Assembly: GCF_964355755.1 (NCBI RefSeq) | Contig: NC_092678.1 | Span: 22,734,365-22,798,364, forward strand | Source: Antedon mediterranea | Taxonomy: Eukaryota; Echinodermata; Crinoidea; Comatulida; Antedonidae | Reading direction: 5' to 3' | DNA length: 64,000 nucleotides | Part shown: positions 1-64,000 of the stretch, in pieces | Position numbering within the stretch: the first letter of the stretch is position 1 | Layout: each line of letters starts with the position of its first letter | The notes under the pieces: generated by a model | The model's database searches: none | What the model saw: only the letters and a program-made list of their open reading frames with translations | What the model was told of the DNA's origin: nothing | Made by a program: the position numbers and the translations under genes

Positions 1-837
1 AACGGGTCAACGTCACAATAACGAACTTTTGTGAAGAACGTGTTAATATTATACAGAAAGCGCCATATAAATATGACATTAGGGACTTTTAGATTTGAGT
101 GAACGTGCACGACGTTCATGTCTACATGGGTCGTAGTCTACTGTTAAGTGGACATTACGTTGACGTGCCAGTGAACGTATAACGTAAAGACCTTGGGATC
201 TTACTGCGTAACCTCTAGAATAGCTATTCCATCGCTGGTGGACGGGCTTATAGGTCAGGCTAAGTTTGTAGCTTGGCTTAGCCTAGATCCTTCATTTTCT
301 GAACAAAGGTTGGCGTCCTAGTGATAAAACTCAAAACCTGTAGTATTTTTTTTAGTTTCTTGTGAGCTTTATTCAATCAATCATATTATTTTTTTAGTCA
401 TAATAATGTGTAGTATTTGCAATTTTTTTTGTAAATATATTTGTAGCCTAGGCTATATAACAATAACACGTGAAGTAAAATATCGAGTCGTTAAAGAGAC
501 AATAAGCAATAATCGTATATGAGGGTTTAAATGTTAAAAAACTGAACATTATAATAACATTTTAAAATATAAGACCAGAATAGTTTATTCATTTAGATAA
601 AATCGAGAATGATAAATATTTTGTTCATGATACGTTGAGATTTTAGGTATTAAAATATTTGTTAAGGAGATTAGTATAAATTGTTTTTTTCAATAGACCT
701 ATTTCTATTTTTCGGTGTTAAAATAAAATATTTATTATAATTATTAAAATTAGCTCTTTATTTAAAATAACCAATAAAAATCGATAAGTCACAGTTTGTA
801 AATATAATTAATGTACTTTATTTACTACATTCTCAGA

Positions 838-1072
838 AAATCGCGAGACCATTCTCAGAAAATCATTGCGAGACCATTCTTCTCCGCCAATCATCGCGAG
901 ACCATTCTCCGCCAATCATCGCGAGACCATTCTCGGCCGCCAATCATCGCGAGACCATTCTTCTCCGACAATCATCGCAAGACCATTCTCCGCCAATCAT
1001 CGCGAGACCATTCTCCGCCAATCATCGCGAGACCATTCACCGCCAATCATCGCGAGACCATTCTCCGCCATG
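838..1072. repeat. 25-bp minisatellite
   Basis: About nine imperfect tandem units of roughly 22-26 bases built on ccgccaatcatcgcgagac followed by cattct. The open frames across it in several phases are by-products of the repeat. The same array occurs at 33500-33733 and 47343-47576 with a few unit changes. Confidence 0.9.
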
Positions 1073-1098
1073 ATTCGTGGTAAACTTTTGCAGTGATA

Positions 1099-1197
1099 TG
1101 ACGTCATACATCCACTCGTCAAAGAGCGAACGCGCCAAATGCCACGTGAACATGCCAGTCGCCTAGCGCGCGCGACCATATCATAAGAATGACGTCA
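1099..1197. promoter_or_regulatory. Paired CRE-like sites with E-box
   Basis: Two perfect TGACGTCA palindromes (1099-1106 and 1190-1197) flank a CACGTG E-box (1143-1148) in a short GC-rich stretch. TGACGTCA is the consensus for CREB/ATF factors and CACGTG for bHLH factors. The arrangement is kept in all three copies of the block. Promoter or enhancer function is inferred. Confidence 0.45.
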
Positions 1198-1320
1198 TAG
1201 TGTAACAGTCGGCACAGTGGACGTGCAAACAACTCCCGTATTAAATGAGGAACGTTGAAAAGACAATAAAAATAAGTCTACAATTACTATTACCGTATAG
1301 TATGTTTATCTAATACAAGT

Positions 1321-1615
1321 ATGCAACACTGAAGATTTCGATTGTGAATATTTCTTAAGTAAAATTGCCCCGTATGTATCACAACCAAAATGTGTATTTA
1401 TAATGTGGGTTCAAAAGAGGAAATTTTTCTGATTAAAAAAAGATGTCCTTGTTAATATAACAATAACATATAATAATATACTTTAAATATGTTAACTTTA
1501 ATGTTGTATTAATTAATAATAATAATAATAATGATATTTTAGTGTGCTTTTTTATTTTATTTTTAAATTTATTTTAAAACATATCACTCTTACATTTTAA
1601 ATTACTACTGAACAT
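1321..1615. other. AT-rich spacer, nothing recognised
   Basis: AT-rich, with a short AAT microsatellite near 1510-1532. I see no gene or structured element. Confidence 0.6.
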
Positions 1616-2204
1616 GTTAGCAGTATTGACACCAGCTGTAAACTACTCTATAATGTATGTGTTTACTATTTATTTATCTAAATTTATTCAATAACACTAA
1701 ACTGTTCTTTCTCCAAATTTAGTTACTTGATGACATTATTTTGCTGTATATTAATTACATAACAATTATAGAATCCTCTTTTCAAGCTCTAGTTATATCA
1801 TCTCAATAACAGAATAAATAATTGAAAATAAAAATGTTGATATTTTGTTGCTTAGTTTTCTGTACAAATTATGCTTGGCATGAATCAATACATTTAAGAA
1901 AGTTGTAGATTGAGTGTGACTTAATAGTTATAGTTTTTTTTTGGTCTATTTTTGGAAATTCTTCTTATAAAATAGTATTACGAATTTTTACAACATTGCA
2001 TTTTAGTTATACACACTTTTAATATAATATATATTTCGCCTTAGCACCGATGTTTCCCAATGTTCTGTAATTAAATTTAAATCTGACCGAGTTGTAGCAG
2101 TCTTTATTTTTAGAAGAAGGAGTACGGCACACTTTTCCAGTTTGTGTTTAAACGACCGACATTTTATTTACCAAATTGTTTAAATACTGAACAATTTATA
2201 TCCA

Positions 2205-2533
2205 AATATAAGGAGGAGCTGTAGTGCTAGTGCTATGTTTGTTGATAACCATGTTCCCTCCTTCTATGAGTACATTCGGAAATCAATTTTTTGTTTCAAA
2301 ACAAAAATTGAAAAAAGCTGTAATACTTTAATTACATGTGTTTTTTCTCGTATTCTAAAAGATTCAAAGTTGCATAGAAAATGGACAGAACTTTTGTATA
2401 TTTAATCTCATGTATACTTTTACGTGTGTTAACTAGTATCAGTATGCCATAATAATGTGTTGTTTTTGTAAACTTTATGTGTTTCATATGGACAGTTTGT
2501 CTGAAATAAAGTTGAATTGAATTGAATTGAAAT
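2205..2533 (+). mobile_element. LINE 3'-end fragment (CR1/L2-like tail)
   Basis: Absent from the paralogous blocks, which run straight from the sequence at about 2200 to that at about 2536. It ends in ctgaaataaag followed by TTGAA-type short repeats, as do the 3' ends of many CR1/L2-group LINEs. The minus-strand LINE fragment at 22309-23073 ends in the same repeat. No coding part is left. Confidence 0.45.
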
Positions 2534-2602
2534 ACGTCTTTCATTCGTAGTAAAGTGATTTTGCTGCAACATATGTTGTTGTATTCACGCTTGTGTAAGC
2601 TC

Positions 2603-2747
2603 ATTTGCATTCTCTCTTCAACAGATGCATTTTATGTTTATGGCGTTCCAGCCCACGTGTCTGAGATGTGTTTACTGTTGCTATTGTTTTGTACAGACGA
2701 AATCTAGGACCGATCTTTTTCAAGCCAGGAAGTACTCAACCACACGG
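2603..2747 (+). other. Octamer and putative spliced exon, copy 0
   Basis: ATTTGCAT (2603-2610) is followed by a pyrimidine tract and acceptor cttcaacag, then a segment 2625-2747 ending at a strong donor (g, then gtaagc). Here the segment has an open frame from ATG to the donor (about 41 codons). Acceptor and donor are kept in five copies across the window but the reading frame is not, so a non-coding or UTR exon on the plus strand is more likely than a protein exon. Confidence 0.35.
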
Positions 2748-2760
2748 TAAGCGGCGCATT

Positions 2761-3082
2761 TGTTTATTTTTCTTGTTGCTAACTAACTGCTAGGCCTAGA
2801 CACATGTTAGTGTTTAGCTTAGTAACTGTAGTGAGTACAGTAAGTAAAATATCAATACTTAAGAGATGTAAAGACACAAAAACGACTACAAACAGAAATA
2901 GAGAAAAAAACTATTAGTTTAATCAAATATAAACGATAATAATAAATCTAAATGTACATGGAGTTACTCCCTGGTAATATTAATCACTGAGAAATAAGTC
3001 TCTCTCTATGTATTAATCAAGTTAACTTAGGCCTAGAAGAACTGCAAACAATACACACATACTTTTAATAAATGCACTAAGA
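2761..3082. other. 3' flank of NLR-1
   Basis: AT-rich DNA past the NLR-1 stop codon. No gene is seen. Confidence 0.6.
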
Positions 3083-5929
3083 CTAATCAAATAAATGAAA
3101 TGATAAAATCGAATGTATCCTCGGCCGGTTACGTAATATATATAAAAGAAGATAATAACACGTTATCAGACTTAGAAACGCTATTTTGTGATTATATATA
3201 GAACTTTCTAAAAACAAGTTCAGTCGATGTTTATTTCGTTTTTGTATTATACAACTGTGATAAGGCCTAAGGTCCAATGACTGTCCTTTCAATGTTATAC
3301 TACTGTTTGTTCGTGTGATAACCATTGATTTGAATAATAATAATTTATCATTAATATCATACAAGTAATTTCCATCAAGAGATATTAAATCAACTTTAAT
3401 TCCCTTTCCAGAATATCCTTTTAGCATGCCTATAACATTATAATTTACTAATTTACAGTAATTCATAGAAAGGCGTTTTAAGTTTGGGAATTTAATAAAT
3501 ATATTAGCTAATGTACTTTCGTTGATTGATGATAGGTAGACAAAATCTAAATTAAGAAATTTCCATTTAAATCTGTAACGCTTAGGTGATATTAACAGAT
3601 CGTGTAATTGTTGGGCTGATAAAGAATGAAGAAACCAAGAAAATCCATAGAATGTATCAGTTACATCAGATACCAATAATGAATTGATAAGATTCGCAAG
3701 CAATTCGCTATCAAGATTTGAAAGATCATTTTTCTCTAAATTGATAAAATTCTCTTTTGACTCTAAATAGCTTTATCTACTTCATTCAGCATATCAGCTA
3801 TTTGGGCGCTTGATAAAGAACAATTATATAAAAAAAACATTTCTAAGTCTTTATAAACATTTAAAAAATGACCTAATAAAGCTCCGTTGATGTTTGACAA
3901 ATTATTGTTCCCAAGATGAAACGAACGCAAGTTAGCAAATGTTTTACCGTCTTTACATTCTGTCAGCATTGAGTTAATAAGTGAACTGTGTGATGCACCC
4001 TTTGAGTCCCTCGAGAAACGTATCAATAGATTTCTTAGGTTTGGAAAGTTTTGAAATAATTTACACATGCGTGAGCCAGTATGACGCCTGTATAAAAAGC
4101 GTGGATCATCTTCAATAAACATAAAAGAAGTTATTTCTTCGCCTAAATTATATTTCTTCCATTCAATCGAAAGAATCTCAAGGGCCTTATCACCATGTTT
4201 TTCAATTAGTTTGATCAAATATCCATCCCGATTATATTGGGTTAGGCCTACTGGTGGTATGGTGTCAGCACTATATAATTGTAATATTATTGAATATTGA
4301 GCTATAAGGCTGCACATACATTCACAAGATTCATTATACTCCATTAAAATTGAAGACATCATTCTTGTTATGTTATTACTATCTTTTGTAAGTCTTTCAT
4401 AAAATACCTTCAGTAATTCTATTAAATGCAAATTGTCGTCACAAACAAATTTTCTAAATGAATCTCTTAAAGCTTTAACGTGTATTTTCATTTCTGGTGA
4501 GATTTGTTTATCCAGTAATGTTAATACCTTTTCCTGGTATTTTTCACTTACATGTATGAAATATTTGGAAAAAGAATAATAATTAGAGGCCCTATTTACC
4601 AACCAGTGTTTCATGAGTTTGTCTGCATCGGGACCTAGAAAATTAATAGTAAAAACTGTTACCATTGGTAAAAGCGGATGAAGCCTTATTATCTCGCATT
4701 CTAATGAATCTAACATTTCAATTTTATTAGAGAAGTAAAATCCGGCTAGTGCCTCTGACAATAACCTATGTGGACTTCTGTAAGTCTCTACAAAACTATC
4801 CTGAACAGTAGAAGTATCTTTGTAAACAAATCCTAATTTTAGTGATAAGTCAACTAAAGTTTCATTTTTAACTACAGAATTTAAGTCAGTTTTAGTAAAA
4901 TGAAGTAACATTCTTTTTAAACCAATGTAACTAATTTCTCCTAATATTATAATTGCGTTTTTATAATCTGTGGGAATGTTGTCAAAGTCTGCTATCGCTT
5001 TTGTAGTAGGTTCATCCCTTCTGTTAATGTACTGATTTAAAATGTGCGGAAAATTTCTTCAAACAAATGTTGAAGATTATTGGGAATCACTTGCTCGTGT
5101 TCCCACACAACACACATTTTAAGTAAAAGAAATGGGGATGAAAATAGTTCAAACATGTATTTGTGATTACCGCCCCAACTACTCACATCAACTGAATCAA
5201 GATTAAATTCACTAATCAATAATTGACCCAATTTAGTCCTTCCAATAGATTTGAAATACCTCTTGATATATGGTTTTATGTTCTTTATGTCAAATCCTTC
5301 TACTTTTACACGTATGTCATAATATTTATGTAAACTTTCAGTAAAACCTGGTCGCGAAGTAAGAATAACTGTGCTGTCTTCCAGTTCTTTACTTTTTAAT
5401 ATCAGTGGAATATCAACTCCAGAATTTAACTCATCTAATCCATCTATCAGAAAAACTAACTCTCTGTCGTGATCCTCTATAAACATTTTTATAATTGTTT
5501 TATTAATATGGAGACCTGTTTTTTTACGAAAACGTATTAGATTCACTTCATCAACTATTGTATCTGTGATTGTTTGTCCTTCTTTGATGTCCCTGAGGTT
5601 TACGGAAAATAATATTTTACCAGCAAACGTACTATCAGAATTTGTCGCCCAGTTATAAGATATATATTTAAGCAATGTTGTCTTACAAATTCCCCCATTT
5701 CCAGTAATCAATACCTTACATGAGTCTCTGGACTTTATAATACACAATAATTCTAGTAAAGATGTGTGCTTTTGTTCTCCCTTTTGTGTACTGCTGATAT
5801 ATAGCTCTGGATCGGTAAAGATTTGCGAAATATTATGATAGTTATCTTCTCTGAACGTGGGTGGTCTTATAAATGGATCTTTGAATGTTTTTCTCTGTTC
5901 TCCTGATAAGAAGTTTCGAATAAGCTCAT
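3083..5929 (-). pseudogene. NLR-1 NACHT-LRR exon, frameshifted
   Basis: Large last exon of an NLR gene, read on the minus strand from an acceptor (tttatttcag) at 5929. It encodes the NACHT ATPase (Walker A region about 5682-5712, Walker B LVFLIDGLDEL, sensor ILTSRPG), a helical region with FLGPDADKLMKHWLVNR, then LRRs with FPNLRNLLI and FPNLKRLSM, and a C-terminal hydrophobic stretch. Two single-base losses relative to paralogs break the frame, near 5040 and 3770. Walker A reads GNGGICKT, with Cys replacing the last glycine of GxxGxGK[ST]. Together these argue for a pseudogene, though assembly error cannot be excluded for the indels. NLRs of this kind act as nucleotide-switched immune sensors. 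Confidence 0.8.
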
Positions 5930-6073
5930 CTGAAATAAATGAAAAGCAACTATAAACCATTAATAACATTGAAGATTTTTTTAAAATTTGAAACAGTAAA
6001 TTTCTAATGACCGTTAGGTAGCGTCTATTAAAAAAAAATATTATAATAATAATTATAATATTATAATAATTAC

Positions 6074-6172
6074 CTTCTGTTAATATGTGATCTGAAAATG
6101 TGTTCGCAAAAACTTGGAATAAGTATGAGAGTACGACGGCTAAGATGACAACAATAAATGCAAAGACCATCG
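6074..6172 (-). CDS. NLR-1 transmembrane exon
   Basis: A 99-nt exon between acceptor ttaactttag and donor cagaag then gtaatt, phase 1 at both ends. It encodes AMVFAFIVVILAVVLSYLF followed by a polar tail ending in LTEG. This is a single strongly hydrophobic helix of about 18-20 residues, placed between the DED exon and the NACHT exon. The same exon is found in NLR-2, -3 and -4. Confidence 0.7.
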
Positions 6173-6393
6173 CTAAAGTTAAAAACAAATTTAAGGTATA
6201 TTTCAGGATTACTAAGAGCATGCACGGTTTAAGTTCATTTGATGATTACTTTTTCTTTTTTTTTAAGTTATAGAAAAGAAAAATTAAATGAAAAGATGCT
6301 TTTGAATACATTCCTTCTTATTTTGATTTGTCGTAGGTCAATGTTACATTGTAAATTGATTAAAACACATTTTACGATATTCATTATGCTTAC

Positions 6394-6432
6394 CGATACG
6401 TGTAGTTGGTTTAGATTTAGATTTCCGGTTAC
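6394..6432 (-). CDS. NLR-1 basic linker exon
   Basis: A 39-nt phase-1 exon between ctacag and gtaagc encoding a Lys/Arg/Ser-rich stretch (GNRKSKSKP...). It lies directly before the transmembrane exon, so it would be the charged flank of the helix, likely on the cytosolic side. Confidence 0.6.
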
Positions 6433-6858
6433 CTGTAGTATAGAAATAAAATATACGTAACAAAATTCAAATACAAATAGAACGTCATTTACTCATAACG
6501 GCATTTACTCATAATCAATAATATTATTTTAGTGTCTGTTTGACACCATAAATCATTCTCTATGACCAGTTGTTGGTGGAGTGGTTATGAAAAATACCGC
6601 CAATGATTTATTTTAAAGGTTTGCGCCACCTACAGGTCAATATCATCATTACTGGTAGGCCTACATGTTACTAACTCACGTTATATTTTTGTGTTTCATA
6701 CATCTATCACAGCGTTACAGTATTTTAGTTACATAATATCTGAATGTTTTTAATGGAATCTTATCAAGCCCCGCCCCTTCTCTTGCACCCGCAGTATTCA
6801 CTGGATTTGTTAATGATTTCTGTCACTATTATAGAGATTATATAGAATAGCGCCATAC

Positions 6859-6933
6859 CTGTAGAAAATGATATAGGCGTTGGTGTCGATGCTGAAGCCC
6901 ATGTTTGAATAACTGTCAGCTGATAGGGTTTTG
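6859..6933 (-). CDS. NLR-1 Ser/Thr/Pro linker exon
   Basis: A 75-nt phase-1 exon (acceptor gtttcag, donor acag then gtatgg) encoding a Pro/Ser/Thr/Ala-rich linker beginning AKPYQ. It matches the 75-nt exons of NLR-3 and NLR-4. The second 60-nt linker exon of those genes was not found here. Confidence 0.6.
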
Positions 6934-7190
6934 CTGAAACAAAAAGAAATCAAAATATAATAGAAGTTTAAACTTAACCAACTAACTAAAAACAGGAACA
7001 TTTTTAAATTATCTTAAATAAATTGCTGTTAACTCATTTGATGTTTTGCTTTTATATTTCAAATAAAATGCATACTATGTAGTTTAATCACCAAAGCAAA
7101 TACACTCAATTTGTAATTTGCAGCAATGTAATACCAATATTCAATACCTCCATGAGTTGGCCTTATTTCAAATGCTTTTGTTATGCATAC

Positions 7191-7698
7191 CTAGTAGAAT
7201 ACGCTGTGTCTTTTTGTTCAGAAGTTTAGCAAATATTTCAATTTGTTGTTGTGAATCCAGTTTTCCGGCTTTCTCAATGTGATATACAGAATCCCATATG
7301 TTGTCATAGTTGAAGGCACTCAGTTTGTAGAATCCAGTCACTCTTTTCAAGTCGTCATTTCCAACGTTTTTAAGCGCTCTAAACAGTGCTCTGCGGTATT
7401 CTGTTAGTAGGCTTACTGTCTCTGTGCATTGAATAATGTTCTTGTATTCTGTTATACAATCTCTTGCTGAGGCCAGATTAGTTACTTCAGCTATGTCGGA
7501 CAACAGTTCCACATTGTTTTTAGAAATAATTCCATGTTCAGTAAGTTTGTTAAACAGTTCTAAGGCTATGTGTGATTGATCTAGATCTCCAATAGGTAGA
7601 ATACCATATAGAAGCATTCTTAACTCTCGGACTGTTACACCAGCATAGTTTTCGCTAAGGGTTTGCAAAAAGATTTGAAATTTTAGATTTTCATCCAT
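7191..7698 (-). CDS. NLR-1 tandem DED-like exon
   Basis: N-terminal coding exon. Start chosen at the ATG near 7698 (MDENLKF), seven bases inside an acceptor-like tttatag, as in every paralog; a longer frame upstream depends on a TTG start and intron sequence. The exon ends after CTACTAG at donor gtatgc (phase 1). Residues about 5-80 match the death-effector-domain pattern (ELRMLLYGILPIGDLDQ, then LFNKLTEHGIIS.NNVELL). Residues about 100-168 form a second, weaker DED-like bundle. DEDs mediate homotypic interactions with FADD- and caspase-8-type proteins. This exon is intact although its downstream partner exon is broken. Confidence 0.75.
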
Positions 7699-8773
7699 TT
7701 TTAATCTATAAACGAAGAAGATAGCCCTAAAAATTAGATACACAATTTTCAAACCGAAAAAGAAAAGAAAAAACAATTCAGTGTAGGGTCTATATTAGGC
7801 CTAGGCAACATACAGTGGCTTATTTTGACTAGTTTTGAATTTTGATCGCACCATAATCGAATTTAGATCACATAAGCGAAAAGTGAGACTAACCAAACCA
7901 AAATATTATTAACATTGATTTAAGACATTCTAACAATTAATAAACGACAAAAATTATTATAGGATTATATGATATAACAAAGCAAGAATACTTATATTAC
8001 AATAGAGTAATTCAATATTAATTTAATATTATAATATTGCAAAAAATGTAGGCCTACTTAATACCAGCACCTTTTTCAATACTGTAGGCCTATAAAGTGT
8101 ATTTATTTATTCTAACTATGCATAGTCCCAAATCAGCATTATTCATTCAGTATTCAGTATTTTGTATTATTACTCTTACTATATTATTATTATTACTAAA
8201 ATGCTCACGGTTTGTTTGTGTTATTCCGTCTGCTTGCCTACTTCGTTAATAAGACAGTCCGCCATATTCGTCTTTTGTCGTTTTGTGACGTATCTATCCA
8301 CAGTTTCATAGATCGATAAATATAACAATGTAATACTTGATGCATAAAATATGAGCAACAGCGTCACGAAAGTAATTGTTAGAGTAGGCCTACAAGAATT
8401 ATATCAATAATTATGTTAATTGTAATATCTATATTTTGCCTACAAACTAAAATGATTTATAAGCACATTTATTAGGTGATCATTTAGAATAAAATGATCA
8501 CCTATTGTTGTTGATACAATAACAATAATAGTATGAAATCTTTAATATTATTTATTTCTTTCTGTACAGATTTTGTTTGTCAATTATCTCAAAAAGTTTA
8601 ATGTCAATAATCACAACAATTTCACAATATCTTTAAAATAATTAAATTTAGTCCTAGTTAGCTTTTCAGCGTGATCACTTCTCTGTGACGTCATTTATAC
8701 GCCATTTTGTGAAATCACATTATCAATCATATCTCCATAATTTATTATCACATATTAATGACATTTACTACTG
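7699..8773. other. Upstream region of NLR-1
   Basis: AT-rich, with scattered TAGGCCTA. One perfect TGACGTCA lies at 8686-8693, about 1 kb upstream of the start codon. The 5' untranslated exon implied by the acceptor at 7705 could not be located. Confidence 0.5.
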
Positions 8774-8914
8774 TAAACTTCAGGTCAAGGGTAAAAATAT
8801 TAGCTAATAAAACGCACGCGCACGTAGAGTCATGTGCGTAAAATCGCGCGTTAACATTTAAAAAGCTCAAAATTAAGTTTTTAGAGCATGAATTAGGCCA
8901 TTTGCGTGTTCTAA
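8774..8914. repeat. Short direct copy of dispersed repeat
   Basis: About 140 bases nearly identical to 9419-9556 in the same orientation (starting taaacttcaggtcaaggg). The two copies bracket an NLR gene fragment. Confidence 0.85.
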
Positions 8915-9418
8915 TGTCTCTGACGTTTACAAAAAATAATATTTTACTAGCAAACGTATCATAGAAATGTGTTGCCCAGTTATAAGATATATATTGAAGT
9001 AAGGTTGTCTTACCAATTCCCCCATTTCCAGTTATCAATACTTTAGGTGAGTCTCTGGAATTTATAATAGCCAATAATTCTTGTAATGATGTGTGATTTC
9101 TTTTATATTCTTCCTCTCTTGTACTGATATATAGTTCTGGATCGGTAAACATCTTTGAAATATCATATTTAGTATCTGCTCTCCATGTAGGTGGTCTTAT
9201 ATTTGTTTTTTTAAATTTGTATTTCTGTTCCGTTGTCATGTATTCCCAAATAAGCTCATCTGAAATCAGTTTGATTTGGTTGTTATAAACTAAGTTGTAT
9301 TCAATGCAAATTCCTAATTATAAATAAACCTATAATAATGAATATACCACAGTTTCCTTTTGTTAAGATGTGGTCTGAAAATTTATTCGCAAAAGTGTGG
9401 AGTAAGAATATGAGAATT
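8915..9418 (-). pseudogene. NLR fragment: partial TM and NACHT exons
   Basis: The minus strand carries the end of a transmembrane exon (about 9360-9418; ...FSDHILTK, with the donor GT lost), an intron, and the first about 110 codons of a NACHT exon with an intact Walker A (GNGGIGKTTLLQYIS, near 9009-9034). It breaks off after VNVRDIR. Both ends stop exactly at copies of a dispersed repeat, so the fragment was cut by repeat-related rearrangement. No DED exon or LRR part remains. Confidence 0.8.
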
Positions 9419-10175
9419 AAACTTCAGGTCAAGGGTAATAATATTAGCTAATAAAACGCACGCGCACGTAGAGTCATGTGCGTAAAATCGCGCGTTAACT
9501 TAAAAAGCTCAAAATTAAGTTTTTAGAGCATGAATTAGGCCATTTGCGTGTTCTAAAAAATTACTGCGCAAAAACACGTCTTTGCGCGCGCGATTCTTAG
9601 AAAGCGTAAAAAATAAAATTTGTACCATCCTTAGTACATTCACTGAATGTGAGTCCATTCGGACTTAAAATAGCGCTATACGAGGACGTTAAATATGGCA
9701 AAATGCGAAAATTGCATTTTATATATTTGTCAGGCATTTGTATGATTTGTTTTTATTTTTTTTATTTTTTTTTGAATGCGCATTGAGCACTCTTGAGTGG
9801 TATGTGCGCTATAAAAATCCTGTTATTATTATTATTATTATTAAAATTAATTTCACAAAGTGCTAAAAATTGTAAAAAATAAGGCATTTTTAAAATCAAA
9901 CTAACTCTTCAAAAGTTTCGTCGAAACTCGTTTTTTTAACTTATTCGGGAAGCCATTGAGTTGTAGATATGAATTAATGTACACATTTGACGTACACAAT
10001 TTTGTGACGTCATCAAATGGCCACTTGAATTTAAAAATTAGTAATTTTTATCTTTTTGTGTAGGTTATCACATTCAATAGAGCGCATCCCCGTTATTTGA
10101 GCCCGATTTTCGCTCAAATTTCAGTATGTGCTTGCTAAATTAATTATCTTTATCATGAGTTGCCACCATTTTCAT
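9419..10175. repeat. Dispersed repeat with GC-rich segments
   Basis: Begins with the sequence also at 8774-8914. It continues through cgcacgcgcacg and tttgcgcgcgcgat stretches, a segment cgcattgagcactcttgag ending in a TTA microsatellite (about 9822-9842), and a TGACGTCA (about 10006). No coding frame. It resembles an old non-coding interspersed repeat; class unknown. Confidence 0.5.
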
Positions 10176-11190
10176 TATGATGACATGAACTACTCTATAT
10201 TGTATATGTATTTACTATTTATTTATCTCAATTTATTCAATAACATTAAACTGTTCTTTCCCCAAATGTAAACTTGATGACATTATTTTGCTGTATATTA
10301 ATTACATAACAATTATAGAATCTTCTTTTCAGTTAGTTATATCATCTCATTAACAGAATAAATAATTGAAAATAAAAATGCGATATTTTGTTGCTTAGTT
10401 TTCTGTACACATTACGCTTGGCATGAATCATTACATTTATTTTATGCATTTCAATTAACTGGTACTGGTTCAGGTAACCATCTACATAGATACATTCTGG
10501 TAGCCATTGGCGTGAAGTTGTTGATTGAATTTCTTCTTATAAAATAGTATCGCAGATTTTCATTTACAACACTACATTTGAGGTTATAGAGACTTTTAAT
10601 ATAATGCCTTTACTTCGCCTTATCACCGATATTTCCCAATTTTGAAATTCTTTTTATTCTGACCGAGCAGTAGCAGTGTTTATTTCCAGAAGAATACGAC
10701 ACATTTCAGTTTGTGTTGAGAATAAACGATTTTATATACCGAATTGTACAAGTTCTTATTAATTATTAACATTTTTAAAAATATCTGAAATATACTGTCA
10801 CTGTTTTTTGAAAACTTTGAATGCGATAAAAGTAGACACATATTTAGGTCAAATACTTCTTTCGTCGTCTAAAGTGAGTGTGCTGCCACCTATATTGTTG
10901 TGTTCACGCTTGAGTAAGCTCATTTGCATTCTTTCTTCAACAGATGTATTTTATGTTTATGGCGTGCAGCCCACGTGTCTGAGATGTGTTTACTATTGCT
11001 ATGTTGTGCGGAAGTTTTTTAAAGAAATCTAGGCCCGAAATTTGTCAAGCCAGGACTCAAGGAGCGACTACGGGGTAAGATTGCATTAACTTATATTCTT
11101 GTTAATGTAGAATTATTAGGCCTAGCCACATTTTATTTATTACAGTACAATACAGTTATATTTAATGATACCCGTACGAGTAAAGTACAG
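10176..11190. repeat. Inter-NLR conserved block, copy 1
   Basis: Homologous to the blocks near 1616, 17380, 37470 and 48280. No gene is confirmed. A small plus-strand frame at 10808-11032 is partly shared with other copies, but its frame shifts between them. Confidence 0.75.
10922..11073 (+). other. Octamer and putative spliced exon, copy 1
   Basis: ATTTGCAT at 10922-10929, acceptor ttcttcaacag, exon-like segment 10944-11073, donor gtaaga. An upstream donor-like site (ctaaa then gtgagt, about 10880) would define a very short intron of about 70 bases. Confidence 0.35.
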
Positions 11191-11945
11191 TAGGGCCTGT
11201 CAATACTGGACGCATTCTTATAGTGTTCTTCCTTGTAAGTCGGTAGTGCGTGTAACATGAATATTCATATCACTACCTTATTGAATATGCATGATTTCCG
11301 CATTTGCATACATACAGAAAAAAATCGTAATGGACAGATATAAAGACCATTGACAAAGTTTAATAACAATAAACACAATTGTACAATAAATCGAATCAAA
11401 TTTAATTTAATCAAGTTATATTATACCCACAAAAAGAGAAAATACACACTCATAAAACTAATTTATAATTTAAAACGATTAATAAAAACTAATAAAATGT
11501 ATCCTCCGTTTATATAATCGATATAATAAATTAAAATATAAAAATATTAAGGCCCGAAAACGATCGACGTAAAATAGATAAACGTTTTTTCTTACATAAA
11601 ACAAAATAAATTCAAAAGTTATCCTATAGTCCTACTTCTAGGATAAACAATAGGCCAATATCAATAATAATAAAAATAACAATAATAATTTTGTTTTTAT
11701 TTTAAAATGTTTATACAGCCAGTATTTAAAATAGATACAAAACCACACACATTAGTAATGAACAACAGTAAGATTGTCTCCTGATACTTTACTTTAAAAA
11801 ATACCACAAATAATAGATAGGATTATTGAATAACCATCGATATTCAGAAGGTAGTATTTAAACGGGTAAGCGACATTTAGATTCAATATGCGAAACGCAT
11901 ATACCGTAATATGTTATTTGAATAAATCTAGCTTAATTAAGTTAA
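11191..11945. other. 3' flank of NLR-2
   Basis: AT-rich, and homologous to 18240-18820, 40030-40720 and 50885-51560. It includes a conserved stretch (ctgtcaatactggacgcatt) and inverted short motifs such as gaatattcat. No gene is seen. Confidence 0.6.
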
Positions 11946-14779
11946 CTAAAGATAAATAACATAAACAAGTTCTACCCATAAGAAAATATAAATGGCTAAA
12001 ATTGATAATAGAAAAAGTGAAATATATCCTCGTAATAATAGAAGAAAATAAGAAGATGTAGCTATAATTATTAAGTATATAGATATAAAAACTATAAGCC
12101 TATACAAAATATTTAAAAGACGAAATAAATGCTCTTTAAATATAGGTTTACATTTAGTTTCTATATACCAACTGTAATAGTTCAACTCTTCTATTTCTAA
12201 TGTTTTCTGATTCCATTCATCGTTTAAAACAAATGTGGGGATTAATGATGTACTGTAAATATTTGCAACGTCATTTCCATTGATAGATATCAGGTCACTT
12301 TTGATTATTATATTATTTTCATAACATTCACTTAGCATTTCATTAACAATAGTACCTGTTAAGTTACAATCACTCATAGAAAGACGGTATAAGTTTGGAA
12401 ATATAATCAATATATTAGCTAGTGTACTTCCGTTGATTGATGATAGGTCAATGCCATCCAAAATAAGATTATTCCATCTAAATCTATAACGACTAGGTGA
12501 TATTAAAAGATCGTGTAATTGTTTAGCTGACATATTATAATTACCCCAAGTTTGGCTTGGAGGGCCCAGCCGTGTGTCTAATAAATCGATAATGTTTCCA
12601 AGTAATTCGGTATCAATATCTGAAAGATCATTTCCTTTTAACTTGATAAGAGTTTCTTTTGACTTTAGATAGTTTATATCTACTTCATTAAACATGTCAA
12701 CTATTTGTTTGCTTGATAATTGAGAATTTGTCAAAGCGAAAGTTTCTAAATCTTTGGAAGTGTTCAATATACGACCTAACAGAGATCCATTTATAAACTC
12801 CGGATAGTCGGTCACGAGACTAAAACTCTTCAATTTAACAAAAGCTTTACTATGTTCACATTCTTCTAACATTGTGTTAATATGTGAACCACCTATATTA
12901 TATTCCATATAACGTATGTGGAGCTGTTTTAAATTTGGAAAGTTTTGAATTAATTTGCAAATCTGTGAGTCAATTGTAGTGTTATATTCGAAGCAACCAA
13001 TAAACCACCAAAACATGTCTACTTCCTCATCAAAACGGTATTTTTTCCATTCGTCTGAGAGGATTTTAAGAGCTTTATTTCCCCATTTATGAAGTAATTG
13101 TATCATACACCTGTTTCGATCTTGATACAAATATTGTAATAAGATTTCAACGTGTGCTACTAACCTACATACATTACCAGATGACTCAATGTTTGATTTT
13201 TCTATGATTGATAATATAGTTTCAGATATTACATTTCCCCCCATGTTTGTAAAGGCATATGCAAACAATTTCATTTGTTGGAATAAGTGAAAATCTTTTT
13301 TATATAGCATCTTTAAAGAATTTTTAAAATGTTCAACATCTATTTTCATTTCTGGTGACATTTGTTTATCCAATGATTTCACTACATTTTGTTCGTGCTC
13401 GCTATTTACATATTTAAAATATACTAAAAAAGAGTAATAATTTGATAGCCTATTTTCCAACCAGTGCTTCATTAATTTGTCTGCATTAGGACCTAGAAAA
13501 CTGATAGTGAAAACTCTTACCATGTGTAAATACTCGCTCGTTCTTATTTTTTTGCATTCCTCGAAATCTAACTTCTCAATATTATTTGACAAGTAAAGCC
13601 CGGCCAATGCCTCTGACAATAACTTATGTGGAAATTCGTACGTCTCCGTAAAATCATCCTGAACAGGAGGTGGATATTGTTGGTCAACAAATCCTATTTT
13701 CAGCGATAATTTAACTAAAGTTGTATTTCGTATAAGTTTATTCAATTGTTTATCTGTAAAAGTGAGTATATTTTGCTGTAAACCAATGTAACTAATATTT
13801 CCTAATAACAAAATTGAATTTTTGTATTCATCCGGAATGTCTTCAAAGTCTGCCGCTGGTTTAATAGTAGGATTATCACTTCTGTTAATGTACTGATTAA
13901 TAATCACACAAAAAATTTCTTTTAAAAATGTATGATAATCCTCAGGGATTACTTGTTTGTGTTCCCACACAACACACATTTTTAGTAACAAATACGGGAA
14001 TGGAAACATTTGTTCAAATATGTTTTTGTAGTCACCACCCCAATCAAATGTATTACCTGAATTAAGTTTAAGTAGGTTAATCAATGACTGACCTATTTCA
14101 TGCTTTCCAATGATTTCAAAGTATCTGAAAATAAAATGCTTTATGTTTTTTTCTGCAAATCCTTTTAAGTTTACAATTATATCATAATGTTTATGTAAAT
14201 TTGCTGTAAAACCCGGCCGTGAAGTTAGAATAACTGTGGTGTCCTCTAGTTCATCTCGTTTTAACATCTTTGGAATATCCACCCCGGATTGTAATTCATC
14301 TAATCCATCAATCAGAACAACTAATTCTCTATCGTATTTCTGAATAAAAGTGTGTATAGATGTTTTATTTACACAGGGATCTGTTTTTGCATTAACCTTA
14401 AAGTTATTAACGATTATATCTGTGATGTGTTGACCTGAATTGATGTCTCTTATGTTTACGAGAAATAATATTTTACCAGCAAACGTGGTATCGTTATTTG
14501 TCGCCCAGTTATAACATATATATCGAAGTAATGCTGTCTTACCAATTCCTCCTATCCCTACCATTAATACTTTACATGGATTTCTGGCTTTTATCTGATC
14601 TAATAATTCTTCAAGTGATGTAAAAGTATCTTCTTCCTCTTTTTTAATATATAGGTTTGGATCGGTAAACATCTTTGAAATATCATACTCTTTATCTGCA
14701 CTCCATGTAGGTGGTCTTATATTTGGATTTTTTAATTTCTTTTTTTGTTCTGCTGTTATGAAGTCTCGAATATGCTCAT
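11946..14779 (-). CDS. NLR-2 NACHT-LRR exon with C-terminal TM
   Basis: Intact large exon, about 944 codons, from acceptor cattgcag (14779, phase 1) to the stop. Order: a conserved lead-in (EHIRDFITAEQ, RPPTW, MFTDP); NACHT with Walker A GIGGIGKTALL (near 14545), Walker B LVVLIDGLDEL, sensor ILTSRPG; a helical region with FLGPNADKLMKHWLENR; LRR-type repeats (FPNLKQLHI, FPNLYRLSM); then a C-terminal tail with about two hydrophobic segments (IVFISIYLIIIATSSYFLLL and ISLFLLSILAIYIFLWV). Joined to its four upstream exons it gives an in-frame protein of about 1182 residues. It is the best-preserved full gene in the window. An immune-receptor role is inferred from family and cluster. Confidence 0.85.
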
Positions 14780-14905
14780 CTGCAATGAGTTCAATTAACA
14801 AAAAGAGATAGATTGTTTTAGTATTATCTCTAAAAATATATGAAATCAGTAATCAATTATATAGACGTATGGCAGCGTCCAAATTATAGAAATAATCCTA
14901 ATTAC

Positions 14906-15007
14906 CTTCTGACAATTTGTGGTCTGAAAATTTGTTTGCAAAAACATTGAATGAGTATGAGGTTATGACAGCCAAGATGACAACAATAAATGCAAAGACC
15001 ATCCACG
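14906..15007 (-). CDS. NLR-2 transmembrane exon
   Basis: A 102-nt phase-1 exon (acceptor ctttatag, donor cagaag then gtaatt) encoding AWMVFAFIVVILAVITSYSF and a polar end LSEG. One transmembrane helix is predicted between linker and NACHT. Confidence 0.7.
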
Positions 15008-15178
15008 CTATAAAGAAAAAAAAACATTACAATTTATTTCTTGCCTTTATTTATTTATTTATTATACATGTGTTGACTAAAGTGCCCAGTTTAGTTATTT
15101 GTTTTTTTGTTTTTATTTGTTTTGAGAATAAGACTTAATTCATAATTGGGAATAGATGTTGTAATTGTTAATACTTAC

Positions 15179-15229
15179 CGTTACGTCGATTTAATTTAGA
15201 TTTGAATGTGCTGTTAGATCGAGGTGACA
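15179..15229 (-). CDS. NLR-2 basic linker exon
   Basis: A 51-nt phase-1 exon (acceptor cctacag, donor gtaagt) encoding VSPRSNSTFKSKLNRRN, rich in Arg/Lys, next to the transmembrane exon. Confidence 0.6.
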
Positions 15230-15598
15230 CTGTAGGTTAGAAACAAATTAAATAATCTTCAAAAAGTCCATTTAACACAACTACTAATAGTTGACTCTTA
15301 ATTTATTGTGAATGATTTGTCATTTTAACCCATTTTTTGCTGTACAGTTTTTTCAGGGAAATAATTTTTGGTCAAAGTGAATAGCTATTATGTAACATTA
15401 AAATAGCATATTAAATAACAAAAAAAAATTTTTTTCAGGGTACAATATATCTTTAATAATACCTACATAATATATCAATCCTCAATTCTTTATGTATTAA
15501 TGATTGGTACAATATTGTAACCATTTCCATTGCATCCTAACCCCTCTCTGCATTTGTTAGTTATAATTCATTCAGTCACTGGCTAGTCTGGTACATAC

Positions 15599-15658
15599 CT
15601 GTGGGAACTACCATTGTTGTAGCTGAAGCCGATATCAATGTAGGCTGATAAGGTGTTA
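15599..15658 (-). CDS. NLR-2 Ser/Thr linker exon
   Basis: A 60-nt phase-1 exon (acceptor tttacag, donor acag then gtatgt) encoding VTPYQPTLISASATTMVVPT. It matches the 60-nt exons of NLR-3 and NLR-4. The 75-nt linker exon of NLR-1, -3 and -4 is missing here. Confidence 0.65.
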
Positions 15659-16003
15659 CTGTAAACGTAGATTCATATGCACAAAAAAAATAAGATATAA
15701 GTTTAAACTTCACCAAAATGTTACTAAAATTGAAATATACAGTATTTCCAGAAACTACAAAGACCCCATAAAAATCTTAAATAATTTAGTTTGAATGAAT
15801 ATCTTTGTTATTTTGAAATTATTATTTTCAAATAAATACCATGGCCTTTGATATAGTTTAGTTAGAGGAAATACGCTCAAGCCATCATTGATTTTGCATG
15901 ATGTAATACACGGTAAATCCGTGTTTAATAATCAATATTGTATTGTTTTCTATTTAATGAGCAAATAAAAAAGAAGCTCTCAATCGAGATGTGGTAGGCA
16001 TAC

Positions 16004-16505
16004 CTAGTAGAATATATTGTGCCACATTGTTCAGTAGTTTTGCAAATGTTTCAATTTCTTGTTGTGAATTTAGTTTTCCGTCTTTTTCAATGTGATATAC
16101 AACATCCCAAATGTTGTCGTATTTGAAGGCACTCAGTTGATAGAAATCAATCACAGACCTTAAGTCATCTTTGTCTACGTTAATAAGCGTTGTAAACAGT
16201 GCTCTGCGGTAGTTGGTTATTATTGTCTCTGATGTGTTATTACTGCATTGTACAGTATTCTTGTATTCTGTTATACAATTTATCGCTGATTCCTGATTAG
16301 TTACTTCAGCAATCTCCAACAACAGCCTCACATCAGTTTTTGAGATAAATCGATAGCGAGTAAGAGTATTAAATAGGCCCATGGCTGACTGATCTAGACC
16401 GCCAATAGGTATAATACCACATAGAAGCATTCTTAACTTCCGAACTTCAGTGCCAGCATAGTGTTTGCTAAGGTTTTGTAGAAACATTTGGTATTTATCG
16501 TCCAT
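16004..16505 (-). CDS. NLR-2 tandem DED-like exon
   Basis: First coding exon, 167 codons plus one base. It starts at MDDKYQMF just inside acceptor ttttttcag and ends before donor gtatgc. The first DED-like domain (LRMLLCGIIPIGGLDQS, LFNTLTRYRFIS) is at residues about 5-78. The second (YRRALFTTLINVDKDDL, IWDVVYHIEKDGKL) is at about 100-165. The DED match is by pattern; a related death-fold cannot be excluded. With NLR-2's other exons it forms a complete gene. Confidence 0.8.
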
Positions 16506-17379
16506 TTTGAATCTGAAAAAAAAATTTATTAGTATAAAAATATATGACTAAAATATGACCATATAGGTCTAATTACGAAAGCAAGAACCATGAATAATCA
16601 TCTAAGACAAGCTAAAACATTTAAACATAAGAAACTTTTATTTTAAAATTATGTTGTTTTATATCTAATTTTATATTACTTAATGATTAATAATAATATG
16701 ATTAATACAATTGTAGGCCTGGTTTCCCCTAACAGTACACACTATACGCCTATATTTCTATGCACAATGCATTAGTCCCAAATCTGAAACACAGCCTAAA
16801 GAATCTATACAGGCACATTTATTAAACTAAATTATTACTATATATTTAGTATAATGTAAAGTTAATATTAATTAAAAGTTTATACAAATGCTCACGGTAT
16901 GTTTTATCCCGTATGTTTTCTGAAATAATATGAGACCGTCCACCATTCGTTGTTCGTAACTCTGATGGCATGTTGTCTACCCAGTGTCATAAATCGAAAA
17001 TAAAACAATATAGTCAATGGTGCATAAAATACGAATAAGCGCATAACAGAAATTCAGTTATAATCGTGTTTACTTTATTGACATTTTCAATAAACCAATT
17101 CATTTAAAATCTAGAAGGCCGTTGTATAAAAATAATTTGAATATTTCTTGTAAATTAATATTAACTTCTAAATCGAATACACATTGTTATAGTTTCTCTT
17201 TGTGGAATTAACCGTTTTAGTTTGTAGTATTCCTAAATTGATCATCATAATAATATTAATATTTGCAACATTTTATATATAAATTTATATATTTCCCACC
17301 ACTTCTTAATTTGAAGAGAAAAAAATAAAATAGATTTAAAACTACTCCTGAACATTTTAGCAGTATCGCTGAAAAACCC
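16506..17379. other. Upstream region of NLR-2
   Basis: AT-rich; the remote 5' exon and promoter could not be placed. No CRE block as in NLR-3 and NLR-4, and no other gene. Confidence 0.5.
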
Positions 17380-18239
17380 TGTTATTGACATCAGCTGTGA
17401 ACTACTCTATAATGGATAAGTAATTACTATCTATTTATCTCAATTATAGAATCTTCTTTTCAAGCTCTTGTTATATCATCTCAATAACAGAATAAATAAT
17501 TGAAAATAAGAATTTCATATTTTATTGCTTAGTTTTCTGTACACATTACGTTTGGCATGAATCATTTCATTTTAAAAAGTTGTAGATTGAGTGTGACTAT
17601 TTTTTATCTATTTTTGGAATTTCTTATTATAAAATAGTATCACGAATTTTCATTTACAACATTGCATTTTAATTATACACATTTTTAATATAATATATAC
17701 TTCACCTTATCACCGATGTTTACCAATGTTCTGTAATTAAATTTTAATCTGACCGAGTTGTATTTATTTTGAGCAGAAGGAATACGGCACACTTTTCCAG
17801 TGTATGTTGTGAATAAACGACCAACATTGTATTTACCCAATTGTACAAGTTAATACAATTTTAAAACAATACATATCTGAAATAGTCACTGTTTATTTGA
17901 GAATTTAATTTTGGAAAACACTACACAATTTATATCCAAATTTTATTCGTAAAATGAGTTTGCTGCCACCTATGTTGTTGTATTCACGCTTGAGTAAGCT
18001 CATTTGCATTCTTTCTTCAACAGATGTATTTTATGTTTATGGCGTTCACGTGTCTGAGATGTGTTTACTATTGCAGAAGTTTTTTAAAGAAATCTAGGCC
18101 CGACATTAGTGAAGAAACCAGGACTCAAGGAGTGACTACAGGGTAAGCTTACATTAACTTATATTCTTGTTAATGTAGAACTATTAGGCCTAGCCACATT
18201 TTAGTAGTACAGTGGTTAGCTTAGATGATAGATCCCGTA
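17380..18239. repeat. Inter-NLR conserved block, copy 2
   Basis: Homolog of the blocks at 1616, 10190, 37470 and 48280, with small deletions. It holds the octamer and exon-like segment below. Confidence 0.75.
18002..18142 (+). other. Octamer and putative spliced exon, copy 2
   Basis: ATTTGCAT at 18002-18009, acceptor ttcttcaacag, segment 18024-18142, donor gtaagc. Internal deletions relative to other copies change the frame, while both splice-like sites remain. Confidence 0.35.
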
Positions 18240-18831
18240 CGAGTAAAGTACAGCAGTGCCTGTCAATACTGGACGCATTCTTATAGTGTAACATGAATAT
18301 TCATATTAGGCTACCTTATTGCATCGCATACATACGGGAAAATGCGTAATGAATAGATATAACGACCATTGACAAAGTTTAATATACAATAAACAAAATT
18401 GTACAATAAATCGAGTCAAATTTAATTTAATCAAGTTATATTATACCAAAAAAAATAGAAAATACACACTCATAAAAGTAATTTATAATTCATTTAAAAC
18501 GATTAATAAAAACCAATAAAATGTATCCTCGGTTTATATAATCGATATAATAAATATAAATAAAAACATATTAAGGCCCGATAACGATTGAAGTAAAATA
18601 GATAAACGTTTTTTCTTACATAAAACAAAATAGATTCAAAAGTTATCCTATACTATAATATTTTTTTTCAAATTTTAAAATGTTTATACATAGCCTGTAT
18701 TTAAAAAAGATACAACACCACACAAATTAGTAATGAACAACAGGAAGATTGTCTCCTGATACTTTACTTTAAAAAATACCACACATAATAGATAGGATTA
18801 TTGAATAACCATCGATATTAGGCGCCTTCGG
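18240..18831. other. 3' flank of NLR-3, distal part
   Basis: Homologous to the NLR-2 3' flank at 11190-11850. It is cut off from the NLR-3 gene body by the 5.7-kb insertion that starts at about 18832. Confidence 0.65.
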
Positions 18832-19279
18832 TAAATTATTTCAAACGACAAGAACGCGTTCAGGCACGTTTGCTATTGTATTATGACAAAGGTCGTGAAG
18901 ACGCGTTTGGCAGACCATTTGGGGGAACCCCGTTTGGACGCGTTTATTCACGTTTGGCATGTTGCTCCGCCCCATTGAACGTTTGACTGAGCAGCATTAT
19001 TGTTTGTTATTTTGTACGATTCCTTCATTGACTATTAAATTTTCAGATAATGGTATATTGTTCTTCACACGCCCGCCGTTTGTCAAGACGTATTTACATA
19101 GAAATTACTTTTTAAAGCCTAGTCTCTAGAGGAGGCCTAGGCCTACCATGGAGAAACACTATGCATGGAGTTATACTCCTTACCGAATTACGGAAAAATA
19201 TACAACAACAATGCGTACAATATCGCTACAAACGCGATTCCTTGTCTGTGGGGATTTCCTTGATGATAAGGCCCCGCAC

Positions 19280-20185
19280 GCGATTTTTTTTTTCGTACAT
19301 AAGTTGGGGACCCCCTCATGAAACGTCACAAAATAAACATGAATAATTCATCAGTTAAATGTTCTTGTTCCGTGTGCACCCAAGCGTATAGCAACAAGAA
19401 GTGATTACACAAGTGCGGTACGATTCTAGACCTATCTCCGCGCTGTTGTTGCGGCGTGCGATTTCATAGAAGAATAGCGGCGTTTTGTGTGGATTGTCGA
19501 AACAATCAGCCTTTAGTTTATGATAGTGTTTTTAATATAATTTATTACTAAAGAATTACGTGTTAAAATTATAGTTTCTATTAATACTATTAGGCCTAGG
19601 CCTAATTATTAGTCTCTAAACATATGTCTATTCTAGTAGTAGAGCTGTGTGTGTGTGTGTTATAGGTATGACACAATCCGAGTAATAAGTCAGCAAAATT
19701 AAACAATAAACATTACACAAAAATACAGTTTTTATTCTCGTGGGTCTAATCTTCCCATCTCATGTGTTCATATACGCGCATTTTTAAAGTTCCTTTGAGT
19801 ACATGCATTGTTTGATAATAAAATAGCAGAATTAAAAAAAATACAGTACACAAATTATACATATTCTTTATTCTTGTGGGTCTAAGCTTTCTTTGGGCTA
19901 TGTCCAATGAATTACTACTACTTAGTATTCATGTCTTGCCTAGCTGTCGATTAGCCTCGACTCGACACATTTTGTGTGAAGAAGAGTGCGCGAAGGCAAT
20001 CGCGTGAATTTACTTAGAATCCTAGGCCTACTGTAGAAAGTATCGTATCGCAGTTGTGTAATCGCTTCTTGTTGCTATACGCTTGGGTGCACACGGAACA
20101 ACACATTTAACTGATGAATTATTCATGTTTATTGTGTGACGTTTCATGAGGGGGTCCCCAACTTATGTACGAAAAAAAAAATCGC
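19280..20185. mobile_element. MULE-like MITE with long TIRs
   Basis: A 906-bp element with about 145-base inverted repeats (19280-19424 and 20042-20185, only a few differences), starting gcga followed by ten T. It is flanked by a perfect 9-base duplication gccccgcac (19271-19279 and 20186-20194). Long TIRs with a 9-bp duplication are typical of Mutator-like elements. No transposase is inside; the centre has two related AT-rich stretches (about 19710 and 19850). Confidence 0.75.
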
Positions 20186-20194
20186 GCCCCGCAC

Positions 20195-21471
20195 AGCCCG
20201 TAAACAACATTGCAATGTAATAATATGCGGCCTACACTATTATAAATGATTTAATCCTACCTTGGGTTAGCGAATTATAAAAAACAACACCTAGGCTAGG
20301 ACACCAACAAAATATATGCAAGATAAATATATATTCCATGTTAAGATTTAAGATATGCCTTTTAAATTATTAAAAAAGAAAATGCCCGACTAGAATTTGG
20401 ATGGAGGGAAAAAAACATGTGAATTGCGGGAACAGTTTAGAGCAGCTAAGAGAGTATTATATTACGTTTCATGTCATGTGACACAAAATTCAGGTACACG
20501 TAATTAGCCACCCCTGGTACTGAGTGAGAAACATGTGAGAGGTTGCGGTAAACAGAGAGTATCGTGTTTCATGCCATGTGACCAAAAAAAACTAGGTCTG
20601 TATTAATTACGGTCTTCTGTCGGCAGTCTTTTTGAGCGACCGACTGCGCGCGTACCAACACAGATCGGAAATGATGAGCGCGCGTGTCACAATGAAAATT
20701 GTTGACGATCCTTTTTTGTCGGGATCGTTTCTGGATCGACTGGACGTTCGCTATATTATTTTTATTTGTTGGCTTAGTTCATTTTGTTGGATCGTGTCTC
20801 TACGTTCGTTTACATCGTGGGAAATTTATTTAATGGCTGGAAATTATAACGTTCAAACACCGTACTGTTAAAAAATAGATTTCTTTCAGATTACCGACGA
20901 TTTTTTAAAACTTTTTTAAACTCTGAAATATAAATTCCCTATCGCGAGAAGCATGATTGGGCTCAATAATACTAAATAGTGAGCTGATTTATAGTTTGAA
21001 AACAGCTTACGGCATTTCTTAAGTGAATTTTTATTCAACGTATTCTTCCTTGATGAATCCTTTTCCCATTGCTGTGTAAATCAGTATTTAAAGATGCCAA
21101 AAGTGTGTGTAATTATTTCACAGGTAAATCAGGCATAAGAAAACTCATCGCCCAACAGGCAGGACCTCGTGGTGTGCCGATCTCGAGCGCGAGATCATCG
21201 TAAACAAAATTGGTAGAGTCCATTATGTATGGGGTGTTTACTATTTACGAACCTATTAAAAACGCGCTCCGACCATTGTGTAGGCAAAATATTTATTTCG
21301 TTAAATCCCTAATTTGATAATCGCGTATTCTGTAAACACGTGACTGATGATGTAATCCTCAGCGACAAACTAAATGCACGTGATTTAATGTGTTGGGAAA
21401 AGGCTTGCTGTTTACCACATTACACGATTCACGGTGCTATTCGTGTTTCCTTGACGTAAATCGGCGGCGTG
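20195..21471. other. Interior of TIR element, unassigned
   Basis: Unique-looking DNA within the 5.7-kb element. A 79-codon plus frame at 20632-20871 starts without a recognisable domain and I do not call it a gene. No repeats of note. Confidence 0.4.
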
Positions 21472-21474
21472 TAA

Positions 21475-23574
21475 AGGCTGGTTTCCTGTCGACGTAAGAA
21501 GTCGAATTTTGCAACGATTCTTGCGTTTCATACGTTTCTTACGTCTCTTACGAAAGTTGAGAAAAACTTGACGTCGTTGACCTTAGTCAAGATCGTGTCG
21601 GGCCGCATAGAAACATCTGTAGTTATGCTGCTCCCGAAAGTTGAAATTTTGGCTGTGAAACACACGTCGTATGCTTACGTCGATTTTAGTGTTGTTACGA
21701 AAGTTGAAATTTTTTCTTACGTCGGTCGGATTTATGACGTATTTGAAACAACATCTCTGATTGGTGTTTCTTTTTAGAGCGGGTTTTATCATTATTCGCG
21801 CGAAATGTTGAATGTTATTGTACCTGTAGCTACTCAGCAGCAGTGTCAGTGCAGCACACCAACATATTATTTTCAGTAGGCTAGGCCCTAGTATTAGTAA
21901 AATACTTAATTAATACTGTACTAATAGGAATTGGATTTGACCAAATAATTAAACTAGCCTAGGCCCCTAGCCTATTATTATTAGACCTACCTAGGCCCTA
22001 GGCTAAGCATTGGCCTATGGGCCTCCCTATAAGCATATCTAATCGAGCATGATATAGTACTAACCGCAGTAAGATACCCATTATTTACAGGCCTATAATA
22101 AGAATAAATTTAACAAAACAATATAAATTATACAAAATCAAGCAAACAATTTTTTTTTAAGTTACATAATAATATTATATTGCTTACAAAGGGGCTTTCT
22201 ATATCTTATCTTGTTGCAAATGTTCATTTTCGCGACGTTTCTACCGATGCTGATTGTTTATTGCACGTCCATAAATAAGAGTATTAGATTTTGATATGAG
22301 TTGTAAACCAATTCAATTCAATTCATCGACATTTTTATTCCATAATCAATATAAAAACATATACAAATACAATACAAATAATAAGATAATGGAATGGGAT
22401 ACAAAATAAGCACAAGTGCTTTAAGCATGTAACCCTAACAAAAAGATCAAACAATTAGTACAAACAAAAATAACATAATGTGATTTACTTAACTTAAATA
22501 TTTCTATTGTTATAATATTGCTTTAATCTCTGTTTAAACAAACTTAAAGTGGGGGATTGTTTTATATAGTCTGTTAAATTGTTCCAAATATGTGTTCCTT
22601 GGTAGGAAATACATTGCTGTCCGACTTTGGTGCGTTTTAGTTGTGGACAGTAGTTTGACCTGTTTCTAGTTGAGTAATTATGGAATGAGGCAGATGTACT
22701 AAATAAGTTATTAAATGATTCAGGTAATAGATTATGTTTATATTGATACATAAATATAGCAGTGTGTTTCGTATAAAGGTCAAAAATATTTAATGTTTGG
22801 GTCGAAATAAAAAGTGGATGAGAAGGATGCATAAAATGAACATGACAAATATTTCTAAGTGCTTTTTTCTGGAGAATATGTATACGGTTTAAATTTGTAG
22901 CAGAAGTAGCACCCCATACTGTGATAGCATACGTTATTCTAGGTAATATAAGTGCATTGTATACCGTTAACAAGATGTTACTTGATAACATAGACTTCAC
23001 TTTGTTTAAGACACCAATTATTCTAGAAATACTGTTTGCTACCTCATTTACATGAAAATTAAACGATAAACTCCCTGATTAGAACATTATTATGCCTATA
23101 TTGAAACTACTGTGCATTTGTAAAGTATGTAGGCCTACAACATCGTAAAGTGGGCTAAAATTATAGTAGTAAATACATACAAATGTTATTGTCCGGCTTT
23201 ATTTCACTATAAGGAAATACACATTACGTCATAACTCTTGTCGCTCATTGGTTGCTTGTTACGATTGCGCTTACGTCTCTTGCGAAAGTTGACTTTCGTA
23301 AGAGACGTAAGAAACGTGACGCAAGGGCGTTCATTCAAGCGTAAGATAAAAAATCCCGGTTTCCTGTAAAATCGGAAGAAAACGTCGTAACGCAACAATT
23401 GTTAGGTCATCGGTTTCCTGTAAAATCGGCGTTTGTCGTTACCATTTTTCTTACGTTGCGTCGATTTTGTAAATTTTCGATCGTAATCGGTTTCCTGTAA
23501 AATCCGCATTTCTTACGACAAATCGGCGTAGTCGCAACAAAAGTGATGTTCTTACGTCGACAGGAAACCAGCCT
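21475..23574. mobile_element. Harbinger-like TIR element
   Basis: A 2100-bp segment with perfect 26-base inverted repeats (starting aggctggtttcctgtcgac) and TAA on each side (21472-21474 and 23575-23577). A three-base TWA duplication fits PIF/Harbinger elements. The motif ggtttcctgtaaaatc recurs at least three times near the right end as subterminal repeats. No transposase or Myb-like gene is seen. A LINE fragment is nested in it. Confidence 0.6.
22309..23073 (-). mobile_element. 5'-truncated CR1/L2-group LINE
   Basis: The minus strand encodes the end of a non-LTR reverse transcriptase: FHVNEVANSISRIIGVLNK, then LLTVYNALILPRITYAITVW, ILQKKALRNICHVHF, ending in YYNNRNI at 22494. This thumb/C-terminal pattern is common in CR1, L2 and related clades; the clade is uncertain. 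The frame is open from about 23073. The 3' end (plus-strand 22309) has TTGAA-type short repeats. The fragment lies inside the Harbinger-like element, so it is a younger insertion or was carried in with it. Confidence 0.75.
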
Positions 23575-23639
23575 TAAATGAAACAATTGTTTTCATCAAA
23601 TTGGTTCCTATTAGCCGTTGTCGACATAGAGCGATCGGC

Positions 23640-24516
23640 GGCTAGCGTGCCTAAGCTAAAAAGTACGTATTTTTTCAAAAATTACACTAGCAAACATTTG
23701 CTAGTTTGAAATTTTCAACTAGCAATTATGAAGAATCTAGGCCCCTACTAGCAAAATGCTAGTTTGCTAGCGTGAATTTCGAGCCCTGCTCTGGAGCTGG
23801 ACCGGGCCGCTGAACTTTCTGTCATATACCGTATGGGTAAAAAAAAATTTTTTTAAAACAGAGGCGGCTGGATAATCAGACGCTTAACAAGTATGTTTTT
23901 TTATTTGGCCTAATAATAATATGAAGATACGATTTAGTGATGCTTATAAACGATTGATTCGTGTAAACGTGATTTGGCGCCAAGTAGCTAGCGAGATAGA
24001 AGGTAATGCAAAGCGACGATTTGCTGTCACTCGCTCGCGATCAACTAGGCCTAGCTAAATTGAGGTTATTTTTACAATTTGTGAACTGCCGATCGGTTAT
24101 ATAATCATTGCGCTACAAATACAGCACTGTACATTTTATTTCACTTTAAAATCTACGAAAACCGTTTGTTTATGCTTCACCATATTATTAATATTAGACG
24201 TTGTTTTGGCTTCACTGTATACGTCCTGTCCGATTATACCGTGATGTTTGCCGCGAAAGGGGGTTCCCCGATTAGTTTGCAAGAGTTCGAGACAATAGAA
24301 AACGCGACTCTGTGACACAAACGTGTTCGAACGTCGATGTTTTGTTTGAACTGGCAAGACAAAGGGAAGCCGTTTGCGTGACACAAACGCGCTACAACGC
24401 TCCGGCTCCGTTTGGAAAGGCGTGTCGGGAACGTGGTCCTCTTCATGAATATTCAATTAGATGCACTAATTAGAACGGTTGATTGTCAAACACGTTTCAA
24501 CGACGGTCAAAATCGA
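23640..24516. other. Right part of 5.7-kb element
   Basis: Contains a palindrome-rich stretch (about 23685-23775) with repeated ctagcaaa / tttgctag motifs, then the right subterminal region with many cgtttg-type repeats. A 106-codon minus frame (24136-24456) in these repeats is not considered a gene. Confidence 0.4.
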
Positions 24517-24652
24517 AACGCGTTCTTGTCGTTTGAAATAATTTATTAAAGAAGGTAGTATTTAAACAGGGTAGCGACATTTTGATTCAATATACGAAAC
24601 TCATATACCGTATGTTATTTGAATAAATCTAGCTAAGTTAATTAAGTTATAA

Positions 24653-24889
24653 CTAATGATAAATAAGTTCTACCCATAAGAAAATATAAATGGTTAAAAT
24701 CAATAATTGAAAAAGCGAAATGTATCTTTGTGAGATTAGAAGAAAATAAGTAGATGTAGCTATAATTATTAAATATATTAAAACTATAGGCCTATACAAA
24801 ATATTTAAAAGACGAAATAAATGCGCTTTAAATATAGGTTTACATTTAGTTTCATATACCAACTGTAATAGTTCAACTCTTCTATTTCT
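24653..24889 (-). pseudogene. NLR-3 C-terminal TM remnant
   Basis: Encodes the hydrophobic tail of the NLR exon (KCKPIFKAHLFRLLNILY, then YISLFQLLILTIYIFLWVEL), closest to NLR-2. It is separated from the rest of the exon by the LINE at 24890-27143, and a one-base loss near 24858 breaks the frame even without the LINE. Confidence 0.8.
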
Positions 24890-27143
24890 TTTTTTTTTCT
24901 CTTTCGTGGGGGTCACCCACATTTATTCATTCCTTTTACAAATATATATTATATAACATACATACATTTTTATAAAATAAAGAACAATAAAATTCAATAT
25001 AACAGCTAAAAAGGCACTATATCTATACATGTACATAAAATCGATGGAGTAAAAGTATGCTTTAAAAACGTACATTTTATGTTTATTGCAAGTTATAGTA
25101 AAAGTACGACTATTTATCATTTAAATTTACTTTATATTAAGAAATGTATTAAAAAGTAGCTGTTTCTTTTATTATATCTTAAATCAGTACTCACAATTTT
25201 CTTTATTTCTTTTGACCTTATATTACATCCATTACAAATATATACACACATACACACATTAATATACCTATTTACATTTACGAATCAGTTTAATATAGTT
25301 ATTATAAACACATTATATGCTACTTTTTATGTTTTGGCCTTGTATAACATTTGTTTCATTCCACTATTTGTATTCCTTTAAAGTTCTTTTCTTACTATGT
25401 TGGCCCTTTACATTTACCAGTTTGTTTACTTATATGTTTGACCGTGTGTTTCAGTCTATGTTTTACCCTAATACATTTATTTCTATCATGTATTAGTTTT
25501 AGTATAAGTCTAGGTGTTTGTTAGTTTTACACTACAGCTTGTACTAGTTTTATATTTTTCTTATTTTATGAATTCTAATAATTTAATTTTAACATCATTC
25601 CATTTTATAACTGCTTTATACTGATTACATGCGTATTCATTTTCTATAAGCTTTTTTAATTCAAACTTAAACATATTCAAGATACTTTTTGATTCGTTAC
25701 CCATCATGTTATCTAATAAACTAAGCCTTATGCGGGATTTGTATATACAAAACGTAAAGATAGATGTTAGCTCATTTACAAGTTTATCTTTGGAACCAGT
25801 AACTATATCAAACCAATGTATTGGCGTTTCATTAGGAAAACATTCAACAATAAGAATATTGAATTTCCTCCAAACTGGCTTAATCACTTTACACTTAAGT
25901 AACATATGTTCTTCGTTTTCTATCACATTCTTACATCTATCACAAATATTAGTTTTAGACAATTTCCAAATATGTAATCTTTTATTACAAACAAGTATGC
26001 GATGTAAAAGTTTAAAATTGAATTGCGCAACTTTTACCATATGTTTCATATCTTTGACTTTATTATTCCATATTTTGTTCCATACCATAGTCTTACCGGT
26101 ATTTAAAAACTCTGCTTCCCATTTTACTTGGGAGATTGGCACTGTCTTTAGTTCAAATATAAACTTATCATAAAAACCTGTTTTAACATTTGATTTGAAT
26201 AATTCATTTTTAATATCAACATTAACTTGTTCTTTCTCTAATCTATGTCGTGCCAATACTTCCTTCCATTCAATAGGAATAGCATGCATGAGCTTGAAGT
26301 ATTCTATTATCCCATTATGCTTTACTAATAACGTGGGAATTAAATCTCTAAGACTTACAATTGTGTTATTGACCAAAATGTCACCAATTGTTTTATAGCC
26401 CGACTTTAACCAATCTTTGAAGTATAAAGACTTTCCGTCTGACAGTATATGTTTATTTTCCCACAAGGTTTGAGATTTAATTTCCTGTACATTTTGAGGA
26501 TCTAACATTTCAATATTATTTATTTTCACAATTGCATTAATCATATTTAAATAAAATTCAGGCATAATTTGTAATTGTTTATGCTCTTCAAAATTAAGCT
26601 TACTTATCTCTAATGTACATTCTATAGGGTATATGTAATATTTTGGAATACATTTCCACTTGCCTGGGTCTGGGCTAAGTAGTCTCTTAACCCAGTTTAG
26701 CTTTAACGAGATCACAACTACATAAAAATCAATCATATTAACCCCTCCTTCTTCTATTTTATTTATAAGTGTTTTCCTCTTAATCTTTTCTTTTTTATTT
26801 CCCCATAGGAATCTATACAGTAACTTCTCTACCATTGGAAATACATGTTTTGGTACATTGATAATACTAGCATTGTATATTAATTTTGAAATTGCTAGAC
26901 TTTTATTTATTATCATTTTTCCAAAGAAGGTAAGGTGTCGTTTTTCCCATAGCCTTAAAGTATGTTCTAACTCCATAATTTTATCATCCCAGTTTTTTTT
27001 CTTCACAAACACCTTTTTTATAGCCTACATAAATTCCGAGGAATTTCACTGGCTCTTTCGTCCAAGTGATACCACAAGGGGTTGCTAGGTTATTCTGAAT
27101 TGATCCAATCCAGATTCCTTTACATTTTCCTTTATTTAGCTTT
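24890..27143 (-). mobile_element. 5'-truncated L1/Tx1-like LINE in NLR-3
   Basis: Inserted in the NLR-3 exon, with a perfect 15-base target duplication aactcttctatttct at 24875-24889 and 27144-27158. Its poly-A (nine T on plus) lies at the 24890 end, so the element reads on the minus strand and is truncated at its 5' end within ORF2. Target-primed integration with a variable-length duplication is the usual LINE mechanism. The segment 24890-25560 is the 3' UTR. Confidence 0.9.
25561..27143 (-). pseudogene. LINE ORF2 C-terminal fragment
   Basis: Remnant of an endonuclease-reverse transcriptase ORF2 from an L1/Tx1-type element. The part at 27000-27143 encodes KGIWIGSIQNN and GITWTKEPVKFLGIYVG, typical of the region after the RT catalytic motif. 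A frameshift near 27000 leads into a 483-codon frame with GKMIINKSLAISKLIYNA, FLWGNKKEKIKRKTL and EEGGVNMIDF. Near its end is a zinc-knuckle-like CDRC...H(4)LLKC segment. RT catalytic residues and endonuclease are missing, so it is dead. Same family as the copies at 38494 and 49297. Confidence 0.85.
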
Positions 27144-27511
27144 AACTCTTCTATTTCTAATGTTTTGCGATTCCCTTCAATTCCTAAAACAAATGTTGGG
27201 ATTAATGATGTACTGTCAATCTTCGTAAGGTCATTTCCATGGATAGATATCAGGTCACTTTTGATTATTATACTATTTTCATAACATTCACTTAGCATGT
27301 CATTTACAATAGTACCTGTTAAATTACAATTATTCATAGAAAGATGTGTTAAGTTTGGAAATGTAATCAATATATTAGCTAGTGTACTTCCGTTGATTGA
27401 TGATAGGTCAATGCCATCCAAAATTAGAATATCCAATCTAATCTATAACGACTAGGTGATATTAAAAGATCGTGTAATTGTTTCGCTGACATATAATACC
27501 TGTCCCAAGTA
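27144..27511 (-). pseudogene. NLR-3 distal LRR remnant
   Basis: Encodes LDGIDLSSINGSTLANILI, FPNLTHLSM and following LRR sequence of the NLR exon, ending at the LINE target duplication. A small indel near 27440 and another near 27520 put it out of frame with the upstream part. Confidence 0.8.
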
Positions 27512-29703
27512 TCATACAGTTTGTATAATGTCTAATTTTTTCTTTACTTCGGTATCAATATATGAAAGATCAATTCCTTCTAAATTGATAAAAATGTCTG
27601 ATGATGTTAGATAGTTTATATCTAGTTCATTAAACATGTCACCTATTTGTTTGCTTGATAATTGAGAATTCGCCACATTGAAAGTTTCTAAATCTTTGGA
27701 AGTGTTTAATATACGACCTAATAGAGATCCATTGATAAACTCCGGATATTTGGTCTCGAGACTAAAACTCTTCAATTTAACAAAAGCTTTACTATGTTCA
27801 CATTCTTCTAACATTGTGTTAATATGTGAACCACTTATATTATATTCCATATAACGTATGTGGAGCTCTTTTAAATTTGGAAAATTTTGAATTAATTTGC
27901 AAATCTGTGAGTCAATTGTAGTGTTATATTCGAAGGAATCAATAGTCCACCAAAAATTATGTACTTCCTCACCAAAACGATATTTTTTCCATTCGTCTGA
28001 GAGGATTTTAAGAGCTTTATCACCCCATTTATGAAGTAATTGTATCATACACCTACTGTTTCGACTTTGATCCAGATATCGTAATAAGATATGAACGTGT
28101 GCTACTAACCTACATACTTTACCAGATGACTCAATGTTTGATTCTTCTATGATTGATAATATAGTTTTAAATATTACCCGCTTGTTTGTAAAATCTGCAA
28201 ACAATTTCATTTGTTGGAATAAGTGCAAATCTTTTTCATATAGCAACTTAAAAGAATTTTTAAAATTGTCAACATGCATTTTCATTTCTGATGACATATG
28301 TTTATCCAATGACTTCACTACATTTTGTTCGTGCTCTTGATTTACATATTTAAAATATTCTAAAAAAGAGTAATAATTTGAGAGCCTGTTTACCAACCAG
28401 TGTTTCATTAATTTATCTGCATTAGGACCTAGAAAACTAATAGTGAAAACTCTTGCCATGTGTAAATATTCGCTCGTCCTTAAGTTCTCGCATTCCTCAG
28501 ATGTTAAAGTATCAATTTTGTTAGACAAGTAAAACCCGGCTAGCGCTTGTGACCATAACTTATGTGGACATCTGTAAGTCTCTACTGAATCATCCTGAAC
28601 AGTAGGGTCATCTTTGTAAATAAATCCTAATTTCAACGATAAGTCAACCAAAGTTTCATTTCTTACTAATTCAAGTAATTGTATTTTAGTAAAATGAAGT
28701 TTATTTGTTTGTAAACCAATGTAACTTATTTTTCCTAATATTAAAATTGCATTTTTATAGTCAGTTGAAATGTTGTCAAAGTTAGATATCCGTTTTTGCT
28801 CATTACTTCTGTTAATGTACTGATTTAAAATGGAACGGAAGATTTCTTTCAAAAAACGTTGAAAATCTTTTGTAATTATTTGTTCGTGTTGCCATATAAC
28901 ACACATTTTAAGTAATAAAAATGGGGATGAAAACAGTTCAAATACATTTTTGTGATCACCACCCCAATTATTTTTCACTGAATCAAGTTTGAATTCGTTA
29001 ATCAATAACTGGCCCAGATTAGAGTTGTTTACAAAATTGAAATGTCTATTTATATATGGTTTTATGTTTTCTGTAGAGAATCCTTCTACTTTTACATATA
29101 CATCAAAATGCCTACGTACACTTTCAGTAAAACCCGGTCGTGAAGTCAGAATAACTGTGCTGTCTTCCAATTCTTCTCTTTTTAGTATCAGTTGAATATC
29201 TACCCCAGATGTTAACTCATCTAATCCATCTATCAGAAGAACTAAATCTTTGTCGTATGTCTCTACAAAAGTTCTTATAATAGTTTCATTTACATAGATA
29301 CCTGTTTTTTTACGAGATTTCTTCAGCTTAACTGAATCAACAATTAAATCTGTGATTGTTTGTCCTTCTTTGATGTCTCTGAGGTTTACAAGAAATAATA
29401 TTTTACCAGCAAACGTACTATCGTTATTTTTCGCCCAGTTATAAGATAAATATTGAAGCAAGGTTGTCTTACCAATTCCACCATTTCCTACCATTAATAC
29501 TTTACAGGAGTCTTTAGACTTTATAATATCCAATAATTCTTGTAATGATGCGTCGACTTTTCTTTTTTCTATATGTAGTACTGGATCTGTGAACATCTGT
29601 GAAATGTCATACGGATGATTTTCTCCCCATGTTGGTGGTATTATATTTGGATCTTCGAATTTTTTTCTCTGTTCTGCTGTTATGAAGTTTCGAATAAGCT
29701 GAT
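27512..29703 (-). pseudogene. NLR-3 NACHT-LRR exon, proximal part
   Basis: From acceptor catttcag (29703, phase 1) through the conserved lead-in (QLIRNFITAEQ, MFTDP), NACHT with Walker A GNGGIGKTTLLQYLS (near 29469-29495), Walker B LVLLIDGLDEL, sensor ILTSRPG, and the helical and first LRR parts, open for about 730 codons. It stops after LDIIQTV because of an indel that paralog NLR-4 lacks. Together with the LINE and distal frameshifts the gene is a 3' pseudogene, but a truncated DED-TM-NACHT protein of about 993 residues could still be made. Very close to NLR-4. Confidence 0.8.
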
Positions 29704-29824
29704 CTGAAATGAAGACAATCTATGAAAGTATAAACCGAACAGGCTTTTTTTTTTGCAAATTTCAACGTTAGGTAGCGGCTATTAAATACTAATTTCATAA
29801 TAGAAAATTAATAATAAACATTAC

Positions 29825-29929
29825 CTTCTGTTAATTCGCAATCTGAAAACCTGTTTGCAAAAACGTGGAATAAGTATGAGAGTATGACAGCTGAGATGAC
29901 AACAATAAATGCAAAGACCATCGCTAAAG
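29825..29929 (-). CDS. NLR-3 transmembrane exon
   Basis: A 105-nt phase-1 exon (acceptor tgttttag, donor gaag then gtaatg) encoding ALAMVFAFIVVISAVILSY and a polar end ELTEG; one predicted membrane helix. Confidence 0.7.
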
Positions 29930-30112
29930 CTAAAACAAATGTAAGGTATATTTCAGGATTACTGAAGGGCATGCACGGTTTAAGTTCATTTGATGATTAC
30001 TTTTTTTATTAAGTTATAGAAAAGATGCTTTTGAATACATTGCTTCTTATTTTGATTTGTGGTAGGTCAATGTTACATTGTGAATTTATTTTACGATATT
30101 ATTTATGCTTAC

Positions 30113-30151
30113 CGATATGTGTACTTGGTTTAGATTTAGATTTCCTGTTAC
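30113..30151 (-). CDS. NLR-3 basic linker exon
   Basis: A 39-nt phase-1 exon, GNRKSKSKPSTHI, between cctacag and gtaagc. Confidence 0.65.
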
Positions 30152-30580
30152 CTGTAGGTTAGAAATAAAATTACAATACGTAACAAAATTCAAATCCCAA
30201 TAAACGTCATTAACCCATGACGTCATTTACCCAAATAACGTCATTTACTCATAACCAATACTATTATTTTTGTGTCTGTTGTGACACCATAGATCATTCT
30301 CTATGACTCTTTTTTCCAAGATGATGGAGTGGTTATGAAAAATATCGCAATTGGATTTATGTTATAATGGTTTGCGCCACCTACGGGTCAATATCATCAT
30401 TACATTATATGATAATGAATGGTGCATGAGTAGCTCACGTTGTATTGTGTTTCATACATCTATCACAGTCTTACAGTATTTGTAGTTACATAATATTTGA
30501 ATGTTCAATCCTTTTTCCCTCTCTTGTTTAGTATTCACTGGATTTGATAATGATGTTACTGGATAGGCTAAGCTCCATAC

Positions 30581-30655
30581 CTGTAGAAATTGATATCGGT
30601 GTTGGTGTCGATGCTGAAGCCGATGTTTGAATAACTGTCGGCTGATAGGGTTTTG
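30581..30655 (-). CDS. NLR-3 linker exon, 75 nt
   Basis: Phase-1 exon (acceptor ctatcag, donor gtatgg) rich in Ser, Thr, Pro and Ala, starting AKPYQPTVIQ. It resembles the neighbouring 60-nt exon in its YQPT core, suggesting they arose by exon duplication. Confidence 0.65.
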
Positions 30656-30899
30656 CTGATAGAAATACAAAAAGAAATCAAAATATAATATAAGTTTAAA
30701 CTTAACCAACTAACTAAAAACAGGAACATTTTTAGATTATCTGAAATTGCTGTACATATGGTTTTATGCTTCTTACAGTTATTTTTATGTTCTAGGCCTA
30801 AATTTAAATTTAAAATAAAATTTTAAATAAGTTAACAAATTTTAACAATTGCAACCATACCCACTGCACCCTTCTGTCACTGGCTAGTCTGCTACATAC

Positions 30900-30959
30900 C
30901 TGTGGGAACTACCATTGTTGTAGCTGAAGCCGGTATCAAGGTAGGCTGATAGAATGTTG
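30900..30959 (-). CDS. NLR-3 linker exon, 60 nt
   Basis: Phase-1 exon (acceptor cttacag, donor gtatgt) encoding ATFYQPTLIPASATTMVVPT. Confidence 0.65.
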
Positions 30960-31311
30960 CTGTAAGTTATATTCATATGCACAAAAGAAATGAAGATATA
31001 AGTTTAAACTTCACCAAAATGTTACTAAAATTGAAATATACAGTATTTCCAGAAACTATAAAGACCCCATGAAAATCTTAAATAATTTAGTTTGAATTAA
31101 TATCTTTGTTGTTTTGAAATTATTATTTTCAAATAAATGCCATGGCCTTTGATATAGTTTAGTTGTTTAGAGGAAATACGCTCAAGCCATCATTGATTTT
31201 GCATGATGTACTACACGGTAAATCCGTGATTAATAATAAATATTATTATTTTCTAAAACAAATTTAATGAGCAAATAAAAAAGAATCTCAATCGAGATGT
31301 GGTAGGCATAC

Positions 31312-31822
31312 CCAGTAGAATATGTTGTGCTACATTGTTTAGTAGTTTTGCAAATATTTCAATTTGTTCTCGTGAATCCAAGTTTCCGTCTTTCTCAATG
31401 TGATATACAACATCCCAAATGTTGTCGTAGTTGAAGGCACTCAGCTTGTAGAAATCAATAACATTTTGTAAGTCATTTTTGTCTACGTTAATAAGCGTTG
31501 TAAACAGTGCTCTGCGGTAGTTGGTTATTATTGTCTCTGATGTGTTATTACTGCATTGTACAGTATTCTTGTATTCTGTTGTACAATTTATCGCTGATTC
31601 CTGATTAGTTACTTCAGCAATGTCCAACAACAGCCTCACATCAGTTTTTGAGATAAATCGATTGCGAGTAAGAGTATTAAATAGGCCCATGGCTGACTGA
31701 TCTAGACCGCCAATAGGTATAATACCACATAGAAGCATTCTTAACTTCCTAACGTCCACGCCAGCATAGGATTTGCTAAGTTTTTCCAGAAACATTTGGT
31801 ATTTAACATCATTTTCGTCCAT
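31312..31822 (-). CDS. NLR-3 tandem DED-like exon
   Basis: 170 codons plus one base, from MDENDVKYQMF to donor gtatgc. DED-like domain 1 at about 8-78 (KLRMLLCGIIPIGGLDQS, LFNTLTRNRFIS, DVRLLLDIAEV); domain 2 at about 102-168 (NYRRALFTTL, IWDVVYHIEKDGNL). One or two residues differ from NLR-4. Intact although the gene's 3' half is broken. Confidence 0.8.
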
Positions 31823-32652
31823 TTTTAATCTGAAAACAAAAACCTATTAGTAAAAAACTCACAATATTAACACAATTTGGAACAATTTTCATACATTGTA
31901 GCCAGCTAAGGACAAGAAAAATTGTTCAAATGTAAGCAATTAATGTGTAGGCCTAACTTTCTAACTATGCATAGTCCCAAATGTTCAACACACTCTGACC
32001 TGAAGAATCTTTAGTTTAAACTACATTATGCCTACTAATTCAATATCAACATTACAGTTATTACCAACAATATAACTGACCTATTTCAATGTATTGGAAA
32101 TAACAGCCTTATAAATTAAAATTCCATTTTTTTTCAATATTCATCAACAGTATTTCTTTCTTTTTTCCCATTATCTCAATTTTTTGCCGATTGAAGTTTG
32201 ATCAGATGCCTCGTAAACTGATCGAAGAACTATATAATACTAGGCCTATATGTACTGATTTATACTTTACCAGTTGTTGTTTCTTTCTGATGAACAGTAA
32301 CGGTAGGCGTATTCAAAATCGACAAGACAAGTTCCAAAATGGTTGCTGTACACTGAACCGTAACATCTCAGGGTTGACTTTATCGTTTTTTCATGTTTTT
32401 TTGTCTGAAACGAAACGTTTTTCTGAGTCTTCTCCTAGTGTAGGCCTATGCCTACTGTTAAATCCAATTCAGAAGAGTTTGCAACAAAACTGATTTATTG
32501 AACCTGAACCTGTGTAGATCCTATTTTAATGCACTTGTCGTGCTAAATAAATTGCCTAGGAATATAATGGCGACAACAAGTATTTTGAAGTATTGTATGT
32601 AGAGTATTGTATATTATTCAGTAATTATTCTATTTCACTGAAGCGTGTTTGA
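31823..32652. other. Upstream region of NLR-3
   Basis: Near-identical to 45676-46510 and distantly alike to about 58600-59050 upstream of NLR-5. A 100-codon plus frame (32191-32493) has no recognisable domain and is altered by indels in the duplicate, so I do not call it. The 5' untranslated exon implied by the acceptor at the DED exon was not found. Confidence 0.5.
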
Positions 32653-33499
32653 ACGGGTCAACGTCACAATAACGAACTTTTGTGAAGAACGTGTTAACAT
32701 TATACAGAAAGCGCCATATAAATATGACATTAAGGACTTTTAGATTTGAGTGAACGTGCACGACGTTCATGTCTACATGGGTCGTAGTCTACTGTTAAGT
32801 GGACATTACGTTGACGTGCCAGTGAACGTATAACGTAAAGACCTTGGGATCTTACTGCGTAACCTCTAGAATAGCTATTCCATCGCTGGTGGACGGGCTT
32901 ATTAGGTCAGGCTAAGTTTGTAGCTTGGCTTAGCCTAGATCCTTCATTTTCTGAACAAAGGTTGGCGTCCTAGTGATAAAACTCAAAACCTGTAGTATTT
33001 TTTTTTAGTTTCTTGTGAGCTTTATTCAATCAATCATATTATTTTTTTAGTCATAATAATGTGTAGTATTATATTTGCAATTTTTTTTGTAAATATATTT
33101 GTAGCCTAGGCTATATAACAATAACACGTGAAGTAAAATATCGAGTCGTTAAAGAGACAATAAGCAATAATCGTATATGAGGGTTTAAATGTTAAAAAAC
33201 TGAACATTATAATAACATTTTAAATTATAAGACCAGAATAGTTTATTCATTTAGATAAAATCGAGAATGATAAATATTTTGTTCATGATACGTTGAGATT
33301 TTAGGTATTAAAATATTTGTTAAGGAGATTAGTATAAATTGTTTTTTTCAATAGACCTATTTCTATTTTTCGGTGTTAAAATAAAATGTTTATTATAATT
33401 ATTAAAATTAGCTCTTTATTTAAAATAACCAATAAAAATCGATAAGTCACAGTTTGTAAATATAATTAATGTACTTTATTTACTACATTCTCAGAAAAT

Positions 33500-33733
33500 C
33501 GCGAGACCATTCTCAGAAAATCACTGCGAGACCATTCTTCTCCGCCAATCATCGCGAGACCATTCTCCGCCAATCATCGCAAGACCATTCTCGGCCGCCA
33601 ATCATCGCGAGACCATTCTTCTCCGCCAATCATCGCAAGACGATTCTCCGCCAATCATCGCGAAACCATTGTCCGCCAATCATCGCGAGACCATTCACCG
33701 CCAATCATCGCGAGACCATTCTCCGCCATGATT
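33500..33733. repeat. 25-bp minisatellite, copy 1
   Basis: Same array as 838-1072, with point changes in several units. Confidence 0.9.
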
Positions 33734-33756
33734 CGTGGTAAACGTTTGCAGTGATA

Positions 33757-33855
33757 TGACGTCATACATCCACTCGTCAAAGAGCGAACGCGCCAAATGC
33801 CACGTGAACATGCCAGTCGCCTAGCGCGCACGACCATATCATAAGAATGACGTCA
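33757..33855. promoter_or_regulatory. Paired CRE-like sites, copy 1
   Basis: TGACGTCA at 33757-33764 and 33848-33855 with a CACGTG between them, about 1.9 kb upstream of the NLR-3 start codon. A candidate promoter or enhancer; inferred. Confidence 0.45.
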
Positions 33856-33962
33856 TAGTGTAACAGTCGGCACAGTGGACGTGCAAAAAACTCCCGTATT
33901 AAATGAGGAACGTTGAAAAGACAATAAAAATAAGTCTACAATTACTATTACCGTATAGTATG

Positions 33963-35597
33963 TACCACTGTAGGCCCATACTACTGTAGGCCTATACCAC
34001 TGTAGGCCTATTATCCAATATAGGCCCATACTACTGTAGGCCTATACCACTGTAGGCCTATTATCCAATATAGGCCCATACTACTGTAGGCCTATACCAC
34101 TGTAGGCCTATTATCCAATATAGGCCTATACTACTGTAGGCCTATACAACTGTAGGCCTATACCACTGTAGGCCTATACTACTGTAGGCCTATACCACTG
34201 TAGGCCTATACTACTGTAGGCCTATACCACTGTAGGCCTATTATCCAATATAGGCCCATACTACTGTAGGCCTATACCACTGTAGGCCTATTATCCAATA
34301 TAGGCCCATACTACTGTAGGCCTATACAACTGTAGGCCTATTATCCAATATAGGCCCATACCACTGTAGGCCTATACCACTGTAGGCCTATACCACTGTA
34401 GGCCTATACCACTGTAGGCCTATTATCCAATATAGGCCCATACTACTGTAGGCCTATACAACTGTAGGCCTATTATCCAATATAGGCCCATACCACTGTA
34501 GGCCTATACCACTGTAGGCCTATACCACTGTAGGCCTATACCACTATAGGCCTATTATCCACTATAGGCCCATACTACTGTAGGCCTATACCACTGTAGG
34601 CCTATTATCCAATATAGGCCTATACTACTGTAGGCCTATACAACTGTAGGCCTATTATCCAATATAGGCCTATACCACTGTAGGCCTATACCACTGTAGG
34701 CCTATTATCCAATATAGGCCCATACTACTGTAGGCCTATACCACTGTAGGCCTATTATCCAATATAGGCCTATACTACTGTAGGCCTATACAACTGTAGG
34801 CCTATTATCCAATATAGGCCTATACCACTGTAGGCCTATACCACTGTAGGCCTATTATCCAATATAGGCCCATGCTACTGTAGGCCTATACCACTGTAGG
34901 CCTATTATCCAATATAGGCCCATACTACTGTAGGCCTATACAACTGTAGGCCTATTATCCAATATAGGCCCATACTACTGTAGGCCTATTATCCAATATA
35001 GGCCCATACTACTGTAGGCCTATTATCCAATATAGGCCCATACTACTGTAGGCCTATACCACTGTAGGCCTATTATCCAATATAGGCCCATACTACTGTA
35101 GGCCTATACCACTCTGTAGGCCTATTATCCAATATAGGCCCATACTACTGTAGGCCTATACCACTGTAGGCCTATTATCCAATATAGGCCCATACTACTG
35201 TAGGCCTATACCACTGTAGGCCTATTATCCAATATAGGCCCATACTACTGTAGGCCTATACCACTCTGTAGGCCTATTATCCAATATAGGCCCATACTAC
35301 TGTAGGCCTATACTACTGTAGGCCTATTATCCAATATAGGCCCATACTACTGTAGGCCTATACCACTGTAGGCCTATACCACTGTAGGCCTATACCACTG
35401 TAGGCCTATACTACTGTAGGCCTATACCACTGTAGGCCTATTATCCACTATAGGCCCATACTACTGTAGGCCTATACCACTGTAGGCCTATTATCCAATA
35501 TAGGCCCATACTACTGTAGGCCTATACAACTGTAGGCCTATTATCCAATATAGGCCCATACTACTGTAGGCCTATACCACTGTAGGCCTATTATCCA
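33963..35597. repeat. TAGGCCTA satellite with 50-bp higher-order unit
   Basis: About 1.6 kb of tandem 16- to 18-base monomers. Three variants alternate through much of it: taggcctattatccaata, taggcccatactactg and taggcctataccactg, giving a unit of about 50 bases. Runs of the last variant alone break the pattern. Each monomer holds the palindrome TAGGCCTA or a near form. Confidence 0.92.
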
Positions 35598-36639
35598 CCA
35601 TCGTATTTAAAAAATGATGGTCTGTGCAAACTGTCGTCATTTGATTTTTATATTCGAATCAGGCTATAGTCCACTTTATTGTTTCTGTGGGTTTTCAAAA
35701 TTTAAATGATTATTAAGCAATTTTCGAAATGATTAATTCATTTGCTATTGAAATTAGCAATAGGTTGAATACCAAATGAATGAATACATACTATATTCTC
35801 TTTAATATGTAATGAATATACAAGAAGACAAAACAGAAACACATTATTAAACTTTATAAGATAATTCATAATATTACTTTAATACCCTTTCTTCAACACC
35901 AATAAATTACGTATAAATACTTAAAATAAACAAATTAGGAGACTTAAAAGCAGAAATAAAATGTATATTTATAATATCCATAAACCTAAACACACCGCTT
36001 TGACACTAATCTTTATAATGTCTTAAATTCAATTTCAATTTATTTCCCAAAAAAAAAAAAACCATACAAAACAAAAATTGTGTATAAATACAATAACGTA
36101 AAGTGCAATATGTTGTTAGATGGGAAGAAAGTCCGTTGTGCGTTTTTTTATTTATACCATTGTAATTTATTTATTACATTATGTCTTATGAATGAAAAGG
36201 AACAATGCCCTAAATCCAATAACTTAATTTATTGTACACGATGGTAAACAATTTAATACAAACAAAATCTAAAGTTGATAACACATTAAATTGGTAATTC
36301 TAAAGTTATGTTAATTTTACGTTAGAATAACGATATTTTACATTAACGATGTAACGATGGTTACATTAACCAGGACATAACGTTTAGATCGATAACGTTA
36401 CAATTATTTAAATTCAAGTTTGTACTTTCAGTGTGTTTTTTGACTTTTCTATAAAGGGCTCACTTTAAATATTTTATCTTGAATTTTGTATGCAGAAACC
36501 TTTCTATAATAAATAATAGTATATTAAGACATAATTATTAAATATTAACAGGCTTAATAGTACGTATTGCTAAAATTGATAATAATATTAATATTTACAA
36601 CATTTTATATATAAATTTATATATTTCCCACCACTTTTT
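35598..36639. repeat. Satellite-flanking block
   Basis: The first about 820 bases match 60180-61640 at moderate similarity, starting ccaccatcgt...gatggtctgtgcaaactg, so satellite and flank were copied together. The end (about 36580-36640) matches 17240-17310. No gene. Confidence 0.7.
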
Positions 36640-37376
36640 AGTCGCGTGGAAGCGACTCTATAGTTCACTATGTCGGTCGGCTGGTCGGTCTGTCTGTCGG
36701 TCTGTCGGTCCGGTATCACTATGCGTTTTATCGCTTTCTGACCTTATCTTGATATCAGTTTAATCTAGCTAGGTCAATTTTTCACAGTATATTCCTTATG
36801 GCCAGGAATCAATGTGGTTATGTTTTCACGGTGCGCAATAAAAAATTACGCGGTCTACGCACGATTTAACGAAATCCCGTTTGTAATCATATCTTCACAA
36901 CCATGAATCACAATTAAATAAAATTTGGTACTCATAAATTTCAGGGCATAAATCATCATATGGCAATACAATTACGTGCGTAGCGCATGTAACGCATGCG
37001 TACGCGCGCTTAAAATTGTCAAAATTTATTTTCGATGAAATAAGAGTACGTTTCAGGCAATTTTAAGCGTTTACAAAATTGCGCATATTTTTGCGCGCGC
37101 ACTGCGCGTTCAATGTTATTGCGCACTCTTTTTGCCCGATTTCTGTTTTCTTGACTTACTTTTCAACTCGAAATTACGTTATACGAGCACGTCAAAAGTG
37201 ACAGGCTACGCACGTGTAAATTAAAAAAATATAAATGTTTTTAAACATTTCAACATTTTTAAACATGTTCAGTAATTTCGGTCAGTATAGTTCACTATGT
37301 CGGTCGGTCTGTCGGTCTGTCGGTCTGTCGGTCTGTCTGTCGGTCCGGTATCACTATGCATTGTAGCACGCGACTT
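36640..37376. repeat. Dispersed element with GTCGGTCTGTC microsatellites
   Basis: Starts agtcgcgtggaagcgact and ends gtagcacgcgactta, giving a short inverted agtcgcgtg. Near each end is the same agttcactatgtcggtcgg...gtccggtatcactatgc segment (36658-36726 and 37284-37360) containing a short gtcggtctgtc microsatellite. It is missing from the second duplicon copy. No gene. Confidence 0.5.
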
Positions 37377-38451
37377 AATGGCTGTTGGCCTTGTTAATTT
37401 GAAGACCTCTATTGAGATAAAAAAAAACATCACTGTAGTAGATTTTAATCTACTACAAAACCTGTTATTGACACCAACTGTGAACTACTCTATAATGTAT
37501 ATGTATTTACTATTTATTTTTCTCAATTTATTCAATAACACTAAACTGTTCTTTCCCCAAATGTAAACTTGATGACATTATTTTTCTGTATGTTAATTAC
37601 ATAACAATTATAGAATCTTCTTTTCAGTTAGTTATATCATCTCATTAACAGAATAAAGGATTTAGAATAAAAATTCGATATTTTTTTTCTGTACACATTA
37701 TGCTTGGCATGAATCATTACATTTATTTTATGCATTTCACGTAACACCATCTACATAGATACATTCTGGTAGCCATTGACGTAAAGTTGTTGATTGAATT
37801 TCTTCTTATAAAATAGTATCGCAGATTTTCATTTACAACACTACATTTGAGGTTATAGAGACTTTTAATATAATGCCTATACTTCGCCTTATCACCGATA
37901 TTTCCCAATTTTGAAATTCTTTTTATTCTGACCGAGCAGTAGCAGTGTTTATTTCCAGAAGAATACGACACATGTCAGTTTGTGTTGAGAATAAACGATT
38001 TTATTTACCAAATTGTACAAGTTATCTGAAATATACTGTCATTGTTTACATTTAAGAATTTAATTTTTGAAAACTTTGAATGCGGTAAAAGTAGACAACG
38101 TATATTTATGTAAAATACTTCTTTCGTCGTCTAAGGTGAGTGTGCTGCCACCTATATTGCTGTGTTCACGCTCGAGTAAGCTCATTTGCATTCTTTCTTC
38201 ACCAGATGTATTTTTTGTTTATGGCGTTCCAGCCCACGTGTCTGAGATGTGTTTACTATTGCTATGTTGTGCGGAAGTTTTTAAGAAAGAAATCTAGGCC
38301 CGACACTTGTCAAGCCAGGACTCAAGGAATGACGGGGTAAGCTTGCATTAACTTATATTCATTTAATGTAGAACTAGTAGGTCTAGCCACATTTTAGTAG
38401 TACAGTGGTTAGCTTTAATGATACCCGTACGAGTAATGTACAGTAGGGCCT
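37377..38451. repeat. Inter-NLR conserved block, copy 3
   Basis: Homolog of the blocks at 1616, 10190, 17380 and 48280. From about 37479 rightward it is near-identical to 48283 onward. Confidence 0.75.
38184..38336 (+). other. Octamer and putative spliced exon, copy 3
   Basis: ATTTGCAT at 38184-38191, acceptor ttcttcaccag, segment 38206-38336, donor gtaagc. An upstream donor aag then gtgagt (about 38131) would give an intron of about 70 bases. Here the segment is open to the donor (MYFLFMAFQPTCLRC...). Confidence 0.35.
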
Positions 38452-40022
38452 TCCAAAGTTTTACCTTCAACCTATTGAATATACAGTTAACAGTTGAATT
38501 TAGAAGAGCATGCTAACCTGGGCAGTATGCCTTTATTTTATAGAAATATGATGAAGTCTGTTGTAAAATTAAACAATATCATACATGTAAAACCAAAAAC
38601 TACCATGGAAATAAAGAGCCAACAATTATGGGAAAACAGACATATCGTATTGAACAATAAATCTATGTATTTTAAAGTATGGTTATCTTCTGGGTTTAAA
38701 ACAATCGGAGATATTTACATGAATGATAGAGTACTTTCACCTTGTGAAATATTTCCTAAACTGTATAAACGGCATAACGCCTTAATTGAATATATGCAAT
38801 TGTTAAAAGCCATACAAAAAGAGTGGAAAGAAATTATTGAAAAAGGTAATACAAAAAGGGAAGACAATAGTATTCCTAGTCTACGACTTTATATGAAAAA
38901 TAAAGGAACCGTCTTCTATAATCATTTTATTAATAGATGTTCAAAAATACCAAATTCACAAACAAAATGGGAAATAGAACTAGGTAAGGTAGACATTGAT
39001 TGGAGTAATGTTTGGTACTATAAAGTTTATAGACTAAAACATATACCCAAAGTTGCTCAATTTAATTTTAAACTTCTGCATAGAATACTACCATGTAAAA
39101 AACGATTGAAAATCTGGAACTTAGCAGGTAATGATTTATGTGATAAATGTATAAACAAGGTTGAAACTGAAAAACACATGTTATATAAATGCAGTGTAAT
39201 TCAATGGATATGGCTTAAATTTAAAAATGTCATAGCTAAGAGCTTTTCAAACGAAGACCCAATAACTTGGACTACAATGATTACTGGATCAAATAACATA
39301 ATTGTAAATGAATTAATTTCATTATTTGTATTCTCTATATATAAGTTGCATATATTAACAAAACCTGAAAAAAAAGGAAACAACTATGAAAAAAAGATCT
39401 GGAATCTTTTTATTACTGAAGTAAAGCATTTAATTGAAAATGAGTATAAGTGCTACTACTTTAAAGCTCAATGTAAATGGGGAGATATAAAGCAAAATCT
39501 CCTTAAATTAATGAAATAAAAAAAAATGCTATTTTTATCTCTTAAATACATTGTATATAGGCCTAGTAACTATATTAGTTTTAAGAAAAGTCATCCGGGT
39601 ATGAAGCGACTCACATACACACAGAGCCAAAATATTACCTTGGACTTGCACTTTATTCTTTATATTCTTCCCCTGCGTTTATAGCCTCTCTACCCAGACA
39701 ACGGACACGAACAGAATAAAACAACAATAATAACTTTTTCATAAGTTTTTTTTTTTTTTTTCAATCAATTTTTATCGTCAGTTTACTGCCATCGACATAT
39801 TTTAATTAATTGTATTTTTAAAAATGTATATGAATGTAAATGTGGTTACTTCTTAACATCAAAATAATCTTAGTCTTATGTATATACTGTTCAAAAGATA
39901 TGTATTTTTTTAACAATGTACCTTATAAATAAGAGAATTATATAAATGTGCATATATACATATATTATTTATATTTATAGAACTATAATAAAAGTGGGAC
40001 GAACCCACACAAGACAAAAAAA
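38452..40022 (+). mobile_element. 5'-truncated L1/Tx1-like LINE, copy 1
   Basis: Flanked by 16-17 base target duplications (aatgtacagtagggcct at 38435-38451 and 40023-40039) and ending in A-rich caagacaaaaaaaa. The unoccupied site is seen at 11170 and 18240. Same family as the LINE in NLR-3. Confidence 0.9.
38494..39519 (+). pseudogene. LINE ORF2 C-terminal fragment, copy 1
   Basis: About 340 codons with LWENRHIV, VAQFNFKLLHRILPCKKRL, and the zinc-knuckle-like CDKC...H(4)LYKC. It aligns to the second half of the frame at 25561-27012. Upstream sequence (LPKFYLQPIEYTV) continues the homology after a frameshift near 38490. RT and endonuclease domains are missing. Confidence 0.85.
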
Positions 40023-40039
40023 AATGTACAGTAGGGCCT

Positions 40040-40996
40040 GTCAATACTGGACGCATTCTTGTATTGGAAGTTAGACTAGTGTTCTTTCTTGTAAGTCGGT
40101 AATGCGTGAAACATGAATATTCATATTACTACCTTATTAAATATGCATGATTCTGCATCGCATACATAAGGGAAAAAAATAATGCGTAATGGACAGATAT
40201 AAAGACCATTAACAAAGTTTAATAACAATAAACAAAACTTGTACAATAAATCGAGTCAAATGGAATTTGATCAAGTTATATTATAAAAAAAAATACACAC
40301 TCATAAAACTAATTTATAATTTTTAAAACGATTATTAAAAACTAATAAAATGTATCCTCCGTTTAGGCCTATATAATCAATATTATAAATTAAAATATAA
40401 AAATATTAAGGCCCGATAACGATCGACAATAAATAGATAAACGTTTTTTCTTACATAAACCAAAATAGATTCAAAAGTTATCCTATACTTCTAGGATAAA
40501 CAATAGGCCAATATCAATAATAATAAATAACAATAATATTTTTTTTCTAATTTTAAAATGTTTATACATACCCTGTATTTAAAATAGATACAACACCACA
40601 ATAATTAGTAATTAGTTTATTAGAGCAACAGTAAGATTGTCTCCAGATACTTTACTTTAAAAAATACTACAAATAATAGATAAGATCATTGAATTATCAT
40701 CGTTATTCAGAAGGTAGTATTTAAACAGTGTAGGCGACATTTTGATTCAATATGCGAAACGCAAATACCGTAATATGTTATTTAAATAAATTTAGCCTAA
40801 TTAATTATGACTGAAGGTAAATAGCAATAACAAGACCTACCCATAAGAAAATATAAATGGTTAAAATTAATAATAAAAAGCGAAATATATCCTCATAAGA
40901 ATAGAAGAAAATAATAGTTAAAATTATTAAATATATTAAAACTATATGCAAAATATTTAAAAGACGAAATAAATGCGATTTAAATATAGGTTTACA
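40040..40996. other. 3' flank of NLR-4
   Basis: Near-identical to 50891-51648 and homologous to the NLR-2 3' flank. The last about 190 bases (40810-40996) still encode, past the NLR-4 stop and in the same frame, the hydrophobic C-terminus found in NLR-2 and NLR-5. Confidence 0.75.
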
Positions 40997-43554
40997 TTAG
41001 TTTACATACACCAACTCTTCTATTTCAAATGTTTTGTGATTCCCTTCATTTCTTAAAACAAATTTTGTTATTAATGATGTTTTGTCAATCTTCGTAACGT
41101 CATTTCCATTGATAGATATCATGTCACTTTTGATCATTATATGATTTTTATAACATTCTCTTAGCATTTTATTTACAATAGTACCTGTTAAATTACAATC
41201 ATTCATAGAAAGATGTTTTAAGTTTGGAAATATAATAAATATATTAGCTAGTGTACTTCCGTTGAATGATGATAGGTTGAAGCCATCAAAATTAAGATTA
41301 TCCCATCTTAACCTATAACGACTAGGTGATATTAAAAGATCGTGTAATTGTTTAACTGACATATCACTTGGTATAATGTCTAATTTTTTCTTTACTTCGG
41401 TATCAATATCTGAAAGATCAATTCCTTCTAAGTTGATAAAAATGTCTTTTGGCTTTAGATAGTTTATATCTACTTCATTAAACATGTCACCTATTTGTTT
41501 GCTTGATAATCGAGAATTGGCCACTTTGAAAGTTTCTAAATCTTTGGAAGTGTTTAATATACGACCTAATAGAGATCCATTGATAAACTCCGGATTTTTG
41601 GTGTCGAGTCTAAAACTCTTCAATTTAACAAAAGCTTTACTATGTTCACATTCTTCTAACATTGTGTTAATATGTGAACCACCTATATTACAACTCATAT
41701 AACGTATGTTGAGCTCTCGTAAATTTGGAAAGTTTTGAATTAATTTACACATCTGTGAGTCAATTGTAGTGTTATATTCGAAGCAATCAATAGTCCACCA
41801 AAAATTATGTACTTCCTCACCAAAACGATATTTTTTCCATTCGTCTGAGAGGATTTTAAGAGCTTTATCACCCCATTTATGAAGTAATTGTATCAAAAAG
41901 ATGCTTCGATCTGCAAACTTATACAGATATCCTAATAAGATTTCAACGTGTGCTACTAACCTACATACATTATCAGATGACTCAATGTTTGATTCTTCTA
42001 TGATTGATATAGTTTTAAATATTCCTATTTCCCCCTTGTTTGTAAAATCATCTGCAAACAATTTCATTTGTTGAAATAAGTGCAAATCTTTTTCATATAA
42101 CAACTTAAAAGAATTTTTAAAATTGTCAACATGCATTTTCATTTCTGATGACATATGTTTATCCAATGATGTCAATACTTTTTGTTCGTGCTCTTGATTT
42201 ACATATTTAAAATACTCTAAAAAAGAGTAATAATTTGAGAGCCTATTTACCAACCAGTGTTTTATTAATTTATCTGCATTAGGACCTAGAAAACTAATAG
42301 TGAAAACTCTTGCCATGTGTAAATATTCGCTCGTCCTTAAGTTCTCGCATTCCTCAGATGTTAAAGTATCAATTTTGTTAGACAAGTAAAACCCGGCTAG
42401 CGCTTGTGACCATAACTTATGTGGACATCTGTAAGTCTCTACAGAATCATCCTGAACAGTAGGGTCATCTTTGTAAACAAATCCTATTTTCAACGATAAG
42501 TCAGCCAAAGTTTCATTTCTTACTAGTTCAAGTAATTGTATTTTAGTAAAATGAAGTTTATTTGTTTGTAAACCAATGTAACTTATTTTTCCTAATATTA
42601 AAATTGCATTTTTATAGTCAGTTGAAATGTTGTCAAAGTTGGATATCCGTTTTTGCTCATTACTTCTGTTAATGTACTGATTTAAAATGGAACGGAAGAT
42701 TTCTTTCAAAAAACGTTGAAAATCTTTTGTAATTATTTGTTCGTGTTGCCATATAACACACATTTTAAGTAATAAAAATGGGGATGAAAACAGTTCAAAT
42801 ACATTTTTGTGATCACCACCCCAATTATTTTTCACTGAATCAAGTTTGAATTCGTCAATCAATAACTGGCCCAGATTAGAGTTGAAATTGAAATGTCTAT
42901 TTATATATGGTTTTATGTTTTCTGTAGAGAATCCTTCTACTTTTACATATACATCAAAATGCCTACGTACACTTTCAGTAAAACCCGGTCGTGAAGTCAG
43001 AATAACTGTGCTGTCTTCCAATTCTTCTCTTTTTAGTATCAGTAGAATATCTACCCCAGATGTTAACTCATCTAATCCATCTATCAGAAGAACTAAATCT
43101 TTGTCGTATGTCTCTACAAAAGTTCTTATAATAGTTTCATTTACATAGATACCTGTTTTTTTACGAGATTTCTTCAGCTTAACTGAATCAACAATTAAAT
43201 CTGTGATTGTTTGTCCTTCTTTGATGTCTCTGAGGTTTACAAGAAATAATATTTTACCAGCAAACGTACTATCGTTATTTGTCGCCCAGTTATAAGATAA
43301 ATATTGAAGCAAGGTTGTCTTACCAATTCCACCATTTCCTACCATTAATACTTTACAGGAGTCTTTAGACTTTATAATATCCAATAATTCTTGTAATGAT
43401 GCGTCGACTTTTCTTTTTTCTATATGTAGTACTGGATCTGTGAACATCTGTGAAATGTCATACGGATGATTTTCTCCCCATGTTGGTGGTATTATATTTG
43501 GGTCTTCGAATTTTTTTCTCTGTTCTGCTGTTATGAAGTTTCGAATAAGCTGAT
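40997..43554 (-). CDS. NLR-4 NACHT-LRR exon, early stop before TM
   Basis: Large exon of about 852 codons from acceptor catttcag (43554). NACHT: Walker A GNGGIGKTTLLQYLS (near 43320-43346), Walker B LVLLIDGLDEL, sensor ILTSRPG. Helical part with FLGPNADKLIKHWLVNR. LRRs with FPNLRELNI and FPNLKHLSM. It ends EIEELVYVN at a TAA. Directly after this stop the same frame runs on for about 60 codons (KPIFKSHLF..., LWVGLVIAIYLQS), ending exactly as NLR-5 does, so the C-terminal membrane segments were lost by a stop. Its NACHT half is nearly identical to NLR-3 but its extreme 3' end resembles NLR-5, which suggests a chimera. The predicted full product is about 1115 residues. Confidence 0.85.
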
Positions 43555-43675
43555 CTGAAATGAAGACAATCTATGAAAGTATAAACCGAACAGGCTTTTT
43601 TTTTTGCAAATTTCAACGTTAGGTAGCGGCTATTAAATACTAATTTCATAATAGAAAATTAATAATAAACATTAC

Positions 43676-43780
43676 CTTCTGTTAATTCGCAATCTGAAAA
43701 CCTGTTTGCAAAAACGTGGAATAAGTATGAGAGTATGACAGCTGAGATGACAACAATAAATGCAAAGACCATCGCTAAAG
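43676..43780 (-). CDS. NLR-4 transmembrane exon
   Basis: A 105-nt phase-1 exon identical in sense to that of NLR-3 (ALAMVFAFIVVISAVILSY). With the C-terminal segments lost, this is the only predicted membrane anchor of NLR-4. Confidence 0.7.
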
Positions 43781-43962
43781 CTAAACAAATGTAAGGTATA
43801 TTTCAGGATTACTGAAGGGCATGCACGGTTTAAGTTCATTTGATGATTACTTTTTTTATTAAGTTATAGAAAAGATGCTTTTGAATACATTGCTTCTTAT
43901 TTTGATTTGTGGTAGGTCAATGTTACATTGTGAATTTATTTTACGATATTATTTATGCTTAC

Positions 43963-44001
43963 CGATATGTGTACTTGGTTTAGATTTAGATTTCCTGTTA
44001 C
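43963..44001 (-). CDS. NLR-4 basic linker exon
   Basis: A 39-nt phase-1 exon, GNRKSKSKPSTHI. Confidence 0.65.
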
Positions 44002-44433
44002 CTGTAGGTTAGAAATAAAATTACAATACGTAACAAAATTAAAATCCCAATAAACGTCATTAACCCATGACGTCATTTACCCAAATAACGTCATTTACTC
44101 ATAACCAATACTATTATTTTTGTGTCTGTTGTGACACCATAGATCATTCTCTATGACTCTTTTTTCCAAGATGATGGAGTGGTTATGAAAAATATCGCAA
44201 TTGGATTTATGTTATAATGGTTTGCGCCACCTACGGGTCAATATCATCATTACATTATATGATAATGAATGGTGCATGTAGCTCACGTCACTGTATTGTG
44301 TTTCATACACATCTATCACAGTCTTACAGTATTTGTAGTTACATAATATTTGAATGTTCAATCCTTTTTCCCTATCTTGTTTAGTATTCACTGGATTTGA
44401 TAATGATGTTACTGGATAGGCTAAGCTCCATAC

Positions 44434-44508
44434 CTGTAGAAATTGATATCGGTGTTGGTGTCGATGCTGAAGCCGATGTTTGAATAACTGTAGGCTGATA
44501 GGGTTTTG
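44434..44508 (-). CDS. NLR-4 linker exon, 75 nt
   Basis: Ser/Thr/Pro-rich phase-1 exon, near-identical to NLR-3. Confidence 0.65.
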
Positions 44509-44752
44509 CTGATAGAAATACAAAAAGAAATCAAAATATAATATAAGTTTAAACTTAACCAACTAACTAAAAACAGGAACATTTTTAGATTATCTGAAAT
44601 TGCTGTACATATGGTTTTATGCTTCTTACAGTTATTTTTATGTTCTAGGCCTAAATTTAAATTTAAAATAAAATTTTAAATAAGTTAAAAAATTTTAACA
44701 ATTGCAACCATACCCACTGCACCCTTCTGTCACTGGCTAGTCTGCTACATAC

Positions 44753-44812
44753 CTGTGGGAACTACCATTGTTGTAGCTGAAGCCGGTATCAAGGTAGGCT
44801 GATAGAATGTTG
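44753..44812 (-). CDS. NLR-4 linker exon, 60 nt
   Basis: Phase-1 exon ATFYQPTLIPASATTMVVPT, same as NLR-3. Confidence 0.65.
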
Positions 44813-45164
44813 CTGTAAGTTATATTCATATGCACAAAAGAAATGAAGATATAAGTTTAAACTTCACCAAAATGTTACTAAAATTGAAATATACAGTATT
44901 TCCAGAAACTATAAAGACCCCATGAAAATCTTAAATAATTTAGTTTGAATTAATATCTTTGTTATTTTGAAATTATTATTTTCAAATAAATGCCATGGCC
45001 TTTGATATAGTTTAGTTGTTTAGAGGAAATACGCTCAAGCCATCATTGATTTTGCATGATGTACTACACGGTAAATCCGTGATTAATAATAAATATTATT
45101 ATTTTCTAAAACAAATTTAATGAGCAAATAAAAAAGAATCTCAATCGAGATGTGGTAGGCATAC

Positions 45165-45675
45165 CCAGTAGAATATGTTGTGCTACATTGTTTAGTAGTT
45201 TTGCAAATATTTCAATTTGTTCTCGTGAATCCAAGTTTCCGTTTTTCTCAATGTGATATACAACATCCCAAATGTTGTCGTAGTTGAAGGCACACAGCTT
45301 GTAGAAATCAATAACATTTTGTAAGTCATTTTTGTCTACGTTAATAAGCGTTGTAAACAGTGCTCTGCGGTAGTTGGTTATTATTGTCTCTGATGTGTTA
45401 TTACTGCATTGTACAGTATTCTTGTATTCTGTTGTACAATTTATCGCTGATTCCTGATTAGTTACTTCAGCAATGTCCAACAACAGCCTCACATCAGTTT
45501 TTGAGATAAATCGATTGCGAGTAAGAGTATTAAATAGGCCCATGGCTGACTGATCTAGACCGCCAATAGGTATAATACCACATAGAAGCATTCTTAACTT
45601 CCTAACGTCCACGCCAGCATAGGATTTGCTAAGTTTTTCCAGAAACATTTGGTATTTAACATCATTTTCGTCCAT
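45165..45675 (-). CDS. NLR-4 tandem DED-like exon
   Basis: 170 codons plus one base, from MDENDVKYQMF to donor gtatgc, with the same two DED-like domains as NLR-3. It differs from NLR-3 by only a few residues (for example YKLCAF for YKLSAF), which fits a recent duplication. Confidence 0.82.
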
Positions 45676-46510
45676 TTTTAATCTGAAAACAAAAACCTAT
45701 TAGTAAAAAACTCACAATATTAACACAATTTGGAACAATTTTCATACATTGTAGCCAGCTAAGGACAAGAAAAATTGTTCAAATGTAAGCAATTAATGTG
45801 TAGGCCTAACTTTCTAACTATGCATAGTCCCAAATGTTCAACACACTCTGACCTGAAGAATCTTTAGTTTAAACTACATTATGCCTACTAATTCAATATC
45901 AACATTACAGTTATTACCAACAATATAACTGACCTATTTCTATGTATTGGAAATAACAGCCTTATAAATTAAAATTCCATTTTTTTTCAATATTCATCAA
46001 CAGTATTTCTTTCTTTTTTCCCATTATCTCAATTTTTTGCCGATTGAAGTTTGATCAGATGCCTCGTAAACTGATCGAAGAACTATATAATACTAGGCCT
46101 ATATGTACTGATTTATACTTTACCAGTTGTTGTTTCTTTCTGATGAACAGTAACGGTAGGCGTATTCAAAATCAACAAGACAAGTTCCAAAATGGTTGCT
46201 GTACACTGAACCGTAACATCTCAGGGTTGACTTTATCGTTTTTTCATTTTAATCTCTACTTGTTTTTTTGTCTGACGTTTTTCTGAGTCTTCTCCTAGTG
46301 TAGGCCTATGCCTACTGTTAAATCCAATTCAGAAGAGTTTGCAACAAAACTGATTTATTGAACCTGAACCTGTGTAGATCCTATTTTAATGCACTTGTCG
46401 TGCTAAATAAATTGCCTAGGAATATAATGGCGACAACAAGTATTTTGAAGTATTGTATGTAGAGTATTGTATATTATTCAGTAATTATTCTATTTCACTG
46501 AAGCGTGTTT
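45676..46510. other. Upstream region of NLR-4
   Basis: Duplicate of 31823-32652 with small indels near 46250-46280. No gene is called. Confidence 0.55.
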
Positions 46511-47342
46511 GAACGGGTCAACGTCACAATAACGAACTTTTGTGAAGAACCTGTTAATATTATACAGAAAGTGCCATATAAATATGATATTAGGGACTTT
46601 TAGATCTGAGTGAACGTGCACGACGTTCACGTCTACATGGGTCGTAGTCTATGAGTGGACATTACGTTGACGTGCCAGTGATCTTACTGCGTAACCTCTA
46701 GTATAGCTATTCCATCACTGGGTCGGTGGATGGGCTTATTAGGTCAGGCTAAGTTTGTAGCTTGGCTTAGCCTAGATCCTTAATTTTCTGAACAAATGTT
46801 GGCGTCCTAGTGATAAAACTTAGGCCAAAACCTGTAGTATTTTTTTTTTAGTTTCTTGTGAGCTTTATTCAATCAATCATATTATTTTTTTAGTCATAAT
46901 AATGTGTAGTATTATATTTGCAATTTTTTTTGTAAATATATTTGTAGCCTAGGCTATATAACAATAACACGTGAAGTAAAATATCGAGTCGTTAAAGAGA
47001 CAATAAGCAATAATCGTATATGAGGGTTTAAATGTTAAAAAACTGAACATTATAATAACATTTTAAATTATAAGACCAGAATAGTTTATTCATTTAGATA
47101 AAATCGAGAATGATAAATATTTTGTTCATGATACGTTGAGATTTTAGATATTAAAATATTTGTTAAGGAGATTAGTATAAATTGTTTTTTTCAATAGACC
47201 TATTTCTATTTTTCGGTGTTAAAATAAAATGTTTATTATAATTATTAAAATTAGCTCTTTATTTAAAATAACCAATAAAAATCGATAAGTCACAGTTTGT
47301 AAATATAATTAATGTACTTTATTTACTACATTCTCAGAAAAT

Positions 47343-47576
47343 CGCGAGACCATTCTCAGAAAATCACTGCGAGACCATTCTTCTCCGCCAATCATCGCGA
47401 GACCATTCTCCGCCAATCATCGCGAGACCATTCTCGGCCGCCAATCATCGCGAGACCATTCTTCTCCGCCAATCATCGCAAGACGATTCTCCGCCAATCA
47501 TCGCGAAACCATTCTCCGCCAATCATCGCGAGACCATTCACCGCCAATCATCGCGAGACCATTCTCCGCCATGATT
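47343..47576. repeat. 25-bp minisatellite, copy 2
   Basis: Same array as 838-1072 and 33500-33733. Confidence 0.9.
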
Positions 47577-47599
47577 CGTGGTAAACGTTTGCAGTGATA

Positions 47600-47698
47600 T
47601 GACGTCATACATCCACTCGTCAAAGAGCGAACGCGCCAAATGCCACGTGAACATGCCAGTCGCCTAGCGCGCACGACCATATCATAAGAATGACGTCA
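47600..47698. promoter_or_regulatory. Paired CRE-like sites, copy 2
   Basis: TGACGTCA at 47600-47607 and 47691-47698 with CACGTG between, about 1.9 kb upstream of the NLR-4 start codon. Spacing is the same in all three copies. Confidence 0.45.
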
Positions 47699-47810
47699 TA
47701 GTGTAACAGTCGGCACAGTGGACGTGCAAAAAACTCCCGTATTAAATGAGGAACGTTGAAAAGACAATAAAAATAAGTCTACAATTACTATTACCGTATA
47801 GTATGTACCA

Positions 47811-48277
47811 CTGTAGGCCCATACTACTGTAGGCCTATACCACTGTAGGCCTATTATCCAATATAGGCCCATACTACTGTAGGCCTATACCACTGTAGGC
47901 CTATTATCCAATATAGGCCCATACTACTGTAGGCCTATACCACTGTAGGCCTATTATCCAATATAGGCCCATACTACTGTAGGCCTATACCACTGTAGGC
48001 CTATTATCCAATATAGGCCCATACTACTGTAGGCCTATTATCCAATATAGGCCCATACTACTGTAGGCCTATTATCCAATATAGGCCCATACTACTGTAG
48101 GCCTATACCACTGTAGGCCTATTATCCAATATAGGCCCATACTACTGTAGGCCTATACCACTGTAGGCCTATTATCCACTATAGGCCCATACTACTGTAG
48201 GCCTATACCACAGTAGGCCTATTATCCAATATAGGCCCATACTACTGTAGGCCTATTATCCAATATAGGCCCATACA
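47811..48277. repeat. TAGGCCTA satellite, contracted copy
   Basis: Same monomers and about 50-base unit as 33963-35597, but only about 465 bases. It ends abruptly in sequence equivalent to about 37479, so the flank equivalent to 35598-37478 is deleted. Confidence 0.92.
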
Positions 48278-49254
48278 GAACTGTGAACTACTCTATAATG
48301 TATATGTATTTACTATTTATTTTTCTCAATTTATTCAATAACACTAAACTGTTCTTTCCCCAAATGTAAACTTGATGACATTATTTTTCTGTATGTTAAT
48401 TACATAACAATTATAGAATCTTCTTTTCAGTTAGTTATATCATCTCATTAACAGAATAAAGGATTTAAAATAAAAATTCGATATTTTTTTTCTGTACACA
48501 TTATGCTTGGCATGAATCATTACATTTATTTTATGCATTTCACGTAACACCATCTACATAGATACATTCTGGTAGCCATTGACGTAAAGTTGTTGATTGA
48601 ATTTCTTCTTATAAAATAGTATCGCAGATTTTCATTTACAACACTACATTTGAGGTTATAGAGACTTTTAATATAATGCCTATACTTCGCCTTATCACCG
48701 ATATTTCCCAATTTTGAAATTCTTTTTATTCTGACCGAGCAGTAGCAGTGTTTATTTCCAGAAGAATACGACACATGTCAGTTTGTGTTGAGAATAAACG
48801 ATTTTATTTACCAAATTGTACAAGTTATCTGAAATATACTGTCATTGTTTACATTTAAGAATTTAATTTTTGAAAACTTTGAATGCGGTAAAAGTAGACA
48901 ACGTATATTTATGTCAAATACTTCTTTCGTCGTCTAAGGTGAGTGTGCTGCCACCTATATTGCTGTGTTCACGCTCGAGTAAGCTCATTTGCATTCTTTC
49001 TTCACCAGATGTATTTTTTGTTTATGGCGTTCCAGCCCACGTGTCTGAGATGTGTTTACTATTGCTATGTTGTGCGGAAGTTTTTAAGAAAGAAATCTAG
49101 GCCCGACACTTGTCAAGCCAGGACTCAAGGAATGACGGGGTAAGCTTGCATTAACTTATATTCATTTAATGTAGAACTAGTAGGTCTAGCCACATTTTAG
49201 TAGTACAGTGGTTAGCTTTAATGATACCCGTACGAGTAATGTACAGTAGGGCCT
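48278..49254. repeat. Inter-NLR conserved block, copy 4
   Basis: Near-identical to 37479-38451. Confidence 0.8.
48987..49139 (+). other. Octamer and putative spliced exon, copy 4
   Basis: ATTTGCAT at 48987-48994, segment 49009-49139 between acceptor ttcttcaccag and donor gtaagc; duplicate of the 38 kb copy. Confidence 0.35.
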
Positions 49255-50873
49255 TCCAAAGTTTTACCTTCAACCTATTGAATATACAGTTAACAGTTGA
49301 ATTTAGAAGAGCATGCTAACCTGGGCAGTATGCCTTTATTTTATAGAAATATGATGAAGTCTGTTGTAAAATTAAACAATATCATACATGTAAAACCAAA
49401 AACTACCATGGAAATAAAGAGCCAACAATTATGGGAAAACAGACATATCGTATTGAACAATAAATCTATGTATTTTAAAGTATGGTTATCTTCTGGGTTT
49501 AAAACAATCGGAGATATTTACATGAATGATAGAGTACTTTCACCTTGTGAAATATTTCCTAAACTGTATAAACGGCATAACGCCTTAATTGAATATATGC
49601 AATTGTTAAAAGCCATACCAAAAGAGTGGAAAGAAATTATTGAAAAAGGTAATACAAAAAAGGAAGACAATAGTATTCCTAGTCTACGACTTTATATGAA
49701 AAATAAAGGAACCGTCTTCTATAATCATTTTATTAATAGATGTTCAAAAATACCAAATTCACAAACAAAATGGGAAATAGAACTAGGTAAGGTAGACATT
49801 GATTGGAGTAATGTTTGGTACTATAAAGTTTATAGACTAAAACATATACCCAAAGTTGCTCAATTTAATTTTAAACTTCTGCATAGAATACTACCATGTA
49901 AAAAACGATTGAAAATCTGGAACTTAGCAGGTAATGATTTATGTGATAAATGTATAAACAAGGTTGAAACTGAAAAACACATGTTATATAAATGCAGTGT
50001 ATTTCAATGGATATGGCTTAAATTTAAAAGTGTCATAGCTAAGAGCTTTTCAAACGAAGACCCAATAACTTGGACTACAATGATTACTTGATCAAATAAC
50101 ATAATTGTAAATGAATTGATTTCATTATTTGTATTCTCTATATATAAGTTGCATATATTAACAAAACCTGAAAAAAAAGGAAACAACTATGAAAAAAAGA
50201 TCTGGAATCTTTTTATTACTGAAGTAAAGCATTTAATTGAAAATGAGTATAAGTGCTACTACTTTAAAGCTCAATGTAAATGGGGAGATATAAAGCAAAA
50301 TCTCCTTAAATTAATGAAATAAAAAAAATGCTATTTTTATCTCTTAAATACATTGTATATAGGCCTAGTAACTATATTAGTTTTAAGATATGTCATCCGG
50401 GTATTAAGCGTATATATCATTCCATCCTATCCATTCTAAACACCTTTTTTTTCAAGCTTTTGCATTCTTCGTTTTCATCTCATCCATTTTTTTCTTGGTG
50501 AAAATGGAAGATTCTTTATATTCTTCCCCTGAGTTTATAGCCTCTCTACCCAGACAACGGACACGAACAGAATAAAACAACAATAATAACTTTTTCATAA
50601 GTACGTTTTTTTTAAATCAATTTTTATCGTCAGTTTACTGCCATCGACATATTTTAATTAATTGTATTTTTAAAAATGTATATGAATGTAAATGTGGTTA
50701 CTTCTTAACATCAAAATAATCTTAGTCTTATGTATATACTGTTCAAAAGATATGTATTTTTTTAACAATGTACCTTATAAATAAGAGAATTATATAAATG
50801 TGCATATATACATATATTATTTATATTTATAGAACTATAATAAAAGTGGGACGAACCCACACAAGACAAAAAA
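49255..50873 (+). mobile_element. 5'-truncated L1/Tx1-like LINE, copy 2
   Basis: Same 5' truncation point and same target duplication (49238-49254 and 50874-50890) as the LINE at 38452, so it was copied with its flanks and is not a separate insertion. Some 3' UTR differences near 50400-50520. Confidence 0.9.
49297..50322 (+). pseudogene. LINE ORF2 C-terminal fragment, copy 2
   Basis: As the 38494 copy, but a glycine codon (gga) has become a tga stop at 50089-50091, splitting the frame into about 264 and 68 codons. This is expected of neutral decay after duplication. Confidence 0.85.
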
Positions 50874-50890
50874 AATGTACAGTAGGGCCT

Positions 50891-51648
50891 GTCAATACTG
50901 GACGCATTCTTGTATTGGAAGTTAGACTAGTGTTTTTTCTTGTAAGTCGGTAATGCGTGAAACATGAATATTCATATTACTACCTTATTGAATATGCATG
51001 ATTCTGCATCGCATACATACGGGAAAAAAATAATGCGTAATGGACAGATATAAAGACCATTAACAAAGTTTAATAATAATAAACAAAACTTGTACAATAA
51101 ATCGAGTCAAATGGAATTTGATCAAGTTATATTATATAAAAAAATACACACTCATAAAACTAATTTATAATTTTTAAAACGATTAATAAAAACTAATAAA
51201 ATGTATCCTCCGTTTAGGCCTATATAATCAATATTATAAATTAAAATATAAAAATATTAAGGCCCGATAACGATCGACAATAAATAGATAAACGTTTTTT
51301 CTTACATAAACCAAAATAGATTCAAAAGTTATCCTATACTTCTAGGATAAACAATAGGCCAATATCAATAATAACAATAATATTTTTTTTCTAATTTTAA
51401 AATGTTTATACATACCCTGTATTTAAAATAGATACAACACCACAATAATTAGTAATTAGTTTATTAGAGCAACAGTAAGATTGTCTCCTGATACTTTACT
51501 TTAAAAAATACTACAAATAATAGATAAGATCATTGAATTATCATCGATATTCAGAAGGTAGTATTTAAACAGTGTAGGCGACATTTTGATTCAATATGCG
51601 AAACGCAAATACCGTAATATGTTATTTAAATAAATTTAGCCTAATTAA
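50891..51648. other. 3' flank of NLR-5
   Basis: Near-identical to 40040-40800. The near-identity ends inside the 3' end of the NLR-5 exon, around 51690. Confidence 0.75.
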
Positions 51649-54647
51649 TTATGACTGAAGGTAAATAGCAATAACAAGACCTACCCATAAGCAAATATAA
51701 ATGTTTAAAATTAATAATAGAAAAAGTGAAATGTATCCTCGTAAGAATAGAAGAAAAGTAGAAGATGTTATAGCTATAATTATAATTATTAAAACTTTAT
51801 ATACAATATTTAAAGGACGAAATAAATGCGCTTTAAATATAGGTATACTAGTTTCTATATACCAACTGTAATAGTTCAAATCTTCTATTTCTAATGTTTT
51901 GTGATTCCTTGGCATTACTAAAGTTTTGTGATTCCTTGGCATTACTAAAGTTTTGTGATTCTTTGGCATTACTAACATTTTGTGATTCTCTTTAATTGCT
52001 AAAGTTTTGTGATTCCGTTCAATTGATAAAGTTTTGTGATTCCGTTCAATTGATAAAGTATTGTGATTCTCTTCAGTAGCTAAAATAAATGTTGGGATTA
52101 ATGATGTACTGTCAATCTTCGTATGGTCATTTCCATTGATAGATATTAGGTCACTTTTGATTATTATATTATTTTCATAACATCCACTTAGCATTTCCTT
52201 AACAATAATACCTGTTAAATTACAATTATTCATAGAAATACGTCTTAAGTTTGGAAATATAATAAATATATTAGCTAATGTACTTCCATTGATCGATGAT
52301 AGGTCAATGCCATCCAAAAAAAGACTATCCCATCTAAATCTATAACCACTAGGTGATATTAAAATATCGTGTAATTGTTTAGAAGACATACTATAATTAC
52401 CCCAAGTTTGGCTTTGAGGGCCCTGCCGTGTTTCTAATAAATCGATAATGTTTCCAAGTAATTCGGTATCAATATCTGAAAGAACATTTCTTTGTAATTC
52501 GATAAGATTTTGTTTTGACTTTAAATAGTTTATATCTACTTCATTAAATATGTCGACTATTTGTTTGCTTGATAATTGAGAATTCGCCACATTGAAATAT
52601 GTTAAATCTTTGGAAGTGTTTAATATACGACCTAATAGAGATCCATTGATAAACTCCGGATATTTGGTCTCGAGACTAAAACGCTTTAATTTAACCAAAG
52701 TTTTACTATGTTCACATTCTTCTAACATTGTGTTAATATTTGAACCACCTATATTATAACCCATATAACGTATGTGGAGCCCTTCTAAATTTGGAAAGTT
52801 TTGAATTATTTTGCAAATCCGTGAGTCAATAGTAGTGTTATATACGATGTGATCAATAAACCACAAAAATGTATCTACTTCCTCATCAAAACGGTATCTT
52901 TTCCATTCGTCTAAGAGGATTTTAAAAGCTTTATCACCCCATTTATTAAATAATTGTGTCATATACCAACTGTTTAGATTTTTAGACAGATATCGTAATA
53001 AAATATGAACGTGTGCTACTAACCTACATACATTATCAGATGACTCAATGTTTGATTCTTCTATGATTGATTTCATAGTTATATAATATATTCCTGCTCT
53101 CTCTAAGTTTGTAAAGTCATCTGCAAACAATTTCATTTGTTGGAATAAGTGCAAATCTTTTTCATATAGGGTCTTTAAAGAATTTTTAAAATTGTCAACA
53201 TGTATTTTCATTTCTGGTTGCATATGTTTATCCAATGACTTCACTACATTTTGTTCGTGCTCTTGACTTACATATTTAAAATATTCTAAAAAAGAGTAAT
53301 AATTTGAGAGCCTATTCACCAACCAGTGCTTCATTAATTTGTCTGCATTAGGACCTAGAAAACTGATAATGAAAACTGTTACCATGTGTAAATACTTGTT
53401 CGTCCTTAAGTTCTCGCATTCCTCAGATGTTAAAGTATCCCTTTTTTCCGACAAGTAAAACCCGGCTAGTGCCTCTGACAATAACTTATGTGGACATCTG
53501 TAAGTCTCCACAGAATCATCCTGAACAGTAGGGTCATCTTTGTAAACAAATCCTAATTCCAACGATAAGTCAACTAAAGTTTCATTTTTTACTTGTTCAT
53601 TTAACTTTCTTTTAGTAAAAAGAAGTAAGTTGTTATGTAAGCCAATGTAACTAATTTGCCCTAATATTACAATTGCATTTTTGTAGTCAGTCAAAATGTG
53701 GTCAAATTCTGGTATTGCTGTAGTAGTAGACTTGTTACTCCTGTTAATGTTCTGTTTTAAAATCAGACAAAATATTTCTTTAAAAAAATGCTGAAAATCT
53801 TTGGGAATTGTTTGTTTGTGTTGCCACACAGTACACATTTTAAGTAACAAAAACGGGGATGAAAGTAGTTGAAATATTTCCTTATGATCACCACCCCAGT
53901 ATATAGATTTAGAATCAAGTTTAAATTGATCTATTAATAACTGACCCAGTTTATAATTTCCAATATAATCAAAATATTTGTTTATATATGGCTTTATATT
54001 TTCTGCACTGAATCCCTTTATATTAACAAGTACATCAAAATGTTTTTCTACGCTATCCACTGTAGGACCAGGTCGTGAAGTAACAATGACCGTGCAATCT
54101 TCTAGTTCTTCACGTTTTATTATCATTGGAATATCTAGCCCAGAATTTAACTCATCATATCCATCCAGCAGAACTACACATTCTCGGTCATGTTTCTCTA
54201 TAAAAGTTTTTATAGATGTATTACTTACACGGGGATCTGTTTTTGCATTCACCTTAACCCTATTTATGATCATATCAGTGATGGTTTGACCTGCCTTGAT
54301 GTCTCTTACGTTTACAAGAAATAATATTTTACCAGCAAACGTATCATCGGAATCTATCGCCCAGTTATAAGATATGAATTGAAGCAAGGTTGTCTTACCA
54401 ATTCCTCCATTTCCTACCATTAATACTTTAGGTGAGTCTTTTGACTTTATAATACCCAATAATTCTTGCAAAGATGTGGGACTTTTTATTTTTTCTTCCT
54501 TTGTAGTAGTTTTTAAAACTGGATCTGTAAACATCTTGGAAATATCAACATAGTGTCCAAAATGTTCGGTCCACGTCGGTGGTCTCAATGTTGGGTCTTT
54601 TAATTTATTTGTCTGTGTTGCTGTTAAGTAGTTTCGAATAATATCAT
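51649..54647 (-). CDS. NLR-5 NACHT-LRR exon with 9-residue repeats and C-terminal TM
   Basis: Intact exon of about 999 codons from acceptor gatttcag (54647, phase 1). NACHT: Walker A GNGGIGKTTLLQFIS (near 54394-54420), Walker B VVLLDGYDELNSG, sensor IVTSRPG. Helical part with FLGPNADKLMKHWLVNR. LRRs with FPNLEGLHI and FPNLRRISM. Before the tail lies an array of seven 9-residue units of type NHKTLVMPR / NHKTLSIER; other NLRs here have a single such unit. The C-terminus has two hydrophobic segments and ends LWVGLVIAIYLQS. With its upstream exons the product is about 1241 residues. It is diverged from NLR-3 and NLR-4 in NACHT. Confidence 0.85.
51883..52076 (-). repeat. 27-bp coding minisatellite in NLR-5
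   Basis: About seven tandem 27-base units, each encoding a 9-residue NHK-x-L-x-x-x-x unit, in frame within the exon. The three left-most units are nearly identical, pointing to recent expansion. Confidence 0.85.
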
Positions 54648-54911
54648 CTGAAATCAAGAAAGTTTGTAATTCATCTCGTGAAAAGCAAATATTACCTAAT
54701 AGGTTTGACCATACCATCAATATTTTAATATAGTACTCCTTTACATTTATTATCCAGCAAGTTCATGACCTTCTTACGCTCATTTGCCTCGTTTGAAGCC
54801 ATTGTAACAATTCTGATTTTTGACTCTCTTTTTTGTTCACACTACCACTGCGCATAATGTTTATACACTGCATAGCTAGAAAATCATCAAATTGTATTAT
54901 TATATACATAC

Positions 54912-54977
54912 CATTATCCCCTTCTGTTAATTTGTGGTTTGTAGCTAGAATGACGGCAATGACCAGTACTAAAGTTG
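54912..54977 (-). CDS. NLR-5 transmembrane exon
   Basis: A 66-nt phase-1 exon (acceptor ttattatag, donor aatg then gtatgt) encoding ATLVLVIAVILATNHKLTEG. The helix is completed by hydrophobic residues (AIPLL) at the end of the preceding exon. The KLTEG end is shared with the other NLRs. Confidence 0.65.
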
Positions 54978-55160
54978 CTATAATGAAATACACAAAAGTA
55001 ATTTAGTTACAATTGCAGACATGAGACCGTTGCAAACTAAAAGACGCAGTTCTAGTCATTAATATAAGTATGTAATACGCTTCAAAATAAATAAATTATG
55101 TTTGATATTGTAAATTTATTGAAAATAAACATTAGTTGAGTTGTTACTGCTTGTACTTAC

Positions 55161-55205
55161 CGAGTAATGGTATAGCCATAGATTCCAAGTTATGTTGATT
55201 TGTCA
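55161..55205 (-). CDS. NLR-5 pre-TM exon
   Basis: A 45-nt phase-1 exon (acceptor catgcag, donor gtaagt) encoding VTNQHNLESMAIPLL. The call rests on splice consensus and phase only. Confidence 0.5.
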
Positions 55206-55929
55206 CTGCATGTAGGCCTATAACTAAAATAAAAAATAAATGTATAATAGAAACTATTGTATATCATTAGGCGACTCTACTTCAACAACTGTGCAATAGC
55301 AACTGTTATATAAAAAGGATACATCTGATTAGAATAAATCATTATATAAAAAGAGAATAACAAAATGTACGTATTACGTTTCAAAGAAAGGTATTTTTTT
55401 TGTTAACACGCCTGCTCGTGTTCTTGCAATTTGATTGGTCAATTAGGCATCACGTGTCATTTGGAAGTAGCCCTATCTCATAGAAAAGTGATATTTAATT
55501 GCGATAATGTACGGCTCTATTCACGTTCAGCTTTCTGTAAACATTTTGATAATGTTTGTTGACTGATCGTGTTTATCTGTTCTACTCTGCTTCTAAAGTT
55601 GGAACACTGCCTTTTTTAATGGCCTAGCTTCACGCTAGAATTCGTCAATGATTTAAGATGGATAACTTGAATAAAAGTAGGTGTTTTATAAAACAAATAA
55701 CTGATGTTTTGTATTCGTTATATGGGAAGAATATTTCATGTCCACCTCGTTAAATAGTCAATTTAGTCATGAAATATTCTACCATTCAACTCATAAACAT
55801 TAATTATTTGTATACGTCTATACATTGAATATACAATAACTATTTGTTTTTTAAAAACTTTATTGTTGTTTTCAATACAGCCACATTGTTTTGTGATTCA
55901 TAAACAATTCAGTTAACTCTTGTACTTAC

Positions 55930-55935
55930 CAAAGT
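55930..55935 (-). CDS. NLR-5 possible 6-nt microexon
   Basis: ACTTTG sits between a strong acceptor (tttcttttgtag) and donor (gtaagt). Including it keeps phase 1 and adds two residues. Without transcript evidence it could be a chance pair of sites. Confidence 0.3.
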
Positions 55936-56394
55936 CTACAAAAGAAAAAAAAACTCTTGTTAAATGTTAAAAATGATGTCACATCATCCATAACATTAAC
56001 AATGACATTTGAAATATAATATTTTTATTTTAAAAAGTTTTTAAACAGCTGTTTGTAATCATTAGGAGTAGACAATTATAAGATTGTTGTATTACATGTA
56101 AAAAAACCCAACTCAAATCAATCTGTAACGAAAATATCACATCTATAATAAATTCTTTAAAAAAAAATATAGGCCTATTTAGGCCTACACCTAAATATTC
56201 AGAATTTTTAGGTTTCATACAATGTATTTTATATAAATCTATTGAGATAAAGTATATTCTTTACGAGGATAAAACAATATTATATTAAGATTGTGTTATC
56301 ATTACTGTTTAACAATGTAAAAAACCAAACTAAAATATCGCGGACCGGAAAATTATGATTTTGAAATGTATCAAATTCAATAACCAAAAAATAG

Positions 56395-56769
56395 CAATAC
56401 GGCTTTACCACGTTGAAACACCGGTTCTCGTCAGATCACCGAAGTTAAGCAACGTTGGGCCTGCTTAGAGCTTGGATGGGAGACCATCTCTGGGAATATT
56501 GGGTGCTGTATATGGAGCTGGGGTCCCGTTAGGCATTTGAAATCAGCACTGCTGACTCTTATGGCAGCTCCTGCATCTAGTATCTGCCTCAGACTATTGA
56601 CTTATGCCTTTCCTCTGGTCAAGGTGGGCACTGGACGAGAGAAGCCCTTGATCAATGTTAGGACCAATCAAGGTGCTTTAAACTGTCCTGGCTTTGTTTG
56701 TATCAAACCTGTTAGTGGCGGTAATTATCTGTTGGTTTCGATTGAATAAAATAAAAAATAAAATAAAAG
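56395..56769 (+). mobile_element. 5S-rRNA-derived SINE
   Basis: The first about 119 bases (56395-56513) are clearly 5S-rRNA-like: cacgttgaaacaccggttct, gatcaccgaagttaagcaac, tggatgggagacc, gggtgctgta. There are several substitutions and indels, including in the internal promoter region. It continues into a non-5S body and an A/T-rich tail of aaaataaaa units near 56745-56769. This 5S head plus unrelated body is the SINE3 design. It lies in an NLR-5 intron, opposite to the gene. Confidence 0.75.
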
Positions 56770-57004
56770 TGTGTTTATACTTTATTGCGATTTATTCCTC
56801 AGTGGAGAAAATAAAATATTAGGATTGCTGTATCGTTACATTTTAAGAGGCTTAAATGTAAAAAAAAATATTTAAAAAAATAAATAAAAGGTCATGGACG
56901 TGAGAATTATAAGTTTGAAATGCATGTATGACATTAATAAACAATATTAATAAACATATGTTGAGACACAAAATGAGTCTAATGTTGTTATTCATAATGC
57001 TTAC

Positions 57005-57037
57005 CGTTATATATCCTGTTATCCGATCGAAGTGACA
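57005..57037 (-). CDS. NLR-5 short polar exon
   Basis: A 33-nt phase-1 exon (acceptor cctacag, donor gtaagc). It is homologous in sequence and flanking intron to the NLR-2 basic exon at 15179 (tgtcac at its 5' end) but shorter. Confidence 0.55.
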
Positions 57038-57165
57038 CTGTAGGTTAGAAATTAAAAAAATTCAAAATCTCAAAAATACATTTACCACAACCACTAATTG
57101 TATACTGTGTTGATTCTTAATTTATTGTGAATAATTTGTTATTTTGAACAACAAAGTGAAACACT

Positions 57166-57335
57166 CTTAAAGATGTATTGTCCCCCAAAAAATGAAAAAT
57201 GAAGGTTAATTAAATCAGACTTTGAATATGTTATTTTTTAGTTTTAATAAAGTTAATCACTTCAGTAGAAAAACAATGAAACAAAATAATGTTTTCACTT
57301 ATAAAATGACAAAATAAATATGTCATAGATATTAT
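57166..57335. repeat. Partial MITE-like repeat
   Basis: Starts aaagatgtattgtccccc and resembles, inverted, the right part of the element at 60655-60993, including the cacttataaaa segment. Within an NLR-5 intron. Confidence 0.45.
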
Positions 57336-57391
57336 TGTTGTTTAGTTAATTATAATGGAATGAATTTATTTCCATCGTTTGAATTACTTAC

Positions 57392-57968
57392 TGTTATTTA
57401 CATCGACAGAATTGATTAAATGGTTGAATCCATTTATTCTTAACATCTTAATGAATTCCTTCATGTTTTCTTCCGAGAGAATCATGTTTCGTTCAAAATC
57501 CATGATCAAACTCCAGCTATCTTTATATGATTTTAGCATTGTTTCTCTGTAAATATGACTTAACCTTTTTTTTTCACTCTTTGTCATGTTTTGCCCAAGT
57601 CGTATTACACTCTGTCTGTATTCACTAAATGCCAAAGCTCTCTCTTCTCTGCATGGGCGTAGGCATACCATTTTTAAATCTGTTTGTTCATATATTTCCT
57701 CCCAAACGCCATCCTGTTGTGTTATAGTTATGGTATCGTATATAAGAGTGGGATTGTTGTGATTCAGTCCTTTATGTGTATACAACAAGTTTAGCAATTC
57801 CATCATTGACGAAGCGTTCTCTAGTCTACCTTTGTCAGGCACCAAGTCTTCGTACAACACTTTAATCATCTTGATTGGGCAAAATTGGTCAAACCAATTT
57901 GCCACAGTAATTTTCAACTTTATGAATTGATTTTCTGTTAAGGCTGTTAAAGTAAAAATACATGTCAT
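57392..57968 (-). CDS. NLR-5 divergent N-terminal death-fold exon
   Basis: 192 codons plus one base, ending at donor gtaagt (phase 1). The start is the ATG at 57968; no acceptor equal to those of the other copies was identified just upstream, so a further 5' exon is not excluded. The second half keeps the pattern of the second DED-like domain of the other NLRs (YRQSVIRLGQNMTKSEKKRL, then a W..I..FE..... LSEENMKEFIKML motif). The first half (residues about 5-90) is helical-looking and only weakly DED-like. Context - same strand, phase and position before the linker and TM exons - supports it as the NLR-5 N-terminus. Confidence 0.65.
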
Positions 57969-58019
57969 TGTGTTCTTTTGTTTCTAATATTTGTATTATG
58001 ATAATGTGAGATATTTAAG

Positions 58020-58445
58020 GTCAAAGGTGACTTTTATGTAACATTTGATGTCTCATAACTCCTCAACCCCTGGGTTTAAAAGGATAAATGAAGTGTCATT
58101 AGGAGTCACAAAAATAAATACAACTTTTGCAACTTTTTAATAATTCCATTGGTCAGATATACAAGGTCAAGGGTCAATGACCTTTATTTAGTATATAATG
58201 GCTCATAACTCTTTAACAACTGCACACAAAAGGACGAAAGTGTTCCTGAATCGGTTTTACTGACCACATATATTGTTTGTCTATTTGTGACTTTTACAGC
58301 CAGAGATATTACAGGCAGTCATATAGGATTTTGGCCGCCATTTTGGAAGATCGAAAGCTGATTGGGTGGCTCCCAGGCAAAACTCAATTAGTAGGACTAA
58401 GAGAAGCCCCATGCCAAATTTGGTGCCACTCGCCTTAATCACTAT
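58020..58445. repeat. Non-coding dispersed repeat
   Basis: Contains ctcataactc..., aaggtcaagggtcaatgacc, and gattttggccgccattttgg...catgccaaatttggtg. Repeated phrases (two ctcataactc segments) and lack of frames suggest an interspersed non-coding repeat; class unknown. Confidence 0.4.
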
Positions 58446-59816
58446 TAATGTCCATTTTCACAAATGGAATTAACATCTAATTGATTTAAATGTAAATTAT
58501 TGAAAAATAATAATGAAACTGCCTTTCCTTTCAATATATAGGTCTATAAATAAAGTATGGTGTAATCGTCCGTAATTTCATGCTTATTCTTTACTCCATG
58601 ATAAATCTAAGGAAAGTTAAACCAGTGGCGTTTTACACTGATTATTTCCTAACAGTACCGGGATCTCGTTTTTTTACTTATGTTTAGTATATTTTACCTG
58701 TTTCTGTTCCTTCCATGTTTTCTGATGAACAGAGGTGGCGGTGGCTTATTCAATAAACTAGTTGCAAAATTGTTCCTGTATAGTAACTTAATCTCAAAGT
58801 TGACATCTAAAACTCAGTGCTGCACTTCGGGAAAGTGTAATCCTCTCCTGATGTATTTTAAAATTAAATATAGAGTGATCAAAGTAACGATAACTTAACA
58901 TTGGTCGTGTAGACCTACTATTAATGTACGTATCTAGCTAGATAAATAGTGTAGTAATATTCGGTAACCTAATGTCAACAAGTACTTTGTATTATATTAA
59001 CTTTGTATTATTATATTTTATTGAAGCGACACAGCCACGTCACAATAACGCATGTCACGTGAACGTCACCAGACTAATACCAACAACCTGATCATAGGCC
59101 TTATAGTATTATCGTATCAAAAAATAGGTATAATGGAATGAGGAATTTATAGTCCGGTTTTACATTATTTACAGTATTATATTCAGTCATTTAAATGAGT
59201 ATATAATTATAACTATATTAGTATTTTGGTATGCCTACTTTGGATATATGATGATTAAACATTTAAAACTGTATAGAATCTCAACATTCGTGTGTTCAGT
59301 CGCATTGATCGTTTTCCCTACATTTACCAGTTCACTGAATCATACATAGTATGACTAAATATACGCCCGATCTATGCTATGTCGGTTTTAGTTTTACTTA
59401 GTTTTGCAACTTATGGAATCGATCATAGTATAACATTTTAGGTGGAATATTTTAATCAATCATTGATTGACTTGACTGGTGTACTTCTTTTCGGCATTGA
59501 AAACTTCGTGTTCTAGGTCTATTTATACTAAACTATTTTTTTCCCGCGTATGCTGTTTATGGCGTTTGTTTGTGACGTGATTTCGTTTAAAGAAATATAA
59601 TAATCATTATCTTACAATGAAATGCCAACACACTGCCTGTTGAGGGCAGTAGACTAATACATACAATTATCATTTTCCTTTTTTACGTATTCTGTATTGT
59701 TATTTTCAATTATATGTAATTAGGACTACTGTTATTGGAAAATCTTAGAAATGATAAACCAATAATATGAATTGTGAAATATAACGACATTCAGTGTACC
59801 ATTTGGCGTTCTTTAG
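58446..59816. other. Upstream region of NLR-5
   Basis: The stretch at about 58600-59060 aligns loosely with 32190-32690 upstream of NLR-3 (for example ctgatgaacag and acgtcacaataacg), so part of the upstream organisation is shared. It lacks the 25-bp minisatellite. No gene is called; a 72-codon plus frame at 58680 lies in this region without a domain. Confidence 0.45.
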
Positions 59817-60184
59817 TTAGGCCCATACCACTGTAGGCCTATACCACTGCAGGCCCATACCACTGCAGGCATATACCACTGCAGGCCTATACCACTGCAG
59901 GCCTATACCACTGTAGGCCTATACCACTGTAGGCCTATACCACTGTAGGCCTATTATCCACTGTAAGCCTATACCACTGTAGGCCTATACCACTGTAGGC
60001 CTATCATCCACTGTAGGCCTATTATCCACTGTAGGCCTATACCACTGGAGGCCTATACCTCTGTAGGCCTATACCAATGTAGTGTAGGCCTATACCACTG
60101 TAGGTCTATTATCCACTGTAGGCCTATTATCCACCGTAGGCCTATTATCCACCGTAGGCCTATACCACTGTAGGCCTATTATCC
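59817..60184. repeat. TAGGCCTA satellite, third array
   Basis: About 370 bases of the 16-base monomer ccactgtaggcctata with variants; the regular 50-base unit of the other arrays is mostly missing. Its right flank matches that of the 33963-35597 array. Confidence 0.9.
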
Positions 60185-61805
60185 ACCATCGTTTTTATGA
60201 TGGTCTGTGCAAACTGTCGTCATCTGATTTTTATATTCGAATTATGCTATAGTCCATTTTTATTGGTTCTGTGTGTTTTCAGAATTTAAAAAGAGAATAA
60301 TTTTCGAAAATTATTACTTAATATTCATTTGCTATTGAAATTAGCAATAGGTTGAATACCAAATTAATGAACATAAATAATATATTCTCTTTAATATAAT
60401 AATAATGAATATATAAGAAGATAAAACAGAAACAAATTATTAAACTTTATAAGATAATTCATAATATAATTTTTAATAGCCCTTTCTTCAACAACAAACA
60501 AATAAATTATGTACAGATACTTAAAATAACCAAATTAGACTTAAAAGCAGAAATAAAATGTATTCATGAGTAAGAAAATAAACATTATCAACCCCATTTA
60601 ATAACAATTTCATTTTGTATATTTTGAAATACATACTACTAGGCCTAATGCAAATATATATTGTCCCCCTGAAAAAAAAAAAGTTTTTTTGTTTAATGCC
60701 ATTTTGATGTTCCATAATAGTTATTCGCTTTGACCAATAATTGGACCAGAAAAAAACAATTACGTACCTGAAAAACTGTAATTTAAAGCAAAAATAGTCA
60801 AATTGGCTGCCAACCAATGGGTTTTTGGTTGAATTTAACGGTTTGTTTTTTGTCTTTTTATAAGTGAAAACATTATTTTGTTTCCGTTTTTTTCCTTGCG
60901 GAGTGATTAACATTATTACAACTACAAAATGGCCTATTCAAAATCTGATTTTTTTTATTAATTTTCATTTTTGGAGGACAATACATCTTTAACTAATAAT
61001 TCCATTCACCAATTTGTATTGATATTTATTAAGATAAAATAATAAATTTTCTTGAGTTACGATTAATAATAAAACCATATCTATGTTATTATCTCACGAG
61101 AAAGAAGCAATGGTTACCATAATGGTTTACGAATAATCAAATAAATGTATTAAAATACAGTATACAAAACAAATAATGTATCGGTAATAATTCAGTAATA
61201 AAATAATTATTGAGAATATCCAAAAAGCTAAACACACCGTTTTGACACTAATCTTCATAATTTGTTCAATTAAATTTAAATTTATTTAAAAAAAAAATTG
61301 TGTATAAATACAATAACATAATGGTCAATATGTTGTTTACAGGGGAGGGGTCAAAGTCCGTTGTGCGTTTTTTTATTTATACCATTGTAATTTATTATGA
61401 TATTATGTCTTACACATTTGAGGTGTAGTGATGTCTTATGAATGAAAAGGAACAATGCCCTAAATCCAATAAATTACTGTAATTTATTGTACAAGATTAT
61501 TTGTTTTAATAAAAATCAAAAGTGGATAACACATTAAATTGGTAATTCTACAGTAATGTTTTTAATTTACCGTTAGAATAACGATGTTTTTATTAATTGC
61601 ATTGACAAAGACATAACGTTCAGCTCGATAACGTTACAACATTACACTGACGTTCATAACGTTAATGCTAAACAAAAATATAGCAGCAGTGCGCCGTCAT
61701 TTTATAACGTTTAACCAAGGAAGAGTTAAATTATAAAAAAAATTGTAATTTAACTCTTCCCTGGTTTAACTAATAATAAACGTTATATCAAATTTCGTTC
61801 TATCG
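60185..61805. other. 3' flank of NLR-6
   Basis: Homologous at moderate level to 35598-36420, with the MITE below inserted. Near 61710-61770 the phrase aaccaaggaagagttaaatt is followed by its inverted copy, making a hairpin of about 20 bases per arm. No gene. Confidence 0.6.
60655..60993. mobile_element. MITE with tattgtcc termini
   Basis: About 340 bases, absent from the homologous flank near 35950. The ends are inverted copies: atatattgtccccct on the left and ggaggacaatacatctt on the right. No coding capacity. The superfamily was not determined. Confidence 0.5.
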
Positions 61806-64000
61806 TTATTCGTTCAACTTGGTGGTTTTAAGAATTGTGTGACGAACAACCATGATATTTTTGAATATTTTCGATGGAAAAACAGGCGTATCGTACATAG
61901 TTATCGTTATATCAACATCATGTGGGCCTTCTGTCGGTAATTTACCGCCGACTGAAAGCTTCCCATTTTCTAGCCGCATGACTTGCCGCTGTATCGTGCT
62001 GTACTGTAAGAGCGCCTGCAGGTTCTCAATTGAATCCAATGAGTTAAAATCAGTAAATAAAACGAGTTCTAATCTCATAATAAATGTCCTGCCAGATGCT
62101 GGACTGTTATCTATTTTTAATGTTTGGTTATTGTGTTCATTTTCAAAAACAAATAAAGGAATTATTGCGTTGTCATAAAGTTTAACATTTGGTTTTAAAA
62201 CTGTTAAATTGTCTTTATTTATTGCCCCCATTTTATAACATTCACTTAGCATGTCTTTAACTATTTTACCTTTTAAATTACAACCATTCATAGAAAAACG
62301 TTGTAAGTTTGGAAATATTATAAATATTTTAGCTAGTGTACTTCCGTTTATTGATGATAGGTCGACGCCTTCCAAATTAAGAGAAAACTTTTCAAATCTG
62401 TAACGCCTTGGTGAGCTTAAAAGATCATGTAATTGATTTGATGATAAATTATGCAGACCCCAATTTAATTCAAATCCCAAAAATGAATTTATAATGTTCG
62501 CAAGTAAATCAATACTAATTTTTGAAAGATCATTTAGCTCTAAATTCATGAAAATATCTTTTGATTTTAAATAGTTTAAATCGATTTCATTTAGCATATC
62601 GACTGTTTGGATACTTGACATATTACAATCTTGCAAATTAAAGAATTGCAAATCTTTAGAAGTATTTATTATGTGACCTAATACAGTACCATTTAAACAG
62701 GTAAGATTGTTACCCCTGAGAGCAAATACCTTCAATTTAGGAAATGTTTCACTGAGTGTACATTCATTTAACATTAATTCAATTCGCTGACAATCCAGTA
62801 AATTGCTTATGGTGAGAATTTCTAGGTTACGAAAGTTTTTTAAAAAATTGCAAAGCTGTGAGCCGTTTATTATAAACCTGGGTTCAAAGCTTGCATGAAA
62901 TGCAAAGGAACGTATTTCCTCACCTAAAGAGTATTTCTTCCATTCTTCTGAAAGAATTGCAATAGCCTTATCCCCCCATTTCTCAATTAGAGTTATCAAA
63001 TATTTATCACGCTTCATTGGTATGGCTTGAAGGGATGACTCGTCTTGATGTAATTGCAATATAATCGAAATGTGAGCTACAAATCTGCACACATTTTCAA
63101 ATGTATGTTTATTCGATTCTTTTACCAACGACGTGATACCAGCTAATAATTCCCTCTTCTTTTGTGTTTTACACACATTTGACATCCACTTCAGTAGTTG
63201 TAAAAAGTGCAAATTGTTATCATCAATAAACTGTTTAAAGGAATTATTTAACCTTTCAAAATGTATTTTCATTTCTGGAGAGGTATGTTTATCCAATGAT
63301 TTCAAAACCTTTTTTTCGTCTGATTCATTCACATATTTAAAATATTTTGAAAATGAGTAATAATTTGACGCCTTATTCTCCAACCAGTGTTTCATTAGTT
63401 TGTCGGCATTGGGACCTAAGAAACTAATAGTAAAAACTCTTACTATGTGTAAATACTCGTTCGTTCTTATTTTCTCGCATTCTTTGGAATCAAAAGTTTC
63501 AATTTTGTCAGACAAGTAATACCCGGCTAGAGCTTCTGAAAATAACCTATCTGGAAAACTGTAAGTCTCTAAAGTACCAAATTGAACAGTAGTAGAGTCA
63601 TCTTTGTAAACAAATCCTAAATTTAGCGAGAAGTCAACTAAAGCTTCATCTTGTTCTATTTCGTTTAATTCTGTTTTCGTAAAACGAAGTACATTGTTTT
63701 GCAAACAAATGTACTGTAACTAATGTGTCCTAATATTAGAATTGAATTCTTATACTTAGTCGGAATCTTGTCAAAGTATGCTATGGTATCTTCTGTTTTA
63801 TTTATGCTGATGTGCTGATTTAAAATTGAAAGAAACATGTGTTTAAAAAAAATCAGAATATTTTGGGGGATCTTTTGCTCGCTTTCCCACATAATACACA
63901 TTTTACGTAATAAAAATGGAGATGTAAGAAGTTCAAATATTTCTTTATGTTCACCACCCCAAGTATTTGTATCAAGTGAATCAAGTTTAAGTATGGTAAT
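61806..64000 (-). pseudogene. NLR-6 NACHT-LRR exon, partial, frameshifted, novel C-terminus
   Basis: Runs off the right edge. From 64000 leftward: the end of NACHT (WGGEHKEIFELL, SPFLLRKMCIMWE), winged-helix/helical parts, FLGPNADKLMKHWLEN, LRRs (FRNLEILTI, FPKLKVFAL, FPNLQRFSM), then a tail unlike the others. A likely five-base insertion near 63700-63715 breaks the frame between LILGHISY and QNNVLRFTKTELNE; the 632 codons after it are open. Instead of the hydrophobic segments, the last about 100 residues are polar and mixed (ENGKLSVGGKLPTEGPHDVD, then VFPSKIFKNIMVVRH). I do not recognise this tail. P-loop and N-terminal exons lie outside the window. Confidence 0.75.

Follow-up and report, generated by a model that had tools for sequence, protein, structure and literature searches.

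NLRs are textbook cytosolic sensors, and the locus studied here, in the crinoid Antedon mediterranea, raises the question of whether an NLR family can be fixed to a membrane. The window, that is, the whole stretch of 64,000 nucleotides that was analyzed, contains tandemly clustered genes in which exons for a putative tandem death-effector domain (DED), a strongly hydrophobic helix and a NACHT-LRR body lie in order. The answer reached is that these genes probably encode membrane-tethered NLRs made of tandem DED, linker, basic patch, helix, NACHT-LRR and hydrophobic tail, the tethering itself being predicted solely from hydrophobicity. The exon order, the phase, the hydrophobicity retained in most loci of one clade, the P-loop of most copies and the basic bias before the helix are read directly in the DNA.

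Exon structure and splicing of gene 3

Gene 3 (11946–16505, minus strand) was read by eye as five exons joined in frame, with GT-AG at each junction and phase 1 at each intron, giving 1182 codons and a stop; the coordinates originally predicted for the DED-to-NACHT-LRR join proved exact. The predicted product runs, in order, through tandem DED, Ser/Thr/Pro linker, basic patch, hydrophobic helix, NACHT-LRR and hydrophobic tail. On the minus strand, E1 (16004–16505, 502 nt) encodes the putative tandem DED module from the ATG to the phase-1 donor GTATGC, and is followed by three exons of phase 1-1: the Ser/Thr/Pro linker E2 (15599–15658, 60 nt) VTPYQPTLISASATTMVVPT, the basic exon E3 (15179–15229, 51 nt) VSPRSNSTFKSKLNRRN and the predicted transmembrane-helix exon E4 (14906–15007, 102 nt) AWMVFAFIVVILAVITSYSFNVFANKFSDHKLSE. 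The last exon, E5 (11946–14779, 2834 nt), carries NACHT, a putative LRR region and the C-terminal tail, with the P-loop GIGGIGKT and the Walker B motif LVVLIDGLDE; the hydrophobic tail (11949–12119) consists of two segments around RGY. Exons similar to the E2 linker are found in genes 4 and 5 and in loci L005, L006 and L010, and relatives of the tail lie at 24659–24853, 40814–40996 and 51658–51876.

A splice model trained on DED/NACHT (soluble) exons called the end of E1, E3 and the start of E5 in gene 3, and missed E2 and E4. E4 was recovered by the hydrophobic-exon search, and in L004, L007b and L012 the hydrophobic exon was picked by the splice model.

Unity of the genes and identity of the domains

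A DED exon was found up to 10 kb upstream and on the same strand in 33 of the 103 listed NACHT matches, while it was downstream in 6 and on the opposite strand in none. These order and strand counts, together with the same phase, support the conclusion that DED and NACHT exons belong together. The assignment of the DED exon to another gene was also considered, and is disfavored by the same counts and by the phase-1 ends, which occur in the control families too.

Concerning the domains, the NACHT assignment held in the HMMER/Pfam check (63.3 bits in gene 3 versus a cut-off of 26.7), with Walker A and B motifs present; leaving out gene 2, the P-loop occurs in 27 of 28 NACHT exons and a Walker-B pattern in 25 of them. 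The DED of gene 3 taken alone scored below the Pfam gathering threshold (27.4 bits versus 35.9), but a match at E ≤ 0.01 was obtained in 29 of 32 aligned E1 exons, and a profile of 32 homologous E1 exons retrieves caspase-8 (at 2e-6), c-FLIP, FADD and PEA-15 from the PDB, with profile positions 10–122 aligned to caspase-8 residues 5–118. The model of the DED exon (168 aa) has ten predicted helices but a pLDDT of only 45. The LRR was weak by Pfam (11–18 bits in the matching window genes, all below cut-off), and what speaks for it is structural: the low-confidence exon-5 model displays repeating strand-helix units, its pLDDT averaged over ten residues reaching 86 between residues 600 and 730, and the ten best Foldseek rows align 840–990 columns to NLR chains with E values of 4e-12 to 2e-11. 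These alignments span whole chains of NLRP7, NLRC4, NOD2 and NLRP9 in the PDB, at 12–14% identity and with TM-scores of 0.17–0.30, low because the exon-5 model is poor. These four NLRs are not known to have helices like those considered here.

Occurrence and conservation of the helix exon

The search covered 29 clade loci and, as controls, 17 loci of other DED-NACHT families, a chosen subset of the genome matches; L008, with two DED exons and no NACHT, belongs to neither set. In 20 of the 29 clade loci, a symmetric hydrophobic phase-1 exon lies no more than 450 nt upstream of NACHT; the 29 loci are not independent and include near-copies (genes 4/5, L001/L011, L005/L009, L004/gene 6 and L022/L023). 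The corresponding counts in the clade loci were 0/29 for phase 0, 2/29 for phase 2 and 0/29 for the reverse complement, and those in the other families were 0/17 for phase 1, 0/17 for phase 0, 2/17 for phase 2 and 0/17 for the reverse complement. Across the six settings, the phase-1 exon appeared in 16–22 of the 29 clade loci, with a phase-1 control of 0/17; phase 2 gave 2/29 in the clade at every setting and 0–2 of the 17 controls, and the reverse complement reached 2/29 at the loosest, 700-nt setting. At the quoted setting, nine of the 29 clade loci were without a hydrophobic phase-1 exon within 450 nt of NACHT. In L006 and L012 the exon lies beyond that limit, at 537 and 478 nt, and in L023 a homologous stretch is present but no GT donor was scored for it. 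This leaves L015, L017, L019, L020, L021 and the degenerate gene 2 as the clade loci lacking an accounted helix exon.

Conservation was estimated in six close loci, where the mean pairwise identity was 0.894 in the helix exon versus 0.576 and 0.621 in the introns and 0.491 in the shuffled baseline, and in 13 of the 15 pairs the exon exceeded both flanks. The dN/dS test for selection, run on the same six loci, gave only 0.59 for the helix exon, with P < 0.05 by neutral simulation in 4 of the 15 pairs, so the evidence for selection comes from the exon/intron contrast and the distant copies. In the tree, all 24 helix-labelled rows fall in one clade of 29 (support 100/98), three of them (L023, gene 2 and L009) being labelled by homology or by weak candidates. 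Sequence comparison supports the helix exon as a conserved feature of one clade. Four changes of helix label occur on the tree, at least three of them forced, and a single origin without losses is not supported.

Hydrophobicity, tail and flanking charges

Insertion sums were calculated in 19-aa windows on an insertion scale, for 21 hand-picked helix exons; gene 5 (helix the same as gene 4's) and L009 (near to L005 in sequence) were left out. The sum was below zero in 15 of the 21, and the lowest values elsewhere were +5.1 in 20 NACHT-LRR bodies and +6.5 in 32 DED exons. On this scale, the helices of gene 6 and L004 are too short to span a membrane.

The expectation that most copies end in hydrophobic segments was borne out in the nine exons open past 900 aa and ending in a stop, all of which have such a tail; these are nine among 28 exons examined in all, and L019 (1032 aa), which runs off its sequence stretch, was left out of the count. 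Eight of the nine tails have insertion sums below zero, and that of L010 is +0.06.

NRK-type basic exons matching E3 of gene 3 were found in genes 1, 4 and 5 and in L001, L006, L010 and L011, with an acceptor in L001 and L011 that reads AT, not AG. Charges were counted in six genes in which the basic exon was found, L001 and L011 among them but not gene 5 or L006. In all six, the 15 residues before the helix hold 4–5 K/R and no acid, and the stretch after it holds 0–2 K/R and 2–5 acids; these flank charges suggest that the DED would be cytosolic. Basic residues precede the first helix of gene 3 and, in genes 3 and 6, the tail; tail flanks were counted in these two genes and judged by eye in the remaining ones. 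N-glycosylation sequons were not depleted in the first 860 aa of ten exons (9–15 observed, shuffled means 8.0–10.3). Taken as markers of sidedness, neither the tail charges nor the sequons favored one side of the membrane.

Alternative readings of the helix exon

It is very improbable that the helix exon is an AT-rich intron open and hydrophobic by chance. The G+C content of the window is 31%, T-rich DNA encodes F, L and I, and the phase-2 control gave 2/29 and 2/17 at the loosest settings; nevertheless, a chance frame is disfavored by the controls of phase, strand and family, since phase 0, the reverse strand and phase 1 of the other families all gave 0 at the quoted setting, and the conservation is specific to the exon. 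Quite improbable, too, is an alternative start at the helix exon, which would yield an ER-targeted NACHT-LRR protein without DED, the helix being its signal peptide or signal anchor. An acceptor directly precedes the helix exon, a Met is found among its residues 1–5 in genes 1, 3, 4 and 5 and in L001, L002, L003, L006, L007, L007b, L010, L011 and L014, and the helix end VFA-N may resemble a signal-peptidase site. Moreover, of the 28 DED first exons listed, 18 have an AG seven nt ahead of the ATG, so that in this family a 5′ leader is usually spliced on close to the start codon. On the other hand, the Met is missing from other copies, such a product would have no basic n-region, and the basic exon just upstream makes sense only when read together with the helix.

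Two readings remain. One takes the helix exon as a cassette that is mostly skipped, the main product being a cytosolic DED-NACHT-LRR protein and the anchored isoform minor or conditional. As each internal exon is symmetric (phase 1-1), a helix-skipping transcript remains in frame and a soluble isoform could arise by skipping; helix-skipped transcripts, named in the original prediction as its refutation, could be compatible with a membrane isoform as well. The helix exon is absent from all 17 control loci, in 12 of which the splice model places hydrophilic linker exons at that position (four were unmodelled and one gave no output), and in the 11 loci listed its donors are all GTAATT/G/A, versus the optimal GTAAGT. 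Against this, the exon is conserved relative to the introns and present in most clade loci, and there is a hydrophobic tail besides; we hold it unlikely that the soluble form is the main one. According to the other reading, itself rather unlikely, the helix does not span: it would be monotopic, dip into the membrane or become exposed upon activation, and DED as well as NACHT would lie in the cytosol. A parallel in principle is plant ZAR1, whose N-terminal helix inserts into the membrane. The P-loop in 27 of 28 exons suits a cytosolic NACHT-LRR, the LRR region is predicted to alternate between strands and helices, like that of cytosolic NLRs, and the basic residues before the first helix of gene 3 and the tails of genes 3 and 6 fit as well. 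However, a strongly hydrophobic run of about 20 residues whose charge bias is one-sided is the usual signature of a single-pass anchor.

Relation to known receptors

The original prediction held that animal NLRs are generally soluble, a generalization to which the accessible portions of published work offer exceptions in sea cucumber, sea anemone and sponge (PMC8699970, PMC13133943, PMC5094078, PMC12909245). AjNLRC4 of Apostichopus japonicus is described as a membrane NLR with a helix at 483–503 and NACHT at 600–757, its membrane localization having been shown with an antibody (PMC8699970). It resembles the present genes as an echinoderm membrane NLR whose helix lies about 100 residues before NACHT (about 82 in gene 3, by exon count), and the position of the helix N-terminal to NACHT, as in Ig-TM-NACHT receptors, is found here. 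By the description available, it differs in having N-terminal Ig domains instead of a DED, no LRR, a second predicted helix straight after NACHT (776–795), and Ig outside with NACHT inside (PMC8699970); the first exon here encodes a DED and not an Ig ectodomain of that type. In AjNLR-new, from the same species, NACHT is claimed by the authors to lie outside the cell and the N-terminal module inside, an arrangement that matches the one suggested here by the flank charges, but the text available places an Ig module between two helices, names no DED and gives as output phagocytosis via a microtubule-severing protein (PMC13133943).

Sea-anemone NLRs share NACHT-LRR with predicted TM segments clustered N-terminally, and differ, as far as the available text goes, in having 3–5 N-terminal TM domains and no named DED, within one anthozoan clade (PMC5094078); in gene 3 a single hydrophobic exon lies between the DED and NACHT exons. 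TM domains are also predicted in the NLR architectures of the sponge Dysidea avara, putatively membrane-bound (PMC12909245, in the part available). DED-NACHT genes of amphioxus, sea urchin and Nematostella join DED directly with NACHT, as here, but are called intracellular receptors, and the accessible text names no TM with NACHT (PMC2575513). In the open-licence PMC literature, to the extent that its text was available, no report was found of DED, TM, NACHT and LRR in one protein. Membrane-bound animal NLRs and DED-NACHT genes have each been described separately.

Proposed mechanism

In the membrane-tethered NLR that we favor, the tandem DED would be the signaling end, reaching the helix via an S/T/P-rich linker and a basic juxtamembrane patch, and the NACHT-LRR sensor would be tethered at both ends, by the helix exon N-terminally and the hydrophobic tail C-terminally. 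On sensing of a ligand by the LRR, NACHT would bind nucleotide and oligomerize in the membrane; the oligomers would cluster the tandem DEDs on the cytosolic face and might seed a FADD/caspase-8-type DED filament there, with cell death or an NF-kB-type response as output. Insertion, the membrane concerned, the cytosolic DED, oligomerization and caspase recruitment are all steps that we infer. The anchor would most simply have been gained once, at the base of the clade, by entry of a symmetric phase-1 exon into a pre-existing DED-NACHT gene, the anchored form then spreading through tandem duplications and later being lost in some copies.

Opposite sides for NACHT and DED would make the supply of nucleotide to the P-loop a problem. 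A speculative and rather unlikely variant meets it with an 'inside-out', death-receptor-like NLR: an extracytosolic NACHT-LRR, lumenal or at the cell surface, with helices at both ends and using extracytosolic ATP (e.g., released by injury), whose cytosolic DEDs recruit caspase-8-type enzymes without a separate receptor chain. If membrane tethering is true, the family kept the NLR engine yet moved it to a membrane by an identifiable step, in which one symmetric exon was gained. Along with the membrane NLRs of sea cucumber, this would make the side on which NACHT lies, and the use of ATP there, directly testable.

Other copies in the window

The anchored architecture had been proposed for five genes of the window, and a convincing helix was found in four of them. 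The insertion sums are below zero for genes 1, 3 and 4, and that of gene 6 is +7.1, its helix being too short. The full NACHT-LRR-tail frame is present in genes 3 and 6 only and is broken in genes 1, 4 and 5. All copies lie on the minus strand. Gene 1 has a tandem-DED exon (7189–7698), a basic exon (6394–6432) GNRKSKSKPTTRI, a helix exon (6074–6172) AMVFAFIVVILAVVLSYLFQVFANTFSDHILTE and a NACHT-LRR exon (3083–5929) that is frame-shifted, with an altered P-loop, and likely belongs to a pseudogene. In gene 4, the tandem-DED exon (31310–31822) and the helix exon (29825–29923) are followed by a NACHT exon (27512–29703) that runs into a stop and is then, as judged by eye, interrupted by a LINE-like insertion, with a tail remnant at 24659–24853. 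Gene 5 arose by recent duplication of gene 4, the two helix exons lying 13851 bp apart; it comprises a tandem-DED exon (45163–45675), a helix exon (43676–43774) and a NACHT-LRR exon (40997–43554) whose frame ends directly before the tail-like sequence at 40814–40996. Gene 6 has a divergent DED exon (57402–57968, 31.2 bits), a short hydrophobic exon (54912–54977) ATLVLVIAVILATNHKLTEGDN and a NACHT-LRR exon with its hydrophobic tail intact (51649–54647). Gene 7 is a partial NACHT-LRR exon (61806–63719) that runs on beyond the window end. Elsewhere in the genome, where a COX1 search gave no match, 12 homeodomains, one of them inverted, were picked out at 7.83–8.21 Mb of contig C2; they would range from Hox1-like to Hox11/13-like, with Hox4-like and Hox6-like members among them, as might be expected in an ambulacrarian.

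Many copies of the family are broken. The degenerate gene 2 (8748–9423), in which NACHT is truncated and the helix survives as a degenerate remnant at 9355–9423, is an additional copy that the original prediction did not include.

Exon Structure and Domains of the Main Gene

The in-frame joining of DED, linker, helix and NACHT-LRR exons, claimed in the original prediction, was borne out in gene 3, the main DED-NACHT-LRR gene, whose five exons, read from the sequence on the minus strand, give 1182 codons without a stop. Every intron is of phase 1, which makes the internal exons symmetric. The exons are the DED exon (16505-16004, at the 5′ end, its exon end re-found by the splice model), a second exon (15658-15599, read from the sequence and not called by the splice model), a third (15229-15179, re-found by the splice model), the small hydrophobic helix exon (15007-14906, found by a hydrophobic-exon search and not called by the splice model) and the NACHT exon (14779-11946, its start re-found by the splice model). 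With Pfam, NACHT was recovered on the last exon (63.3 bits, above the cut-off of 26.7), while DED on the first exon scored 27.4 bits, below its gathering score of 35.9. A profile of 32 first exons from this genome matched caspase-8, c-FLIP, FADD and PEA-15. The structure model of the NACHT exon was poor (pLDDT 50); in a Foldseek search with this poor model, rows 1-49 of the best 50 were NLR chains or assemblies containing them, the oocyte-lattice and SCMC rows being taken by us as NLR chains.

Upstream of the DED first exons (e.g., window 16506-16533), an AG stands seven nucleotides before the ATG in 18 of the 28 exons listed, and in 12 of those 18, on contigs C9 and C3, the intervening sequence is exactly ATT(C/A)AAA, which suggests that these exons share a 5′ leader spliced on in cis or in trans.

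The Helix Exon and the Hydrophobic Tail

From 40 fetched stretches plus the window genes, 29 related NACHT loci (clade loci) were compared with 17 loci of other DED-NACHT families (controls); some of the loci are near-copies of one another and do not count as independent. A hydrophobic AG..GT exon of phase 1-1, at most 450 nt from NACHT, was present in 20/29 clade loci and 0/17 controls. The same scan gave 0/29 and 0/17 in phase 0, 2/29 and 2/17 in phase 2, and 0/29 and 0/17 on the reverse complement; over six scan settings the phase-1 count was 16–22/29 in the clade and 0/17 in controls. Among six close loci, helix exon identity was 0.894 versus 0.576 and 0.621 for the flanking introns (shuffled baseline 0.491), exceeding each intron flank in 13/15 pairs. 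In the distant copies L013, L016, L018 and L022 the exon sequence has diverged and its hydrophobicity is kept. On an insertion scale, sums were below zero for 15/21 helix exons, the lowest sums being +5.1 in 20 NACHT-LRR bodies and +6.5 in 32 DED exons. Counting against the helix exon are a dN/dS of 0.59, a neutral simulation with P<0.05 in only 4/15 pairs, and short helices in gene 6 (+7.1) and L004 (+7.9, same scale). Also on the negative side, hydrophobic-exon searches upstream of NACHT found no helix exon in L015, L017, L019, L020 and L021. The helix predicted for five window genes is convincing in four of them and too short in gene 6.

Hydrophobic C-terminal segments, claimed for most copies, were found in all nine NACHT exons whose reading frame exceeds 900 aa before it meets a stop (28 examined), with insertion sums below zero in eight and +0.06 in L010. 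In gene 5 the frame ends before the tail, and gene 4 is interrupted between NACHT exon and tail by an open frame recognised by eye as LINE-like (24659-27442). In gene 6, a 27-bp tandem repeat of about seven copies (51881-52084) lies between LRR and tail, in frame with nine codons per unit (NHKTL...); the tail region of L002 has a different protein-level repeat.

Predicted Membrane Topology and Possible Signalling

The 15 residues before the helix contain 4–5 K/R and no acids, and the 15 after it 0–2 K/R and 2–5 acids, in 6/6 genes counted, although use of the basic exon is doubtful in two of them (L001 and L011) because its acceptor reads AT. The basic flank of a spanning helix faces the cytosol (positive-inside rule), so this bias would make the DED side cytosolic and set NACHT-LRR across the membrane from it, if the helix spans. 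The P-loop is kept in 27/28 NACHT exons, and this and the LRR type would speak for a cytosolic NACHT; tail charges and sequons point to neither side. We commit to the prediction that these genes encode membrane-tethered receptors with cytosolic DED, and make no commitment on the side of NACHT. By analogy with known NLR and DED biology, ligand sensing by the LRR might lead to nucleotide-driven oligomerisation of NACHT at the membrane, whereupon the tandem DEDs would cluster and could recruit FADD/caspase-8-type partners.

Genomic Distribution and History

The 354-Mb genome, with the window at C9:22734365-22798364, contains at least 103 NACHT and at least 150 DED-exon matches. Features of its Hox genes suggest an ambulacrarian, conceivably a crinoid. 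Among the 103 NACHT matches listed, a DED exon lies within 10 kb upstream on the same strand in 33, downstream in 6 and on the opposite strand in none; 21/29 clade loci, including gene 6 and L003, have a DED first exon within the fetched stretch. With the helix exon as query, nine genome matches were obtained, every one in the C9 cluster (22.62–22.85 Mb). Helix and tail are near-identical in L001 and L011 (C9:22619000 and 22850600, about 230 kb apart), which suggests a recent larger duplication or conversion.

In the NACHT tree the 29 clade rows group together (support 100/98) apart from the 17 controls, and mapping the helix label (24 rows) onto it takes four changes, of which three or more are forced, versus a shuffled mean of 15.6. 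The simplest reading would be one gain at the clade base, followed by losses or missed exons. Since the splice model puts hydrophilic phase-1 linkers between DED and NACHT in 12/17 control loci, this interval seems to act as a site that accepts phase-1 cassettes, namely linkers, the basic exon, the helix and FN3. In L020 (C8:14063000-14070200) and L021 (C8:24549900-24558800) it holds a two-exon fibronectin-III-like domain (23.3 and 24.0 bits, below the gathering score of 25).

Relation to Known Receptors

Membrane NLRs are described in sea cucumber (AjNLRC4, PMC8699970; AjNLR-new, PMC13133943) and sea anemones (PMC5094078), putative ones in sponges (PMC12909245), and DED-NACHT proteins in amphioxus, sea urchin and Nematostella (PMC2575513); a sea-cucumber genome paper describes NLRs with death/DED domains and a number that carry other types of domain, Ig V-set among them. 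A literature search did not find the DED-TM-NACHT-LRR combination in the accessible text of published reports; the domain order would therefore be new and the kind of receptor already known.

Other Elements in the Window

A full-length 5S rRNA gene match (56395-56514, plus strand, 71.2 bits, model 1-120) sits between the DED and helix exons of gene 6 and runs opposite to that gene. Further LINE-like open frames, recognised by eye, lie between genes on the plus strand (38491-39519 and 49294-50091). A 16/50-bp unit (TACCACTGTAGGCCTA) forms long arrays at 33963-35591, 47806-48276 and 59818-60179, which recur close to the duplicated genes.
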